The notes below the pieces were generated by a model, which was not told where the DNA came from, ran no database searches, and worked only from the letters and a program-made list of their open reading frames with translations. The position numbers and the translations under genes were made by a program. Shown here one piece after another: positions 1-64,000 of a stretch of 64,000 bases of DNA. The DNA lies in NCBI RefSeq assembly GCF_032878975.1, contig NZ_CP043875.1, forward strand, positions 860,370 through 924,369, written 5' to 3'. The DNA is from Methanoplanus sp. FWC-SCC4 (lineage in GTDB: Archaea > Halobacteriota > Methanomicrobia > Methanomicrobiales > Methanomicrobiaceae). The number at the start of each line of letters is the position of its first letter. Positions within the stretch are counted from its first letter, which is position 1.

Positions 1-1
1 A

Positions 2-739
2 ATTATTGAAATTGGGGTGGAAAATCTCCCTGCAGGTCCTAATGTAATTGATTCGGATGCAATCATTATTGTTGAGGGGAGGGCTGATGTTATCAACCTT
101 TTAAGATATGGTATTAAAAACGCAGTTGCCGTTGAAGGAACAAATGTTCCCCAGACAATAGTTGATCTTTGCAAAACCAAGACTGCCACTGCTTTTCTTG
201 ATGGTGACCGTGGAGGGGATTTAATTCTGAGCGAACTGCTCCAGATAGCTGATATTGATTATGTGGCTGTTTGTCCCCGTGGCAGAAGTGTGGAGGATAT
301 ATCCAGAAAGGAGATAATAAAGCCCCTGAGAAATAAGGTTCCGGTTGAGTTCATAACTAATAACGACGGCTCTGTTGATTTGGGAACTTATAGCCGTGAT
401 ACGATAAAGGAAAAATATGACAATCATGAACTAAAAGATCATTCCAGTATTCCTTTATATGATAAATCCCTTGCCGAACAGATGAAGGAAGCTCAGGAAA
501 AGCACATTTCCAGATTTTTATCAGAAGACTATGAAATATTGAATGAATATCCTTCAGATGAAATTGAAGCGGCTCTGAAAAAGAAACCGGATAATGTTGC
601 AGGGGTTTTAACGGACAGGAGTGTTGATCAGGTTCTTTTGGATCAGATTGCATTGCAGGAACTTGATTATATTGCCGCTCCTGATTTTAAGGGAATTATC
701 AAAAAGCCCGTATCAGTAAAACTTCTAAAAATTCCCTGA
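2..739 (+). CDS. dnaG: DNA primase DnaG, archaeal type (5' end outside window)
   Basis: The frame is open from the first base of the window, so the N-terminus lies upstream. The visible part contains a Toprim domain: the glutamate motif IIVEGRADV and, about 55 residues later, the acidic motif FLDGDRGGD, which bind catalytic metal. The phrases [19 protein letters not shown] and [12 protein letters not shown] are typical of archaeal DnaG, an RNA primase-like protein that is also reported to associate with the exosome. The C-terminal 90 residues are charged and low in complexity before an ordinary stop. A hairpin plus T-run follows the stop. Confidence 0.93.
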
Positions 740-763
740 TTTTAATTCAGAGCTTCATTAAAC

Positions 764-792
764 AAAATGCCTTTCAGGCATTTTATTTTTTT
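764..792 (+). terminator. Hairpin with T-run after dnaG
   Basis: An 8-bp stem (AAAATGCC at 764-771 and GGCATTTT at 777-784) with a 5-nt loop is followed by a run of T, 25 bp after the dnaG stop. It looks like an intrinsic terminator. In archaea the T-run alone may be enough to stop RNA polymerase. Confidence 0.7.
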
Positions 793-998
793 GCCTCTGG
801 CTGCAGGTCTTTATGCGGGTTATATTTTAAGTCCTGCAGAATTTTTTTTCAAAATTTCAATAATACTGGTGATAAAAAATTAATACATATAATTTCTAAT
901 CGAGTTTTGTTAAAAATTCCTGAAATTTATTATAATCTGAAATTAGTGCTTTTTAATTAAAAAATAACAAAAAAATTGGGAAAAAAATTCCCGTCATA

Positions 999-1070
999 CG
1001 CCCCGGCCGGGACTTGAACCCGGGTCAAAAGCTCCGCAGGCTTCTAGGATATCCACTACCCTACCGGGAC
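999..1070 (-). tRNA. tRNA-Arg (GCG)
   Basis: Read on the minus strand, the cloverleaf folds completely. The 7-bp acceptor is GTCCCGG with CCGGGGC. The anticodon stem is GAAGC with GCTTT around the loop CTGCGGA (anticodon GCG), and the T-arm contains GGGTTCAAGTCCC. No intron is present and CCA is not encoded. A TATA-like box lies upstream near 1127-1134. Confidence 0.93.
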
Positions 1071-1208
1071 AGCAAATCAGCAATTTTCTGTGCTGTTCCT
1101 GCGCCTACATAGATTGATTCTGCGTACATATAAATATTCCTAATTTGTTATGGCATAGAATCTGTTTGCATCAGTTTTCAGTTTTAAAAATAGTATTTTA
1201 TCGTTTAT

Positions 1209-1850
1209 TCACGCATTGACTTCAATAATATTTTCCGGAGGAACTTTTATCGTGGTGGTTACAGTTGCAATATTCCCGGTTAGTTCAATATGATAGTCGC
1301 CTGCGGAATATATTTTGAAACTCCCTTTTATTTTTTCTTCAGAGAATTTTTCGATGTTTTCAACATATACCTCTTCATCATTTTCTTTATTATAAACAGT
1401 GATTTTGAAATTTGCACGAGGGTTTGGTCTTACCACATTGATTGAATATTCTTCTTTGGATCCGTATTCACTTGTACCTGTTTTTTTGTCAGTTACTGTT
1501 GGAACAGTTGCCGAATATTCCACTATCATAGGCGGATATTGAAGTTTGTAGTCAAAAGGAATTACATTGTAATTATATGTGGTTTTTTCGGAATACACTA
1601 TCCTATAATTGGATTTTGGATCTGTTTCGGGGGGCGGTACTGAATAAGTAGGTTTTTCTTCAGGTGTTTGTGTAGGTATTGGAGTTGAATATGTTACTAT
1701 AGGTTTTGTCGGTACAGGTGTGCTGCCCGGGCCCGAATCAGTTACAGGTACTGGTGGGAGAGGTTCGTCAGGCATTTTTGCGCAGCCTGCGGTTAGGACA
1801 GTTAAAAGTAAAAATATTGTAATAATGAAACCTTTTTTAAAATATTTCAT
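1209..1850 (-). CDS. Predicted lipoprotein with proline/threonine-rich linker
   Basis: The 213-residue protein starts with a charged, hydrophobic signal sequence ending in a lipobox (LTAGC, Cys23), so it is probably exported and lipid-anchored. Residues 26-75 are rich in Pro, Thr and Ser (repeated PVP, PTP, PTQTP), the usual spacer between anchor and domain in methanogen surface proteins. The remaining 135 residues look beta-rich and end near IKVPPENIIEVNA. I do not recognise a family and no catalytic motif is visible. It stands alone, between tRNA-Arg and the divergently oriented moaB. Confidence 0.75.
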   Translation of the reverse strand: MKYFKKGFIITIFLLLTVLTAGCAKMPDEPLPPVPVTDSGPGSTPVPTKPIVTYSTPIPTQTPEEKPTYSVPPPETDPKSNYRIVYSEKTTYNYNVIPFDYKLQYPPMIVEYSATVPTVTDKKTGTSEYGSKEEYSINVVRPNPRANFKITVYNKENDEEVYVENIEKFSEEKIKGSFKIYSAGDYHIELTGNIATVTTTIKVPPENIIEVNA

Positions 1851-2045
1851 GATGAAGCATTTATTATGTTAATCTATATTTATCCTTCCCGTTTTTTTGG
1901 TCAGATGAAATGATTTTATTGAAAATACCGGTTGAAGAAATATTCTTTAAGCATGATTTTATTTATGAAATGTATATTTCAGCCTTTAAAAAAGTCAGAA
2001 GAAAATCAGAATGGTTTTTATCTTACTCTGTAAATATGATGATAG

Positions 2046-2534
2046 ATGGATCCAACTCACATTGAAGATATAATAATAAACTGTGCAGTAATTACAGTAT
2101 CAACTTCCCGTGATGAAAATAGCGATATTAGCGGTAAAAAGATAATAAAATTGCTTGAAAATGCAAATTTACCTGTTGTTTTTTATAAGGTAATTCCTGA
2201 TGACTTGGAAAAAATTCAGCTTGTTTGTAAAGAAGCCCTTTTGAGTGCAAACTGTGTCATTTTAAGCGGAGGCACAGGGCTTACACATGACGACTGTACA
2301 ATTGAAGCAATTTCCCCCATTCTTGATAAGAAAATAGATGGCTTTGGAGAGTTGTTCAGACTGAAAAGTTATGAGGATATAGGAACACGTGCTCTATTGT
2401 CACGTGCTGTTGGTGGTGTAATTGACAAAAAAGCAGTATTTTGTATCCCCGGTTCAACAGGTGCTGTAACTATGGCACTAAAAGATATTATTATTCCTGA
2501 AATCAGGCATATTCTGACTCATGCAGGTAAATAA
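2046..2534 (+). CDS. moaB: Molybdenum cofactor biosynthesis protein MoaB/Mog family
   Basis: The 162-residue length matches MoaB. Family motifs are clear: the opening strand AVITVSTSRD, the substrate-binding SGGTGLTHDD (residues about 76-85), EAISPI, and the C-terminal FCIPGSTGAV. MoaB/Mog proteins adenylylate molybdopterin before metal insertion, and methanogens need this cofactor with Mo or W for formylmethanofuran and formate dehydrogenases. The start is the ATG at 2046, preceded by overlapping ATGs (ATGATGATAG) and no strong Shine-Dalgarno sequence. It is a single-gene unit, with the IS5 copy 135 bp after its stop. Confidence 0.92.
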   Translation: MDPTHIEDIIINCAVITVSTSRDENSDISGKKIIKLLENANLPVVFYKVIPDDLEKIQLVCKEALLSANCVILSGGTGLTHDDCTIEAISPILDKKIDGFGELFRLKSYEDIGTRALLSRAVGGVIDKKAVFCIPGSTGAVTMALKDIIIPEIRHILTHAGK

Positions 2535-2669
2535 ATAAAAAAAATCTTTAATTATTATAATCTCAACATTTATTCAGTCCGGTTTTACGATTTGATTGTA
2601 ATCCGGAATGTCAAAATCCGTTTTTCTCACAAATATTGATCTTCATAAAAAATCCTGAAGAATTAACTA

Positions 2670-3790
2670 TAGAGGATTTCTATAAACCCCCCTCAACCAC
2701 AAGTACTTTATTTTCCCAGATCGATCTTTAATTCATGAGTAATTTCACTAATTTTGCAATAAAAAGTGAATATGAGCATATTGCTGAATTGGGAGATCGA
2801 TTGGGTGAAGTTGAAAAGATGATTGACTGGGAACAATTCCGCCCTATCATCAAAGAACTATATACAAACCAAACTGAAATTGGAGGCCGTCCAAATCTGG
2901 ATGAGGTTCTGATGATTAAGATGCTCGTCCTTCAGCAATGGCACGGTCTCTCTGATCCTGAACTTGAAAGACAGGCTAATGACAGGATTTCTTTCAGACA
3001 ATTTTTGGGTTATCCCTTAAAGATACCTGATCGTTCTACTATCTGGCTTTTTCGTGAAAGACTATCCAAATCCGGAAAAGATTCTCTAATTTGGAATGAA
3101 TTACAGCGACAACTGGATCTTAAAGGTCTTTCAATTAGAAAAGGTATGATTCAGGATGCAACATTTATTCACTCAGATCCCGGACATACAAGAGTTGATA
3201 CTCCAAGAGGAAAAGAAGCAAAGACCAGAAGAAGTAAGGACGGTACATGGACAAAGAAAGGAGGGAAATCTTACTTTGGATATAAGCTGCACGTAATTAT
3301 TGACAGTGATTATGATCTGATTCGAAGGATTTGTACTACTACTGCATCTCTACACGACAGTCAGATTGATTTATCTGATATTGATGAAGTTGTTTACCGG
3401 GACAGAGGCTATCAGGGAGCTGAATGCAAAGGATACAATGCCACAATGTTGAGAGGAGCAAGAGACCATCCAATAGGTATCAGAGACAAACTTCGTAATA
3501 ATAGAATCAGCAGGAAAAGATCCAAAGGGGAAAGACCATTTGCTGTGATTAAATCAGTTTTTGGATCAGGCAGTGTAAAAGTAACCGATTTGAAAAGAGT
3601 GCGGGTGAAAAATATGTTTTCAGCATTTTGTTTTAATCTCTATCAAATGAGAACAATTTATGGACATTGATCAAAGAGCGATAGCTATCTGAAATTGAAA
3701 GAAATATTCAAAGAAATGAAAAAATAAATCGGAAGAACAAACCTTTGATCTTATTGATTCAGTAAAAATTGGGATTATAGTAATTCTCTA
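2670..3790 (+). mobile_element. IS5-family insertion sequence, copy 1 (1,121 bp)
   Basis: The ends carry imperfect inverted repeats: left TAGAGGATTTCTATAAACCC, and right (reading inward) TAGAGAATTACTATAATCCC, 17 of 20 matching. A TA dinucleotide on each side (2668-2669 and 3791-3792) looks like a 2-bp target duplication. The element holds one transposase gene. The same element, of the same length and with no difference found by eye, lies at 34,891-36,011. The copy ends 38 bp before the MFS transporter start and so may have separated that gene from its promoter. Confidence 0.9.
2735..3670 (+). CDS. IS5-family DDE transposase
   Basis: The 311-residue length suits IS5-group transposases. The N-terminal part has the IS5-type signature GGRPNLDEVLMIKMLVLQQW and FRQFLGYPLKIPDRSTIW. 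The DDE residues are visible as D in QDATFIHSD (about residue 142), D in YRDRGYQG (about 223) and E in SKGERPFAVIKSVF (about 268), the last within a Y/R-x-E-x-K context. The protein is identical to that of copy 2. The ATG at 2735 lies 65 bp inside the left end. Confidence 0.95.
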   Translation: MSNFTNFAIKSEYEHIAELGDRLGEVEKMIDWEQFRPIIKELYTNQTEIGGRPNLDEVLMIKMLVLQQWHGLSDPELERQANDRISFRQFLGYPLKIPDRSTIWLFRERLSKSGKDSLIWNELQRQLDLKGLSIRKGMIQDATFIHSDPGHTRVDTPRGKEAKTRRSKDGTWTKKGGKSYFGYKLHVIIDSDYDLIRRICTTTASLHDSQIDLSDIDEVVYRDRGYQGAECKGYNATMLRGARDHPIGIRDKLRNNRISRKRSKGERPFAVIKSVFGSGSVKVTDLKRVRVKNMFSAFCFNLYQMRTIYGH

Positions 3791-3828
3791 TAATTTTTTA
3801 TCCAAAAGATGTTTAAAATATAAAGTTC

Positions 3829-5061
3829 ATGATTCCGGATCAGGTTATGTCCTCCGGAATTGATACTTCCCCTGAATGCCAGGATAATAAAAATCATTGT
3901 GATAAAAATATTTCTGCCTTAAAGCTGATTTTTTTGCTTGGGATTATAAGCCTTTTTGGAAGTTTTGTTTCGGATGCAACCCGAAGTGTAATGGGGCCTT
4001 TTCTTCTGACCCTTGGTGCCAGTGGTGCAATAGTGGGACTTGTAACGGGTCTCGGGGAATTTTCAGCATATGGCCTTAGGATAATAAGCGGATATTACCT
4101 TGATCAGAAAAGAAAATTCTGGCAGACTTTTGCAATAGGCTATGGACTTTTATTTACAATCCCTTTGCTTTTTTTTACGCGAACATGGGAATTGGCAGCG
4201 GTATTTCTGATTAGTGAAAGGGTTGGAAAAGCCATTCGTGCACCTTCACGTGATACAATCCTTTCTTATGCAACCGATACAACAGGGCGTGGGTGGGGTT
4301 TTGGAATTCACAAGTCCCTTGATCAGATAGGGCCTGTAATCGGTCCTGTTTTTATGGTTTTTATGCTTGAGATGACCGGGAATTATGAGGCAGGATTTGC
4401 ATATCTGACAATTCCTCTGGTTATTATGCTTTTGGCCTTATTATTTGTTCACAGACTTGCCCCACGCCCTGAAGAATATGAATCCATTGAAAAATCCCAT
4501 ATTCAAAAAGATTATTATGATTTTTTCATTCCTTATGCAGTTTATCTTTTTTTGATAATGGCGGGTTTTGCAAGTTTTCCAATAATATCATATCACATGG
4601 CACTAACAGGTATTGTTGAATACACCAGAATTCCTCTTTATTACAGTCTCGCAATGATAATGACAAGTATTATTGCACTTATTTCCGGAAGAGTCTATGA
4701 CAGAAAAGGAGTTGCAATAGTAGGTGTTTTTCCGGTTTTAAATATTATTATCGCCTACAATATTTTTTTTGGAATGGAAAGCGGTTTTTTTACAGGGATG
4801 ATTTTATGGGGTATACAGATTGGGATGATAAATACCACTCTTAAAGCAACAATTGCGGATTTTAGCAATATCTCTATGAGAGGTACCGTATATGGCATCC
4901 TGAATGCGGTCTTTGGGACTTCCTGGCTGCTTGGAAGTTTTGCAATTGGCGTTCTTTATGATATCTCGGTATTTCATGTTATGTGGTTTGTTGTTATCTT
5001 ACAGATGCTGGCAGTTATTGTTTTTATCAGGATGATATATGTTTTAAAGAAACGGTCATGA
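3829..5061 (+). CDS. MFS transporter
   Basis: The 410-residue protein has about twelve hydrophobic segments in two halves, with a charged central loop near residues 220-235. The motif RVGKAIRAPSRDTI after TM4 and the loop SGRVYDRKG in the second half match the Major Facilitator Superfamily. The substrate cannot be told from sequence. The first 25 residues are polar and the real start could be a few codons later, at the ATG at 3847. The IS5 copy ends 38 bp upstream of the start, so expression may now depend on the element or on a promoter at its right end. Confidence 0.85.
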   Translation: MIPDQVMSSGIDTSPECQDNKNHCDKNISALKLIFLLGIISLFGSFVSDATRSVMGPFLLTLGASGAIVGLVTGLGEFSAYGLRIISGYYLDQKRKFWQTFAIGYGLLFTIPLLFFTRTWELAAVFLISERVGKAIRAPSRDTILSYATDTTGRGWGFGIHKSLDQIGPVIGPVFMVFMLEMTGNYEAGFAYLTIPLVIMLLALLFVHRLAPRPEEYESIEKSHIQKDYYDFFIPYAVYLFLIMAGFASFPIISYHMALTGIVEYTRIPLYYSLAMIMTSIIALISGRVYDRKGVAIVGVFPVLNIIIAYNIFFGMESGFFTGMILWGIQIGMINTTLKATIADFSNISMRGTVYGILNAVFGTSWLLGSFAIGVLYDISVFHVMWFVVILQMLAVIVFIRMIYVLKKRS

Positions 5062-5280
5062 TAATATTTATTTAATTATTATTTTTAATTCCTGAGTATT
5101 TGTGGCGAATAATTATAAATATCAAAATATCTATTATGTGCTTTCAGAATTACCGGTAAAAAAGATCCATAGATTTCCGGCAGCATTTCAAAAGAACAGG
5201 AATTTCAAAATTATAAATTCCTTTCTTTTTCTATACAATATCTTCTTTAATATCTCCGGTTTTCAAAAGAGGTGTAAATT

Positions 5281-5892
5281 ATGGATATAAAGTATTATGG
5301 AATTTTTATTTTTCTTTCAGTTTCAGTTGCTGGTTTAATTTTTTTTGCACCATTTACAAATGGCTCTTTAAATGATGAATTATCAACTGAAAAAATAGGG
5401 TTGAATCCCCGGATTTTTGATGAAAATATGGTATTTTCAGGAGATTTTTCCGGAAATTTTGAAATATATAAATATAATATTTACAGTGCTTTGAAGTCTA
5501 AAGTAAGTAATAATGCAGGTAATCAGATAAACCCTGCAATAAATGGTGATTATATTGTCTGGATGGATGACAGAAATGGCAACTGGGACATATACAAATA
5601 TTACATCCCCGGCAATATTGAGTCAAGGGTCACATATGATCCCTCAAATCAGATAAATCCTGCAATTGATGGTGATTATATTGTCTGGATGGATGACAGA
5701 AATGGTAACTGGGATATATACAGGTATTCGATTCCAAATAATTTTGAAAAAAGAATAACCAGTGATCCCTCAAATCAGATAAACCCCGCAATCTCAGAGG
5801 ACTTTATTATATGGGTTGATGACAGAAATGGAAAATATGAGATTTTCAGATATGATATGAGATCTGATTTTGAATTTAAAATCAGCATATAA
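5281..5892 (+). CDS. Exported protein with TolB/WD-like beta-propeller repeats
   Basis: An N-terminal hydrophobic stretch (residues about 5-25) is followed by four roughly 43-residue repeats. Their consensus is NQINPAI-GDYIVWMDDRNG followed by NWDIYKY. Such repeats form beta-propeller blades in methanogen cell-surface proteins. The protein has only four units and 203 residues, fewer than a closed propeller normally needs, so it may be a shortened copy or it may oligomerise. Two repeats are nearly identical at DNA level (about 5540-5600 and 5670-5730), which suggests recent unit duplication. A weak ribosome binding site (AGAGGTG) precedes the ATG. Confidence 0.75.
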   Translation: MDIKYYGIFIFLSVSVAGLIFFAPFTNGSLNDELSTEKIGLNPRIFDENMVFSGDFSGNFEIYKYNIYSALKSKVSNNAGNQINPAINGDYIVWMDDRNGNWDIYKYYIPGNIESRVTYDPSNQINPAIDGDYIVWMDDRNGNWDIYRYSIPNNFEKRITSDPSNQINPAISEDFIIWVDDRNGKYEIFRYDMRSDFEFKISI

Positions 5893-6146
5893 GATAAAAT
5901 AACCCAATTTTTGAGTGATTATTTTCATGAAAAACATATTCGGCCTTTAACGGTTCTAAATAGCTGTCCTGACATTTCTTATGCAGGTCCATTCTTTTCA
6001 GATTTGTCTTTTTTGAGCTTTGATATTGAAGAATTCAGACATTAATATCTTCAATAATGATTCAGGTATCCTTGGATTTTCAATAAGATCTATAATTGTC
6101 AATAATAAATGGTTTTAATCCGACAAAGTCAAAATAATCAGACAGG

Positions 6147-7376
6147 ATGAAAAAAATTGAACTACTGGCACCTGCCGGGGACTGGTCCTGTTTAAAAACG
6201 GCTGTTGAAAATGGTGCAGATGCTGTATATTTTGGAATAAAAAATATGAACATGCGGGATAATGCCGGGAATTTTGAGATTAATGAGCTTCCTGTTGTTA
6301 TGCGTTATCTGCATGAAAACAATAAAAAAGGGTATCTTACACTTAATACGATTTATTACAATAAAGAATTGGAAAAATTAGAAAAAGTTATCCTGGCTGC
6401 CAAAACTGCTGGAGTGGATGCAATAATCTGCTGGGATATGGCAGTATTAAATATTGCAAAAAAAGCAGGAATACCAATACATATCTCAACTCAGGCCAGT
6501 GTATCAAATTATCAGGCATTCAAATTTTATTCGGATTTAGGTGCTGACAGAATAATTCTCGCAAGAGAATGTTCATTATCGGATATTTCTGAAATCAGCA
6601 GACAGGCTGAATATGAAGGATTAAACTGTGAGATTGAAACTTTCACTCATGGCGCTATGTGTGTAAGTATGTCGGGCAGGTGTTTTCTCTCTGCCGATAC
6701 ATTCGGTAAATCCGCAAACAGGGGCCAGTGTTTACAACCCTGCCGGAGACTTTACAGAATAACTGATGTTGAAGAAGAGGATAATTCATATATTCTTGGA
6801 CACAATTTTGTTCTCAGCCCAAAAGATTTATGCTCAATTGAAATACTTCCCGAACTGATTGAGGCAGGTATTAGCTCTTTTAAAATTGAAGGGAGGATCA
6901 GACCTCCTGAATATGTAAAAACTACTGTGTCCTGTTACAGAAAGGTTTTGAATGCTATAGAGTCCGGGGAATATAGTTCCCGGCTTGTTGGCGAACTAAA
7001 AAGAGAACTCGGAAAAGCCTATAACCGGGGATTCTCACAGGGCTTTTACAAAGGTCTGGAGAAAGACTGGATTAGCAGAGGTCCTGACGCCAGAGAATCC
7101 AAAATATATTGCGGGGAAGTTGTAACATATTATAAAAAAATACAGGTTGCGGAATTCTTAATTCGTGCCGGCAGTTTAAAAATCGGAGATAAAATATTAG
7201 TATATGGAAAAACTACTCCTGCCCGGAATACTGTAATAAATGAAATACAAATTAATCATCAGTCTGTAGAATCCGCAGGGAAGGGTGAAAGATGTGGAAT
7301 AAAAATACCATTTATCGTCAGGCCAAAAGATAAGTTATTCAGGATAAAGGATAATGAGAAACAAAAAAAGAATTAA
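6147..7376 (+). CDS. Peptidase U32 family protein
   Basis: The opening IELLAPAGDWSCLKTAVENG and the following GADAVYFG are diagnostic of U32. The family signature is intact at ETFTHGAMCVSMSGRCFLS (about residues 168-186), and the further cysteines in CLQPCRR complete a likely iron-sulphur cluster. Bacterial relatives (TrhP, RlhA) act in RNA hydroxylation rather than proteolysis, so 'peptidase' is a historical label. The core is followed by a short beta-barrel-like C-terminal part (residues about 315-400). It is a single gene starting at an ATG after an AT-rich leader without a clear Shine-Dalgarno sequence. Confidence 0.9.
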   Translation: MKKIELLAPAGDWSCLKTAVENGADAVYFGIKNMNMRDNAGNFEINELPVVMRYLHENNKKGYLTLNTIYYNKELEKLEKVILAAKTAGVDAIICWDMAVLNIAKKAGIPIHISTQASVSNYQAFKFYSDLGADRIILARECSLSDISEISRQAEYEGLNCEIETFTHGAMCVSMSGRCFLSADTFGKSANRGQCLQPCRRLYRITDVEEEDNSYILGHNFVLSPKDLCSIEILPELIEAGISSFKIEGRIRPPEYVKTTVSCYRKVLNAIESGEYSSRLVGELKRELGKAYNRGFSQGFYKGLEKDWISRGPDARESKIYCGEVVTYYKKIQVAEFLIRAGSLKIGDKILVYGKTTPARNTVINEIQINHQSVESAGKGERCGIKIPFIVRPKDKLFRIKDNEKQKKN

Positions 7377-7489
7377 AACCGGAAAATTATTATTTTTTAA
7401 TTTTTTTCTGGATAAATGGGGCGTCAAATCCGGTCAGAATAACACATATGTTTTATCAGTGAAATCCCACCGTTAGGACTGGAGGATTA

Positions 7490-8027
7490 TCATTTCCGAA
7501 TGCCGGGACAAACAAGTTCGCAGATACGGCAGTGGTCAACCGGCCTGCTAATTCCTGTTTCCAAAGAATTCTTAGAAGCTCTTTTTTTGTTCCCATTCAT
7601 TCTTTCCATACACTTTTCACGGTGATATTTCCCGTCGAAGAATGCATTCATAGGACATTTGATATGGCAGGGAGAATTACATTCCTCACAAAAAAGAGGT
7701 TTTTGCGAGGTAGAAGGTTCAGGAGGCTCAAGATCAATCCACAATGCCCTAAACCTTATTCTTGGACCATAAAAAGGAACGATTAACAGGTTGTTTTTGC
7801 CGATGACTCCAAGACCTGTCATTACTGCGGCATCTTTCAGGTAGATGCCGCCATCATTAATCTGATAGGGGATATCATGTGGATCAATCCCATGCACCTC
7901 TTTTAGCCATCCGGCCAATTCTTTTGTTATACGGCGCAGCATTCGATCCCCCCGGAGTGCTTCTTGCTTCTTCCCACCAGTCTGTTTCAGTGCGGTGATT
8001 TAGATGAATCTGATGCTCAGACCTCAT
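7490..8027 (-). pseudogene. QueG-like 4Fe-4S protein, frameshifted and 5'-truncated
   Basis: The open part (7490-7942) encodes 150 residues closely matching the last two thirds of the intact paralogue at 14,296-14,976, including CEECNSPCHIKCP and CRICELVCP. In the intact copy the matching methionine is internal, in GDRMLHRMTKEL. Upstream here the match continues in another frame as TDWWEEARSTPG, and the switch falls in a run of six G (minus strand, near 7950), so one extra G explains the break. The first 45 or so residues cannot be found before 8027. The gene is therefore probably dead, or shifted by a homopolymer sequencing error. Confidence 0.75.
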
Positions 8028-8090
8028 AGAAGTTGGGTTTCGACAGAGTGGAAAATAATTGGAGATATCAGATTTCTGATTAACACATTT

Positions 8091-9134
8091 TTACTCTCTC
8101 CTGCCTGTGAGAACAATACTCAGAAGAATCAGAGCACCAAAGAAAGGCAGGGGGGTGATCCCGGATTGTGTAGGCTCGGTTACACCGGAAGTTTCTGTAG
8201 TCTCGATATTTGGCACAATATCGAAGGTGGACCATGCAAGATGGGAATCATAACCATCCCGGTTAATTACTATAAGGTATTTGCCAGGTACAAATGTACT
8301 GATATCAGCCTCATAGGACCAGGTATTGTACTGTTTCCCCTCAATCACACTAACAACATCAGAAACACGCTTTAATTCACCGGTCTGTTGTTCCTCCTGG
8401 CTTTTATCTGGAGTATTGGATGAGGATAAGATCTGGATTATAAATTCGTTGCCTGGCGCAAGGTTGGTCGTGCCTGTGATCTTCAGGGCATCCCCTGTGG
8501 ATATATCTGGAATCTCATTGATTCTGGCCCATGGTTCCTCTACCAGGAATGATAGTTTTGCATATTGATCATCAACCTCAGGTGCATCAAGTAATCCGAT
8601 AAGGGCGTCTGCAGCCTCAGAACCAGCTGGACAACCTGCACAGTATGTCATTAATTTACTGCGATTGTCTTTTAATGATATTATCTCCAGAATGCCACCG
8701 GAATATGTGCTCTTAATGTCAAATTTTTTGTCATCACCCTTTGTCTGTAAAATAAAGTAATATTGCCCACTTTGAAGTGTGTACGAACGATCGTTGGGAG
8801 AGATGACAATCATTCTGCTTTCATCAGGAGTAAAGATGAAGGTATCGTTGGCACCATCAGGAATAAATTCCCAGGAAAATTCTGTATCCATTTCCGGGTG
8901 CAGTGTCATCCGGGTCTGATAGTCAGGCCCAAATAACCAAAATGACACATCATCTGAACCGGGAGCACTTCCTGATATCGTGATTTTGTCTCCCTTTGCA
9001 ACAATCTCTTTATCTGAATTTACCATAACTCCGGATTCCAGAGCCATCACAGGTCCTGCAAAGAGCATTAAGATCAATAGAACTCCGGATACTTTATGAG
9101 CATATCCAAATGTCAAATTATATTTTGAAAACAT
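8091..9134 (-). CDS. DUF3821-type envelope protein
   Basis: The 347-residue protein has an N-terminal signal (hydrophobic residues about 14-31, ending near VMALESG) and a C-terminal hydrophobic segment with basic tail (LPFFGALILLSIVLTGRRE), so it is exported and membrane-anchored. The first domain (KGDKITISGSAPGSDDVSFW and WEFIPDGANDTF) and the second (GDALKITGTTNLAPGNEFII) fit the DUF3821 layout seen in Methanomicrobiales. A Pro/Thr-rich linker precedes the anchor. A clear ribosome binding site (AGGAGA) lies 5 nt before the ATG. The role is unknown. The gene lies directly behind the broken QueG-like gene on the same strand. Confidence 0.82.
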   Translation of the reverse strand: MFSKYNLTFGYAHKVSGVLLILMLFAGPVMALESGVMVNSDKEIVAKGDKITISGSAPGSDDVSFWLFGPDYQTRMTLHPEMDTEFSWEFIPDGANDTFIFTPDESRMIVISPNDRSYTLQSGQYYFILQTKGDDKKFDIKSTYSGGILEIISLKDNRSKLMTYCAGCPAGSEAADALIGLLDAPEVDDQYAKLSFLVEEPWARINEIPDISTGDALKITGTTNLAPGNEFIIQILSSSNTPDKSQEEQQTGELKRVSDVVSVIEGKQYNTWSYEADISTFVPGKYLIVINRDGYDSHLAWSTFDIVPNIETTETSGVTEPTQSGITPLPFFGALILLSIVLTGRRE

Positions 9135-9427
9135 AATATTCTCCTTTTAATTAATGTAGAGCAATTTTATCTGATATATATGTTTGGAGAGACAGGCATT
9201 TGAGAAGTAGGGGTAACAACTCTCATTGCTGAAATAAGGGATTAAAATGATTTTCCAGACTGTGATAAGTTATCTTCATGGTGGGAAATTGTTCCGAATG
9301 TTTATCAGTCGCCAACAAATATTACAATTTCTGCATAACCAAATGAGGTTCAAAAGTTGCATGATGGCCGGACATCTTCTGGATATTTAATATATTATTA
9401 GTCATATCTCAGGTGGTAAGGAAGATC

Positions 9428-10255
9428 ATGATGAAAAGAATTTTTTTTGTATCTTTGTTTTTGGCAGTATTTCTTGCCGTTGCCTTTTCGGGATGTACAG
9501 ATATTGCCCCGGAACCTGAAGTGACCGAGCAATTCGATGATGAATATGAAGCAGATGACAATACTGTATTGAAAGTTGACAATATTAATGGCCAGATTTC
9601 AATCAATGGCTGGGAGGGTGATACAATCACATTGAACGCCATTAAAAGCACTCTTTACGGGGAGGATGAACTGAAAAAAGTTGAAATAACTTCTATAAAA
9701 AGTGACAATGAGATAACGATTAAAACAAAATCCCTGACTGTCATCCCTCCAAGGGTTTCTGTTGATATGGATATCAAAGTTCCCAATAATGCTGTGGTTG
9801 ATTTCGTTGAAATATCAAACGGAGAGATAAGGATTTCAGGTACCAAAGGGGACACTTTTGCATCATGTTCAAATGGAGTGGTAACAATGAAAAACGTCAA
9901 TGGATATGTGAAAGCACATGTGGTCAATGGCAATATAAATGTCGAGGAAACAAAGGGTATTGGCAATCTGGAGGTTTCCAATGGAAATATTATTGTTGAG
10001 ATATTTGATATTAAGGGTGATGTCAATATAAAATGCATCAATGGAAAAATTACTGCTTATATAATTCCGTCACTCAATGCTGATATTGAGATGAAAACAA
10101 TGAATGGAATAATCTCTGTGGAAAATATTGCAATAAATTTCACGAAGACGGAAGAAACTCACATGGAAGGAGTATTAGGAGATGGGGGGAGTAAGATTTT
10201 GATAGAGAATACAAATGGAAATGTGAATATTAACAGCATGTTGGTTAATGAATAA
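9428..10255 (+). CDS. Lipoprotein with DUF4097-like beta-solenoid domain
   Basis: I chose the ATG at 9428 over the upstream GTG at 9413 because purine-rich sequence (TAAGGAAG) precedes it. The signal sequence ends in a lipobox (FSGC), followed by an acidic spacer. The rest shows a regular series of NGxI/V turns (INGQISINGW, SNGEIRISG, SNGVVTMKN, VNGNINVEE, SNGNIIVE), typical of DUF4097/adhesin-like solenoids on cell surfaces. A TATA-like TTTAATATATTA lies about 35 bp upstream. No enzyme motif is visible. Confidence 0.8.
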   Translation: MMKRIFFVSLFLAVFLAVAFSGCTDIAPEPEVTEQFDDEYEADDNTVLKVDNINGQISINGWEGDTITLNAIKSTLYGEDELKKVEITSIKSDNEITIKTKSLTVIPPRVSVDMDIKVPNNAVVDFVEISNGEIRISGTKGDTFASCSNGVVTMKNVNGYVKAHVVNGNINVEETKGIGNLEVSNGNIIVEIFDIKGDVNIKCINGKITAYIIPSLNADIEMKTMNGIISVENIAINFTKTEETHMEGVLGDGGSKILIENTNGNVNINSMLVNE

Positions 10256-10362
10256 TTCTTTATTTTTGCAATTATAGATTTTCTCCCAAAATAAATCTGA
10301 AAAAAATTTTCAGTTTCTGATAAATTAATCAAAAGATCTTTTTTGAAGGGGTGGTAAATAAT

Positions 10363-10839
10363 ATGAGGATAATGCAGATGGAAGAAATTACAATCGAAAA
10401 ATTAACAGAGGAAAACTTTCCGGTTTTTACATCCCTCATTGAAAAACTTGCCGTATACGAAAAATTAACTCCTCCCGGTAACGATGAAAAATGCCGCCTT
10501 CAAAAGGATGCATTCTCAGAAAATCCAAAATATGAAGCATATCTGGCTGTTGTAAATGGTGTCCCGGCAGGATATATTACGTTTTATTTTACCTATTCGA
10601 CGTTTCTCGCAAAGTCCACCCTTTATCTTGAAGATCTCTTTGTCCTTGAGGAATGCCGAAAAAAAGGAATAGGACGAAAACTCTTTGATTTTTGCCGCAG
10701 CGAGGCTGCAAAAAGAGGATGTGGAAGGATGGACTGGACTGTTCTTACATGGAACAAACCTTCAATTGAATTTTATGAGAAAAGTGGCGCTAAAAGGCAG
10801 GACTGGTACCTTTACAGGTTTAATGAAGATAAGTTCTGA
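10363..10839 (+). CDS. GNAT family N-acetyltransferase
   Basis: This is a short GNAT protein of the diamine/spermidine acetyltransferase-like group. The acetyl-CoA loop is ECRKKGIGRKLFDF (motif A), preceded by the strand STLYLEDLFVLEE and followed by WNKPSIEFYEKSGAKR (motif B). The acceptor is not known. The start is taken as the ATG at 10363, just after a strong ribosome binding site (GGGGTGG), rather than the GTG at 10351 that overlaps it. It is a single gene, convergent with the histidine kinase. Confidence 0.88.
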   Translation: MRIMQMEEITIEKLTEENFPVFTSLIEKLAVYEKLTPPGNDEKCRLQKDAFSENPKYEAYLAVVNGVPAGYITFYFTYSTFLAKSTLYLEDLFVLEECRKKGIGRKLFDFCRSEAAKRGCGRMDWTVLTWNKPSIEFYEKSGAKRQDWYLYRFNEDKF

Positions 10840-10924
10840 TTAAAGAAAAGGACAAAATACCATTTTTTAGATTTTAATATCAAAAAATTTAGTGATGATT
10901 TTTTTACATGCTGTCCCCATAAGA

Positions 10925-13900
10925 TTATTGGATGATATGGTATCTTCCCTGTGGCACGGTCATAATAAACCGTGCTCCTTTGCCATAAATGCCGGCTTCA
11001 TGTATTTTTATGCCTGATATCTTCAGGGCCTCACGGACAAGGAATAATCCAAGCCCTGTGTTTTTCCCATACCCCTGTTCGAATATCTTTTCTTTATCGG
11101 CATCTATGATACCTGGGCCGTTGTCTTCCCATATAATCCGGAGCTCTCCTTTGTCAGCCTGCATGCAGTTTACCTCTATCCCTGAGAGATTGTCTCCTCC
11201 GTGGCGCAGTGTATTGTCAAGGAGGCTTTCAAAAACTTTCTTCAGCATATGGTCTGCAAATATTTCTACTTTGCAGGCACTGGTTTGAATAGGGACTCCT
11301 GCTTTGGAATCCAGATCATACAAAATATCAGTTAAATCCTGCCAGGCAGGTGCATGTGAACCGGGTGTTTCATATTCTCTTGTGAACTCGATCTGCATTT
11401 GAATCTTCTGGATTACATCATTTAGCTTATTTAGGTAATCATCCCGTTCTGAATCATCAGAACAATTTATCAGGTCAAGATAACCCTCGGCGGCCATGAT
11501 GCTGTTGAGGATATCATGCCTTGTGATGCCTGTTATGAGCTTTAACTGGTGGTGTGCCTGCCGGAGTTCCCCTTCTGCCGCTGCAAGCTTTTCATTTGCT
11601 ATATTGAGCTTCTCATTTATCTCAAGAATCCGGTTTTGGTATTCCAGGATGTCTGTTATGTCATGCCCCTGCCAGGTAGTTGCAATATGCTTCCCTGAAT
11701 AATCAAAGATCTGTGCAATATCCCAAAGAATTCTTCTTTCCTCTCCTGAAGCTGATCTAATTGCTATTTCAAAGCCGGTAATCTTTTTCATTTTCTTTGT
11801 CTCATTTATTTTTAAGAGAATTTCCTCCTTTTTATCCCCGGATATTAGATCATAAAGACAGATGTTTATCAGGTCTTTTTCCAATATCCCAGTCAGCTTC
11901 TCAAACGCTTCGTTTGCCTTTGTTATCCTCAGATCATTGTCCAGGACAAGGACGAGAGATGCGGAGTTGTTGAAGAGTTTTTCCAGATACTGGTTTGTTT
12001 CAATCAGGGTGTGTTGGGCGGTTGCAATCTCATCAAACTGCTGTCTTATCTCTTCTTCTGCCGCTGAAAGTTCTTCATTTGTTTTCTCAAGCTCTTTTCT
12101 GTTCTTTTCAATATCTGTTACATCTCTGAATGTTTCTATTGCCCCCTCAACTTCGCCGTCTTCATTGTAGAGGAGTGTTGCAATGCCCCAGAGTGTTACA
12201 ATTTGCCCGTTGACGTTTTTGTATGAAACATATCCTTCCAGTTTTCCGTTTTTGAAAGAACAGGATTTGTAATTCTCAGTAATGAGATTTTCATCATAAT
12301 TCAGGAGCATGTCAACAAGGGTCGGGCGATAATGACCATACATGAGTTTTGAGTATTCGTGATTGCCCTTTCCAATCATTTCTTCAGCAGAGTGACCGTA
12401 AGTCTCTGCCATTGCAGCGTTCCAGACGATTATATCTCCAGACCTGTCAATTGCAAATGTCGGATCAGGAAGAAGATTCAGAAAATCAGATATCCTCCTT
12501 TCAGATTTACTGATAATTCTCTGTGATATGGCAATCTCGTCCATCTGCTGGCGAAGCTCTTCCTCTGCTGCAGCAATTTCTTCATTTGCAAGGAGGAGTT
12601 TTTTGTTTTTCTCTAAAAGCCGGTTATGGTATTCAATATTTTTTGTAATGTCCTGACCCTGTGCGGTTGTTGAGATCTGTTTGCCGGCATAATCATAGAT
12701 CCTGGCAATATCCCACTGGACAGTTCTGATCTCTCCTGAAAGGTTTTTAATCTTGGTTTCAAATCCTCTGATATGGTCTTTTGAACTTAAATGCATTAAT
12801 TTTTCAGTAAGTTCATCTTTTTTATCAGGAGTTATTATATCATCAAGTGGGAGTCCTTTTGAAATTTTGCCTGAAATTCCGGTCATCTCTTCAACAGCTT
12901 TGTTTACCTTGGTGACCCTGAAATTATTGTCCCATACAAGGACAAGGGATGCTGAATTGTTGAAAAGTGCATCCATATACTGGTTTGTTTCAATGAGAAA
13001 ATGCTGTGATTTTGCAATTTCTTCAAATTGCTGTCTAATCTCTTCTTCTGCTGCCGATAGATCCTCATTTAGCAGAAGCAGTTTATGGTTCTTCTCAATT
13101 AGATCCTTTTCAGAATTGACTTTGTCGGTAATGTCTGTACTGTTGCCCATTATTCCCGTAACAAAACCCTTTTGATCAAAGACCGGAATTAAAATAATAT
13201 TATAATAATGGATCTCTCCACCTGGCATTTTTATTGTATTCTCTGCCTTTACAACATCTGCTGTTTCATAAACCCTTTCATGAAGTTTGTATAGATAATT
13301 GTATGTTTTTTCCGGAAAATCAAGCTCCTCGTAATTTTTGCCAATAATCTCCTCTTCAGACAATCCCAGAAATTCACATAATGCACTATTTGCTGATTTG
13401 AACCGGTTGTCCAAATCATAACTGAATATAAAATTTGGGGAATTTTCAACGAGATATTTATACTTTTTTTCGGATTTTATTAATTCTTCCCCGGATTTTC
13501 TGGCTGAAACTGCATGCCTGATTTTGTGCAGAAGTTCTGTAAACTGGGATTTAGGCTCACCCCCTTTCTGGACATAAAAATCAGCACCGTTGTTTATTGC
13601 CTCAATTACTATTTCTTCACGTCCCTTACCTGTGAAGATGATAAAGGGTGTATTGTTGCCTTTATTTCTTATTTGCTTTAAAAATTCTATCCCGTCCATT
13701 CCGGGCATCTGGTAATCGGAGATTATGCAGTCAAAGGATTTGTCCTTTAACAGATCAATCCCTGCATTAGCGTTTTGTGCTTTCGTTACATTAAAATTGC
13801 CTGATTTTTCAATGTAGATTTTTCCAATATCAAGAAGCATTGGTTCGTCATCTACATATAAGACTGATATTGTGGATTCTTCCGGATTTTCCCCTTTCAT
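10925..13900 (-). CDS. Hybrid PAS-domain histidine kinase with N-terminal receiver
   Basis: The protein starts with a receiver domain (VLYVDDEP and phosphoacceptor Asp in CIISDYQMPGMDG), followed by four PAS-type modules separated by near-repeat coiled linkers (NEELSAAEEEIRQQFDEI and variants), then a H-box (GITRHDILNSIMAAEG) and a HATPase domain with G-boxes (WEDNGPGI, GLGLFLVREAL). It has no transmembrane segment, so it should be a soluble sensor kinase. PAS ligands are unknown. The ATG at 13900 is favoured because the receiver begins directly after it; an ATG at 13966 would add 22 poorly conserved residues. The repeated linkers are similar in DNA, which suggests internal duplication. Confidence 0.9.
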   Translation of the reverse strand: MKGENPEESTISVLYVDDEPMLLDIGKIYIEKSGNFNVTKAQNANAGIDLLKDKSFDCIISDYQMPGMDGIEFLKQIRNKGNNTPFIIFTGKGREEIVIEAINNGADFYVQKGGEPKSQFTELLHKIRHAVSARKSGEELIKSEKKYKYLVENSPNFIFSYDLDNRFKSANSALCEFLGLSEEEIIGKNYEELDFPEKTYNYLYKLHERVYETADVVKAENTIKMPGGEIHYYNIILIPVFDQKGFVTGIMGNSTDITDKVNSEKDLIEKNHKLLLLNEDLSAAEEEIRQQFEEIAKSQHFLIETNQYMDALFNNSASLVLVWDNNFRVTKVNKAVEEMTGISGKISKGLPLDDIITPDKKDELTEKLMHLSSKDHIRGFETKIKNLSGEIRTVQWDIARIYDYAGKQISTTAQGQDITKNIEYHNRLLEKNKKLLLANEEIAAAEEELRQQMDEIAISQRIISKSERRISDFLNLLPDPTFAIDRSGDIIVWNAAMAETYGHSAEEMIGKGNHEYSKLMYGHYRPTLVDMLLNYDENLITENYKSCSFKNGKLEGYVSYKNVNGQIVTLWGIATLLYNEDGEVEGAIETFRDVTDIEKNRKELEKTNEELSAAEEEIRQQFDEIATAQHTLIETNQYLEKLFNNSASLVLVLDNDLRITKANEAFEKLTGILEKDLINICLYDLISGDKKEEILLKINETKKMKKITGFEIAIRSASGEERRILWDIAQIFDYSGKHIATTWQGHDITDILEYQNRILEINEKLNIANEKLAAAEGELRQAHHQLKLITGITRHDILNSIMAAEGYLDLINCSDDSERDDYLNKLNDVIQKIQMQIEFTREYETPGSHAPAWQDLTDILYDLDSKAGVPIQTSACKVEIFADHMLKKVFESLLDNTLRHGGDNLSGIEVNCMQADKGELRIIWEDNGPGIIDADKEKIFEQGYGKNTGLGLFLVREALKISGIKIHEAGIYGKGARFIMTVPQGRYHIIQ

Positions 13901-14295
13901 GTCCCATCCCAGATAAATTATGTTTGGCTTTTGTTTATCTAAATAATTTGCTATATTGACATGCATAAATATGTGGCAAATTGCGTATTTTCTGAAATAA
14001 AAATTCTTTCATATAAATGAACAATGAAGATTATTGAAATATCTGGCTTATCTGATAAAATATTATTTCCTTTAGAATTTTCTGGATTCTCCGCCGAAGT
14101 ATAAATATATGTATCCTTTAAATTTGGATTTTCCTTACTATAATAATGCAATGACTGTCTAAATTTTTAGAAAAAAGGTTTTGCGATGTTGACTGATGTT
14201 TAAGGGGGAAAAATTATGTAAAGTTGGGCATTTTCATACATTTAGATAATGCATTCCTGCCAAACCCGTGATTATTCAAATTCAAAATCCTTTAT
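13901..14295. other. Intergenic stretch with no gene seen
   Basis: AT-rich sequence between two minus-strand genes. It should contain the promoter of the histidine kinase. Frames across it are broken and I see no RNA-like folding or repeat. Confidence 0.5.
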
Positions 14296-14976
14296 TTACT
14301 CCTTCTGCCCTCCGGGGCAGACAAGTTCGCAGATTCGGCAATGGTCTATTTGTTTTTTACTTCCTGTTTCCAAAGAATTTTTGTAAGCTGTTTTTTTGTT
14401 CACATCTATTCTTTTGAGGCATTTTTCACGGTGATATTTACCGTCGAAGAATGCATTCATTGGACAATTTACATGGCAGGGGGCACTGCATACATCGCAA
14501 AAATTGGGTTGTTGTTGGATCGAAGGCTCAGGGGTCTTGAGATCAGCCCATAGTGCTCTGAACCTTATTTTCGGACCATATCCCCGGACGATTACCAGGT
14601 TGTTTTTGCCAATACATCCTAATCCGGCTAATATAGCTGCATCCTTTAGATATATGCCTGCATTATGAACCTGATAGGGGATATCATGTGCGTCAATTCC
14701 ATGCACATCTTTTAGCCACCTGCACAATTCTTTTGTCATACGATGCAGCATTCGATCTCCCTTGGTGCTTCGTCCTTCCTCCCACAAATCCATCTCCGGG
14801 CAGTCGGGATCATGATAGAGGCCAAGTACCATTATTGAGCCGGTGAAGTTTTGAAATCCCTGTGGACCTGCACTTAATGCAGAAGGACAGTTTTTCAATT
14901 TTTTTGCAGGAACAAAACCAGCCACTGTGGCGCCGAGGTCCACTGCCTTTTTGATTGCTTCGTCTGCCACACTCAT
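14296..14976 (-). CDS. QueG-like 4Fe-4S ferredoxin-type protein
   Basis: The 226-residue protein resembles the iron-sulphur part of epoxyqueuosine reductase-like proteins. It has GLGCIGKNNLVI (a QueG-type loop), RFRALWADL, then a first cysteine group CDVCSAPCHVNCP and a second CRICELVCPGG, enough for two [4Fe-4S] clusters. It lacks the C-terminal HEAT region of true QueG and is shorter, so the substrate is open; an electron-transfer or corrinoid-reductive role is possible. A frameshifted paralogue lies at 7490-8027. The ATG at 14976 fits the conserved N-terminus. Confidence 0.8.
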   Translation of the reverse strand: MSVADEAIKKAVDLGATVAGFVPAKKLKNCPSALSAGPQGFQNFTGSIMVLGLYHDPDCPEMDLWEEGRSTKGDRMLHRMTKELCRWLKDVHGIDAHDIPYQVHNAGIYLKDAAILAGLGCIGKNNLVIVRGYGPKIRFRALWADLKTPEPSIQQQPNFCDVCSAPCHVNCPMNAFFDGKYHREKCLKRIDVNKKTAYKNSLETGSKKQIDHCRICELVCPGGQKE

Positions 14977-15164
14977 GCACTAAGATCGTTTAGACAAAAT
15001 AAAAAATATTCGTTGAATATTACGTTTTGAATTTTAAAAAATTTCATATGATATATTTACCGGAATTTCAGGATTTTTTATTTTTATACCTGTTATAGTT
15101 AGGTTCACATTTGCCAGGAAAAGATTTTTCGTTCCTGAAAAAACAAATAATCCGAGGGTGTCTA

Positions 15165-15968
15165 ATGAAAATTCTTGTTATTATGGGTAGTCACAGAAAA
15201 GGTAATACCTACAATGCGGTGAAACAGATTGAAGAGCATTTTAAATCCATTGAAAATGCGGAGTTTCAGTATCTTATGCTTGCGGATGTCAATCTTTCCC
15301 ATTGTCTGGGTTGTTACACCTGCTTTTTAAAAGGTGAGGAATACTGCCCGATAAAAGATGATGCCACTTCAATAGAGCAGCAGATGCATGACGCTGACGG
15401 GGTTATTTTTGCTTCCCCTGTTTATGGCATGAATGTCTCCGGATTGTTCAAAATGTTCGTTGACCGTTTCTCATATATATTTCATCGCCCCTGTTTCTTT
15501 GATAAAAAAGCTCTTCTTATTACAACTGCCGGTGGAATTGGACAAAAGGAAGTTCTCAAATATATGGATCTCGTTGCCAGTGTTTGGGGATTTGATGTGG
15601 TTAATCAGATTGGCCTTATGACTCCCGCCGGCATTCATATTCCAAAATCACTGGTTCTGGAAAACGAGAAGAAACTAAAGGAGGCGGCTGATAAATTTCA
15701 ACTTGCTCTGCAAAGAAAGGAACATAAATCACCCTCCTTATATGACGTACTCTATTTTCGTGGCGCACGTGGTTCATTTGAGGAGTTGGGCGGGATATCC
15801 CCGAGAGATTATGAATACTGGAAGGGAAATGGCTGGTTTGATAAAAGAACGAAATATTTTGTTGATGTCCCGATAAATCCGATATACAATATTTTAGGGT
15901 CTGTAATGGAGATTTATGTGCGTCATCAGATACGTAAACTCATTGCAGATGGTGAGTTCCAATATTGA
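15165..15968 (+). CDS. Flavodoxin-fold NAD(P)H:FMN oxidoreductase
   Basis: Starting from the ATG at 15165 (ribosome binding site GAGGGTG), the protein opens with the flavodoxin strand and phosphate loop MKILVIMGSHRKGNTYNAV and continues with CLGCYTCFLKGEEYCP, the cysteine cluster found in iron-sulphur flavoproteins and NADPH-dependent FMN reductases, then FASPVYGMNVSGLFKMFVDR, the second FMN loop. The C-terminal 90 residues are an extension containing WKGNGWF. It is a likely cytoplasmic redox enzyme with unknown partner. Confidence 0.87.
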   Translation: MKILVIMGSHRKGNTYNAVKQIEEHFKSIENAEFQYLMLADVNLSHCLGCYTCFLKGEEYCPIKDDATSIEQQMHDADGVIFASPVYGMNVSGLFKMFVDRFSYIFHRPCFFDKKALLITTAGGIGQKEVLKYMDLVASVWGFDVVNQIGLMTPAGIHIPKSLVLENEKKLKEAADKFQLALQRKEHKSPSLYDVLYFRGARGSFEELGGISPRDYEYWKGNGWFDKRTKYFVDVPINPIYNILGSVMEIYVRHQIRKLIADGEFQY

Positions 15969-15986
15969 ATATTAATCAGAAAATTC

Positions 15987-16290
15987 TCAAATGAATACTC
16001 TTTTGGCGGTCTGGCCTGAAAGAAACCAGGGTGTCTTAAACTGTCTTTTTTTAATCTTCAGATTTTTAATTAAAGTAATTCTGTCTGCTGATTTTTCCAT
16101 GTATTTTCTGGTTATGATATCCGGAAAAGGCCAGAAATAAATAATTGTCGCATCAGGGGGAGATTTCTTTGTACCTTTTTCCAATCTCTTCTGCATATAT
16201 CTGTTGCATTTTCATAGAGGCCAGGGTCGTGCTCGATAATTATCAGTTCATGAAATGCTTCATTAAGGTTTTTAGACACATCAGTTCCGC
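15987..16290 (-). pseudogene. Frame-disrupted remnant, possibly a methyltransferase
   Basis: Two minus-strand frames share one continuous-looking protein: upstream LIIIEHDPGLYENATDI, then, after a frameshift near 16180, PPDATIIYFWPFPDIITRKY down to the stop. The first part resembles the region after the second strand of class I SAM-dependent methyltransferases, but the glycine-rich loop is not visible and the identification is weak. It ends at the boundary of the proposed island, on the chromosome side. Confidence 0.4.
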
Positions 16291-16440
16291 AAGGTAAAAA
16301 TGAGGATCAAAAATAAAGAAAAATCACGCAGATTTTGACTGTATGAACTACGTCTATTCTGTGAACTAAAACTTGTTTAAGCGAATGATATATTTATAGA
16401 CTTAAAAGCTATGATAAACTGTATAAATATGCTCTAAAGA

Positions 16441-16463
16441 CTTAAAAAGAGGCCAAAAGCCTC
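16441..16463 (-). terminator. Hairpin plus T-run at left island end
   Basis: On the minus strand GAGGC (complement of 16459-16463) pairs with GCCTC (complement of 16449-16453), and five T follow. The structure sits just beyond the tRNA 3'-end copy at 16472-16483 and resembles the hairpin downstream of tRNA-Met at 59,440-59,467. It could be the original tRNA-Met terminator, displaced by integration. Confidence 0.55.
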
Positions 16464-16471
16464 ATATTCTA

Positions 16472-16483
16472 ATGCTGTCGGTG
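16472..16483 (+). repeat. Left direct repeat (attL-like), copy of tRNA-Met 3' end
   Basis: The 12-mer ATGCTGTCGGTG is identical to 59,475-59,486, where it forms the 3' end of the intact tRNA-Met. It has the same orientation, and sequence to its right then diverges (GAGGCTTCGAACGGG). An integrase gene begins 65 bp further on. This is the expected layout for a tRNA-targeted integrative element. Confidence 0.65.
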
Positions 16484-16517
16484 AGGCTTCGAACGGGAGG
16501 TTAAGAGCTCCATAAGA

Positions 16518-16525
16518 TTTATATA
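16518..16525 (+). promoter_or_regulatory. TATA box of the integrase gene
   Basis: TTTATATA lies about 26 bp before the integrase ATG at 16548. With archaeal TATA-to-start spacing, transcription would begin at or next to the ATG, giving a leaderless message. No Shine-Dalgarno sequence is present, which agrees. Confidence 0.6.
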
Positions 16526-16547
16526 TTGTTCAAAGTACAATAATTTT

Positions 16548-17837
16548 ATGAAAAATAAAAACAATGTTATAAAAATTAAAAGGGCATTTCATACCTCTGA
16601 AGAGAAAGCTTTATCTAATCTTAAAAGGGCGTATAGGGAAGCTGAAAACAGTGGCCGAATCTCAAGTGATGATAGAAAATTGATTGAAACTTTCCTCGCA
16701 GAAAAATCAAATGAGCTTCATATTTCCACACAGAGAAAGATCAAAATTGCACGGTCTCTTTTTCTCTGGCGGGATTATATTGGGGAATTTAGAGACAGTA
16801 CATATGCTGACTTAAGCCTTGCCATAGATGAGATGAAATCAAGGAAGACAGAAAAAGGCACTTCATACAAGCAGAACACACTTCGTGATCATATTGGTTT
16901 CATAAAAAGATTTTATCTCTGGTTGGAGGAAGAGGAGATTGTTGACATCCCTGAGAAAAAATTAAGAAGAATAAATCCTCCGGGAAAGGACAAGATGACA
17001 AAAACCGTTAATGATATTTTAAAACATCGGGAGGTTATGGCCATTATAAATGCCTGCAAAAACAGCAGGGATCGTGCATTGATCTCAGTGATGTACGAAG
17101 GAGCATTCCGGAGTGGAGAGATTGGAGAATTAACCTGGGGTGATGTCGAGTTCAGGGATACCGGACTTGTGGTAAATACTAAATTCAAGACTGGAATTGC
17201 AAGGCGTATTCTCCTTGCAAACAGTACTAACTATCTTGCGAGCTGGAAGGATGACTATCCGTATGAGATAACCCCTGAAATGCCGGTTTTTCTAACTTTT
17301 GTCAACAATAGTCCAAAAGAAAAACCCGGAGAAAGGGATCCTGAAAGACCTGTACATAAATCGTTAACATATGCAGGTCTGCGCAAGCAAATTAAAATTC
17401 TTGTAGAAAGAGCTGAAATAAAACATAATGTTACAACTCACACGTTTCGGCATTCAAGAATTACGCACCTTGTTCAGGCCGGTTATCCTGAGAGTTACAT
17501 AAAGAAGATGTGCTGGGGTACGATTACAACAGACCAGCTTGCAACATATCTTCACCTTGATGACAAGTATATGGATGATACATTCTATCATTATGAAGGT
17601 ATTAAGCCGCCGGAGAGGAAAGATGAGGTTTTACTTGAAGCGATCCAATGTCCCAGGTGTTATGCTGTAAATGGATTTAGCACAAAATTCTGCAGAAAAT
17701 GCGGTCTGGCATTGAATGATAAAACTGCACTTGAAATGGAGGAGGTCATGTCATTTATCCAGCAGGCAATAACAGCAAAGGCCAGAGAGAATCCAGAAGA
17801 ACTTGGAAGGATTATTCAGCAGTTCTCCTCAGCCTAA
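16548..17837 (+). CDS. Tyrosine recombinase/integrase with C-terminal zinc ribbon
   Basis: The 429-residue protein has an N-terminal SAM-like core-binding domain (to about residue 135) and a catalytic domain. Visible catalytic elements are the first Arg in EGAFRSGEIGELTW, the HTFRHSRITHL box, and a probable nucleophilic tyrosine in KYMDDTFYHYEG. A C-terminal zinc ribbon follows (CPRCYAVNGFSTKFCRKCG, about residues 366-384). This architecture is known in archaeal integrases of chromosomal elements. Its place 65 bp inside the left direct repeat supports a role in integrating the island at tRNA-Met. Residues 150-429 are almost identically repeated at 22,142-22,984. Confidence 0.93.
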   Translation: MKNKNNVIKIKRAFHTSEEKALSNLKRAYREAENSGRISSDDRKLIETFLAEKSNELHISTQRKIKIARSLFLWRDYIGEFRDSTYADLSLAIDEMKSRKTEKGTSYKQNTLRDHIGFIKRFYLWLEEEEIVDIPEKKLRRINPPGKDKMTKTVNDILKHREVMAIINACKNSRDRALISVMYEGAFRSGEIGELTWGDVEFRDTGLVVNTKFKTGIARRILLANSTNYLASWKDDYPYEITPEMPVFLTFVNNSPKEKPGERDPERPVHKSLTYAGLRKQIKILVERAEIKHNVTTHTFRHSRITHLVQAGYPESYIKKMCWGTITTDQLATYLHLDDKYMDDTFYHYEGIKPPERKDEVLLEAIQCPRCYAVNGFSTKFCRKCGLALNDKTALEMEEVMSFIQQAITAKARENPEELGRIIQQFSSA

Positions 17838-18178
17838 TTTTTTTAAATTTTTTTAATTTGAAGCGTCTAAAGGATTATCTTTAATTTTTGTAAATCGGCA
17901 ATATAAATAAAATATTATAATTAATTCTTCTTGTATTGATCATGTAGATATCTAATATTTTCCGCACTTTTCAAAAATTAACGTTAACTTTCAATTATAT
18001 TTTTTGAATTATTTATCAAATTAGGTAAAATTATATATATCAGAAATTTTCAACATTTATTTATGAAATTAATATTCATGCTTGATTATATTATGGAAAA
18101 CTTTAGTTTTACATTAACTGACACATTATACATTGGTAGAGTATCACAATTCCGCATTGTATCCTGGAGGTTGATACA
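17838..18178. other. AT-rich region with TTAACGTTAA palindrome, duplicated at 22,985-23,325
   Basis: No gene is seen. A perfect 10-bp palindrome, TTAACGTTAA, lies at 17,978-17,987 after TTTTCCGCACTTTTCAAAAA, and the same arrangement recurs at 23,126-23,135. Near the end, ACATTAACTGACACATTA and ATACATTGG are conserved in both copies just before the small ORF. The conserved blocks in otherwise drifting AT-rich DNA suggest operator or recombination sites. Confidence 0.5.
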
Positions 18179-18355
18179 ATGAAGAAAGCCATCCCAAGAA
18201 TAGATCGTGAGATTCTTGAAAGGCTTCCTCTGGTTGAGAAGGCTTTTGCCAAATACCTTATTCAGAAAGGGGAGCTGATTCTCGATTTTAGCAGGAATAA
18301 TTCTTTTGAAGGTGGGGGTGATAACTCATCCTCTATGTGCATTAACTCTCAGTAA
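18179..18355 (+). CDS. Small conserved protein next to integrase, copy 1 (58 aa)
   Basis: The frame runs from an ATG with ribosome binding site GGAGG at 18,166-18,170 to TAA. The sequence begins MKKAIPRIDREILERLPL and includes FAKYLIQKGELILD. A homologue at 23,326-23,490 keeps 40 of the first 43 residues or so while the flanking non-coding DNA has drifted, a sign of selection at protein level. Its place 340 bp behind an integrase in both copies suggests a recombination directionality factor or regulator, but I recognise no family. Confidence 0.65.
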   Translation: MKKAIPRIDREILERLPLVEKAFAKYLIQKGELILDFSRNNSFEGGGDNSSSMCINSQ

Positions 18356-18386
18356 AATTGAAAAATGTAATAATACACAAAAAGAA

Positions 18387-18566
18387 TTATTTTTTATATA
18401 GCCCGCTTGCGCATGCTGCATAAAGGCCTGTCTCTGTCAAAGATACAAGAATATTCCTGCCCTGTTTTTCTCTTTTTATAAATCCATCCTTTTCTAGTCT
18501 GGTAAGAATTGTCTTATCAAGGCGCATCAGCTGGCGGCTCTGAACTGCTCGTTTATGATTGTACAT
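18387..18566 (-). pseudogene. Winged-helix regulator, C-terminal fragment
   Basis: A 59-codon minus-strand frame ends with RLDKTILTRLEKDGFIKR followed by NILVSLTETGLYAA, the recognition helix, wing and last helix of a MarR-like winged-helix protein. The first helices are missing. Its first 13 or so codons lie antisense to transposase-remnant sequence (from 18,561 or earlier), so the gene appears cut by that insertion. It may still yield a small peptide, but a DNA-binding dimer is unlikely. Confidence 0.5.
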
Positions 18567-18914
18567 CTAAAAGCATATGGATTCATCAGGATTTTTGTAA
18601 AATTCAAGGATCAGGCTCCTCAATTCTGGGCAACAGATCTAGTCGATATGAAACCGTAAGGAAGGGACAAAATGAACAAAGTAGCATGGAAAATTGAAAA
18701 TTATCATAGAGCTTTAAAGCAATTCTGGGGAGTGGATAAATGTCAGTCCAGAAAGGAAGTTTCACAAAGATATCATATACAGTTTTCTTTAAGAGTCTAT
18801 TTGAGACTGGAAATCAATAGGATTTAAAAAGGAAAGAGCTGGTTTGAAACCAAAATGGGAATTCATAGGGATGAAGTTGCTAATTATATGAATTATCCAA
18901 AATATTCAATTTGA
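18561..18914 (+). pseudogene. Transposase remnant (IS4/IS701-like C-terminus)
   Basis: One frame reads VHLKAYGFIRIFVKF, QFWATDLVDM, stop, then NKVAWKIENYHRALKQFWGV, KCQSRKEVSQRYHI, FSLRVYLRLEINRI, stop, KGKSWFETKMGIHRDEV. The block around WKIENYHRALKQ is typical of the conserved end of IS4/IS701-type DDE transposases. Two in-frame stops and a missing 5' part show that it is dead. The in-frame match may extend upstream to about 18,520, over the winged-helix fragment. Confidence 0.7.
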
Positions 18915-19038
18915 TTTTTTTTTGTTGAAGTGCGTAAGTCCTAATTTATTAAATCCGGCATTGATAAATATAAAAAAAATATAACCAAAATAAATTCATA
19001 AAATGGCCTCATTTTTTGGATTATACTTGGGATATTGC

Positions 19039-21951
19039 ATGCTTAAAAAATTCTGGTTGTTGTTTCTGATTATATCTGCAGTTGCAGCTTCTGCTCCTGC
19101 ATCCGCATTGGTTTTAAATCTGCCTGATATCAGCGAAATGCCGTCTCTTTTTGATTTTGGAGATGAAAACAAACCTGTCTCCTCCTCTTCATTCATATAT
19201 GATGAAGACACAGGGCGATGGAGCACTTATTGCAGCGCCGACGGACTTCTGCTTTCAACTGACGGTTCTGGTAAATTCTTATTTGAGTCTGAAATGGGCT
19301 ATTTTTCATTCACTTTAAAGGAGATCGGGCGGTATGAAAAACTATTTTCACCCGGGCCCGGGCGTCTTGCCGTAAGTGGAAATGAGATAAGATCTTTTAA
19401 TAACGGCTTTTCCGAGTGGTATATCAACAGTGATGAAGGTATTGAGCACGGGATGGATGTTCTGCATTCTCCCCCCGGAACAGGAGAACTTGTTGCCGGA
19501 TTTGATATCGCAGGAGATTTTATACCATCATTATCTGCTGACGGGCAGAGCATCTGCTTCTCTGATAAAAACGGTCCTGTTTTCAGCTACGGCGGAATCT
19601 GCGCAACCGATGCAGAAGGCAGAGTTCTTAATTCATGGTTTGGATTCTCAGGAGATGCAATTTACTGGGAGATCGATGATGCCGGTGCAGTCTATCCGGT
19701 GGCAATCGATCCCATTTTTGGAAAGGTAGAAAAGCTGCAGTCTTCCGATTATATTGCAGCAGGGGATAAGTTTGGGTATTCTGTCTCCATCAGCGGTGAT
19801 TATTCCATTGTAGGGGCATATGGGAATGATGCTGCGGGCAGTGGTGCCGGTGCCGCGTATATCTTCCAAAAGGACAGTGGTGGAGCAGACAACTGGGGTC
19901 TTGTTCAAAGGCTCAATTCAAAAGAATACATTGCAGTGGGGGATAATTTTGGGATTTCTGTTTCTTTAAACGGCGATTATGCCATTGTGGGGGCATATGA
20001 TAATGATACTGCGGGCAGTGGTGCCGGTGCCGCGTATATCTTCCAAAAGGACAGTGGTGGAGCAGACAACTGGGGACTGGTTCAAAGGCTCAACTCAACA
20101 GAGTATATTGCTGCAGGGGATGAGTTTGGGCATTCTGTCTCTGTAAGCGGCGATTATGCCATTGTGGGGGCACATCTGAATAAGACTGCAGGTGGAGGAA
20201 ATGTTGCCGGTGCCGCTTATATCTTCCAAAAGGACAGTGGTGGAGCAGACAACTGGGGACTGGTAAAAAGGCTCAATTCAACAGAGTATATTGCTGCAGG
20301 GGATGAGTTTGGGCATTCCGTCTCTGTAAGCGGCGATTATGCCATTGTGGGGGCAAAACTGAATAAGACTGCAGGTGGAGGAAATGTTGCCGGTGCCGCG
20401 TATATCTTCCAAAAGGACAGTGGTGGAGCAGACAACTGGGGACTGGTAAAAAGGCTTAATTCGACAGAATACATTGCAGCGGGTGATTATTTTGGGTATT
20501 CTGTCTCCATCAGCGGCGATTATGCCATTGTGGGGGCATATGATAATGATACTGCGGGCAGTGGTGCCGGTGCCGTTTATATTTTCCAAAAGGACAGTGG
20601 TGGAGCAGACAATTGGGGACTGATTCAAAGGTTTAATTCGACAGAATACATTGCAGCGGGTGATTATTTTGGGGCTTCTGTTTCCATCAGTGGTGATTCT
20701 GCCATTGTGGGGGCACTTGGGAATGATGCTGCGGGCAGTTATGCCGGTGCCGCATATATCTTCCAAAAGGACAGTGGTGGAGCAGACAACTGGGGTCTTG
20801 TTAAGAAATTCCAGTCAACAGAATATATTGCATATTGGGATGAGTTTGGGAATTCTGTTTCCATCAGTGGTGATTCTGCCATTGTGGGGGCACCTGGGAA
20901 TGATACTGTGGGAGGTGCAGGTAGTGATTCCGGTGCCGCGTATATATTCGGAACATCGCAGTTGCCGTCTTTCACATCTGTTTATACTTTAACTGCCATT
21001 CGGATAACCGGAACTGATTTTGCCCCCGGAGTGCAGGTTAAGATTGTAAACGATGCAGGTGCCGAAATTGCGGCAACAGGCGAGACACTTACAGGCACTA
21101 CACAGATCGACTGCACTTTAGATCTCAACGGAGCTGCTGCAGGATTATGGGATATTGTGATAACAAATGCTGATGGGGGTATGGTTACATTCGCAGATGC
21201 ATATAGAGTGGGAGCTTTTCCTGCACCGGCAGCATCAACTTCGGGCGGCGGAGGCTCAAACACTGATACAGGAGTTGGATCATCAAATAACCTGAAAGCC
21301 GGAGATACTGCCTCATTCGGCTTTGAGGGCAAAGGTGCAGTCAACGAACTCTCAGTGAAGGTAAATGAGGATACACCAAACCTGATGGTGACTGTAAAGA
21401 AACAGAGCTATCTTCCCTCATCGATAGCAAATGCCCCTGACACAGATGTCTACGAGTACGAGGAGGTTAAGACATACCATGCCGGTGAATCTGATGTCTC
21501 AGGCGGAGTCTTTGAGTTTAAGGTAACAAAGAGCTGGCTTTCAGACAAAGGCTATACATTGGGTGATGTTGTCATGCTCCACTACAAAGACGGCGTATGG
21601 GCCGCCCTTCCGACAGTGTTTGTCAAAGAGCAAGGCGGGTATTACTATTACAGTGCAGAAACCCCTTCATTTTCATGGTTTGCGATAGGAATTGAGGAGG
21701 GTGCGACAGTGATTCCTGAAGCGGAAGCAGAGAAAACACAGGCCCCTGCCGCAACTGAAATATTAACACCTGTTGCAACCACCCTGTCTGTTCAGACAGA
21801 AGCACCTGTACCGGTGGCAGAGAATCAGTCCTCATTATTGATGCCTGTCATTCTGGGCATTGTGGTAATTCTGCTGATAATTATCGGAGCCAGATTGTGG
21901 CAGAGAAGGCAGAAGAGCAAATATCCTGAATGGTGGGATAAGAAACTTTAA
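19039..21951 (+). CDS. Large surface protein: seven FG-GAP-like repeats, IPT-like and PGF-pre-PGF domains
   Basis: Starting at the ATG at 19039 gives a normal signal peptide (MLKKFWLLFLIISAVAAS); the ATG at 19003 would put 12 extra residues before it. After an N-terminal domain of about 220 residues come seven units of about 59 residues with consensus EYIAAGD-FG-SVSISGDYAIVGA, then GAAYIFQKDSGGADNWGLV, fitting a seven-bladed propeller. An IPT/TIG-like domain (FTSVYTLTAIRITGTDFAPG), a Gly/Ser linker, a PGF-pre-PGF domain (NELSVKVNEDTPNLMVTVKK to FSWFAIGIEEG), a Pro/Thr-rich stalk and a C-terminal membrane helix with basic tail follow. It is probably a cell-envelope adhesin. It lies between the two integrase copies. 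Confidence 0.85.
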   Translation: MLKKFWLLFLIISAVAASAPASALVLNLPDISEMPSLFDFGDENKPVSSSSFIYDEDTGRWSTYCSADGLLLSTDGSGKFLFESEMGYFSFTLKEIGRYEKLFSPGPGRLAVSGNEIRSFNNGFSEWYINSDEGIEHGMDVLHSPPGTGELVAGFDIAGDFIPSLSADGQSICFSDKNGPVFSYGGICATDAEGRVLNSWFGFSGDAIYWEIDDAGAVYPVAIDPIFGKVEKLQSSDYIAAGDKFGYSVSISGDYSIVGAYGNDAAGSGAGAAYIFQKDSGGADNWGLVQRLNSKEYIAVGDNFGISVSLNGDYAIVGAYDNDTAGSGAGAAYIFQKDSGGADNWGLVQRLNSTEYIAAGDEFGHSVSVSGDYAIVGAHLNKTAGGGNVAGAAYIFQKDSGGADNWGLVKRLNSTEYIAAGDEFGHSVSVSGDYAIVGAKLNKTAGGGNVAGAAYIFQKDSGGADNWGLVKRLNSTEYIAAGDYFGYSVSISGDYAIVGAYDNDTAGSGAGAVYIFQKDSGGADNWGLIQRFNSTEYIAAGDYFGASVSISGDSAIVGALGNDAAGSYAGAAYIFQKDSGGADNWGLVKKFQSTEYIAYWDEFGNSVSISGDSAIVGAPGNDTVGGAGSDSGAAYIFGTSQLPSFTSVYTLTAIRITGTDFAPGVQVKIVNDAGAEIAATGETLTGTTQIDCTLDLNGAAAGLWDIVITNADGGMVTFADAYRVGAFPAPAASTSGGGGSNTDTGVGSSNNLKAGDTASFGFEGKGAVNELSVKVNEDTPNLMVTVKKQSYLPSSIANAPDTDVYEYEEVKTYHAGESDVSGGVFEFKVTKSWLSDKGYTLGDVVMLHYKDGVWAALPTVFVKEQGGYYYYSAETPSFSWFAIGIEEGATVIPEAEAEKTQAPAATEILTPVATTLSVQTEAPVPVAENQSSLLMPVILGIVVILLIIIGARLWQRRQKSKYPEWWDKKL
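19738..20955 (+). repeat. Seven tandem coding repeats of about 177-186 bp
   Basis: The DNA encoding the propeller blades is itself highly repeated, for example ATATCTTCCAAAAGGACAGT and AGTGGTGGAGCAGACAACTG recur in nearly every unit. Units 3 and 4 share a 9-bp insertion (GGAGGAAAT) and differ at only a few bases, so they look like a recent unit duplication. Such repeats allow unit gain or loss by recombination. Confidence 0.85.
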
Positions 21952-22141
21952 TTCGTATTTTATAAGCAGATAAATCAATTTTTTATTTTTCATTTTTATT
22001 TTTATCCGGGCATTTACCTGAAAAGAGGATTCAGTAACTAAAGTTAATAAAACTCTGGTTATTAGTTGTCAGTATACAGATGCCGCACGAAAAAACCTGT
22101 AATCAAAAGAAACTCAGAAGGATCCTCCGGCAAAGGATAAG

Positions 22142-22984
22142 ATGACAAAAACCGTTGCTGATATTTTAAAACATCGGGAGGTTATGGCCATTATAAATGC
22201 CTGCAAAAACAGCAGGGATCGTGCATTGATCTCAGTGATGTACGAAGGAGCATTCCGGAGTGGAGAGATTGGAGAATTAACCTGGGGTGATGTCGAGTTC
22301 AGGGATACCGGACTTGTGGTAAATACTAAATTCAAGACTGGAATTGCAAGGCGTATTCTCCTTGCAAACAGTACTAACTATCTTGCGAGCTGGAAGGATG
22401 ACTATCCGTATGAGATAACTCCTGAAATGCCGGTTTTTCTAACTTTTGTCAACAATAGTCCAAAAGAAAAACCCGGAGAAAGGGATCCTGAAAGACCTGT
22501 ACATAAATCGTTAACATATGCAGGTCTGCGCAAGCAAATTAAAATTCTTGTAGAAAGAGCTGAAATAAAACATAATGTTACAACTCACACGTTTCGGCAT
22601 TCAAGAATTACGCATCTTGTTCAGGCCGGTTATCCTGAGAGTTACATAAAGAAGATGTGCTGGGGTACGATTACAACAGACCAGCTTGCAACATATCTTC
22701 ACCTTGATGACAAGTATATGGATGATACATTCTATCATTATGAAGGTATTAAGCCGCCGGAGAGGAAAGATGAGGTTTTACTTGAAGCGATCCAATGTCC
22801 CAGGTGTTATGCTGTAAATGGATTTAGCACAAAATTCTGCAGAAAATGCGGTCTGGCATTGAATGATAAAACTGCACTTGAAATGGAGGAGGTCATGTCA
22901 TTTATCCAGCAGGCAATAACAGCAAAGGCCAGAGAGAATCCAGAAGAACTTGGAAGGATTATTCAGCAGTTCTCCTCAGCCTAA
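22142..22984 (+). CDS. Truncated second copy of the integrase (catalytic domain and zinc ribbon)
   Basis: The 280 residues match residues 150-429 of the integrase at 16,548 with a single visible substitution (VADIL for VNDIL) and only a handful of silent changes. Upstream, the match continues for about 35 bp with a shifted frame (CTCAGAAGG to CCTCCGG), so the N-terminal DNA-binding half has been lost. The remaining frame keeps all catalytic residues and starts with an ATG but has no ribosome binding site. It is probably a pseudogene, though a catalytic fragment could be made. A homologue of the small ORF follows, as after the full copy. Confidence 0.8.
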   Translation: MTKTVADILKHREVMAIINACKNSRDRALISVMYEGAFRSGEIGELTWGDVEFRDTGLVVNTKFKTGIARRILLANSTNYLASWKDDYPYEITPEMPVFLTFVNNSPKEKPGERDPERPVHKSLTYAGLRKQIKILVERAEIKHNVTTHTFRHSRITHLVQAGYPESYIKKMCWGTITTDQLATYLHLDDKYMDDTFYHYEGIKPPERKDEVLLEAIQCPRCYAVNGFSTKFCRKCGLALNDKTALEMEEVMSFIQQAITAKARENPEELGRIIQQFSSA

Positions 22985-23125
22985 TTTTTTTAAATTTGTT
23001 TAAATCGTAAGCGCCCGAAGGAGAATTTATATTTTTTGTAGATCTATAATATAAACTATTTATTATAATTTATTCTCCTGATTTAAATCTGATGAATATC
23101 TGAGATTTTCCGCACTTTTCAAAAA

Positions 23126-23135
23126 TTAACGTTAA
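23126..23135. repeat. TTAACGTTAA palindrome, second module copy
   Basis: Perfect 10-bp palindrome with the same left context (TTTTCCGCACTTTTCAAAAA) as 17,978-17,987. Further copies are at 53,302-53,311 and 59,394-59,403. Confidence 0.55.
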
Positions 23136-23325
23136 AATTTAAATATATTTTTTAATTTATATATCAAAAAGGTAAAATTATATATACCAGATCTCTCTAA
23201 TGGTTATTTATGGCAAAATTATTTACATTGAATTATATAATATACAATATTGGATTTACATTAACTGACACATTATACATTGGCAAAGTATTAGAATCCC
23301 AATTTGTATCCCAGAGGCTGATGCA

Positions 23326-23490
23326 ATGAAGAAAGCTACTCCAAGAATAGATCGTGAGATCCTTGAAAGGCTTCCTTTGGTTGAGAAGGCATTTGCCAAA
23401 TACCTGATTCAGAAAGGTGAACTGATTCTTGATTATAGTATGAATAATTCATTTGAAGGTGGGGGTGAAAGTTGTGATTCGTTATCTTAA
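23326..23490 (+). CDS. Small conserved protein next to integrase, copy 2 (54 aa)
   Basis: This is the homologue of the 18,179 ORF, starting MKKATPRIDREILERLPL and diverging only in the last 10 residues. It follows the truncated integrase at the same distance as copy 1. The upstream CAGAGG is a weaker ribosome binding site than in copy 1. Nucleotide changes between the copies are mostly at third positions, which supports real coding. The function is unknown. Confidence 0.62.
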   Translation: MKKATPRIDREILERLPLVEKAFAKYLIQKGELILDYSMNNSFEGGGESCDSLS

Positions 23491-23544
23491 TTATAAAAGA
23501 GGATTTTTCCAATCTCTTTGGGTTTTAAGAGCTTATTTGATCAA

Positions 23545-24627
23545 TTAATCCTCTAATTTGAAATGTTTTATTAATTTATCAAGTGTAAACTTATTTTTCA
23601 ATTTAAAAGCACTATTTTGATTTCCTCTAAGACCTGTTTCCCAATAAGCCATATTCTCCTGATTTTTTCTAAGCCATTCTACACGGACAAGATATGTACA
23701 AATTTCCAAATTTTCTGAATTCTTTTTAATTCCTTCACATTTTAGAGGTATATCCAATATTGAAACTTCTTTATCCCCTTTGTTGATTTTAAAATCCTTT
23801 ATAGGGATACTTTCTGCAATAACCTTTCCGACACCAACATATCCCTTTTTTGGAATCATAGCAAATATGCGAGCTCCAACAAATAGATTTTTTAGGGATT
23901 TGATATGCCAAGCACCGCCTCCAGCTGTGATATAACCATATTTTTGTGCATCTTCCCAGATTGATATTCCATCATACGAATCGATATTTACAACAAAATC
24001 TTTTCCGTTCCAAGTTTCTCCCTTATTTTGTATTCCTGATTTGCAAATTTTTTCTTCTGCTTCAATGGGATCAATGAGCCAGCTTCTTGAAAGGTATTCT
24101 GAATTTGAATCTGAAAAAAATCTAAAAAATACAGCATTTATTGGAACACTATAATTATTAGAAAGATAGTTTAGTATTCTTTCAGTTTCATTATCAAGTT
24201 CAGAACATACAATTATCATGTCGTGCTCTTGATTTATTTTTTCCGGAGGAGAGATCCCAAACTTTTGAGCAAAAAGTGATTCAAAATCCTCTTTGCGATA
24301 ATCTTTGCAGATATTTTTTATCTCATCATATGAGAGATCTTTAATCCAAGATGCATAATCCAAAACTTGAGAAATGACCTCTCTTGATGTTTTGTTCTTC
24401 TTTAATTCAACAATAGTAATTTTTCCCTCGGGATCAATTCCTAATAAATCAATATATTTCCCGAAAATTGTAGGAGTTTGCCTTCCAATTATGAGCAGGT
24501 TATCATCAAGTATCGAGATATTACTGCTTAAAACATCTTCAAGTCTTTTTTCTGAATCAATTGATGAATACTCGATTTTACTTATATTATTAGAAGTGAT
24601 ATTCCAAAGACCAACTTCTATCGGCAT
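23545..24627 (-). CDS. NucS-like PDDEXK nuclease fused to a PUA/EVE-like domain
   Basis: The N-terminal half has a PDDEXK core: D60 in GKYIDLLGID, E74-x-K76 in ITIVELKKNKTS and Q87 in VISQVLDYASWI, the arrangement of NucS/DUF91-type endonucleases. The C-terminal half (about residues 215-290: YGYITAGGGAWHI, FVGARIFAMIPKKGYVGVGK) resembles PUA/EVE-like folds, which in several restriction enzymes bind modified bases. A modification-dependent restriction role is therefore plausible but inferred. It is divergent from the hsd operon across a 180-bp AT-rich gap. I favour the ATG at 24627 over the GTG at 24636. Confidence 0.7.
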   Translation of the reverse strand: MPIEVGLWNITSNNISKIEYSSIDSEKRLEDVLSSNISILDDNLLIIGRQTPTIFGKYIDLLGIDPEGKITIVELKKNKTSREVISQVLDYASWIKDLSYDEIKNICKDYRKEDFESLFAQKFGISPPEKINQEHDMIIVCSELDNETERILNYLSNNYSVPINAVFFRFFSDSNSEYLSRSWLIDPIEAEEKICKSGIQNKGETWNGKDFVVNIDSYDGISIWEDAQKYGYITAGGGAWHIKSLKNLFVGARIFAMIPKKGYVGVGKVIAESIPIKDFKINKGDKEVSILDIPLKCEGIKKNSENLEICTYLVRVEWLRKNQENMAYWETGLRGNQNSAFKLKNKFTLDKLIKHFKLED

Positions 24628-24808
24628 AAATATCACATTAAAAAAATGATATTTATTGTTTTTGATTTAATCCTTTAAATAGCAAAAATTTTGTTTTTTT
24701 ATATTTAAATTTTGATCATATTTTTTATTAAATCATTTTTTCGAAGCAATTAAGATCAATTTTAAACACCAAAAATCAACTCTTTATTATAACCATGGGG
24801 CAGAGAAT

Positions 24809-26311
24809 TTGAATACAATCAAAGAAGAAAAAATATCCATTTCAGAACTTGAATCCTGGCTTTTTGAAGGTGCAAACCTGCTAAGAGGGGTCATTGATGC
24901 AGCTGATTTTAAGACCTATATTTTCCCGCTTTTATTCTATAAAAGAATCTGTGATGTTTTTGACGAAGAATTCCAGATTGCTCTTCAGGAAGCAGATGGT
25001 GATATAGAAGAGGCATATTTCAGAGAAAACTTCAGATTTTTTATTCCTGAAGGATGCCACTGGAATGATATCCGGACGCACACAGAGAATGTCGGTACCG
25101 CTCTCCTAAAAGGAATGCAATGTATAGAGAAAGAAAATTACAAAACTCTTAATCAGATCTTTGGCGATGCACAATGGGCAAATAAGGATCGTCTTCCGGA
25201 TGAACTTCTAAACGATTTGATAGAGCACTTTTCTCAACATAACCTCTCAAATTCCAATGTAGAACCGGATATTGCCGGAAGAGCATATGAATACCTGATA
25301 AAGAAATTTGCAGATGAATCCAATAAGGCAGCAGGAGAGTTCTACACCCCGAGAAAAGTAATCTCCCTTATGATGAGGATTTTAAAACCGCAGGAAAAGG
25401 AGAGCGTATATGACCCTGCTGCGGGAACCGCCGGAATGCTTCTTGAGGCACTGAATTATATCCAGCATCATGGCGGAAATATAAACCTGCTTCATCTTTA
25501 CGGGCAGGAAAAAAACATGACTACATCCTCCATTGCCCGGATGAATCTTATTCTACACGGGAGAGAGGACTTCCAGATTATCAGGGGAGATACCCTTAGA
25601 AATCCGGCGTTTTTCGATGAGGCTGGTAGCCTTAAAAAATTCTCCTGTGTTATTGCCAATCCTCCTTTTTCATTAAAGAAATGGGGCGAAGAGGTATGGG
25701 AGCACGATCCTTACGGCAGGAACATCGGCGGAATTCCCCCAAAAAGTTATGGAGATTATGCCTGGGTTCAGCATATGATCACCTCAATGGAAGACGAAAC
25801 CGGAAGGATGGCCATCGTTCTTCCACAGGGCGTATTATTCAGGAAGGGCGCCGAGGGAAAGATCCGCAAAAAGCTTATCGAGATGGATCTCCTTGAGGCT
25901 GTTATCGGTCTTGGGCCTAACCTTTTCTATGGAACAACCCTTGCAGCCTGTATCCTGATTTTCAGAGCAGAAAAGCCTGAAGGACTGAAGAACAAGGTTC
26001 TCTTTATCGATGCTTCCGGGGAGTTTAAGCAGGGCAGAAACCAGAACGAGCTTCTTGAACAAAATGTCGATCAGATCTATTCCTGGTATGAAGAATACAA
26101 AGATGTTGAAGGAGCGGTAAAGGTCGCATCTTTTGATGATATTGCAGAGGAGGATTTCAATCTCAACATCTCTTTGTATGTCGAGCCTGTGATTGAGGAA
26201 GATCCAATGACTGTTGAAGAGGGCCTTTCACGCCTTAAATCAGCGGCTGCGGATTGCACGAAAGCAGAGAAACACCTGAAAGAGCTCCTGTCCGAATACA
26301 AGGTGATCTAA
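24809..26311 (+). CDS. hsdM: Type I restriction-modification DNA methyltransferase subunit HsdM, first copy
   Basis: The 500-residue N6-adenine methyltransferase has the HsdM N-terminal helical domain (ANLLRGVIDAADFKTYIFPL), the SAM-binding motif I (VYDPAAGTAGML) and the catalytic motif IV NPPF (IANPPFSLKKWG). The start is a TTG at 24809, since the nearby ATG at 24794 meets a stop at once. Its stop abuts the GTG start of a second hsdM. The two proteins are clear paralogues along their whole length, but motif IV differs (NPPF here, NPPY there). Confidence 0.92.
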   Translation: MNTIKEEKISISELESWLFEGANLLRGVIDAADFKTYIFPLLFYKRICDVFDEEFQIALQEADGDIEEAYFRENFRFFIPEGCHWNDIRTHTENVGTALLKGMQCIEKENYKTLNQIFGDAQWANKDRLPDELLNDLIEHFSQHNLSNSNVEPDIAGRAYEYLIKKFADESNKAAGEFYTPRKVISLMMRILKPQEKESVYDPAAGTAGMLLEALNYIQHHGGNINLLHLYGQEKNMTTSSIARMNLILHGREDFQIIRGDTLRNPAFFDEAGSLKKFSCVIANPPFSLKKWGEEVWEHDPYGRNIGGIPPKSYGDYAWVQHMITSMEDETGRMAIVLPQGVLFRKGAEGKIRKKLIEMDLLEAVIGLGPNLFYGTTLAACILIFRAEKPEGLKNKVLFIDASGEFKQGRNQNELLEQNVDQIYSWYEEYKDVEGAVKVASFDDIAEEDFNLNISLYVEPVIEEDPMTVEEGLSRLKSAAADCTKAEKHLKELLSEYKVI

Positions 26312-27799
26312 GTGGCCGACAACAGACACATCTCACAGAACGAACTTGAAAAATATCTATGGGGAGCGGCAGTTCTTCTCAGAGGATATATTGATGCATC
26401 GGATTACAAACAGTATATCTTCCCGCTTCTTTATTTCAAGCGTATTTGTGACTGCTATGATGAAGAAACAGAGAAGGCAATAGAGGAAGTCGGAGAAGTT
26501 TTCCCGGAAGACCACCGTTTCACTGTGCCTGAAGGGTCGCACTGGGATGATGTAAGGGCCGTTACGGAGAATGTCGGTTTATCTATTCAGCATGCGATGC
26601 GTTCGATTGAAGAAGCAAACAGGGAACAACTCCAGGGTATCTTTGGCGATACTACGTGGACAAACAAGAATTTCTTATCCGATGCTACCCTTCGCGAACT
26701 GATTGAGCATTTTTCCTCGCAGACATTATCGATCGAGAGAGTCCCCCAGGACGAACTAGGCCAGGGTTACGAGTACCTGATCAAGAAGTTCGCGGATGAT
26801 TCCGGGCATACGGCAGCGGAGTTCTACACCAACAGAACCCTTGTGCGGCTGATGACGCAGATGCTCAAACCGAAAGAGGGAGAATCGATCTACGATCCGA
26901 CCTGCGGTAGTGCGGGAATGCTCCTTGTCGCCGCCCTGCAGGTGAAGGAGGAAGGCGGAGATTACCGGACCCTGAAACTTTACGGTCAGGAGATTAACCT
27001 GATAACATCCTCTATTGGCCGTATGAATATGTTTTTGCATGGAATTGATGATTTTAAGATTATCCGTGGAGATACCCTTTCAAATCCTGCCTTTGTTGAG
27101 AATGACTGCTTAAAGACATTTGATATGGTTCTTGCAAATCCTCCTTATTCAATTTCAAAATGGAATCGTGAAGCTTTTTCAAGTGATAAATGGGGCCGGA
27201 ATATGTTTGGTGTTCCTCCCCAGGGCCGTGCTGATTACGCATTCTTCCAGCACATCATAAAAAGCATGGACCCGGAGACGGGCCGGTGTGCAATCCTGTT
27301 TCCTCACGGAGTTCTGTTCCGGGACGCCGAAAAGGAGATGAGAAAGAAACTCATTGAAGCTGATCTGATTGAATGTGTCCTGGGACTTGGCCCTAATCTG
27401 TTTTATAATTCTCCGATGTTTTCATGTGTTGTTATCTGTAAAACTCAGAAACCAAAGAAAAGACAGGGAAAAGTAATATTCATTGATGCTCAAAAAGAGG
27501 TGACTAAATCCAAAACGCAGAGTTTTATTGAATCTCACCACCGCAAAAGGATACTTAATGGTTATCAAAGATATGAAGATATTGATGGCTTTTCAAAAGT
27601 CATGAAAAATGAGGAAATTCTTGCTCAAAATGGAAATTTGAGTGTTCAAATGTATGTTAAACCTCTTAATGGAAATGAATCTGAAGAGGAAATTTCTTTA
27701 AATGAACTCATCGCAGAATGGGATGAAAAATGTGAGGATTTTGGTGCATCAATTGAAGATCTAATTAGCATACTTAAGGAGGTTGGGATGCATGAATGA
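26312..27799 (+). CDS. hsdM: Type I restriction-modification DNA methyltransferase subunit HsdM, second copy
   Basis: The 495-residue paralogue of the preceding gene has motif I IYDPTCGSAGMLL and motif IV LANPPYSISKW. It begins with GTG directly after the previous stop. Base composition is uneven: about 26,500-27,000 is rich in G+C with many CGG, CCG and GCG codons, then the rest of the gene turns AT-rich like the downstream genes. This looks like a recombination joint. Two HsdM subunits with one HsdS suggests either a mixed methylase complex (one M of each kind) or a recent change of specificity. Confidence 0.92.
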   Translation: MADNRHISQNELEKYLWGAAVLLRGYIDASDYKQYIFPLLYFKRICDCYDEETEKAIEEVGEVFPEDHRFTVPEGSHWDDVRAVTENVGLSIQHAMRSIEEANREQLQGIFGDTTWTNKNFLSDATLRELIEHFSSQTLSIERVPQDELGQGYEYLIKKFADDSGHTAAEFYTNRTLVRLMTQMLKPKEGESIYDPTCGSAGMLLVAALQVKEEGGDYRTLKLYGQEINLITSSIGRMNMFLHGIDDFKIIRGDTLSNPAFVENDCLKTFDMVLANPPYSISKWNREAFSSDKWGRNMFGVPPQGRADYAFFQHIIKSMDPETGRCAILFPHGVLFRDAEKEMRKKLIEADLIECVLGLGPNLFYNSPMFSCVVICKTQKPKKRQGKVIFIDAQKEVTKSKTQSFIESHHRKRILNGYQRYEDIDGFSKVMKNEEILAQNGNLSVQMYVKPLNGNESEEEISLNELIAEWDEKCEDFGASIEDLISILKEVGMHE

Positions 27800-29012
27800 A
27801 TTAAATTGTGATAACTGGACTTCAGTAAAATTAGGTGATGTTGCATTTGATATTAATGATAGAGTTGCTAATCCATCTGAGTCTGGATATGAATGTTTCG
27901 TGGGTCTTGATCACCTAACATCCGGGGATTTTACTATTCGTAATTGGGGCAGCACTGAAGATGTAACTTCATCAATGAAGCTCTTTAAAAAAGGCGATAT
28001 TCTTTTTGGTAGGAGAAATACTTACTTAAAACGTGCTTCAATGGCAAATTTTGATGGAGTATGCTCCGGAGATGCGTACGTTTTACGTTTCAATCCTGAG
28101 CTTCTTGTTGATGGTTATCTCCCATTAATTCTGAATTCGTCTGAATTGTGGGATTATACAAATGCTCATTCAGCCGGTGGAATGTCAAAAAGAGCAAAGT
28201 GGCGTGACTTAGCAAATTTTGAATTTTATCTTCCATCAAAAGAAGAACAGCGCCGGATTGCTGATATTCTCTGGGCAGCGGAGGATGTTATAGTTAAAAA
28301 TGAGCAGTTCCTTGCAGAGGCTGAGCATTATAAACAGCTTATGATGCGGGAGCTTTTTCATAAAGGAATTGGGCATACGGAGTTTAAAGAGGATAAGAAG
28401 GTTGGGGTGGTTCCAGTTGAATGGGAAATAAAAAAATTATCTGAAATTAGTTCAATAAAAACAGGACCTTTTGGAGCGCAATTGCATCAAAGTGATTATG
28501 TTAATTCTGGAACACCCATAATTACTGTTGAACATCTGGGGAAATATGGTATAACAAATAACAATCTCCCATTTGTTTCAGATGAAGATAAAAATCGTTT
28601 ATTTCAATATATTCTAAAAGAAGGAGATATTGTTTTCAGCCGTGTAGGCTCTGTTGATCGAAATTGTTTAGTCTCAAAAAGAGAAGAGGGTTGGTTATTT
28701 TCTGGTCGATTACTGAGAGTTAGACCAAATCAAGATAAAATAACTCCTAGATTTTTAACCAACTATTTTAAACATGAGGATTTTAAAGGATATATGAAAA
28801 AAGTAGCTGTCGGAGGAATAATGGCCTCAATTAATACTGCATTATTAAGTAATGTTCACATTCCAGTGCCTTCAGTAAACGAACAAAAACAAATCGCTGC
28901 TATACTTACACAGATTGACGAGACCATCGCCGCCGCCCGTGAGACGATTGAATCAACGAAGGCTTTGAAGATGAAGCTGATTAATGAGTTGCTTTCGCCA
29001 CACTTGGAGTGA
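27792..29012 (+). CDS. hsdS: Type I restriction-modification specificity subunit HsdS
   Basis: HsdS layout with two target-recognition domains: TRD1 to about residue 145 (FVGLDHLTSGDFTIRNW), a conserved helical spacer (LPSKEEQRRIADILWAAED), TRD2 (SIKTGPFGAQLHQSDYVNSG) and a second spacer (VPSVNEQKQIAAILTQIDE). The ATG at 27792 overlaps the end of hsdM by 8 bp and is served by GGAGG at 27,777-27,781. The protein chooses the DNA sequence for both methylation and cleavage. The conserved spacers are richer in G+C than the TRDs, as expected when TRDs are exchanged. Confidence 0.92.
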   Translation: MNELNCDNWTSVKLGDVAFDINDRVANPSESGYECFVGLDHLTSGDFTIRNWGSTEDVTSSMKLFKKGDILFGRRNTYLKRASMANFDGVCSGDAYVLRFNPELLVDGYLPLILNSSELWDYTNAHSAGGMSKRAKWRDLANFEFYLPSKEEQRRIADILWAAEDVIVKNEQFLAEAEHYKQLMMRELFHKGIGHTEFKEDKKVGVVPVEWEIKKLSEISSIKTGPFGAQLHQSDYVNSGTPIITVEHLGKYGITNNNLPFVSDEDKNRLFQYILKEGDIVFSRVGSVDRNCLVSKREEGWLFSGRLLRVRPNQDKITPRFLTNYFKHEDFKGYMKKVAVGGIMASINTALLSNVHIPVPSVNEQKQIAAILTQIDETIAAARETIESTKALKMKLINELLSPHLE

Positions 29013-29016
29013 ATAA

Positions 29017-30762
29017 ATGTTTGAAGAGGAGCTCAAGGAGCATGAGATTTTATATTCTGGTGCTTCTCTGAAGTTGGGTGAAATTCATTGGCATATCTTA
29101 AAATCTGAGATTGAATTAGACAATAAAGCTATTATACAGGAAGTATATCCAAAATATGAGCAATTTGAACCAAAAGATTGTAATGACCTAGATTTCATTA
29201 AAAATTCTTTTAAAAATGAATCTAATTTTACAGAATTTGGAAAGGAAGTTCTCGGTGATGAAATTCATTGGTGGATTTATCAAAAAGAGGATGATATTGA
29301 TGAACTTGAGTCAAGGACAGAACAAGCATTAAAATATCTCCAAAAAATTAAAGAGGATATTGAGAAACTAAAGAATAAATCTGTAGCTAAAAATTATTCT
29401 GAGTTAATTAATGAAATTAAAAATTTTTCAGATGAGCATAAAAAAGAAATCGAGGCTTTGCTTGATTACATCCTTTGGTTAAAAGAGAAAGATATCATTG
29501 CACCATCGATTTTATTTTCATATAAAGTATGGGGATCAACTAATAGAGCTAATCGTAGAATTTTGGTTAATGGTGAGATCGAAGAAAGTGAGAATGATGT
29601 CATATTGTGCACAAACATTGTTTTGGGCCTTACTAATTACTTAAAAAGTCCAATTCTCATAAGAGAGTATATGGATATTGAATATGACATTTATAGCAGC
29701 ATTGATCCTGTAGATTATCAAAATGACAATTATTGTAGATATATAAATGTCTTATTTAACCGAATTCATTATCAAATTCTTGAGAATATTTATGTCTATT
29801 TTGAAAATATTCGTGATTCATTAAATGCAATAAAAGATGAAATTAAGCAATTTCAGTCTGAATCAAATCCAACCATAAGATTGATTGACCGAGGTACTCG
29901 TGAAACAAAAAATATTGTAAGATTCGCCCTTGTTCAATTAGATTATTCTGTTTCTCTGAATCCTCAATCAGAACCATTTGGATATTTTCTTGAAAATGAA
30001 AAAGTAATAAAGGATAAAGTGTTCTCCGCACTATCAATCGCTAAAGAGAATCAAATCAATGTTATTTGTTTTCCGGAATTAAGTTTCAATAAAGAGTGGA
30101 TTGATGAAATGATTTCCGATTATAATGAAATGATAATTATTGGAGGTAGTTATTACGAAAATGCACAAAATCTGTGCCCGATAATTATTGAAGGGGAACT
30201 GATTGAACCTCCTTATGCAAAATGTCAACCTTCAACTTCTGAAAAATCACCCAAAAAAGATCGAAAAATGATACCGGGTAAAATATTATATGTTTTTCAG
30301 ACCAGATTTGGCAATTTTTCAGTTTTAAATTGCATTGATTATTCAAAATACAGCAGACATGTGATAAACAATAGTAAATATTCTGTTGATTTCATCATCA
30401 ATCCATGTTATGATAAGAGTATAAAGAGATTTGAAGAGAATTCTAATCTGGATTGTAAGGATTCTGATGTTACAATAATCCGTGTTAATAGATCCTACCT
30501 GGATGAATCCTCCAAATATGGTAGATCTTCAATAATATGTAAAGAACATGATTCAGTACTAGAAAATTTCCAGAATGAAGGATTTCGTGGAGATAAAGAT
30601 GTGAAATATTTAATCCTAAAATTTGATGATGAAAGAATAATGATTACCGATATTGATGTTGAAAAAGCTCCTTCTGTTGATTTAACAACAGGATATGAGC
30701 AGAGAGTCTCAATAATAAATCAGTATCAATACATCGAAGGCAACTGGACTCTGGATTCATAA
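29017..30762 (+). CDS. Nitrilase/CN-hydrolase domain protein inside the type I RM operon
   Basis: The C-terminal half (residues about 305-570) is a carbon-nitrogen hydrolase domain. The catalytic triad can be traced: Glu in VICFPELSF (about 353), Lys in PYAKCQPS (about 401) and Cys in VLNCIDYS (about 438). The N-terminal 300 residues are helical and charged, with a coiled-coil-like segment (LKYLQKIKEDIEKLKNKS), and match nothing I know. The gene starts 4 bp after hsdS stops, so it is part of the operon. Nitrilase domains occur in some defence proteins (for example fused to reverse transcriptases in the DRT1 group), but I know of no standard type I RM locus with one. Confidence 0.75.
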   Translation: MFEEELKEHEILYSGASLKLGEIHWHILKSEIELDNKAIIQEVYPKYEQFEPKDCNDLDFIKNSFKNESNFTEFGKEVLGDEIHWWIYQKEDDIDELESRTEQALKYLQKIKEDIEKLKNKSVAKNYSELINEIKNFSDEHKKEIEALLDYILWLKEKDIIAPSILFSYKVWGSTNRANRRILVNGEIEESENDVILCTNIVLGLTNYLKSPILIREYMDIEYDIYSSIDPVDYQNDNYCRYINVLFNRIHYQILENIYVYFENIRDSLNAIKDEIKQFQSESNPTIRLIDRGTRETKNIVRFALVQLDYSVSLNPQSEPFGYFLENEKVIKDKVFSALSIAKENQINVICFPELSFNKEWIDEMISDYNEMIIIGGSYYENAQNLCPIIIEGELIEPPYAKCQPSTSEKSPKKDRKMIPGKILYVFQTRFGNFSVLNCIDYSKYSRHVINNSKYSVDFIINPCYDKSIKRFEENSNLDCKDSDVTIIRVNRSYLDESSKYGRSSIICKEHDSVLENFQNEGFRGDKDVKYLILKFDDERIMITDIDVEKAPSVDLTTGYEQRVSIINQYQYIEGNWTLDS

Positions 30763-30774
30763 ATAGGTATAAGG

Positions 30775-31590
30775 ATGGATCACTCATACGAAGAAATCAG
30801 AAAAGCGGCCATAGAAATACTTGCAGGGCGGGAAGAAGAACATTATACAAATAACCAATATAATCATTTTCGTGAAAATATTGCTAAAGTTCTTAGAAAA
30901 TGGCAAGATGATAGAATAACTGATAATAATGAACCATTCTCTTTCTCAAAACAAGACGATCTATATGTTCAGGAAGTCTTTTGGGACCTCTTCCGGCAGG
31001 GAATAATTACGCTTGGGAGCAAACATAGCCCGGGACAGGGTTATCCCTGGTTCCGGTTGTCTTCATACGGAAAGAAGGTGCTTGACGATGAAGATCCATA
31101 CTTCTTCCATGACCTTTCAAGCTATGAAAACATCATCCTTGCAGCCATCCCTGATATCGATGAACTGACACTCTTCTATCTCAAAGAGGCCATGCAGACG
31201 TTTATGGTCGGATGCTATCTTTCTTCTTCTGTGATGCTCGGAGTGGCACTTGAATATTCACTCAATAATCTCTATCAGGTTATTGAGGGAAATGCGGATT
31301 ATAAAGATCATTTCTCAAAGGTATCTGAAGAAAAGACTCTTCTCAGGAGATATAATAAATTTAAGAATAAACTGAAGGAAATTCAAAGAGTTCTCCCTTC
31401 AGAAATTAAGGAAGATCTGGATACCAATCTCGATATGATAGTATCTCTTATCCGCAACTATCGCAATGAATCAGGCCACCCAAGCGGAAAGGTTCTCAAC
31501 AGGGAACAATGCTATGTTAATTTGCAGCTGTTTATTCCCTGCTGTAAGAAGATCTATGAATTAAAAGAATTTTTTAGTCAGGTAACATGA
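30775..31590 (+). CDS. HEPN-like domain protein, RM-associated
   Basis: The 271-residue protein has an N-terminal region of about 110 residues with winged-helix character (FRQGIITLGSK and FRLSSYGKKVLDDED) and a helical C-terminal domain containing RNESGH (within IRNYRNESGHPSG), a fit to the R-x4-6-H motif of HEPN ribonucleases. HEPN proteins are common toxins or effectors in defence. It sits 12 bp after the nitrilase gene and overlaps the next gene by ATGA, so all three accessory genes are co-translated. It may act as a back-up effector when restriction fails, which is an inference. Confidence 0.65.
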   Translation: MDHSYEEIRKAAIEILAGREEEHYTNNQYNHFRENIAKVLRKWQDDRITDNNEPFSFSKQDDLYVQEVFWDLFRQGIITLGSKHSPGQGYPWFRLSSYGKKVLDDEDPYFFHDLSSYENIILAAIPDIDELTLFYLKEAMQTFMVGCYLSSSVMLGVALEYSLNNLYQVIEGNADYKDHFSKVSEEKTLLRRYNKFKNKLKEIQRVLPSEIKEDLDTNLDMIVSLIRNYRNESGHPSGKVLNREQCYVNLQLFIPCCKKIYELKEFFSQVT

Positions 31591-31868
31591 AAAGAAACGA
31601 TTATGCTATTTTTGATATGGAAATTCTTCTTCCTGCCGCTATTGGATTGGTTGTTGGATTTATCGTAGGCGATATTATACAGACTGTTATTACACAGGCA
31701 CTCTTTCCTGAGATTGCCGATGCTCTCGTAAATGCTTGTCCGGTTGAAGGACAATGGAAAGAAACACAAGAATCTACAATTGGCATAGTAAGAATTGCAA
31801 TTGACATGTTGTTTGGAGTCGGTGGAGCAGTCTCTATTATTGGATTTATGGCAATATTTCAAAGGTAG
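31587..31868 (+). CDS. Small membrane protein, RM-associated
   Basis: The 93-residue protein has two predicted membrane helices, ILLPAAIGLVVGFIVGDII and IDMLFGVGGAVSIIGFMAI, separated by a polar loop with one Cys. It overlaps the HEPN gene by 4 bp (ATGA), a sign of translational coupling. I recognise no family. Small two-helix proteins are frequent membrane-damaging partners in defence loci, but nothing in the sequence proves that here. Confidence 0.6.
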   Translation: MKRNDYAIFDMEILLPAAIGLVVGFIVGDIIQTVITQALFPEIADALVNACPVEGQWKETQESTIGIVRIAIDMLFGVGGAVSIIGFMAIFQR

Positions 31869-31980
31869 ATGATCCTGTTGTTCAATAAACAAAAAAAATC
31901 AAAATGATTATCTATCCTCAAAATAACTCTCAATTACCAAATTAATTTATTCTTATTCAATAATCCGGGATGAAAAACAC

Positions 31981-34881
31981 ATGGGATTCGATGAAGCAAA
32001 TACAGTCAGGGACGGGATAAGGGATCATCTTCAAAAGATCGGCTGGAAATATGTCCCTGCCATAAATCTACCAAGAGATCAGACTGAGGTAATAGTTGAG
32101 CCTTACTTAAAACAGGCATTAATTGATTTAAATCCTGAAATTGCCGAACAGCCTGATCGTGCAGATGAAGTAATCTACAAACTCAGAACCATTCTTCTAA
32201 GCGTTCAGAGCGAAGGACTTGTCCGGTCGAACGAACGATTCGCAGATATAATCTGTGGTGGTCTTTCGATGCCTTTCGGGGAAAACTACCGGCATGTTCC
32301 TGTAAAAATAATCGACTTTGAAAATCCCGGAAATAACAGCTTCATCACCACAACAGAATTATCATTTACCGGAGCAGTTCCCAAAAGAGCAGACAACGTC
32401 CTTCTTGTAAATGGAATCCCACTCATCATCGGAGAATGCAAAACCGCAACAAGACCTTCTATAAGCTGGCTCGATGCCGGCGAACAGATACACAATGATT
32501 ATGAAAGAAACGTCCCTGCTCTATTTGTCCCGAATGTATTCTCATTTGGTACAGAAGGCAAAACCTTCTATTACGGATCAGTGAGAACCCCTCTTGAGAA
32601 GTGGGCCCCCTGGAGAGAAGAAGAGGATGTCGGCCCTTCACCCCTCTCAGACGTATTTGAAACTGCAATGAACCTCCTGAGCCCTGCCATAGTTCTCGAT
32701 ATTCTCAAGAACTTCACACTATATGCAACCGATAAAAAGAATCAGAAGATAAAAATTATCTGCCGACACCAGCAGTTTGACGGCGCCAACAAAATTGTGA
32801 ACAGGGTTGCCGACGGGAAGGTTAAGAAAGGACTCATCTGGCATTTCCAGGGTTCAGGAAAGTCATTCCTGATGGTATTCGCTGCCCAAAAACTAAGGCT
32901 GAATCCGGTTTTAAAGAACCCTACTGTAATTGTCGTCGTTGACAGACAGGACTTGGACAGCCAGATCAATGCAACATTCAACACCACAGATATTCCCAAT
33001 ACAGTAGGGGCCGGCTCCCGCGAGGAGCTTCAGAAACTACTCTCCCAGGATACCAGAAAGATAATTATCACGACGATTCACAAATTCGGAGAAGCTGATG
33101 GAGTATTGAACGAACGGGAAAATATCATTCTCCTCTGTGATGAAGCACACAGGACCCAGGAAGGAAACCTCGGACAAAAGATGAGAGACGCACTTCCAAA
33201 CGCATTCCTTTTCGGACTTACAGGAACTCCGATAAACGAGGTTGACCGGAATACGTTCAAGGCATTCGGAGCCGCCGAAGATGAGAAAGGATATCTCAGT
33301 ATTTACTCCCCCGAAGACGCCTTAAGAGACAAAGCAACACTGCCGCTTCATTTTGAACCAAGACTTGTACAATATCACATTGAGAAGGAATCGATCAATA
33401 GTGCTTTTGAAGAACTGACCGATCAGCTTGAAGAAGACGAAAAGCACGAACTGATAAAAAGAGCTGCAAGAAGAATCAACTTCTTCCATAACCAGGAAAG
33501 AATTGATAAAATCTCGGAAGATATCGTTTTACACTACAAACAGCATGTAGAGCCAAACGGGTTTAAGGCGATGGTCGTATGCTACGACAGGGAATCCTGC
33601 GTCCGCTATAAGGAAGCTCTTGATAAGGTGCTGCCAGAAGAAGCATCTGATATTGTGATGACATTATCCAGGGGGGACCCACAGGAATGGAAGAACAGAT
33701 GGGACCGGAGTAAAGATGACGAGGAGAAACTTCTTGACAGATTCCGCGATCCCCTTGACCCGCTGCAGATACTGGTTGTGACATCCAAACTCCTGACTGG
33801 ATTCGATGCCCCTATTCTACAGACGATGTACCTGGACAAACTGATGAAAAATCACACTCTTCTTCAGGCAATATGCAGAATAAACCGCCCATATACGCAA
33901 AAATCATTTGGACTTGTGGTTGATTATATCGGTGTATTTGATGAAGTTGCAAAGGCCCTTGCTTTCGATGAAAAACTGATGAGAAATATTGTAACAAATA
34001 TCGAATCACTAAAATCAGCAATCCCGCCGACAATTGAAAAGTGTCTTAAATATTTCAAAGACGTTGACAGGAATATAAGTGGTTGGGAGGGACTTATTGC
34101 AGCACAGGAATGTATTCCAGACAATGCGAGAAAAGATGCATTTGCAGCTGATTATCAGAATCTATCAAAACTCTGGGAGGCAGTATCCCCGGATACATTC
34201 CTCAATCAATACAAAGAAGATTACAAGTGGCTGACCCAGGTGTATGAATCAGTAAAACCTGTCAGTATGGCAGGAGCACTTCTCTGGCAAAAACTCGGTG
34301 CCAAAACGATAGAACTCATAAACGAAAATGTTCATGTAACAGGCATAAGTGACGATTTTGATGAGATAATAATCGATGAAGATACTATCACCGACCTCCT
34401 GAAGACAAAGGATGAAAAGAAGATAAAGAGACTTGAAATAAGAATTATAAAGAGACTCAGAAAACATGCCTCCAATCCTGTCTTTATCGCTCTCGGAGAA
34501 AAACTTGAGGGAATTAAAGAGAGGTACGAACACGGCTTCATTGACAGCCTTGAATTTTTAAAGGCATTAATTCAGATTGCAAAGGATGTTGTTAAAGCCG
34601 AAAAGGAAGTCGAACCTGAAGATGAACAGAAGAAAGCCAAAGCGGCATTAACAGAACTTTTTGAAAATGCGAAAACGGACAAAACACCTGTCATTATTGA
34701 AAGAATAGTAAATGACATCGACTCGGTTGTAAGAGTTGTCAGATTTGATGGTTGGCAGCAGAGCAACCCCGGAGAAAGAGAAATTAAAAGAGCTCTTCGT
34801 GGTGAACTCCGGAAATACCAACTTCAAAATGATCAGGACCTGTTTGATAAAGCGTATGACTATATCAGGCAGTATTATTGA
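31981..34881 (+). CDS. hsdR: Type I restriction subunit HsdR
   Basis: The 966-residue motor-nuclease has the N-terminal PDDEXK site (IPLIIGECKTA, about residues 145-155), Walker A HFQGSGKSF (about 290), DEAH (LLCDEAHRTQ, about 385), motif III FGLTGTPI, and motif VI in LLQAICRINRPY. It translocates DNA and cuts far from the recognition site. A 112-bp gap separates it from the small membrane gene and may hold its own promoter. The IS5 copy lies 9 bp after its stop. Confidence 0.93.
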   Translation: MGFDEANTVRDGIRDHLQKIGWKYVPAINLPRDQTEVIVEPYLKQALIDLNPEIAEQPDRADEVIYKLRTILLSVQSEGLVRSNERFADIICGGLSMPFGENYRHVPVKIIDFENPGNNSFITTTELSFTGAVPKRADNVLLVNGIPLIIGECKTATRPSISWLDAGEQIHNDYERNVPALFVPNVFSFGTEGKTFYYGSVRTPLEKWAPWREEEDVGPSPLSDVFETAMNLLSPAIVLDILKNFTLYATDKKNQKIKIICRHQQFDGANKIVNRVADGKVKKGLIWHFQGSGKSFLMVFAAQKLRLNPVLKNPTVIVVVDRQDLDSQINATFNTTDIPNTVGAGSREELQKLLSQDTRKIIITTIHKFGEADGVLNERENIILLCDEAHRTQEGNLGQKMRDALPNAFLFGLTGTPINEVDRNTFKAFGAAEDEKGYLSIYSPEDALRDKATLPLHFEPRLVQYHIEKESINSAFEELTDQLEEDEKHELIKRAARRINFFHNQERIDKISEDIVLHYKQHVEPNGFKAMVVCYDRESCVRYKEALDKVLPEEASDIVMTLSRGDPQEWKNRWDRSKDDEEKLLDRFRDPLDPLQILVVTSKLLTGFDAPILQTMYLDKLMKNHTLLQAICRINRPYTQKSFGLVVDYIGVFDEVAKALAFDEKLMRNIVTNIESLKSAIPPTIEKCLKYFKDVDRNISGWEGLIAAQECIPDNARKDAFAADYQNLSKLWEAVSPDTFLNQYKEDYKWLTQVYESVKPVSMAGALLWQKLGAKTIELINENVHVTGISDDFDEIIIDEDTITDLLKTKDEKKIKRLEIRIIKRLRKHASNPVFIALGEKLEGIKERYEHGFIDSLEFLKALIQIAKDVVKAEKEVEPEDEQKKAKAALTELFENAKTDKTPVIIERIVNDIDSVVRVVRFDGWQQSNPGEREIKRALRGELRKYQLQNDQDLFDKAYDYIRQYY

Positions 34882-34890
34882 AAAATGTTA

Positions 34891-36011
34891 TAGAGGATTT
34901 CTATAAACCCCCCTCAACCACAAGTACTTTATTTTCCCAGATCGATCTTTAATTCATGAGTAATTTCACTAATTTTGCAATAAAAAGTGAATATGAGCAT
35001 ATTGCTGAATTGGGAGATCGATTGGGTGAAGTTGAAAAGATGATTGACTGGGAACAATTCCGCCCTATCATCAAAGAACTATATACAAACCAAACTGAAA
35101 TTGGAGGCCGTCCAAATCTGGATGAGGTTCTGATGATTAAGATGCTCGTCCTTCAGCAATGGCACGGTCTCTCTGATCCTGAACTTGAAAGACAGGCTAA
35201 TGACAGGATTTCTTTCAGACAATTTTTGGGTTATCCCTTAAAGATACCTGATCGTTCTACTATCTGGCTTTTTCGTGAAAGACTATCCAAATCCGGAAAA
35301 GATTCTCTAATTTGGAATGAATTACAGCGACAACTGGATCTTAAAGGTCTTTCAATTAGAAAAGGTATGATTCAGGATGCAACATTTATTCACTCAGATC
35401 CCGGACATACAAGAGTTGATACTCCAAGAGGAAAAGAAGCAAAGACCAGAAGAAGTAAGGACGGTACATGGACAAAGAAAGGAGGGAAATCTTACTTTGG
35501 ATATAAGCTGCACGTAATTATTGACAGTGATTATGATCTGATTCGAAGGATTTGTACTACTACTGCATCTCTACACGACAGTCAGATTGATTTATCTGAT
35601 ATTGATGAAGTTGTTTACCGGGACAGAGGCTATCAGGGAGCTGAATGCAAAGGATACAATGCCACAATGTTGAGAGGAGCAAGAGACCATCCAATAGGTA
35701 TCAGAGACAAACTTCGTAATAATAGAATCAGCAGGAAAAGATCCAAAGGGGAAAGACCATTTGCTGTGATTAAATCAGTTTTTGGATCAGGCAGTGTAAA
35801 AGTAACCGATTTGAAAAGAGTGCGGGTGAAAAATATGTTTTCAGCATTTTGTTTTAATCTCTATCAAATGAGAACAATTTATGGACATTGATCAAAGAGC
35901 GATAGCTATCTGAAATTGAAAGAAATATTCAAAGAAATGAAAAAATAAATCGGAAGAACAAACCTTTGATCTTATTGATTCAGTAAAAATTGGGATTATA
36001 GTAATTCTCTA
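34891..36011 (+). mobile_element. IS5-family insertion sequence, copy 2 (1,121 bp)
   Basis: Same ends, same length and no nucleotide difference seen from copy 1. Flanking TA dinucleotides at 34,889-34,890 and 36,012-36,013 suggest a TA duplication. It lies between hsdR and the Druantia-like operon, 114 bp before the first gene of the latter. Identity between the copies implies recent transposition within this genome. Confidence 0.92.
34956..35891 (+). CDS. IS5-family DDE transposase, copy 2
   Basis: The 311 residues are identical to the transposase at 2,735-3,670. The DDE residues lie in QDATFIHSD, YRDRGYQG and KGERPFAVIK. The gene is intact, so both copies should be active or recently active. 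Confidence 0.95.
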   Translation: MSNFTNFAIKSEYEHIAELGDRLGEVEKMIDWEQFRPIIKELYTNQTEIGGRPNLDEVLMIKMLVLQQWHGLSDPELERQANDRISFRQFLGYPLKIPDRSTIWLFRERLSKSGKDSLIWNELQRQLDLKGLSIRKGMIQDATFIHSDPGHTRVDTPRGKEAKTRRSKDGTWTKKGGKSYFGYKLHVIIDSDYDLIRRICTTTASLHDSQIDLSDIDEVVYRDRGYQGAECKGYNATMLRGARDHPIGIRDKLRNNRISRKRSKGERPFAVIKSVFGSGSVKVTDLKRVRVKNMFSAFCFNLYQMRTIYGH

Positions 36012-36125
36012 TAATTAATTTGCAAAAATAAAAGGGGAAAATCTTTTTTCGATTTGTAACAAATAGATATTAATAGTCAAAAATTATATTTTAATGCTTT
36101 CTGTTTAAAAGGAGGGGGAGTATTT

Positions 36126-37730
36126 TTGGAATATGCATATGATAACGAATCGCCAGGGAAACAATTTATTATATATGCCAAAGATTTAAAAAAAATAAAA
36201 AAAGAATCAAGCAAACAGACAAGTAAACAATATACCTGTCCTTTTTGTGGAGAATATGTTGGATATGTTTATTCAGATAAAATTAATCCGCACTTCAAAC
36301 ATATACGGGATTCACTTATTGCGAAAACATGTGAAAAGTATGTAGAAGGAAGTGGATATAATAGTTATAATTATAATCGAAAATTAGCTGGTTTTCCAAT
36401 ATATCTTAGAAAATTTGGTCAAAATTTTAGATTATATATGGGATTATTTCCTGTTCCTGAAGATGTAATCAAGAGGGAAATTAATTCTTCTCAAAAAATT
36501 GTATTAAAAAATCCTAATAATGCATTTTTAGTCCAAATATCTCTTGAAGACCTCATAATTGATGAATTCACATACTACTCATTAAATTGGCTTTATGAAT
36601 ACTATTCATTAAATTATGCGAATATCCCAAATTCTTTATTTAGTCATAAATGGGTTTCAGAAACTCCTGGAATCAATCATGAGGGTGCCATATTTTTTTG
36701 CAGCGACACATTCTCAAGAAAAGTTGCATTAAATGGGAAGATTACTACTGATACTGATTACTATTTAGTAATACCAACAAAAAAAGATATAATATCAAAG
36801 GAATTTTTAAAAATAGAATCTTCTAATGAATTGGCTGTAAAGGCAATGGATTATGAAAAATGGTCTGTTCATAAAATCAAATTTACTAAAATTACGAATG
36901 AGTCTAGTGAATTTGCAAGAGATCTCCATGTTACACTCGTTGAAAATCCTTCAAGACTTACACCAATTTGGCCACCACATATTCAGCAAGGGAATAAACA
37001 TTTTCATAAGAATAAATGTAAGGCGATTTATCTTTTAAAATCAAATAATCAAATAATAGATCGGAAATTTGTAAAAATAATTGAAAATTCAGAGTATCCA
37101 ATTGATAATGTTGAATTGATTTCAAATGGTGCCATATTTACAATAGAAGTTACTAAAGATCAAATAATCATTCCTCAAAATGATGAAAATGTTCAATTTA
37201 GTCCTGTAATCTCATTTAATTCTTCATTGGAACCAACTAAGTATATTCCTCCAATAATACAAACTCAATATGGAAATAAGAGTATTGGTGATGATAAAGA
37301 AGTAATTTTATGTAAAAACTCTAAATTTTCTATTAAATCAAATTTTAAATGTAATCTTTGCCATATTAGGGACAACCATCTAAGATCATTGTTTAGAGGT
37401 ATGCTTTCATCTCCAAAGATAACTGATATTGAGGAAGGAGATTCATTCCTGACTCTTCATGGTCTAGATATTATACAAGAGATCTACTTTCCCATTAAAA
37501 ATAAAAGATATAATAATAGCCTAAATTTAGAAGATAAACAAATTTATCAAATATTACTAAACAAAAAAGGACCATACATTCCTACCCCGATAGTTCTTAA
37601 GTACATTTTACCGAAATTAAAAGAATATCCCAAAGTAAAATCCTATATCCAAGACTCTTTTCGTAAAGGTAATATTCCAAAGTCTGCTTATGATAATATA
37701 ATCATGAATTTTTCAGGGGGAACTATCTAA
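36126..37730 (+). CDS. Druantia-like operon gene A: unassigned, CoiA-like zinc motif
   Basis: The 534-residue protein starts at a TTG preceded by a strong ribosome binding site (GGAGGGGGAG at 36,111-36,120). Near the N-terminus, YTCPFCGEYVG followed by INPHFKHI matches the zinc-binding opening of CoiA-like proteins (C-x2-C then PHFxH). A second pair of cysteines is at FKCNLCHIRDNHLRSLFRG (about residue 415). The rest gives no match I recognise, and no clear nuclease site is visible. It is first of four coupled genes ending in the large helicase; its stop codon directly abuts the next ATG. The DNA is more AT-rich than the RM locus. Confidence 0.7.
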   Translation: MEYAYDNESPGKQFIIYAKDLKKIKKESSKQTSKQYTCPFCGEYVGYVYSDKINPHFKHIRDSLIAKTCEKYVEGSGYNSYNYNRKLAGFPIYLRKFGQNFRLYMGLFPVPEDVIKREINSSQKIVLKNPNNAFLVQISLEDLIIDEFTYYSLNWLYEYYSLNYANIPNSLFSHKWVSETPGINHEGAIFFCSDTFSRKVALNGKITTDTDYYLVIPTKKDIISKEFLKIESSNELAVKAMDYEKWSVHKIKFTKITNESSEFARDLHVTLVENPSRLTPIWPPHIQQGNKHFHKNKCKAIYLLKSNNQIIDRKFVKIIENSEYPIDNVELISNGAIFTIEVTKDQIIIPQNDENVQFSPVISFNSSLEPTKYIPPIIQTQYGNKSIGDDKEVILCKNSKFSIKSNFKCNLCHIRDNHLRSLFRGMLSSPKITDIEEGDSFLTLHGLDIIQEIYFPIKNKRYNNSLNLEDKQIYQILLNKKGPYIPTPIVLKYILPKLKEYPKVKSYIQDSFRKGNIPKSAYDNIIMNFSGGTI

Positions 37731-39833
37731 ATGACAAAAAAAAATTACTCACTTTGCCTGACAATAATCGATCAAAATAGTTATTCTAAATTATTAAGAA
37801 TTGCAGATCCTGTTGTTAAAAGTGGTCCAACTTTATGGCAAGTGGGCAGGAAAAGCAAAATCGAGGATTTTCCAGAAATTAAAACAATAAGTATGGATCC
37901 TCACTCTGCTATAGATAATGAGTTAGGTATATGGGAATGGGAATTTGATCCTGAAGATAAAACTAAGCAATGGTCAAGCCGAACTCAAGAACTTTTTTAT
38001 GAATTGATATTTCTTGATAATGATAATTTAAATGAAGGATTAACAATACCTGCTATTGATCTTGAAGATAAGATTGATTTGATGATATCAGGATTTAAGG
38101 TTCAAAATAATATTTCAAGCAATTTATTGTTAGTATTTGGAATTAGTGAAAAAGATTACTATTGTTTCAACTTAAAAAAAACTGATTATAATCTAGAACA
38201 TAATGTCTTTAAGGTCAGAGATGGGGCAATTGCTAATGTACATAAAATTCAAAAAGAACATTGTATAGATACTAATGATCATCTGAAAAATGTTCCATTT
38301 GGAGCGTATGACGTTCAAAGAAGGATTATTTACAGGGAACGGAAATTAAAGGAGCCATTAGAAGAATTGCCTATTAAAAGCTTCTTAGGACTCTTTAAAT
38401 GCTATTTTGAGGACATTGGGCGAAGGATGGAATACAATGAAGAACAGAAATTACTAATTCAAAATACAATAGACTATGCATTAAAAAATAGAGAAAATAT
38501 TGAATACTTTTTTAAATTGTCAACTTTTGAAGAAAATGATTTCATTTTTACACATAGTACCATGAAAAAATTTGAAGAAGCATCTAAAATTATTCATGAT
38601 TATGTTTCAAAAAAAGGGGTTGAAAACTTTCTTGAAAGTGTCATTGAAAATACACCTGATTATAAAAATTCATATTTGGATATTCTAAAGGGAGATTATC
38701 TTATAGATGAAAAAATAAAAATTGAGCAAAATCTTAATGATCTTAGGAGTGAAGAAAAAGAACTTAAAAATGAATTAATAGTATTAAATACAAAAAAAGA
38801 AGAGATTTACCTTGAATATAATGATTATGAAAAAATAATTAGTAAATACAAGGAAGAAATAAACCAATTAAAAAAACAAAATGAGCAATTAAATCAATTT
38901 TGCAAAGATAAATTTAATTCCATAAAGGAATATTCTGGAAAATTTTTGGGCGAGATAGCCATATTAGATAGTATCCCTAAAAACTCAATAAGTTCTAATT
39001 CAATAATTAATGTAATAAAATCAAAATCAATTGAAAATGAGGATAGATTCAGTATAAATAATAAAAAAGATCTAATAGATGAATTAGAAGGGAACATCGA
39101 CAATATTACAATAAATCACAATTTCTCAGAAATTTTATCAAAATATATTGTTGGATGTTATCTTTCAGGATTACCAATAATTCTTATAGGGAATACATCA
39201 CAGCTCTTAGCTGAAACAATCTCTATAACATTCTGTTCTAAAACACCAGATATTATTCATCTTCCTACAGGATTTAATAATTTTGAGAATTTATCGATAT
39301 CCGTCAAATCAAGTGAAAGTAATGTAATAGTAATAAAAAATGCAATTGGCTATTGCGATGAATATCTCTATCTAAATCTTATTAGAGACAACCCAGAAAA
39401 GTTTCTACTTTTTTCAGCAGAATTCAAAGATACTATAAGGATACTTCCATCTGGCATCTTAGGGTATATGGGCATTATTGATTGTGAAGAAATAATTTCT
39501 CCATTCGTTTTTGATGAAATATTACCCGCAATAATTGAAAATATAGATCCTCCTAGTTATGACAAAAAAATATATAAAAATCTTTATAAAAAAATATCTG
39601 AACTTACGATATATTCCCCAATAACTAAAGGATATAATAATTCTAGAGCTAAAGCTCTACTGAGCCTTTCTGAAGTGGAGTTAGATCAAAATCGTTTATT
39701 GGAAATTATAATTCCAGAGTTAATTTATTATAATCAAATTCAAGAAACTATTGATAATTATATTGAATATTTACAATCCTTTGAAAATTCTGCGTATTAT
39801 GAAATCGCAAAGAAATATTGTAACGGAGATTAA
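37731..39833 (+). CDS. Druantia-like operon gene B: coiled-coil protein with degenerate AAA-like domain
   Basis: The 700-residue protein has an N-terminal mixed region (to about 330), a long coiled coil (about 335-400, rich in Lys/Glu with KKQNEQLNQF) and a C-terminal part (about 465-620) laid out like an AAA+/McrB-type ATPase: strand and loop LPIILIGNTSQLLAETI where Walker A should be, VIVIKNAIGYCDEYL where Walker B should be, and FLLFSAEFKDTIRILPS like a sensor strand. The Walker A lysine is missing (GNTSQ in place of GxxxxGKT), so it probably does not hydrolyse ATP. It starts right at the stop of gene A with upstream GGGGGA. Confidence 0.65.
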   Translation: MTKKNYSLCLTIIDQNSYSKLLRIADPVVKSGPTLWQVGRKSKIEDFPEIKTISMDPHSAIDNELGIWEWEFDPEDKTKQWSSRTQELFYELIFLDNDNLNEGLTIPAIDLEDKIDLMISGFKVQNNISSNLLLVFGISEKDYYCFNLKKTDYNLEHNVFKVRDGAIANVHKIQKEHCIDTNDHLKNVPFGAYDVQRRIIYRERKLKEPLEELPIKSFLGLFKCYFEDIGRRMEYNEEQKLLIQNTIDYALKNRENIEYFFKLSTFEENDFIFTHSTMKKFEEASKIIHDYVSKKGVENFLESVIENTPDYKNSYLDILKGDYLIDEKIKIEQNLNDLRSEEKELKNELIVLNTKKEEIYLEYNDYEKIISKYKEEINQLKKQNEQLNQFCKDKFNSIKEYSGKFLGEIAILDSIPKNSISSNSIINVIKSKSIENEDRFSINNKKDLIDELEGNIDNITINHNFSEILSKYIVGCYLSGLPIILIGNTSQLLAETISITFCSKTPDIIHLPTGFNNFENLSISVKSSESNVIVIKNAIGYCDEYLYLNLIRDNPEKFLLFSAEFKDTIRILPSGILGYMGIIDCEEIISPFVFDEILPAIIENIDPPSYDKKIYKNLYKKISELTIYSPITKGYNNSRAKALLSLSEVELDQNRLLEIIIPELIYYNQIQETIDNYIEYLQSFENSAYYEIAKKYCNGD

Positions 39834-39837
39834 TTAT

Positions 39838-40878
39838 ATGAATAAAAATATCTATCTTCAAATAGCAAAGGATTTAAATATAACCCATTTTTCTAAAGAA
39901 AACGAGAGTCAATTCATTGGTCGTATAATATATTCTGCAATTTCAGAGTGGATCAAAGCATCTACATTTGACAGAAAAATTGACGATCATGAGGGTGTTA
40001 AAGAAGAGGGTTGCACAAAACATCATATTACTAGAAAATGTGGAGAAATATTAGAAGGGTTTCTTGAAATATATCCCCATATTGAATTTTATTTTTACCC
40101 CTTTGAAGAAAAAGACCCCAAACCTGTACAGGAAATTCAAAAAAGGTTATTGTTGGGGGGGGTATTAGTACCCGGAGAAAACAATACAGTTCAACTTTCG
40201 AAAGAAAAAAATGGCTTTGTCAATAATAATCTATATTTCGAACGTGGATACTTTTATGAACCTGGAAAACAGGTATTTGGGCTTGGTTGTTATAGAAATA
40301 GTCAAAAAGAGAACATTCCTTGTGTTAGATTAGAAGAATTATTTTACATCCCTAATGAAAATGCTGAAAAAACAGTAAATTATTATATAAATGAATTTAA
40401 AAGCAATTTTATTAATATCTCAGATATTCCTGATTATTGGAGGTTTTTTGATTATTCATCAAAAAAGAGTTTTCATAATTCATGGAATGAATATTTTGAT
40501 AAGAATAGGGAAATCACAGTATATAAAAATAATATAAATAACTCTGATTATGGATTCATTAAATATTCTGGAGGGAAATTCTTTTTCACACCTTTCCCTA
40601 AACATATTATTCAAACTAAAGAAGTTAGAAGAATTCTGTATGGAATAAGGTCTATTGAAAATAACCCTTGCAATTCAGAATTAACAATACAAGGAAAAGA
40701 AGTGAAAATTCAATTATATACATCCCTCCCTTTAAGAGAACAGTCTTTACTATACATGATTTCTTGGCCTGTCAATAACATGTACGACAGGACACAATAT
40801 ATTACCTCAATTAAATTTTTACCAGTTATTCAAAGGATTCTAAGTAATTTAAATGTTGATTTTAAGGTGATAACATGA
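39838..40878 (+). CDS. Druantia-like operon gene C: unassigned protein
   Basis: The 346-residue protein starts at the ATG at 39838, 4 bp after gene B, with GGAG upstream. It opens with a helical part (IYLQIAKDLNITHFSKENES) and later contains a Cys/His-bearing stretch (EEGCTKHHITRKCGEILEGF) and many aromatic residues (YWRFFDYSSKKSFHNSWNEY). I recognise no family. Its last codons overlap the helicase start (ATGA), so the two proteins are probably made in fixed ratio and may bind one another. Confidence 0.65.
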   Translation: MNKNIYLQIAKDLNITHFSKENESQFIGRIIYSAISEWIKASTFDRKIDDHEGVKEEGCTKHHITRKCGEILEGFLEIYPHIEFYFYPFEEKDPKPVQEIQKRLLLGGVLVPGENNTVQLSKEKNGFVNNNLYFERGYFYEPGKQVFGLGCYRNSQKENIPCVRLEELFYIPNENAEKTVNYYINEFKSNFINISDIPDYWRFFDYSSKKSFHNSWNEYFDKNREITVYKNNINNSDYGFIKYSGGKFFFTPFPKHIIQTKEVRRILYGIRSIENNPCNSELTIQGKEVKIQLYTSLPLREQSLLYMISWPVNNMYDRTQYITSIKFLPVIQRILSNLNVDFKVIT

Positions 40879-43800
40879 CAGAGATTTACGGAATACAAAA
40901 TACTCACAAAGAGCTTATAAACAAATTAAAAAATTATATTCAGTCTCAATATTTTGGAGTAAATAATTTACTTCTTGAGGTAGGAAATGAACTTTTAGAG
41001 AAAGACAATACATTATATCAAGATCCATACATAGAATCAAATCCTCTTTACAAAATTTCTAATAATGGATTGTCAACTGCAGACATTCCAGAGAATGTTC
41101 GGGAAATTCTTCATAAGATGGCTGATCAAAATCTCGGTGTTTTTGAAAGCCCATATACTCACCAGATTGATGCATTAGAATCCTTTTTCCATGGACGAGA
41201 TATTTTGGTTACAACTGGAACGGGTTCTGGTAAAACTGAATGCTTTATGTGGCCTATTATCGCAAGCCTAGCTAATGAAGCACAATCAAATCCGGAATCT
41301 TGGAATAAAAGGGGGATTCGTGCACTTTTACTTTATCCAATGAATGCACTTGTTTCTGACCAGATCGGTCGGTTACGTAGGATGATCGGAGATAATGATG
41401 GTAATTTTCATTCAGTTTTTATAGAATATGCAAACGACCCAAATATTCGCATTCCACAATTTGGAATGTATACTGGAAGAACACCATATCCCGGTGCCCC
41501 TCAATTAAAAAAGGATAAAGAACTTGCAAAAACAATGGAACGTGATCTTTTAGATGGAGACCCAGAATTTATTAATGAGTTAAAGAAAATAGGAAGATAT
41601 CCTGCAAAAAAAGATCTTAATGAATTTATAAATTATTTAAAGGAAGGAACTCATTCAACCGATCCTCATGATGCTGAATTGATTACAAGATGGGAGATGC
41701 AGAATTATTGTCCGGATATACTTGTCACAAATTATACGATGCTTCAATTTATGCTTATCCGGGAAATAGAAACATCAATTTGGGATAAAACACGAGAATG
41801 GTTAAATGCTTCTCCTGAAAACAAACTTCTGATTGTAATTGATGAAGCCCATATGTATCATGGGTCTCCAGGAGGAGAGGTTGCTCTACTTCTTCGTCGT
41901 TTGATGTACAAATTAAAAATTAATAGAGATAAAATTAGATTCATTTTAACTAGTGCAAGTATTCCCACTGAATCAACAGAAGATAAAAAAGTAATTCAAA
42001 ATTTTTTCAATGATTTAACTTTAAATAACTCTGAAAATGATAACTTTTCAATTATATCTGGCAAAAAGAAACAGGTTTCTATAAAGGATAAGATAGATTT
42101 CTCTGCAAAACTAATCGCAGATATCTCTATCGATGAATTTCTAAAAGATGAAGGAGAAAGAAAAGCCGAAATTGAGAATTTTTTCAAAAATCTTAATTTT
42201 GACATTCCAGATTTAAGTTATGCTGAAATTGGTAATTTTCTGTATGAAAATCTTTCAAAATTTGCTCCGGTACAAAGACTTATTCAATATACATCTGGAA
42301 ATGCAATTAATTTTAAAGAATTAGCCAATATTGTATTTCCTAATGACCCTCCAGATGTCGCCAATTACTCCGTTCAGGTTTTACTTGCTATTATGCCCCT
42401 TGCAAAAAGTGAAGGGGGGCAAGTTTTATTTCCGGCTCGTCTTCATATGTTTTTCAGAGGACTAGAAGGAGTATTTGCTTGTACAAACCCTAATTGTCCA
42501 AATAAATGTTCCGGTGATGGAATCACTCTTGGACAGATCTACGCTGATAGTGGAAGAGAAACTTGCTCATGTGGCGGAAAGATATATGAATTAATAAATG
42601 ATCGTCGTTGTGGTGCTTTATTTATAAAGGGTTACATGAGCAGCAATATATCAGAAGAAGGGAACGATCTCTGGAGATATCCAGGAGAAATTTTTTCTAA
42701 AGATATGAAAGAGATCAATTTGTTTATTGTACCTGAAAACTACCGAATGAAATCAAATAAAACAATGAAGGGTTGGTTGAATCCAAAAACAGGTGTTGTT
42801 CATTTTGATGATCAATATAAAGATGATGGTTTTTTAAAAGTTTTATATCCTGATCCTAGAAACGAAATTAGTTCTAAAATGGGAATATTAACATTTAAAT
42901 CCTGTCCAAAATGTGGTGGCAGGATTGGTAATCGAACCTTGTCTGACTTTTCAACAAAAGGAAATGAACCATTTTATAATATTGTTGCCTCCCAGTTACA
43001 TACTCAGCCTCCAACTATATTTGATGAAAAAATGTTGATACAGCAACCAAATGCAGGACGAAAAGTATTATTATTTTCAGACAGTAGGCAGAAAGCTGCA
43101 GTACTTGCAAAGGATATGACAAGATCAGCAGATGATGAGGCTGCTAGATCTGCAATTGTACTTGCTGCATACAATCTTCAAAAGTGGGCCGAACAAAACA
43201 ACAGAGATGTTACATTAGAAATGTTATATCCGGCATTTCTTGAAATTGCAAACAATAATAATTTAAGATTATTCTATGGGGGAGATAAAGATATATTTGA
43301 TTCAGATCTTGGAGTTATTAAGAAAGAGTTATCTAGAGTAAATAGAAGAAACAAAGGCTTGGATTACGATAAATTATCTGGAAAATTCCGTAATCCGCCA
43401 GGATTATATTCAGAACAATTATTAAAAAATCTATGTTCCTCCTATAGATCTTTAATAGATCTTGGATTATGTTGTTTAGAGCCTAGCAATTCTGATGATA
43501 TTGACGACTGTATAGAAGAATTGTCGGGTGAAGGAGTGAATATTTCAGAGAAAGAGTATATTTCAATTTTTTCATCATGGTCTAACAATCTCTGTACAGA
43601 AAAATATGCAATTGGAGAAAATATCTCTAATAGAGTTAGGGAAAACGTTTTCCGTCATTCTCATGGACGGCTAGGTGTTGAACAAAAAGATCTAGATAAA
43701 ACTCCTAAATTTCTTAAAGAAATTCTTAAATCACAGAAGTACAATGATGAAGAAATAGATTCAATTCAACAAACTCTCAATGATACATTTTTAGGAAGAG

Positions 43801-46160
43801 GAAATGAGAATCAAGAGTTATCATATCTCTTACTTAATAAAATCCAATTAAAGTATAATGAAACATCTGAATGGTTCAGATGTAATACTTGCTCTGGTAT
43901 ATTTCCAAAATCATTGTGGGGGCACTGCGCAAGGTGTGGCGGAGAGTCAATAGAGAAAATCTCTGATTTTGAAAGATACAAATTTTGGCGAGAACCTGTT
44001 TTAGATACAATAAATGAGGGTTCTGGTCAGGAAATTAAAACGATAAATTCAGAAGAACATACTGCTCAATTATCTTATAAAGACCCTCGTGAAAAAACCT
44101 GGTCTCAAACTGAAAGTTATGAGATGAGATTCCAGAATATTTGTTTTAAAGAAAAATCCCCAATTGATGTTTTAAGTTGTACTACTACAATGGAAGTTGG
44201 TATTGATATTGGATCATTAACAGCAATTAGTCTTAGAAATGTTCCTCCAATGAGAGAGAATTATCAGCAGAGAGCAGGTCGTGCAGGAAGACGTGGAACT
44301 TCAATTTCGACTATAGTTACCTATGCACAAAATGGGCCCCATGATGGTTGGTATTTCAATGATCCGAAGAGTATTATCTCAGGAAATCCACGATTACCTT
44401 GGATAGATGCAGAAAATGCAAAGCTGAATAAAAGACACCTGAATTTAGTTGTCTTAAATGACTTTTTGAACAAAAAAAATACTGATCTTGCAGACTGCGC
44501 AACATTATCATTTTATAATGAATTTTTTGAAGATTTTCTAATATTTATGGGTGATTTAAGCTATGATCAAAGTTCTACTAAATTATTATTATCCAATAAT
44601 TTCAACAGCAATAAAAGCATTAAAGAGTTTAAGGCCGCTCTCATTGAAAATTTGAAAATAATTCGAAAAACAGTGATTAATAATCCAGAAAGATACAATT
44701 CAAATAAATATGAAACCTCTTCTCTTTTAGATCATTTAAATTCTGAAGGTATTTTACCAACTTATTCATTTCCACAAAATGTAGTAGGATTTTATATAGA
44801 AGATAAAAATGGGAATATTGAGCAAAGGCCAGAACGTTCACTTGAAATTGCAATTAGTGAATATGCACCTGGAAAGATACTAGTTGTGGATAAGAAAACC
44901 TACAAAGTTGGGGGAATTTATAGTTACCATTCTAAATTTAAAAATAGTTATCAAGAAAAGCAAGCTACACCATATTTTGATGATCCAAACTATTTCTATG
45001 ATTTATACCAATGTGAAAATCAAGAATGTGGATGGACAGCAACAGAGGCACCAAAAAATGATCGCTGTCCTTTCTGTAATTCAATGATCAAATCAGATCA
45101 CAAAATGCTAAAACCATGGGGATTTGCTCCAATTAATGGTAGAAGCATACCTGAATCTTGGGCTGAGGTTGAATATTCATATGCGGAAGAACCTTGTTAT
45201 TTTGCAGAACCTGATCAAAATGACTTAAAGGACATAGGATATCCTCACATTAAAGCAGCTAATCGTTCGGATAAAATCACTGTGATAAATAAAGGAATTA
45301 ATGGAAATGGATTTTATGTTTGCAGAAAATGTGGGGCAGCTGAGGTAGTGCAATTATCAGAGCCTTCTTTTAAAGGCATTGGTGCACCCTATATTCCACC
45401 TTCAAAAAGAAAAATTCAATGCAATCATTCTGATAGTTCAAATATTGAAAATGTCTATCTGGGTCATACTTTTAATACAGATATGGTTGTTTTTGAATTT
45501 GATCTTGATAAAAACAAGATAAATACTGGATATAAGGGATTATGGATGAAAAATGCTGCAATTACATTAACAGAGGCTTTACTTTTAGCAGCAAGTAGAA
45601 ACTTAGATATAGACTTCTCTGAGCTTAAAGCAGGGTTTAGAATCCATAGTAATGAAAAAAATGTGTTTATTGATATTTATCTTTATGACAGTCTATCAAG
45701 TGGTGCAGGTTATTCTTCAGAATTGTTAAACATTAGTTTGGATTCAATTTTTAAAAGCACCGAAGAAACTTTGATTTGCCCATCAAATTGTGAATCAGCG
45801 TGCCATAATTGTTTAAAACATTACTGGAATCAAAATCACCAAGATAAACTTGACCGTTTTGCTGCTCTTGATTTATTATATTGGGGAATGAAAAACAAAC
45901 TTCCTAAAGGCTTAACTCAGGATAAACAAAAAGAACTGTTAATGCCACTAATTGAGAGATTAAAAAATTATAATCCAGAGATCTGTCTTATTGAGACTGA
46001 AAATGGATTATATGTTTCTAATAATAAATTGAAGAAAAAAATTATAATTTATCCTGCCATGTATAAGCTTCAAGATAATACTGAAACTATATATTTATCT
46101 GATAGATTAGTAAAACGTAATTTGCCACTAGCATACAATATGGTAAAAGGGATATTTTAG
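40875..46160 (+). CDS. Large DEAD/DEAH helicase with DUF1998-type C-terminus (DruE-like)
   Basis: At 1,761 residues the protein matches the size of DruE, the helicase that defines Druantia defence systems. Visible elements: Walker A TTGTGSGKTE (about 114-123), DEAH in IVIDEAHMYHG (about 321), helicase C motifs TTTMEVGIDIGS (about 1103) and QQRAGRAGRRG (about 1131), and the terminal cysteine cluster CPSNCESACHNCLKHYW (about 1635) of DUF1998. Between the helicase lobes are several zinc-ribbon-like cysteine pairs (CPKCGG; CNTCSG then CARCGG; CPFC). An ideal Shine-Dalgarno sequence (AAGGTGAT) precedes the overlapping ATG. DISARM DrmA and Dpd helicases are related alternatives. Confidence 0.88.
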   Translation: MTEIYGIQNTHKELINKLKNYIQSQYFGVNNLLLEVGNELLEKDNTLYQDPYIESNPLYKISNNGLSTADIPENVREILHKMADQNLGVFESPYTHQIDALESFFHGRDILVTTGTGSGKTECFMWPIIASLANEAQSNPESWNKRGIRALLLYPMNALVSDQIGRLRRMIGDNDGNFHSVFIEYANDPNIRIPQFGMYTGRTPYPGAPQLKKDKELAKTMERDLLDGDPEFINELKKIGRYPAKKDLNEFINYLKEGTHSTDPHDAELITRWEMQNYCPDILVTNYTMLQFMLIREIETSIWDKTREWLNASPENKLLIVIDEAHMYHGSPGGEVALLLRRLMYKLKINRDKIRFILTSASIPTESTEDKKVIQNFFNDLTLNNSENDNFSIISGKKKQVSIKDKIDFSAKLIADISIDEFLKDEGERKAEIENFFKNLNFDIPDLSYAEIGNFLYENLSKFAPVQRLIQYTSGNAINFKELANIVFPNDPPDVANYSVQVLLAIMPLAKSEGGQVLFPARLHMFFRGLEGVFACTNPNCPNKCSGDGITLGQIYADSGRETCSCGGKIYELINDRRCGALFIKGYMSSNISEEGNDLWRYPGEIFSKDMKEINLFIVPENYRMKSNKTMKGWLNPKTGVVHFDDQYKDDGFLKVLYPDPRNEISSKMGILTFKSCPKCGGRIGNRTLSDFSTKGNEPFYNIVASQLHTQPPTIFDEKMLIQQPNAGRKVLLFSDSRQKAAVLAKDMTRSADDEAARSAIVLAAYNLQKWAEQNNRDVTLEMLYPAFLEIANNNNLRLFYGGDKDIFDSDLGVIKKELSRVNRRNKGLDYDKLSGKFRNPPGLYSEQLLKNLCSSYRSLIDLGLCCLEPSNSDDIDDCIEELSGEGVNISEKEYISIFSSWSNNLCTEKYAIGENISNRVRENVFRHSHGRLGVEQKDLDKTPKFLKEILKSQKYNDEEIDSIQQTLNDTFLGRGNENQELSYLLLNKIQLKYNETSEWFRCNTCSGIFPKSLWGHCARCGGESIEKISDFERYKFWREPVLDTINEGSGQEIKTINSEEHTAQLSYKDPREKTWSQTESYEMRFQNICFKEKSPIDVLSCTTTMEVGIDIGSLTAISLRNVPPMRENYQQRAGRAGRRGTSISTIVTYAQNGPHDGWYFNDPKSIISGNPRLPWIDAENAKLNKRHLNLVVLNDFLNKKNTDLADCATLSFYNEFFEDFLIFMGDLSYDQSSTKLLLSNNFNSNKSIKEFKAALIENLKIIRKTVINNPERYNSNKYETSSLLDHLNSEGILPTYSFPQNVVGFYIEDKNGNIEQRPERSLEIAISEYAPGKILVVDKKTYKVGGIYSYHSKFKNSYQEKQATPYFDDPNYFYDLYQCENQECGWTATEAPKNDRCPFCNSMIKSDHKMLKPWGFAPINGRSIPESWAEVEYSYAEEPCYFAEPDQNDLKDIGYPHIKAANRSDKITVINKGINGNGFYVCRKCGAAEVVQLSEPSFKGIGAPYIPPSKRKIQCNHSDSSNIENVYLGHTFNTDMVVFEFDLDKNKINTGYKGLWMKNAAITLTEALLLAASRNLDIDFSELKAGFRIHSNEKNVFIDIYLYDSLSSGAGYSSELLNISLDSIFKSTEETLICPSNCESACHNCLKHYWNQNHQDKLDRFAALDLLYWGMKNKLPKGLTQDKQKELLMPLIERLKNYNPEICLIETENGLYVSNNKLKKKIIIYPAMYKLQDNTETIYLSDRLVKRNLPLAYNMVKGIF

Positions 46161-46960
46161 GGTTGATCTTAGTAGATGTTAATTCACCCATGATCATCCA
46201 TTAGATTATGATATAATCCAATGAAGATCTACCTTACTAAAATTCCTATTGATAATCGCTGTAATGATTTTAAATCATTAATGATGATAAAGAAATATAA
46301 TTGATTTTAAGATAAAATCCTATGGAATAAGTTTGATTTTGTTATTTTTAGTCTCATTTTATTTGTGTTGCTGTTTATACCATCAAAAAGCTATTACAAA
46401 TCTTTAATTAAAACAGAAAATCAGTCTAAGTCAGTGATAAAGATGAATAAAACAAACCGGCTATATCTCAATGAATTAGAGGATGAGAGAAACAAGTATA
46501 TCATCAGAAAAAAGTTTGGAAAAGAATATCGATTCAGCCTTGCTGAAGAAAAAGAAATGATTGTATATATCAGCGGACTGAATACGTCCTGCTGCTTATG
46601 GAGTCATAGCTTTTTTACCCGTAATTATCACGCCCTTTTGACAGAATAAAATTTGCAAAAAATCAAAATACAATTTTCATGAAACAATTTCAGAAATATG
46701 AAACAATATCCCGATAGATAAATTTTTTAGTCTGATAAATTTTCAAAATATGAGTCTATTTGGCTAAAAAAATTTTTAGCATTATAATAAAGTCTCTCAT
46801 GAACAGGGGCACACAGATTATGGATAAAAAAAGGTTTTTTATAGAAGATTATTTTACGTCCCTTTTATATAGGAACTGCCGCAATTATCCGAGTTTTCAT
46901 GAATCCGATTATCTTTCCAAATCCCGCTCCTCTTGAAAGCAATTGAAAATATGATGTATT
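46161..46960. other. AT-rich gap after the helicase, with a palindromic structure
   Basis: At 46,199-46,223 an inverted repeat (GATTAT at 46,204 with ATAATC at 46,213, extended by CATT and AATG) sits inside a wider pair GTAGAT (46,172) and ATCTAC (46,227). It could end transcription of the helicase operon. Apart from one doubtful small ORF at 46,443, nothing else is clear. Confidence 0.45.
46443..46649 (+). CDS. Doubtful small ORF (68 aa)
   Basis: A 68-codon frame from the ATG at 46443 encodes a charged first half (NELEDERNKYIIRKKFGKEY) and a Cys/Ser-rich end. I see no homologue and no good ribosome binding site. The amino-acid make-up looks protein-like, but it could be a decayed remnant. 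Confidence 0.25.
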   Translation: MNKTNRLYLNELEDERNKYIIRKKFGKEYRFSLAEEKEMIVYISGLNTSCCLWSHSFFTRNYHALLTE

Positions 46961-49900
46961 TTATTCTGAAACTCGGTTAAACCTTTCCATGAATGAGCAT
47001 TTATACTTGTGCCACATTGACTGAAGTTGTGACACAGAACTCAAGTATTCATATTCAACATTGTATATATCCTCATAATCTTCTAAAATTCCGGCAACTT
47101 TATTCATTATAGGTTCGATCTCATCATCTCTTCCCAACTGATATAGTGGCACTAACATTGCACACAGAGCATCTTTGTTTTCCGGATTTTTTTTAAGCAA
47201 GCGCTCTGCTTTTCTTAATTTCTCATCTGCATCCTTTACGTAATCATTACATTCCAGTTTCAATTTAACAACAAAATTTACTAATTTATCCTCAACAACG
47301 ATTTCATCTCTTTCCAGTTCATCAAGAATCTTTTTGGCAGGCCCATATTTCTTAGAAATATTTAATATTGTATAATCCCTGATTTTATCATTTATGTGAG
47401 AGTACCTCTCGTATTTTTTATTGGCATCATTAGCCATATCCATATAATCAGCATAAAGTATAGAGTTATGATTTTTCTTTGCTTCTTCAGCTAATTCTTT
47501 ACATAATCCTGCTTTATTTGATAAGAACGGTGTACTCCACGGTTTAATCTCAAGACACCTGTTGTAATATTTTAATGCTGACAGATTTTTCCCATCATAT
47601 TCACAGGTACTTCCTAATTTAAACAAAAGATCACAGCTTTTCATTGAGTCATCCCACCTTCTTTTTTTCTGTGTTGACCCCCACAATTGCTGAATCAGAG
47701 TGTTCAGCCTGATAACAAAGTCTTCTCTGATGGCATTCAATTCAGACTTGCTTAAAACATCGCCATGTGCAATCTCATTTCTTTTCTCCACAATTGCAGA
47801 GCATGCCTCTTCAATTGAATTAAGGCACTCTGTGGAATAATTATCAGATAAATTATTGCAAATGTTGACTATTAAATCAGGAGTATTTTTATCATAATTT
47901 TCCATTTTAAAGATATTTTTCCATATCATTTTGTGCCATGAACCCAGGCTGAAAGAATGACGATTTTCCCCTGCAATCAGTGACGGAGAAATCCACCACA
48001 TACCTTTCAGTTCTTCCAATTCATCATCAGATCCAAATTCACTGACAACACCAGACCAGATCTTTTCATCCAGTAATGACTCCAGACCTTTGGCATATTT
48101 AAGAACCGGACCGGAGAAATCAAAATTTTCATCATAATTATCCCTGCAGATTGTAAAATATTCATAGTCAGCTGATTTAAACGATATTACAGCGTCAGAA
48201 CAGCCTTCTATTGCCTCAACTCTCACATGGTCTTCCAGATAACTATCCAGTTCGACTAAGTAATGGAGTACTCTATTATTGTAAGGTCCTTCGGAAACAG
48301 CAAGCTTAAAACACTCCCATGCTGATTCAAAATCAAGCTGATTCATGTAGATGACGCCTATGCGTTCATAAATGCTGGTGTCTTCTTTAAAGACATCCAG
48401 CTTTTTAATAATCCATTTAATTTCACATCTGTCCTTCTGGTCAGTAGTAGTATTAGCTGCTGCATCCAGGACTTTTTTAGCATTGTCAAGCCAGTTTACC
48501 AAATACAGATTGGGTTTTTTATATTCCTCAATTGCAGTAATATCCCCGGAATACTCTTTTAGAGAGGCCAGGCCAAAATGAAGGTCTCTTTTTTTTGAGA
48601 ACCAGTTATCTATACTCTTTTTATATGTACCATGCAATGATTTAGAAATTACATCTGGATCGGAACTGCTTATTGCGGCTGGCTGATTTCTCTCAGCATC
48701 CGCAATTTTTTGTTCAAACCATTCTTTGCACAACGGAATAATGGAAGCTTTTATTGAGGACTCTGTAACTATCTCATAATAATTATCCACAGATTCCATT
48801 ATACAGTCAAAGAGAGGAAATAAGCACTCTTTTAGAGATTCACTTTTTTCATTCTTAACCTCAACAGCAATAAACTCTAAAAGAAAAATACACTGCTTCT
48901 TTTTTTTATCATCAATCTTTCTGTAATGATCTCCCAGCCACTTTTCAATGGCACCAAAAAGGACTTCCCTCCCGGAATTAATCTCCCCTGAAATTACTTT
49001 GCATAAATAAAAATAGGCTTCTGATAATGGCGGGTAAAGTAAAGAATGACTTTTCTGATTTGACTTGATAGACTCATCCAGAGCATTGTAGATCACTGGA
49101 CAATCCTCTATTTTATTCCTGGAAATATGGTACAGGCAGCGTCCGGCTTCAGCCATACCATCTTTGTATTCTTTCTTACCGCTGCCGATCAGAACCTTTG
49201 CTTTTTTGTATTTACTGGTAAATTGAAAAAAATCTGTTCTCCGGTCTGGATCAGCATATTCCAATCTGGAATTAATCTCCTTAAACCGAAGTTTACGGAC
49301 ATACTCCCAAAGATCAAAAAACTGGGATTTAAATGAGGGAAGATAACTTTCAGCACCCATTTCTTCAGCAATCGCATACAGATGATTCAGAATAATTGCC
49401 TTTGCATCAGATGTACGCTCCGGCAGGGATTTGGTAAGATTAAGAATCTTTTCTTCTGCTTCATTAGTATTGCCGTATGAAAGGCATTTTTTAATGCTGA
49501 CAATCTCCTTAAAATCATCCTGAGTATATCTTTTTGGTTTATTTTCCCTGATAAAACCAGATAAATCACACCATGTCGGAAAGCAATACTGGCAGCGTCT
49601 TTCAGATTCATTGAGGATAAATTCCTCATTATCAAGGTTACCAGATAAGATCTCATGTGCCTTATTATAGCACTCCCTGGTGCCTTCTGAATCTTCACAG
49701 AGCCATAATGAATCACCCAGAAAAAGTGTCCAGACAAATGTTTCATATTCAGTTAACGAATCACGCGATAGAATTTGTTTAATTGCGACAATTCTCTCAT
49801 TTGAAGAAGATATGCCCTCTAATAAACCTCTTTCAAACCAAGAAATCGGCCATTCTGAGATGTCTTCCGGAATTATTTCAAATCTTTTCTCGTGATTTAA

Positions 49901-50929
49901 ATATTCTACCTGTTCATCAGATGATTTCTCCGAAAACCAGAATTCCGCTGCAATTGTCAGAACATCGGTGGTGAATTTATGGTAACGAAGATAGGTGTAT
50001 TTCTCATCATAAGAACCGGAGCTGTATCCATAAAAACCATACCAGAAATCAGAAGGAACCGGAACAGAAAATTCCGATGCAAATTTATCCCTTATCTCCT
50101 TCATAAAAGGTGCATAAACCTTGTCAGGTGAATGAATATTATGGTGATGAAAAAAATCTCTTGGACTAAATTCATTTAAGTCAGATTTTGCATCAGGAGT
50201 TGTAGCCGAGTTTGAATTAAATCCTGCCAGGCCATCTTTCAGGTTGTAATAATATGGAGTTGAAATTTCGGATACAAAATACTCCTGCCAGGAAAGTTTT
50301 AGTTCTGTACCTTTTTCCTGATTTGTAAAATATTCCAGCATATCCAGATTATTCCATGGTTTTGGATATTTACTGAGATATTTTAGAACAGGATGAATTT
50401 CACTGCCGATATTTCCATATTCCAGCAGATATTTGATAAGATTGTCATTGAAAATATTTCCGGCAGGAAATAATAAATCAGAATAACCTCTCTCGTGCCT
50501 TTTAAAAAGAGCCTTAATGACAGAATATTCTGAAACTTCAGACTTTTTTGAATCTTTTAAGGCGCCTTTCGTACCATCCTGCGGGAAATAGTATTCAGCA
50601 TATCCTGTAGAGGTTGAATTCTGTAGATTTTTTACATATATGAGTGTTTTCTCCAGAAATTTCTGGTTTTCACCCTTTTTTAGCTCATGATATACATTCT
50701 GTAAAGTACCGGCATCAGAGGCTAACTGATAGAGAAAACAGCTCATTCTTCCAAGCTGGTTGTTTACATCTGTAATTTCTTCATCAGTAAAATATTCTGC
50801 ATTTTCCTGAATTGTCTGGATTTTTTTTATGCGGTGTAATTCATACAGCGACCACTGAAAAACAACTGATGGTATCTGCATTATCATTCCTGAATCTTTA
50901 AAAGAAGAATAGTTTTCATGACCATTCAT
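46961..50929 (-). CDS. 1,322-residue HEPN/TPR-like protein coupled to viperin
   Basis: This very large, mostly helical, cytosolic-looking protein contains a HEPN-type motif RNEIAH (in IVEKRNEIAHGDVLSK, about residue 1050) set between helices, and TPR-like segments before and after it (FESAWECFKLAVSEGPYNNR near 865; SALKYYNRCLEIKPWSTPFL near 1120). A CxxC occurs at RRCQYCFPTWCDLSGF (about 455). No ATPase motif was found. The start overlaps the viperin 3' end by 14 bp with its own ribosome binding site (GAGAGGGG), so both are one translation unit. I do not recognise the full-length family; a viperin-dependent HEPN ribonuclease effector is an inference. Confidence 0.7.
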   Translation of the reverse strand: MNGHENYSSFKDSGMIMQIPSVVFQWSLYELHRIKKIQTIQENAEYFTDEEITDVNNQLGRMSCFLYQLASDAGTLQNVYHELKKGENQKFLEKTLIYVKNLQNSTSTGYAEYYFPQDGTKGALKDSKKSEVSEYSVIKALFKRHERGYSDLLFPAGNIFNDNLIKYLLEYGNIGSEIHPVLKYLSKYPKPWNNLDMLEYFTNQEKGTELKLSWQEYFVSEISTPYYYNLKDGLAGFNSNSATTPDAKSDLNEFSPRDFFHHHNIHSPDKVYAPFMKEIRDKFASEFSVPVPSDFWYGFYGYSSGSYDEKYTYLRYHKFTTDVLTIAAEFWFSEKSSDEQVEYLNHEKRFEIIPEDISEWPISWFERGLLEGISSSNERIVAIKQILSRDSLTEYETFVWTLFLGDSLWLCEDSEGTRECYNKAHEILSGNLDNEEFILNESERRCQYCFPTWCDLSGFIRENKPKRYTQDDFKEIVSIKKCLSYGNTNEAEEKILNLTKSLPERTSDAKAIILNHLYAIAEEMGAESYLPSFKSQFFDLWEYVRKLRFKEINSRLEYADPDRRTDFFQFTSKYKKAKVLIGSGKKEYKDGMAEAGRCLYHISRNKIEDCPVIYNALDESIKSNQKSHSLLYPPLSEAYFYLCKVISGEINSGREVLFGAIEKWLGDHYRKIDDKKKKQCIFLLEFIAVEVKNEKSESLKECLFPLFDCIMESVDNYYEIVTESSIKASIIPLCKEWFEQKIADAERNQPAAISSSDPDVISKSLHGTYKKSIDNWFSKKRDLHFGLASLKEYSGDITAIEEYKKPNLYLVNWLDNAKKVLDAAANTTTDQKDRCEIKWIIKKLDVFKEDTSIYERIGVIYMNQLDFESAWECFKLAVSEGPYNNRVLHYLVELDSYLEDHVRVEAIEGCSDAVISFKSADYEYFTICRDNYDENFDFSGPVLKYAKGLESLLDEKIWSGVVSEFGSDDELEELKGMWWISPSLIAGENRHSFSLGSWHKMIWKNIFKMENYDKNTPDLIVNICNNLSDNYSTECLNSIEEACSAIVEKRNEIAHGDVLSKSELNAIREDFVIRLNTLIQQLWGSTQKKRRWDDSMKSCDLLFKLGSTCEYDGKNLSALKYYNRCLEIKPWSTPFLSNKAGLCKELAEEAKKNHNSILYADYMDMANDANKKYERYSHINDKIRDYTILNISKKYGPAKKILDELERDEIVVEDKLVNFVVKLKLECNDYVKDADEKLRKAERLLKKNPENKDALCAMLVPLYQLGRDDEIEPIMNKVAGILEDYEDIYNVEYEYLSSVSQLQSMWHKYKCSFMERFNRVSE

Positions 50930-51749
50930 ATATTGCCCCTCTCTCCTGATATTTCATCTCGGATACAAAGTTATCTATTCCCTTTTCTATTACTTCATCA
51001 AGTGGATAAAGTGTCACTTTTCTGCCGGCATCGCTTTTAACAAAGCCTCCGGGAGTGAGCATAAAATAAGAACTCTCCATATCATCTGCCGATTCAAAGA
51101 CAGGTGATGTGCCGTTTTCAAGCATTACATTTCTGTGACGCTCCACAAAATATCTGAAATCACCCGGTGAAATCTCCAAATCTCTTGCAAAGTCGTTTTC
51201 TCCGTCAATGTGCATCATCTGAAGAACTTTCCACCGATCAGGATTTAGCATCCGTATCAGGGGGATCATATTCTCCTGAAATGTAAGAGCATTTACACAG
51301 GTGTTTATTTTAAGTTTAATCCCGGCCTGATGCAGATATATTGCCGATTCCAGACAATTTGATACATGGTTTCCTGTTCCACGGCCAAGTTCAGCCTCAA
51401 CCGTATCAAGTGATGAATCAATGGAAAGTCCTATCCAGTCAACAGTTCCTGCCATTTTTCTGATTTTGGCCGGATTTAATTTGGAACCGTTTGTTGTAAT
51501 TGATACTGTCATTCCAAGATTTTTTGATTCTCTGCAGTAATCCAGAATTCTTGGATGAAGTAATGGCTCCCCGCCGGCAAAATTTATTTTTGTCATTCCT
51601 GCATTGGCAAGCTTCTCTAATATTTGCAGTCCTTTATCATAGGGAACAACTCCGTCATGGAAATTCTGTGCAAAACAAAATCTGCATCTGTAATTGCATC
51701 GTGGAGTTATGTGCCAGTTGACGGATTTTATAGTGGATTGCATTGGCAT
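50916..51749 (-). CDS. Prokaryotic viperin (radical SAM ddhNTP synthase)
   Basis: The 277-residue protein has the radical-SAM cluster CNYRCRFCF (Cys18, 22, 25) and features shared with animal viperin along its full length: GMTKINFAGGEPLL (residues about 51-64), KINTCVN (viperin has KINSVIN), NPDRWKVLQ, HIDGEN, SYFMLTPGG and the end RGAIYEWS (viperin has RGGKYIWSK). Viperins turn nucleoside triphosphates into 3'-deoxy-3',4'-didehydro forms that stop viral RNA synthesis. No nucleotide kinase gene is adjacent; a giant HEPN-like protein overlaps the 3' end instead. Archaeal pVips are known, so the enzyme is not new, but the partner looks unusual. Confidence 0.88.
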   Translation of the reverse strand: MPMQSTIKSVNWHITPRCNYRCRFCFAQNFHDGVVPYDKGLQILEKLANAGMTKINFAGGEPLLHPRILDYCRESKNLGMTVSITTNGSKLNPAKIRKMAGTVDWIGLSIDSSLDTVEAELGRGTGNHVSNCLESAIYLHQAGIKLKINTCVNALTFQENMIPLIRMLNPDRWKVLQMMHIDGENDFARDLEISPGDFRYFVERHRNVMLENGTSPVFESADDMESSYFMLTPGGFVKSDAGRKVTLYPLDEVIEKGIDNFVSEMKYQERGAIYEWS

Positions 51750-51865
51750 ATTTTATAATTCAATAAAAGCTCATATGATAATTTGCAGTAATTGTTACAT
51801 TATTTTGAAATCAAAAATTATCTAATATTTAAGCTGAGATAGTATATCAGGTTAAATATAGGGAA

Positions 51866-52663
51866 TTATTCTCTTTTACCCTCGGATTCAAGCATTCTCC
51901 ACGTAAAAATACCGCTTGGCAAGAGTCTGTATTCTTTTTCTCTTCCCCTTCCTCGTTCTTCAATTAAATCCCATCCCTTAACAGCTCTTCCTTTATTATC
52001 TTCGTATTCTGAGAACATTCTGTCAAGATCCCTGGAAAACTGAACTTTATCTTTATTCTGCGGTTTTTCATTAGATCCCCCCTTTATGGTGCCAATATAT
52101 GCCATAACCAGACGTGTTTTCATCCACCCTTCATTAGGTTCACAATTTTCGTTCTTTACTGCACTCCCTAATGCAATAATTATCTTTTTTTGCCTTTCAT
52201 TCAAATCTTCAACGTGCATTTTTGGTATTTGAAGTTCCAAAAATGATGTTTTTGTGCGTGTTACACAAACTCTCCCGTCAAGCCATATAGCCATTAAAAA
52301 AAGACCTGCTGTAAATAGTGCAGTTCCTGCAGTAATATTAAAAGAAAATACTGCATTTGGATGTTTTTCTTTTCGAATTTTTAATATCGCATCCCTTATA
52401 GATTCAATTTGAATATTTGGGATACATATTCTGTTAAATTTCCGCTGATTTTCAATTTTTACTAGATTTTCGATTTCATCGATTGCAGTCCTGATTTTAG
52501 GTTTTTCAGATTTCAAAAAATCAGTGTCGGCTGGATTGTCGACCATTATTTCTTCTTCGTAAATTACATAAACATGAGTGGGATTGAGATTTTGAACAGT
52601 AGTAAAATAGGTTTCATGAATATGTGCCCCTGCACTGATGAAAAGGACTTGTTCTTGTGGCAT
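51866..52663 (-). CDS. CARF domain protein with C-terminal winged helix
   Basis: The first 150 residues look like a CARF (ligand-sensing Rossmann-like) domain: opening strand QVLFISAGAHIHETYF, and the conserved turn FNITAGTALFTAGL, equivalent to the NxTGGT motif. The last 100 residues have winged-helix features (VKGWDLIEERGRGREKEYRL). Csa3- and DUF6293-type proteins share this plan and regulate transcription in response to cyclic oligonucleotides. No CRISPR array or cas gene is seen in the window, so the ligand source is unknown. It is on the same strand as viperin, 117 bp upstream of it. Confidence 0.72.
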   Translation of the reverse strand: MPQEQVLFISAGAHIHETYFTTVQNLNPTHVYVIYEEEIMVDNPADTDFLKSEKPKIRTAIDEIENLVKIENQRKFNRICIPNIQIESIRDAILKIRKEKHPNAVFSFNITAGTALFTAGLFLMAIWLDGRVCVTRTKTSFLELQIPKMHVEDLNERQKKIIIALGSAVKNENCEPNEGWMKTRLVMAYIGTIKGGSNEKPQNKDKVQFSRDLDRMFSEYEDNKGRAVKGWDLIEERGRGREKEYRLLPSGIFTWRMLESEGKRE

Positions 52664-52876
52664 ATATTTAGATTAATATACTAATAATAAATAGTTTCTG
52701 AAGATTGTAATAATTACTCTATTCTGTTAATTGTAATATTTTTCCCGCGTCTGAATTTTTTATGCTTAATCGTATTTTCCATAATCTTTAAATATATTAA
52801 ATAATATATAAAATAAAAAACTATAAATATTTTACAATTATCATATATATTTATAAAATTAAATAAATATGGTCTT

Positions 52877-53167
52877 ATGCAGGCTCTTGGTGATGAAAGA
52901 TGTATTGTTAATGAACAAAACCTAAAAACGACGGTAGATTTTATTTTTGATGATAAAGATCGGGCAACCGAATTCATCCAGAATACAGATCCTGCGGTGG
53001 TTATAGGGATATTTCAGAGTATGAAAGAGACAAATGAATATAAGCAAAATATGATGCAGAATAATCAACCAGGAAATAACGAGATTGGAGATAATGAAAT
53101 TGTAACTGAAGCAGTACAGATTGAGGACAGTCGGAGATCCAGGACAACGAAACTGGTCTCTGATTAA
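52877..53167 (+). CDS. Hypothetical small acidic protein
   Basis: A 96-residue frame from ATG 52877 encodes an N-terminal half with a likely helical fold (VDFIFDDKDRATEFIQ, PAVVIGIFQSMKETNEY) and an Asn/Gln-rich tail. A TATA-like region (AAATAATATATAAAA) lies about 75 bp upstream. It is divergent from the CARF gene. No family recognised. Codon use is normal for the region, so I think it is real. Confidence 0.5.
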   Translation: MQALGDERCIVNEQNLKTTVDFIFDDKDRATEFIQNTDPAVVIGIFQSMKETNEYKQNMMQNNQPGNNEIGDNEIVTEAVQIEDSRRSRTTKLVSD

Positions 53168-53798
53168 CTTCATTTTTTTACCTACATTTCGATTCTAATT
53201 TCCCTTATAAGCATGTTTATCTCTTCTATAAGCCTTTAAAATCCTCAATCCTATGATGTGTGTTAAGTACAATTTCGCCTAAAAATTGGTTGACGTTAAA
53301 ATTAACGTTAATTCCCATTTTACGTTAATTTTCTCTAATTTTTCTGGATCTTTTATTTCAATCTTCTGAGTAATAATTTTCACTAAAATAAGGTCTGAGT
53401 TTAGCCCCATTGAAACCTCTAAAATCACAGTTTTGAAAAACCGCATAAAAGCAGTGAAAAGGATCTATTCAATCTGTTTCAAATCAGCTGGTATATCCGT
53501 TGCCTGAAAACTATGCGGTTGATTTCTTTTTAACTGTCATTGCAAACTTCCGCTAAGGTCAAAATGAAATGAAATTTCAGGAGCATTTTTGGAATTCGTC
53601 TTCACTTCTCTTTCATGGTTTCAAATTTAGAAATGAATGCTGAAAGAATTTCTTTCATTTTGGTCTGGTGTTGAGATAAAAATGAAAGTTCATCTGAATT
53701 ATCACGTGATATTTATAAACAAAGATATTATATAATATTAAAATAATATATTTATTATAAAGTATTAATTTGGATAAATATTGATTAGGTGATAAATT
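53168..53798. other. Non-coding region with ACGTTAA-type repeats
   Basis: Three ACGTTAA-containing sites cluster in 40 bp: GACGTTAA (53,292), the palindrome TTAACGTTAA (53,302-53,311) and TACGTTAA (53,321). Further right are short inverted repeats built on GAAATG and CATTTC, such as GAAATGAAATTTC near 53,566 and GAAAGAATTTCTTTC near 53,641. The last 80 bp have TATA-like runs ahead of the zinc-finger gene. The cluster could be an operator or a replication or recombination site. No gene is visible. Confidence 0.5.
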
Positions 53799-54011
53799 AT
53801 GATTCAATGCATGTATTGTAAAAAAAGGTGGTTTAAATCGCGCCAGGCATTAAGGGCGCATCTGCGGTTTTGTCCTGCTTACAAGGAGGCAAAGGAGAAA
53901 GCAGGGATCTCGGGAAAGTACCTTGAGGCAATCCCAAACGGGCATTTCCTCCGTTACGATGAAGACCGTCATCCTGAGGCCCTGTGGAGGGAGTATTGTG
54001 ATCAAATGTGA
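53799..54011 (+). CDS. Small C2HC zinc-finger protein
   Basis: The 70-residue protein begins with a zinc finger of pattern C-x2-C-x13-H-x3-C (CMYCKKRWFKSRQALRAHLR then FC), with the aromatic and leucine spacing of classical DNA-binding fingers. The rest (ISGKYLEAIPNGHFLRYDED) is unmatched. Its stop overlaps the next gene, which carries a similar finger. Small finger proteins of this type are common in archaeal viruses and integrated elements, where they usually act as regulators. Confidence 0.72.
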   Translation: MIQCMYCKKRWFKSRQALRAHLRFCPAYKEAKEKAGISGKYLEAIPNGHFLRYDEDRHPEALWREYCDQM

Positions 54012-54309
54012 ATGCGGGCGTTGGTTCAGCAACAAACGTGCCCTTGCAGCTCATCAGAGCAAATGTGAAGTTTTCAGGAAACGGAAAGATGATGAGAAAG
54101 CGCAACTGTCTGAGCTAAAGCAGCAGATTTCAGAATATGATCAAAAGATCAAAGAACAGGCTGAAGAAAATGATACTCTGGTTCAGGAGAATAAAAAGCT
54201 GAAGTATGAACTTGAAGAGCACAGGATTGCAGTATGCGGACTTAAAAGAAAATGCGAACTGCTTGAATATGATAATTCGAAATTAAAAGAAGAAATAGAT
54301 TGTTCCTGA
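53998..54309 (+). CDS. Small zinc-finger protein with coiled-coil tail
   Basis: I place the start at the GTG at 53998, with GGAGG at 53,986-53,990, because the finger begins two codons later (CECGRWFSNKRALAAHQSKC: C-x-C-x12-H-x3-C). A longer upstream frame would run antiparallel to nothing known and overlap the first finger gene. Residues about 25-103 form a Lys/Glu-rich coiled coil (QQISEYDQKIKEQAEENDTL). The pair probably arose by duplication. A dimeric DNA-binding protein is likely. Confidence 0.72.
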   Translation: MIKCECGRWFSNKRALAAHQSKCEVFRKRKDDEKAQLSELKQQISEYDQKIKEQAEENDTLVQENKKLKYELEEHRIAVCGLKRKCELLEYDNSKLKEEIDCS

Positions 54310-54419
54310 AAAAATTGATTGGTTGGTTTGAATCTCTGTTAGAGTAACATTCGACTTTTTTAATTTTTCTGAAAGACTGTTGGATACTCAACAAATAAAT
54401 TTATTCTATAGAAAAATTC

Positions 54420-55745
54420 TCAGAGGTATGTCTTCAGTTTCCAGATAAGGTATAATGGAATTTCCAGAACCTCCCCGTATTCATCCGAATGCCTGGCAAT
54501 ATTATTGAGACTGGTTCGGACAGCAACACGCGGACTATATTTTTTCCTGTACTCTGTAAGGCTTCTTGAACGAGTTCTTCTTGCTGATTTAACCTCGATT
54601 GGAACGACATCAACGCCTTCCTGTATGATATAATCAACCTCGGCAATCCCGTCGGATTTCCAGAAAAAGGGTCTTTGGAAATCGTTTGCAATAAGCTCTG
54701 TCAAAACGAAATTTTCCGTTAAAATCCCCCGCATGTCGGCGGTAAGTGAAGAGGTATCAAAAACAACATCTGCCGGAAATTTGCTCATCCTGCGTAAAAG
54801 TCCTACATCTGAGAAATAGATCTTGAAGTATGTAATGTCCGCAGATGTCGTAACCGGAATATAGGGACGTTCGATTTTTTCGACCTTGTAGATAAGCCCT
54901 GCCGATATCAGCCATTGAAGAGAGTCTTCCAAATCCCGGGCACGCATTCCATGCTTTACATGGGAGAATATGAATTTCTGATTATCCTTTGCAAGCTGAG
55001 CAGGTATTGCATTCCAGATCAGGGTAAGTTTTGGAAATTCGGATACAGACGCATATTTCACGAAATCCTTTTCATAATTGCCAAGAATCTCGCTTTGTAT
55101 CGTTTCTACAAGCCCGATGTCGTGGTTATTTACCCATGAACTGACAACCTCGGGCATACCTCCCGTAATCAGGTATTCACGATATGCTTCCTCCAGTTTG
55201 CCGGTAAACGCAGCGGATATCTTTTCATCCTGGGATAAATCATTCAGGTAATCGTAAAGGAGTTCTTCGTCTTTTGCCAGGAGAAATTCCGGGAAATTAA
55301 GAGGATACATCTTAAGCATCTGCACTTTGCCAACCGGAAATGAAACATTTTTACCCATCTGTGCAATAGCCACTCCCAAGAGAGAACCGGCGGCAGCAAC
55401 GTGGAGTTCTGACAGATTTTCGCAGAAATATTTGAGAGAAGTTATCGCACGGGGACAAACCTGAATTTCGTCCAATATAAGGATGGTTGTTCCGGGCTTA
55501 ATGGATTTATTCCTTAGAATTCCAAGTTCTTTGATAATTCTTGAAACATTCAGGTCGCCTTCGAATATCTTTTGCAGCCGGTCATCATATTCGAAGTTGA
55601 AGTAAGCGATATCTTTGAATTCAGCTTCACCAAAGTGTTTTAATATCCATGTTTTTCCGCACTGGCGAATTCCTTCAATAATAACAGGTTTACGTTCTCC
55701 ACTTTCTTTCCATTTAAGTAAAGTATCGTAAATAAACCGCTTCAT
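54420..55745 (-). CDS. AAA ATPase with DUF4143 domain
   Basis: The 441-residue protein has the layout of the large ATPase/DUF4143 family: Walker A GIRQCGKTW (about residues 25-33), the strand AYFNFEYD, Walker B TTILILDEIQ (about 87-96), AAAGSLLGVA, and a C-terminal DUF4143 domain with a degenerate nuclease-like motif VDYIIQEGVDVVPIEVKSAR. These genes are frequent and mobile in archaea and anaerobic bacteria, and their role is not settled. It is a single gene on the minus strand, starting from an ATG after AT-rich sequence. Confidence 0.87.
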   Translation of the reverse strand: MKRFIYDTLLKWKESGERKPVIIEGIRQCGKTWILKHFGEAEFKDIAYFNFEYDDRLQKIFEGDLNVSRIIKELGILRNKSIKPGTTILILDEIQVCPRAITSLKYFCENLSELHVAAAGSLLGVAIAQMGKNVSFPVGKVQMLKMYPLNFPEFLLAKDEELLYDYLNDLSQDEKISAAFTGKLEEAYREYLITGGMPEVVSSWVNNHDIGLVETIQSEILGNYEKDFVKYASVSEFPKLTLIWNAIPAQLAKDNQKFIFSHVKHGMRARDLEDSLQWLISAGLIYKVEKIERPYIPVTTSADITYFKIYFSDVGLLRRMSKFPADVVFDTSSLTADMRGILTENFVLTELIANDFQRPFFWKSDGIAEVDYIIQEGVDVVPIEVKSARRTRSRSLTEYRKKYSPRVAVRTSLNNIARHSDEYGEVLEIPLYLIWKLKTYL

Positions 55746-55850
55746 ATTATTGCTTATGTGTGCTTAAGTACTAATTATGTGTTTCTAGTACACATTTTTA
55801 CAACTTATTTTGTGAATTATGTACACATTTATCTAACTTAATGTTGAAAG

Positions 55851-55965
55851 TGCCTTGTTTTTCCTGCTTAAGCTGGTTTGGATTACGTCCGCAGGGACCT
55901 CTGTCGTCTCGTCCCCTGCCGGCTGTGTGTGGTGTGTACCCCGCTCCACATCACCGGGCAATGGC
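55851..55965 (+). ncRNA. Structured repeat, copy 1 (candidate RNA)
   Basis: About 115 bp, richer in G+C than its surroundings, repeated at 57,441-57,559. Nested stems can be drawn: outer AGCTGG (55,871) with CCGGCT (55,919), inner GCAGGGAC (55,891) with GTCCCCTGC (55,911). In copy 2 the outer pair is AGCTGG with CCAGCT and the inner AGGGGCC with GGCCCCT, so pairing is kept while bases change. A third possible stem is TGTGG with CCACA. The strand is unknown; it lies between two minus-strand genes. Confidence 0.5.
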
Positions 55966-56020
55966 CGGGCATGCTCCGCAGGGTGTGGCTCTTAGAAATA
56001 TGAATTAAAAAAAGAGAGAG

Positions 56021-57355
56021 TTATCGGTAGTTTCTTCCGTAAATTTGGTCATGGGGGTGTCTCCATCTAAGAATTCTCTCTCCAATGTATGTGGCGAAGA
56101 TGAGTACAACTAAGAAGAGTGCAATAAACCCCCATACTATTGACGGCTCGGTACCGAATTTAAATTCTGAATCTTGCCGGATAACCGTGGTCAGTGCAAT
56201 AATGGTTAATATCCATTGAGCAAAAATTAAGGAGAATAAAAAGGATAATATCCTTTCTTTATGTGTTTTAATCAGAGAGTCGTGTTGCTTTGGAGTTACA
56301 CCTTCTGGACGGTTTATTCGATCTTTCGAGGGGTTACTATTAATTCTGATGACTAGAAGAGTAACTGTAGTAGAAATCATCACTAGGACGGCGCCCGTCA
56401 AATCAAATTGCATATCAAATGAGCGTAAATACATGAGGTATGATATGATGAGTGGTACTGAAATTAGTGCATATACAAATCCAACTAGCTTACACTTCTT
56501 TCTAAAACATTCCATGTCAGACTCGTGATGAAAATCCAGATATGAATTTAGTGCATGGACAAATCCAAATAGCTTACGTTCCTCTCTAAATCGCTTACAT
56601 CTCTCTATAAATTGCTTACATAATCGCTTACATACCTCTACAAATTGTTTACCGAATCGCTTACATTTCTTTATAAATCCCCTATATTCTTCTTCAAGAT
56701 ATTCCCTATCAGATGCATGATAAATACCCATCTTTGAAATTAATCCGGAGAGCCAGGGCAATACAACAAAAAGCCCCAACAAGAAGAATGTCGTTACTAC
56801 CATTATAGTGGTGAATGAGGGTAGTGCGGCTCCTGCCCACTCATAATTAAAGATTGTGAAGAGATAAGATTGACCGAAAATAAGAAACCACAGAGTCGGG
56901 ACTAAAAACAACGGTAAAAAAAGAATGGAAGCGGTCAAGCCATATTTTTTTAATCGAGATAATTCTTTCAGATTTAACTGAGATACCTCATTCTGATTTA
57001 ATTTAAAAAATTTTTCCCGCGTTAATTGATAATCCTTTTTCCTATTTAATTGAGAAAGCTCTTCCCACGTTAATTGATAATCCTTTTCCCTATTTAATTG
57101 AGAAACTTTTTTCCAATGATTAAACGACACATCGGCGAGTATGAAAACATTCACCAACCATATCCCTATTACAGGATGGTCTAATAAAACAGCGAAGATG
57201 CTGAAAACACCAGAAACACATATAATAACAGCTAGGAAAAATTGAGCGATATTATCAATCGCTGAAACGACTTTATCAACCATTTTGTCCAGGAATGCTG
57301 TAACTATTTTTAATAGGCGAGATAGATTAAGTCTCATCCAGTTGAATGCCCCCAT
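56021..57355 (-). CDS. Multi-pass membrane protein with internal charged repeats
   Basis: The 444-residue protein has about eight hydrophobic segments (for example FFLAVIICVSGVFSIFAVLL, TTFFLLGLFVVLPWLSGL, IVWGFIALFLVVLIFATYIG). Between them lie two cytosolic repeat regions: LNREKDYQLTWEELSQLNRK and variants (about residues 88-135), and a Cys/Lys-rich helical stretch KRFGKQFVEVCKRLCKQF (about 225-255). No family recognised. It is flanked on both sides by copies of a structured repeat, so gene plus repeats may have moved as a unit. The short repeats are also repeated in DNA, which suggests recent expansion. Confidence 0.65.
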   Translation of the reverse strand: MGAFNWMRLNLSRLLKIVTAFLDKMVDKVVSAIDNIAQFFLAVIICVSGVFSIFAVLLDHPVIGIWLVNVFILADVSFNHWKKVSQLNREKDYQLTWEELSQLNRKKDYQLTREKFFKLNQNEVSQLNLKELSRLKKYGLTASILFLPLFLVPTLWFLIFGQSYLFTIFNYEWAGAALPSFTTIMVVTTFFLLGLFVVLPWLSGLISKMGIYHASDREYLEEEYRGFIKKCKRFGKQFVEVCKRLCKQFIERCKRFREERKLFGFVHALNSYLDFHHESDMECFRKKCKLVGFVYALISVPLIISYLMYLRSFDMQFDLTGAVLVMISTTVTLLVIRINSNPSKDRINRPEGVTPKQHDSLIKTHKERILSFLFSLIFAQWILTIIALTTVIRQDSEFKFGTEPSIVWGFIALFLVVLIFATYIGERILRWRHPHDQIYGRNYR

Positions 57356-57440
57356 TAAAAATGTGTTTTGGTCAATAGAGAATAAATCTTTCTATATTGT
57401 AACTCTTACGTAGTTTGTAGCTGTCTCGCTTTGCAACGCC

Positions 57441-57559
57441 TGCCTTGTTTTCTCCGGTTGAGCTGGTATGTATTACGGTCGTAGGGGCCTTGACTAATCG
57501 TCTCGGCCCCTGCCAGCTGTGTGTGTTATGTTTCCCGATCCACATTACCGGCCAATGGC
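57441..57559 (+). ncRNA. Structured repeat, copy 2 (candidate RNA)
   Basis: Same orientation and layout as copy 1. Outer stem AGCTGG (57,461) with CCAGCT (57,513); inner stem AGGGGCC (57,483) with GGCCCCT (57,505). The shared boundaries are TGCCTTGTTT at the left and CAATGGC at the right. It lies between the membrane protein start and the DJ-1 family gene end. Confidence 0.5.
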
Positions 57560-57585
57560 TTCGTTCTGTTTATGACAAAGGTGGA

Positions 57586-58224
57586 TCAGTTTTCATTGCC
57601 AGACGGCAAAGTTTGCATGAGGGCAAAGAAATGTCTAGGCTCACCGGTACTAAAATATTCATACCAGGATTCCAGTGTGTCTGATTGAAAAACACCTAAA
57701 TGCTCAATAATTTGTTTCGCCCACAACAAAGCTCCGGTGGAACTTGCAGTAATAAGGTTGTTATCCGCTACAGATGGCTGGTCTATATAATAACCTTGAC
57801 CTTTATAACCAGGAGAAAACATTTCAAGAAATCCCGGTCCATTACTGGTATGTGGACGCTTATCCAATAGCCCAAAGTTGGCAAGCGCAGCGGTAGCCCC
57901 ACAGATTGCACACACCGTAGCGCCTAATGAGAGAAATTCGCTTGCTTTTTCGATAATAGCGCCATGCTTTGGGTCTTTCCATGTGTCTGCGCCTGGTAAT
58001 AGCAAAATGCTTGTTTCACTCACAACAATATCATCAATTAAGCAATTGGGCACTATTGTCAATCCGCCCATTGTATTGATTGGCTCTTTAGAATAACTAA
58101 CCGTTTTGAGCGATACACGTTCCTCGCCCTTTTTGAAAAATCGACCAGAATTCAGCTCCGAAATAACATGTCCCATTTCCCAGTCGGCTAAAGTATCAAG
58201 AACGTAAACATAGATTGTAAACAT
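57586..58224 (-). CDS. DJ-1/PfpI family protein (glutamine amidotransferase-like)
   Basis: I use the ATG at 58224, which follows a strong ribosome binding site (GGAGG, 6 nt gap), rather than the in-frame ATG at 58257. The DJ-1/PfpI fold is marked by VYVLDTLADWEMG (with the conserved Glu), ILLLPGADTW and the nucleophile elbow VCAICGATAAL, where Cys is the active residue. Relatives act as glyoxalases, chaperone-like proteases or regulators; the role here is open. Its G+C content is higher than that of the neighbouring genes. Confidence 0.87.
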   Translation of the reverse strand: MFTIYVYVLDTLADWEMGHVISELNSGRFFKKGEERVSLKTVSYSKEPINTMGGLTIVPNCLIDDIVVSETSILLLPGADTWKDPKHGAIIEKASEFLSLGATVCAICGATAALANFGLLDKRPHTSNGPGFLEMFSPGYKGQGYYIDQPSVADNNLITASSTGALLWAKQIIEHLGVFQSDTLESWYEYFSTGEPRHFFALMQTLPSGNEN

Positions 58225-58514
58225 AAATATCCTCCATTTGATTTCTAAATAATACACTCGTTAATTTTCAATGCATTTATATTCTCGTCCCTGCAAGCGG
58301 CTTGACGATCTCCCTTGAAAATTGACCTGATTCAAAGGGAACGAGTTGGTCTGGTTGGTATAAAAAGTTCGGAGAGTGAGAAATGTCCTATACCTTTTCC
58401 CTACCTGAGACGATCAAAGATTCTGGTTGAGGTTATTTAACTAGGAGTGATACGAAGGGTGAAAGTGAGTTTTTGGTAGGTTATATATTATTTTATGAGA
58501 CAGATCCCTGTAAC

Positions 58515-58807
58515 ATGAACTCTTCCCTTATTGCAAAACTAAGGAACACGAAACTGAAATCAGACGTAGTTTCGGTGTTAAGAAGATCGGCATATTCGGA
58601 TCTTTTGCAAAGGGAGAGGAGAATCCGGACAGTGATATAGACATATTCGTAGAATTCCTGCCAGACAAAAAAACATTTGACAATTATATGGGCCTGAAAA
58701 ATTTCCTTGAATCACTCTTTGAAAGGAAAGTCGATCTCGTAACATATGAAGGTCTAAATCTTCATATTCGTGATAGTGTCATGAGTGGAGTAATCTATGT
58801 CACGTGA
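58515..58807 (+). pseudogene. MNT-type nucleotidyltransferase antitoxin, frameshifted
   Basis: Most of the gene reads KKIGIFGSFAKGEENPDSDI then FVEFLPDKKTF and YMGLKNFLESLFERKVDLVT, a clear minimal nucleotidyltransferase with GSF and D-x-D motifs. That frame has no ATG, GTG or TTG before the domain and is closed by a TAA at about 58,511. The likely start (ATG 58515) is in another frame, and one extra base near 58,535-58,540 explains it. Its 3' end overlaps the HEPN gene by 11 bp, the normal arrangement of HEPN-MNT pairs. The antitoxin is probably lost or made only by frameshifting. Confidence 0.7.
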
Positions 58808-59129
58808 TATAGACCTTTATCTTGACGATTTCATAGATGTAGTTGAAAGTATTCTGGATTATACTTCAGGGATCGATTATGACGATTTCATCTCAAATAA
58901 GATGTGCATCGATGCGGTCATAAAGAATCTCCTTGTTATCGGCGAGGCAGTTAAGATGATACCTGAAGAAATTAAATTGGAACATCCTGCAATCGACTGG
59001 AAGAATGTTGCAGGACTCCGTGATGTTCTCATCCATGCCTATTTTAGAATTGATAATGATCTTCTCTGGGATATCATTCAGAATAAACTTGAAGATCTCA
59101 GAGATGAGGTTTTGAAAATCTCTGAATAA
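58797..59129 (+). CDS. hepT: HepT-like HEPN toxin (DUF86)
   Basis: The 110-residue, all-helical protein has the R-x4-H-x-Y motif in GLRDVLIHAYFRID (about residues 75-88), plus the family phrase VIKNLLVIGEAVKMIPEEI. HepT toxins are ribonucleases that their MNT partner silences by adding AMP to the motif tyrosine. Here the toxin is intact but the upstream MNT gene is out of frame, so the toxin may be inactive for other reasons, weakly expressed, or controlled by an MNT encoded elsewhere. It is the last gene before the right end of the island. Confidence 0.9.
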   Translation: MSRDIDLYLDDFIDVVESILDYTSGIDYDDFISNKMCIDAVIKNLLVIGEAVKMIPEEIKLEHPAIDWKNVAGLRDVLIHAYFRIDNDLLWDIIQNKLEDLRDEVLKISE

Positions 59130-59475
59130 ACATTATACAATTTTTAAAAATTTCTATAAAGAGTCGCAGCACTCATCAAAAATAATCTCAGGATAACCTG
59201 GAGTATACAGAATCTCTGCAATAAATTATTTATATTAAAAATAAACCATTAATTGGACGTATTTTTAATGTTTTTTACACGCATGCGGCACGCAAAAAGC
59301 CGAGATCTAAAAGAAGCCTATACTGAAGATTATTTTTGCGCGACCCCCAAAAACCTATCAAAAAATTGGGTTCAGATTTCACCAAAAGATTTATTAACGT
59401 TAAGATTATAGTAAATTGTAGAAAACTTCTGTAAAAGCTTAAAATAAGAAACGAGGCCTAAACCTCGCGTAAAGA
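59130..59475. other. Right end of island, no gene; palindrome and repeat traces
   Basis: TTAACGTTAA occurs at 59,394-59,403. The stretch GCATGCGGCACGCAAAAAGCC (here cut as GCATGCGGCACG then AAAAAGCC, 59,282-59,302) resembles TGCCGCACGAAAAAACC just upstream of the truncated integrase near 22,080. A minus-strand hairpin follows next to tRNA-Met. No reading frame looks real. Confidence 0.5.
59440..59467 (-). terminator. Hairpin plus T-rich tract after tRNA-Met
   Basis: On the minus strand CGAGG (complement of 59,463-59,467) pairs with CCTCG (complement of 59,452-59,456), followed by TTTCTTATTTT. It lies just past the tRNA 3' end and probably ends its transcript. If the island model is right, it is supplied by the island. 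Confidence 0.55.
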
Positions 59476-59486
59476 TGCTGTCGGTG
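59475..59486 (+). repeat. Right direct repeat (attR-like) within tRNA-Met 3' end
   Basis: ATGCTGTCGGTG, identical to 16,472-16,483, covering the discriminator, the acceptor 3' strand and the first T-stem bases of tRNA-Met. Integration here would leave the tRNA intact and produce the partial copy on the left. Confidence 0.65.
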
Positions 59487-59588
59487 GGATCCGAACCCAC
59501 GACCTCCAGATATCTCAGATATCAGCGCCCCGAAATGTGCTCAAAAACCCTATGAGTCTGGCGCCCTAACCAACTAGGCCACGACAGC
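59476..59588 (-). tRNA. tRNA-Met (CAT, elongator) with intron
   Basis: Minus-strand cloverleaf: acceptor GCTGTCG with CGACAGC and discriminator A, D-arm GCCT with GGGC, anticodon stem CCAGA with TCTGG, and T-arm GTGGG with CCCAC. The anticodon CAT in CTCATA is followed by an insertion of about 39 nt before the last loop base, the usual place (37/38) of archaeal introns removed by the splicing endonuclease. Elongator tRNA-Met often has such an intron in archaea. The island repeat overlaps its 3' end. Confidence 0.88.
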
Positions 59589-59902
59589 ACATGAATACTT
59601 CTTCGTTGGTTAGTTACACACAATGTGCACAATAACAAGGACGGACAGTCTATTAAATGTTCTGATATTGTTTTAATAAATATCTTTTAAAATAAAAGTT
59701 GTGAAATCAAACATAATAATTTCCTTTGAATGTCTTCCTTAAAAATCATGTTTTCTAACCAAACTGTAAAAAATGGTTTAAACTCTATTAATTCTAAAAA
59801 AATTCATGATTATAGGTTATTTTTTTTAAATAATTCTTGGAAATCAGGAGATTCATATAAAAAAGGCTATTCATTTGTTGATACAAATAATGTAAGGGTA
59901 CA
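59589..59902. other. AT-rich intergenic region, promoter only
   Basis: It separates tRNA-Met (minus) from the aminotransferase (plus). Several AT-rich tracts could serve as TATA boxes. No gene, repeat or RNA fold was recognised. Confidence 0.45.
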
Positions 59903-61084
59903 ATGAAATACAGTTTTTCAAAAAGAATACAAAAAACTCCTAAATCATTTATCAGGGAAATTTTAAAAGTTACACAAAGACCTGAAGTCATATCATTTGC
60001 AGGCGGTCTTCCAAACCCTGATTTAATTGATATTCAAGGAATTTCAAGAGCAGCTCAGACTGTAATCGAACAGGACGGAAAAAATGCATTACAGTATTCA
60101 ACGACTGAGGGTTATCTTCCGCTTCGTGAATTTATTGCAGACCGTTACAGGAAAAGATATGATCTCTGTGTAAAACCTGAAGAGATACTTATCACAAATG
60201 GATCACAGCAATGCCTTGACCTGATTGGAAAAATCTTCATAAACAACGGAGATGCAGTTGCAATAGAACGACCAGGATACCTTGGAGCAATACAGGCTCT
60301 TTCGTTATATCAACCGGAATTTTTTTCAGTACCTCTGGAAAATGATGGTCCGGACACAGAGGAATTAAAACAGATTTTATCGGAAGAATTTCCAAAATTA
60401 TTCTATGCTGTTCCAAATTCACAAAACCCTTCCGGAATTACATATTCTGAAGAAAAGAGACATGAAGTCGCAGATATCCTGAATGAAGCGGAAACACTTT
60501 TCGTTGAAGATGATGCTTACGGCGAACTTCATTTTTCCGGAAAAGTAATGCCGCCGGTTAAAAAATTCATGCCCGAATATGGGATTATGACCGGCTCATT
60601 CTCAAAAATAGTATCTCCGGGAATGAGAATGGGGTGGATCTGTGCACCAGAAGAAATTATCGATAAAATCGCTACATCCAAACAGGCGGCTGATCTTCAT
60701 TCCAATTACTTAAGCCAGAGAATTATTGAGGAATACTTGCGGACAAACGACCTTGATGCGCATATCAGCAAAATAAATGCAGTGTACAAATCAAGATGCG
60801 ACCTGATGCTTAAATTAATGGATGAAATGTTTCCTGAAGAGGTTTCCCACACAACACCAAACGGTGGTATGTTCATCTGGCTGACCCTTCCTGACGGTTT
60901 ATCCTCAACGAAATTGTTTGAAAAGGCAATGGAGAAAAATGTCGCTGTTCTTCCGGGACACCCCTTCTACTTTGATGGTGGAGGAGACAATACTGCAAGA
61001 ATTAACTATTCAAATGCTGATGAGGAAAGCATCAGAAAAGGAATAGAAATTTTGGCTGGTATTTTGAAAGAACAACTAAAATAA
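59903..61084 (+). CDS. PLP-dependent aminotransferase (class I/II, LysN/2-aminoadipate-like)
   Basis: The 393-residue enzyme has the MocR/KAT II-like features VISFAGGLPNPDLID, LQYSTTEGYLPLREFI, TNGSQQCLDLIGK, the PLP-binding VPNSQNPSG and DDAYGEL, and the Schiff-base lysine in GSFSKIVSPGMRMGW (about residue 236). The family moves amino groups among 2-aminoadipate, aromatic or branched-chain substrates; the exact one is not determinable. It starts at the ATG at 59903 preceded by GTAAGGGTACA, a weak ribosome binding site. It is convergent with the DUF389 gene, 6 bp between the stops. Confidence 0.92.
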   Translation: MKYSFSKRIQKTPKSFIREILKVTQRPEVISFAGGLPNPDLIDIQGISRAAQTVIEQDGKNALQYSTTEGYLPLREFIADRYRKRYDLCVKPEEILITNGSQQCLDLIGKIFINNGDAVAIERPGYLGAIQALSLYQPEFFSVPLENDGPDTEELKQILSEEFPKLFYAVPNSQNPSGITYSEEKRHEVADILNEAETLFVEDDAYGELHFSGKVMPPVKKFMPEYGIMTGSFSKIVSPGMRMGWICAPEEIIDKIATSKQAADLHSNYLSQRIIEEYLRTNDLDAHISKINAVYKSRCDLMLKLMDEMFPEEVSHTTPNGGMFIWLTLPDGLSSTKLFEKAMEKNVAVLPGHPFYFDGGGDNTARINYSNADEESIRKGIEILAGILKEQLK

Positions 61085-61090
61085 TTTTTT

Positions 61091-62077
61091 TTAGAAAATA
61101 TAAGATGCTGTAAGAAGTGCAATTAACACAGCTATCAGCAAGGCGGTTCTTTGAATAAATTTTTTTGCGGTTTTTATATCTGTTCCGTTTCTTGGAGTAA
61201 TTCCTAATATAAGTGTTGCAATGAGTGCACCTGCAATAAGGCCCAGTACATTGTCAAGAACCAGAAAAACAGGACCCATAAATTCTGTCGGTATAATCAC
61301 AAACGAGATTCCCGCAACAACAGTTGGAGGAAGAAGTGCAGCTGCTATCGCCACACCAGCAATAAACTCGGCTGTTCCTCTTGATAATGCAATAATTGAT
61401 GCAATTCCCAAAAGGACTGCCATTAAAATATAAACGGGGCTTGAAACTGTTCTTGAAATAATCTCCTGTGTCAGTTCAATACTTAAAATCGGTTCCGGAC
61501 AAAAAGCAACCAGAAATGAAAGTAAATATGTTCCGATTACAGAGACCACAAAAACCGAAAGCAGAAGAATGGATAAAACACCTATGCTTCTTATAGCTTC
61601 GGTTGTTTTTCCAACTGCTGAATATATGGCAAAAGAATGTATTGGCCCGAGTATTGGTGAGAGAAGCATGGCTCCGATGATTATTGCAACATTGTTTAAA
61701 AATAGACCTGTGAGTGCTATCAGTCCTGCAATGGCTGTAAGGGAAATATTCCAGTAATCTAATTTTATGTAATCCTTTGCAGTGTCAAGAAGTTTTTCAA
61801 CCGGAGTTTTTTCAGTTGTCCTGACATTTTTTTCTGCACGTGAAAGAGTTGATGAAATTACGAAATCAGGCGTTGATACTTCGATTAAGGTTTCTTTATA
61901 TCTGAAATCCAGAGGTTCACGAAGAATCTCAAGTGCGTTATTGATTTCAGCATCAGGAACAAAAATCTTAATCTGAATGAAATCTTTTTCTTCCACATCC
62001 ACATGATAAAAATTTTCAAGGAGAGGTATTATTTTCTTATAATCATCATACCTTGCGTGGATGAGAATTTTTTTCAT
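61091..62077 (-). CDS. DUF389/TIGR00341 membrane protein
   Basis: The soluble N-terminal part (KILIHARYDDYKKIIPLLEN, about 95 residues) is followed by some eight membrane segments with the family phrases IALTGLFLNNVAIIIGAMLL, SPILGPIHSFAIYSAVG and IAAALLPPTVVAGIS. The function of DUF389 is unknown; a transport or sensing role has been proposed for bacterial relatives. The ATG at 62077 is preferred to the frame start at 62125, because it begins directly at the conserved domain and has a TATA-like box (ATTTTATA) about 20-25 bp upstream. Confidence 0.87.
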   Translation of the reverse strand: MKKILIHARYDDYKKIIPLLENFYHVDVEEKDFIQIKIFVPDAEINNALEILREPLDFRYKETLIEVSTPDFVISSTLSRAEKNVRTTEKTPVEKLLDTAKDYIKLDYWNISLTAIAGLIALTGLFLNNVAIIIGAMLLSPILGPIHSFAIYSAVGKTTEAIRSIGVLSILLLSVFVVSVIGTYLLSFLVAFCPEPILSIELTQEIISRTVSSPVYILMAVLLGIASIIALSRGTAEFIAGVAIAAALLPPTVVAGISFVIIPTEFMGPVFLVLDNVLGLIAGALIATLILGITPRNGTDIKTAKKFIQRTALLIAVLIALLTASYIF

Positions 62078-62240
62078 ATACAATGATTGATGGTATAAAA
62101 TATCTATTTTATGTGAGCATGACACTTACCGTATAATTTCATAAATATCCGGATAATTTTAAACAGGGTAAATATTGGTCCGGGGATGTGTATACTCTAA
62201 AAAATGATTATAAATCTCTGATTTCATTATAGAGGTTTAA

Positions 62241-63662
62241 TTAATTATAGGTAGATATTTTATAATAAAAGAATTTATTGCCAATCCCATGAATTTCTGC
62301 CGGACTGAACTTTAGTTCACTCAATATACAGATATGAAGAATTATATCAAGCAGAATTATAAGTTCGGCTATCATTTCTTTGTCCGGAGGATTGTTAATC
62401 ATGTGAATGTCCCTGTGAACAATAAAATTCCTGGCCGAAGACACGTTTTTTGAAAAATTTTCAAAATCTTTTATGTATTCTGACATGTAGCCGGAATGGT
62501 AGTTTAAAATATCAAAAATTCTGTTTTCAAAATTGAGACGGTTTCCAAACTTTAATGTGCTCATTATCGACTCCCTTACTTTTTTTGGGAATACATTTTG
62601 TTTTTGAAGAGCCTTTTTGACACTATTCATTCTGTTTTTGTATTCTTCCGGATTTATAACATAATTCTTAAATTTTCCTGAAACTCTGTGATATAATTCA
62701 AGGGACTGGCATAATGCCAGAAATATGTTCTCCGGAATTCCTTTTGAATAAAAAGTGCTCTCAAAATACAGATCAATAAGGGCGGAATATTTCTTTGAAA
62801 AATCAAACCATAAGTTCAGTTTCTCTTCAAAGTTTTCGGAGATATCCATAAACGGTGTAAGATATGGAATTTCAGAAATGGTTTTTGAATTATTAAAACC
62901 CATGATGCGTGAATTAAGAAGATAAATTTTAGAACCGGATTTTATTTTTTTACCAACATATTCCGAAAGAAGCGGATTTTTTTCACGGATGGCATATATA
63001 TCTGTTGCATAAACGGGGAATGAGATGAAAAAACTGAAAAAATTCTGGATAACAGTAAGATCTTTAATTATTTCAGATAATTCTTTTAGAGACGGATAAT
63101 TTATTTTAATGTCCGGATTTTCATTTAAAGTAAGATTTTTTATGCCGGTTATTTCATGATTTAATTTGATAGCAATTTCAAATTGGTTTTTTATGTTATA
63201 TGTTAAAGAACCTGATTTATATTTATCACTCTTTAGATTGTTTTCTTTTATCAAGTCCTCTGAATAGTTAAACCACCTGTTTACGTGCTCAAAATTTACG
63301 CTGACAGAATCAAAAGAGATATCCTCTTTCTTCAAAAAAATTTCCCCGTCTATTACGATATCAGAGGTATACAGGAATCCTTTTCTTAAGCCTGAATAAA
63401 TACCGGATTTTATAAAACCTGATTCAACAAGAGTAATCTGACTACTGTTGTTTCCTTTTCCGGTGATTATCGGATAAAAATTCTGTTTTGCAATTTCCCT
63501 GAAAAGATAGACCTGGCGTTTTTTTGCAATTTCCTCCGGAAAAGGGTTTTTTAATTCCAGAATCGCATTTTTACCGGGAGTCAGACTGAGTGTTCCTGTT
63601 ACTGGTTCATCACCCAGTCCGGGTATCTGCCATTTACCGTTTATTAATAAAGTTTCTCTCAT
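62241..63662 (-). CDS. ApeA-like HEPN defence protein
   Basis: The 473-residue protein has an N-terminal beta-rich domain (LLINGKWQIPGLGDEPVTGT, then TLSLTPG) like the ApeA N-terminal domain, a central helical region (NLWFDFSKKYSALIDLYFES) and a C-terminal HEPN part with the motif ARNFIVHRD (R-x4-H, about residue 410). ApeA proteins are single-gene anti-phage HEPN ribonucleases that trigger abortive infection. It lies to the right of the tRNA, outside the proposed island. It is a single gene with its start at ATG 63662; the upstream 197 bp are AT-rich and hold only its promoter region. Confidence 0.82.
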   Translation of the reverse strand: MRETLLINGKWQIPGLGDEPVTGTLSLTPGKNAILELKNPFPEEIAKKRQVYLFREIAKQNFYPIITGKGNNSSQITLVESGFIKSGIYSGLRKGFLYTSDIVIDGEIFLKKEDISFDSVSVNFEHVNRWFNYSEDLIKENNLKSDKYKSGSLTYNIKNQFEIAIKLNHEITGIKNLTLNENPDIKINYPSLKELSEIIKDLTVIQNFFSFFISFPVYATDIYAIREKNPLLSEYVGKKIKSGSKIYLLNSRIMGFNNSKTISEIPYLTPFMDISENFEEKLNLWFDFSKKYSALIDLYFESTFYSKGIPENIFLALCQSLELYHRVSGKFKNYVINPEEYKNRMNSVKKALQKQNVFPKKVRESIMSTLKFGNRLNFENRIFDILNYHSGYMSEYIKDFENFSKNVSSARNFIVHRDIHMINNPPDKEMIAELIILLDIILHICILSELKFSPAEIHGIGNKFFYYKISTYN

Positions 63663-63859
63663 TTTATCTCTGAAATATGAACCGGCTGTTTTTTGTTTAT
63701 AGTATAGCAGAAGTATTAATATTAATTATTAAAAATACTCATAAATCAAAAATTATCATTAAAAAATAATTATTGATAAGAGGTCTGATTCTAAAAAGGG
63801 ATTAATATTTAGTATTGATTTTTAATTAGCCTGAGATTGAATAAAAAATATTCTGGATT

Positions 63860-64000
63860 TCAGGAATTATTTTTTTGTGACTGAATGTATACATTAACTG
63901 CGGCAGTAATTGCTGCGGCTTCTTTACCATGTCTTAGAGATTCTGCAAGGTTTTGCATTCTTGTCTCTTCTTCACGAAGATAACGTCCCAGACTGTTTTT
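63860..64000 (-). CDS. Unidentified CDS, C-terminal end only
   Basis: The frame is open from the window edge and ends at a TGA at 63,860-63,862. The 46 visible residues include SLGRYLREEETRMQNLAESL and EAAAITAAVNVYIQSQ. The last helix is reminiscent of small C-termini of decarboxylase gamma-type subunits, but too little is visible to assign it. Confidence 0.5.
   Translation of the reverse strand, partial: KNSLGRYLREEETRMQNLAESLRHGKEAAAITAAVNVYIQSQKNNS

Follow-up and report, generated by a model that had tools for sequence, protein, structure and literature searches.

A DruB-DruC-DruD-DruE operon, related to type I Druantia and without DruA, in a predicted defence island of a methanogen

A very large helicase encoded behind three tightly coupled genes in the methanogen Methanoplanus sp. 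FWC-SCC4 raises the question of whether the four genes form an undescribed system or belong to a known family of defence operons. The window analysed here is a stretch of 64,000 nucleotides from contig NZ_CP043875.1, and all positions refer to it unless another locus is named. The best explanation, to which we give a probability of about 85%, is that the operon is a DruB-DruC-DruD-DruE relative of type I Druantia, without DruA, situated in a defence island of a methanogen in the family Methanomicrobiaceae. That part of the explanation which concerns identity, namely that the four genes are related to type I Druantia and lack DruA, we regard as highly probable.

The helicase and its three upstream partners

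All four open reading frames lie on the plus strand and encode a DruB-like protein (gene A, 36126-37730, 534 residues, TTG start, N-terminal CoiA-like zinc motif), a DruC-like protein (gene B, 37731-39833, 700 residues, with a coiled coil at about 323-400 and a degenerate AAA+-like domain at about 427-607), a DruD-like protein (gene C, 39838-40878, 346 residues) and a DruE1 helicase of the YprA family (40875-46160, 1761 residues, with a DUF1998/MZB zinc domain). The first-pass annotation had described four coupled reading frames with a 0-bp gap between A and B, a 4-bp gap between B and C and an ATGA overlap between C and the helicase gene, and its coordinates and junctions were all reproduced. 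The region 36010-36125 on the same strand is the probable leader or promoter of the operon, as read from an AT-rich TATA-like element (ATTATATTTTAA) about 30-40 bp upstream of the start and a putative ribosome-binding site (AGGAGGGGGAG) within it.

The PADLOC model of DruE1 covers residues 2-1758 of the helicase, its full length, with a score of 1974 bits, and the models of DruE2, DruE4 and DruE3 score 656, 595 and 582 bits. Matches to DrmA (47 bits) and DpdJ (79 bits) run through the helicase core only. Pfam domains for DEAD (3.2e-19), Helicase_C and MZB (DUF1998, 8.6e-9) are present, the Walker A (GTGSGKT) and DEAH motifs are intact in the translation, and a profile built from the methanogen DruE proteins scores E. 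coli DruE at 1140 bits. The protein had been called a DruE-like DUF1998 helicase from its sequence, and the full-length DruE1 match together with the MZB/DUF1998 zinc domain bears this out. The operon therefore has the very large YprA-family helicase with DUF1998/MZB by which Druantia of any type is recognised.

The three genes before it had been reported as unassigned partners. None of them matches a Pfam or NCBIfam family above the cut-off, and the match of gene A to DruB1 is weak when that protein is taken alone (PADLOC, E=0.002). These two observations would favour an undescribed helicase-centred system, in which genes A-C are unrelated to Druantia and merely stand upstream of a DruE-like helicase. 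Against it, gene C matches DruD1 over residues 5-342 (E=6.3e-28) and gene B matches DruC1 (E=4.2e-7), and the matches extend across the homologues when these are scanned singly: 8 of 12 homologues of gene B match DruC1, and 9 of 12 homologues of gene A match the DruB1 model PDLC00005 (best 6.9e-7), with 3 of the 12 also found by a second DruB1 model, PDLC00004 (best 5.4e-10). Profile-profile comparison by hhalign of the methanogen families with reference proteins of E. coli (strain E62, locus L071, druA-druB-druC-druD-druE) and P. putida (KF715, plasmid pKF715A, locus L062) paired gene A with DruB at 93.9% probability, gene B with DruC at 93.8% and gene C with DruD at 81.1%. Gene A also paired with a profile of archaeal DruB-like proteins at 93.5%, and all remaining Druantia pairings of the three genes stayed at or below 0.7%. 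Such a one-to-one, order-preserving pattern indicates that genes A-C are very divergent relatives of DruB, DruC and DruD, placed upstream of DruE in the order of the type I reference; at the level of sequence comparison this settles their assignment. The first-pass annotation had favoured an undescribed system and had itself named profile matches of genes A-C to Druantia components as evidence against it. With such matches found, we consider an undescribed system very improbable.

The assignment of gene A itself leans mainly on its zinc-motif N-terminus and on its relatives. The CoiA-like zinc motif (C38-C41-H59-C69) proposed earlier is real, with C38, C41, F57, H59 and C69 unchanged across 12 homologues, although its likeness to CoiA is weak, the CoiA_N match (E=0.0021) lying under the Pfam cut-off. 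Searches of PDB sequences with E. coli DruB and with a DruD profile gave nothing significant, and the AlphaFold model of gene A (mean pLDDT 47.5), built like that of gene B from three sequences, gave no meaningful fold match.

For gene B (mean pLDDT 49.2), the AAA+-like part alone of the low-confidence model is usable. Its residues 427-607 resemble AAA+ domains (best Z 11.0, with 149 residues aligned at 3.0 Å), the AAA+ fold matches include 455 chains with Z of at least 8, and McrB is absent among the AAA+ matches listed. A long coiled coil (323-400) lies upstream of this domain. The Walker A lysine is absent among the gene B homologues listed and likewise from the DruC proteins of E. coli and P. 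putida, which together with the AAA+ resemblance lends support to the "dead ATPase fold" noticed in one of the partners at first reading. The model thus hints that the DruC-like protein could combine a coiled coil with a nucleotide-dead AAA+-like domain.

Absence of DruA in twelve methanogen genomes

Profile search for DruA (PF14236, DUF4338) found none anywhere in this genome and none in 11 relatives that carry the B-C-D-E set, so that DruA is absent from all 12. The same search does detect DruA in four further archaeal genomes with DruE1 loci (G299, G378, G334 and G206) and on two plasmids with such loci. Neither a DUF4338 protein nor a cytosine methylase is found among genes A-C by PADLOC or Pfam, as the first-pass annotation had said. 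The set occurs in 12 of the 232 genomes of the order with constant gene order, and its recurrence in identical order in 11 genomes beyond the present one argues that the arrangement did not arise by chance. In one of the relatives, G011, DruD is 61% and DruE 72% identical to the protein of the present genome. In a thirteenth genome (G082) the DruE gene is truncated where the contig stops, and the genes upstream of it cannot be judged. Relatives of the DruD-like protein were found neither in viral contigs nor on the plasmids searched for DruD.

Could another gene stand in for DruA? A copy elsewhere in the genome is rejected by the negative PF14236 search. A conserved fifth gene is rejected too: none travels with the block, flanking reading frames are common only to loci of related context, and the different insertion contexts have no flanking gene in common. 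The role of DruA could also have been absorbed by another part of the system, for example by about 300 N-terminal residues of the DruC-like protein. Neither these residues nor the C-terminal portion of the DruB-like protein can be aligned with their bacterial counterparts, and the hhalign match of gene B to bacterial DruC begins at column 361; the N-terminal region of gene B is conserved in the methanogens (invariant C9, L22-R23, A25-D26, W68 and W70). Against this stand the hhalign probability of gene B with DruA, 0.2%, and the N-terminus of bacterial DruC, which is unaligned as well, so that the region may simply have diverged. We consider such an absorbed role unlikely.

Deletion of DruA by a mobile element at this locus is also rejected. 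An IS5-type insertion sequence of 1117 bp (34893-36009, plus strand; reading frame with transposase domains at 34956-35891) lies outside the system, with its 3' boundary 116 bp upstream of the operon start codon. Six identical copies are present in the genome, and their comparison defines the ends of the element and an intact 4-bp TATA target duplication; without the element, some 123 bp would separate the operon from HsdR. No gene was lost in this insertion, which is recent and clean. Since the element ends so close to the start codon, it may affect expression of the operon. Two of its copies, this one and another with a reading frame at 2735-3670, share one orientation at a distance of about 31 kb and bracket the type I restriction-modification genes.

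A further alternative is that DruA decayed away and that the four genes are the non-functional remnant of a degenerate type I Druantia. It draws on the close association of DruA with its partners: among 64 E. coli genomes with druA, 63 have at least 80% of BCDE, and DruA is present in all other DruE1 loci examined that are complete enough to judge. A remnant is hard to reconcile with four intact genes found at several unrelated chromosomal sites in 12 genomes, or with an insertion sequence that deleted no gene at the present locus. Moreover, dN/dS ranges from 0.07 to 0.37 for all gene pairs tested in all four genes (values for the pair formed by the window and locus L013 are rough, as dS is saturated), which indicates purifying selection on each of the four. 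We regard the remnant as improbable. We read the operon as a type I-like Druantia that lacks DruA, a new variant rather than an undescribed system, and this upholds the other possibility that the first-pass annotation had raised. As DruA defines type I and is not found here, we file the operon as a relative of type I, not as type I proper.

How the variant arose is addressed by a DruE tree with outgroups, in which the methanogens form one clade (support 100) and the DruA-bearing proteins of E. coli, P. putida, Nitrosococcus, G334 and the haloarchaea form another (98 SH-aLRT in a quick tree); a grouping of the methanogens with only E. coli and P. putida is disfavoured (p-AU 0.013). Branches are long and bacterial sampling is thin, being limited to E. 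coli, P. putida and Nitrosococcus. A single gain of DruA fits best, provided that the outgroup DruE systems lack it, with loss in the methanogens as the less favoured alternative. Types II and III of Druantia are defined without DruA. A DruA-bearing clade sister to the methanogens would fit, with one gain, the idea that DruBCDE is a complete working defence and represents an ancestral type I core, which acquired DruA afterwards on the branch toward the bacterial and other archaeal systems; we offer this idea tentatively, as a possibility well short of even odds.

Genomic neighbourhood and comparison with known systems

The neighbours of the operon are further defence genes. A type I restriction-modification operon at 24809-34881 contains two adjacent HsdM genes (500 and 495 residues), HsdS, HsdR and a 271-residue gene without assignment; within it, 29017-30762 gives a CARF-nitrilase-like PADLOC match (E=1.8e-33). 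A prokaryotic viperin (pVip, E=5.4e-76) adjoins a 1322-residue TPR protein at 46961-51749 on the minus strand. The TPR protein has a HEPN-like match (PDLC02907, 892 bits), and in another genome (G005, locus L021) a relative of it is found some 4 kb away from the Druantia-like operon. A protein encoded at 23545-24636, also on the minus strand, has a NucS-like nuclease domain and matches PDC-S11 (E=5.5e-134), a candidate defence family.

Type I Druantia of E. coli E62 and P. putida KF715 shares with the methanogen set homologous B, C, D and E in the same order and orientation and a helicase of the DruE1 family. The methanogen set differs in lacking DruA in 12 genomes, in the unaligned N-terminus of DruC and in the strong divergence of B-D. 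Other archaeal loci combine the parts differently. Those of G334 and G206 have DruA, DruB-like, DruD-like and DruE proteins with DruC undetected, the reverse of the methanogen set. Haloarchaeal plasmids carry a longer DruA, divergently placed on the opposite strand beside SspF- and SspG-like genes, together with DruB-like, DruD-like and DruE proteins and again no detected DruC. A DruE1 helicase with DruB-like and DruD-like partners is common to all three. To judge from the proteins detected, the DruD-like protein and DruE are the most persistent part across DruE1 loci, and DruA, DruB and DruC vary.

Two plasmid loci deserve separate mention. On a haloarchaeal plasmid (L063, 1-6490 of that locus), a 705-residue DruA homologue shares its operon with SspF-like, SspG-like and FtsK-type translocase genes. 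The DruB-like, DruD-like and DruE genes run divergently from this operon, and the locus may be a Druantia/Ssp hybrid. On a Nitrosococcus plasmid (L072), a 955-residue protein without PADLOC match (6031-8898) lies between DruA and DruD and occupies the place expected for DruB and DruC in this DruE1-related locus.

A DruE-family helicase is likewise common to the methanogen set and to type II Druantia and type IV CoCoNuT, whose inactive AAA+-type protein parallels the fold suggested by the model of the methanogen DruC. In contrast to type II, genes A-C have no match to DruM, DruF or DruG at E<=1, and the helicase scores as DruE1, not as DruE2. In contrast to type III, they have no match to DruH at E<=1, and DruE3 scores far below DruE1. 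Type IV Druantia, as defined in PADLOC, has DruF and DruL beside DruE (PMC8565338). Genes A-C match neither of these at E<=1. DISARM has the split helicase DrmA-DrmB, Dpd its Dpd genes, and ARMADA a BrxHII-like helicase with an adjacent PglX-like methylase. Unlike these systems, the present locus has a helicase of a single 1761-residue chain, and its neighbours are type I restriction-modification, insertion sequence, TPR and viperin genes.

Predicted role of the four genes

From its homology to Druantia the operon would be expected to target invading DNA, and its role in defence is very likely. How it would act is more speculative, and we put the detailed mechanism forward at somewhat less than even odds. 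A study of type III DruE reports engagement of replication intermediates that contain single-stranded DNA (PMC13192584), and a Vsr nuclease domain of type I DruE is predicted to be inactivated (PMC12458937). Based on these two observations, we propose a complex directed against viruses or plasmids, with DruE as a YprA-family translocase that would load on the single-stranded-DNA-containing replication intermediates of the invader. DruB with its zinc module, DruD, and DruC with its coiled coil and dead AAA+-like domain could form a sensing and scaffold assembly that licenses DruE. Translocation by DruE would then arrest replication, or host nucleases would be recruited to the DNA or the DNA exposed to them. 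No nuclease domain was detected in the four proteins, whose divergence is high enough for one to be missed; arrest of replication or recruitment of host nucleases would therefore be likelier than direct cutting. DruA would not be needed in the methanogen lineage.

The operon suggests that annotation relying on DruA, or on strong matches to DruB and DruC, would miss loci of this kind. With the other four genes maintained under selection and DruA absent, this natural lineage would also allow the necessity of DruA to be tested directly.
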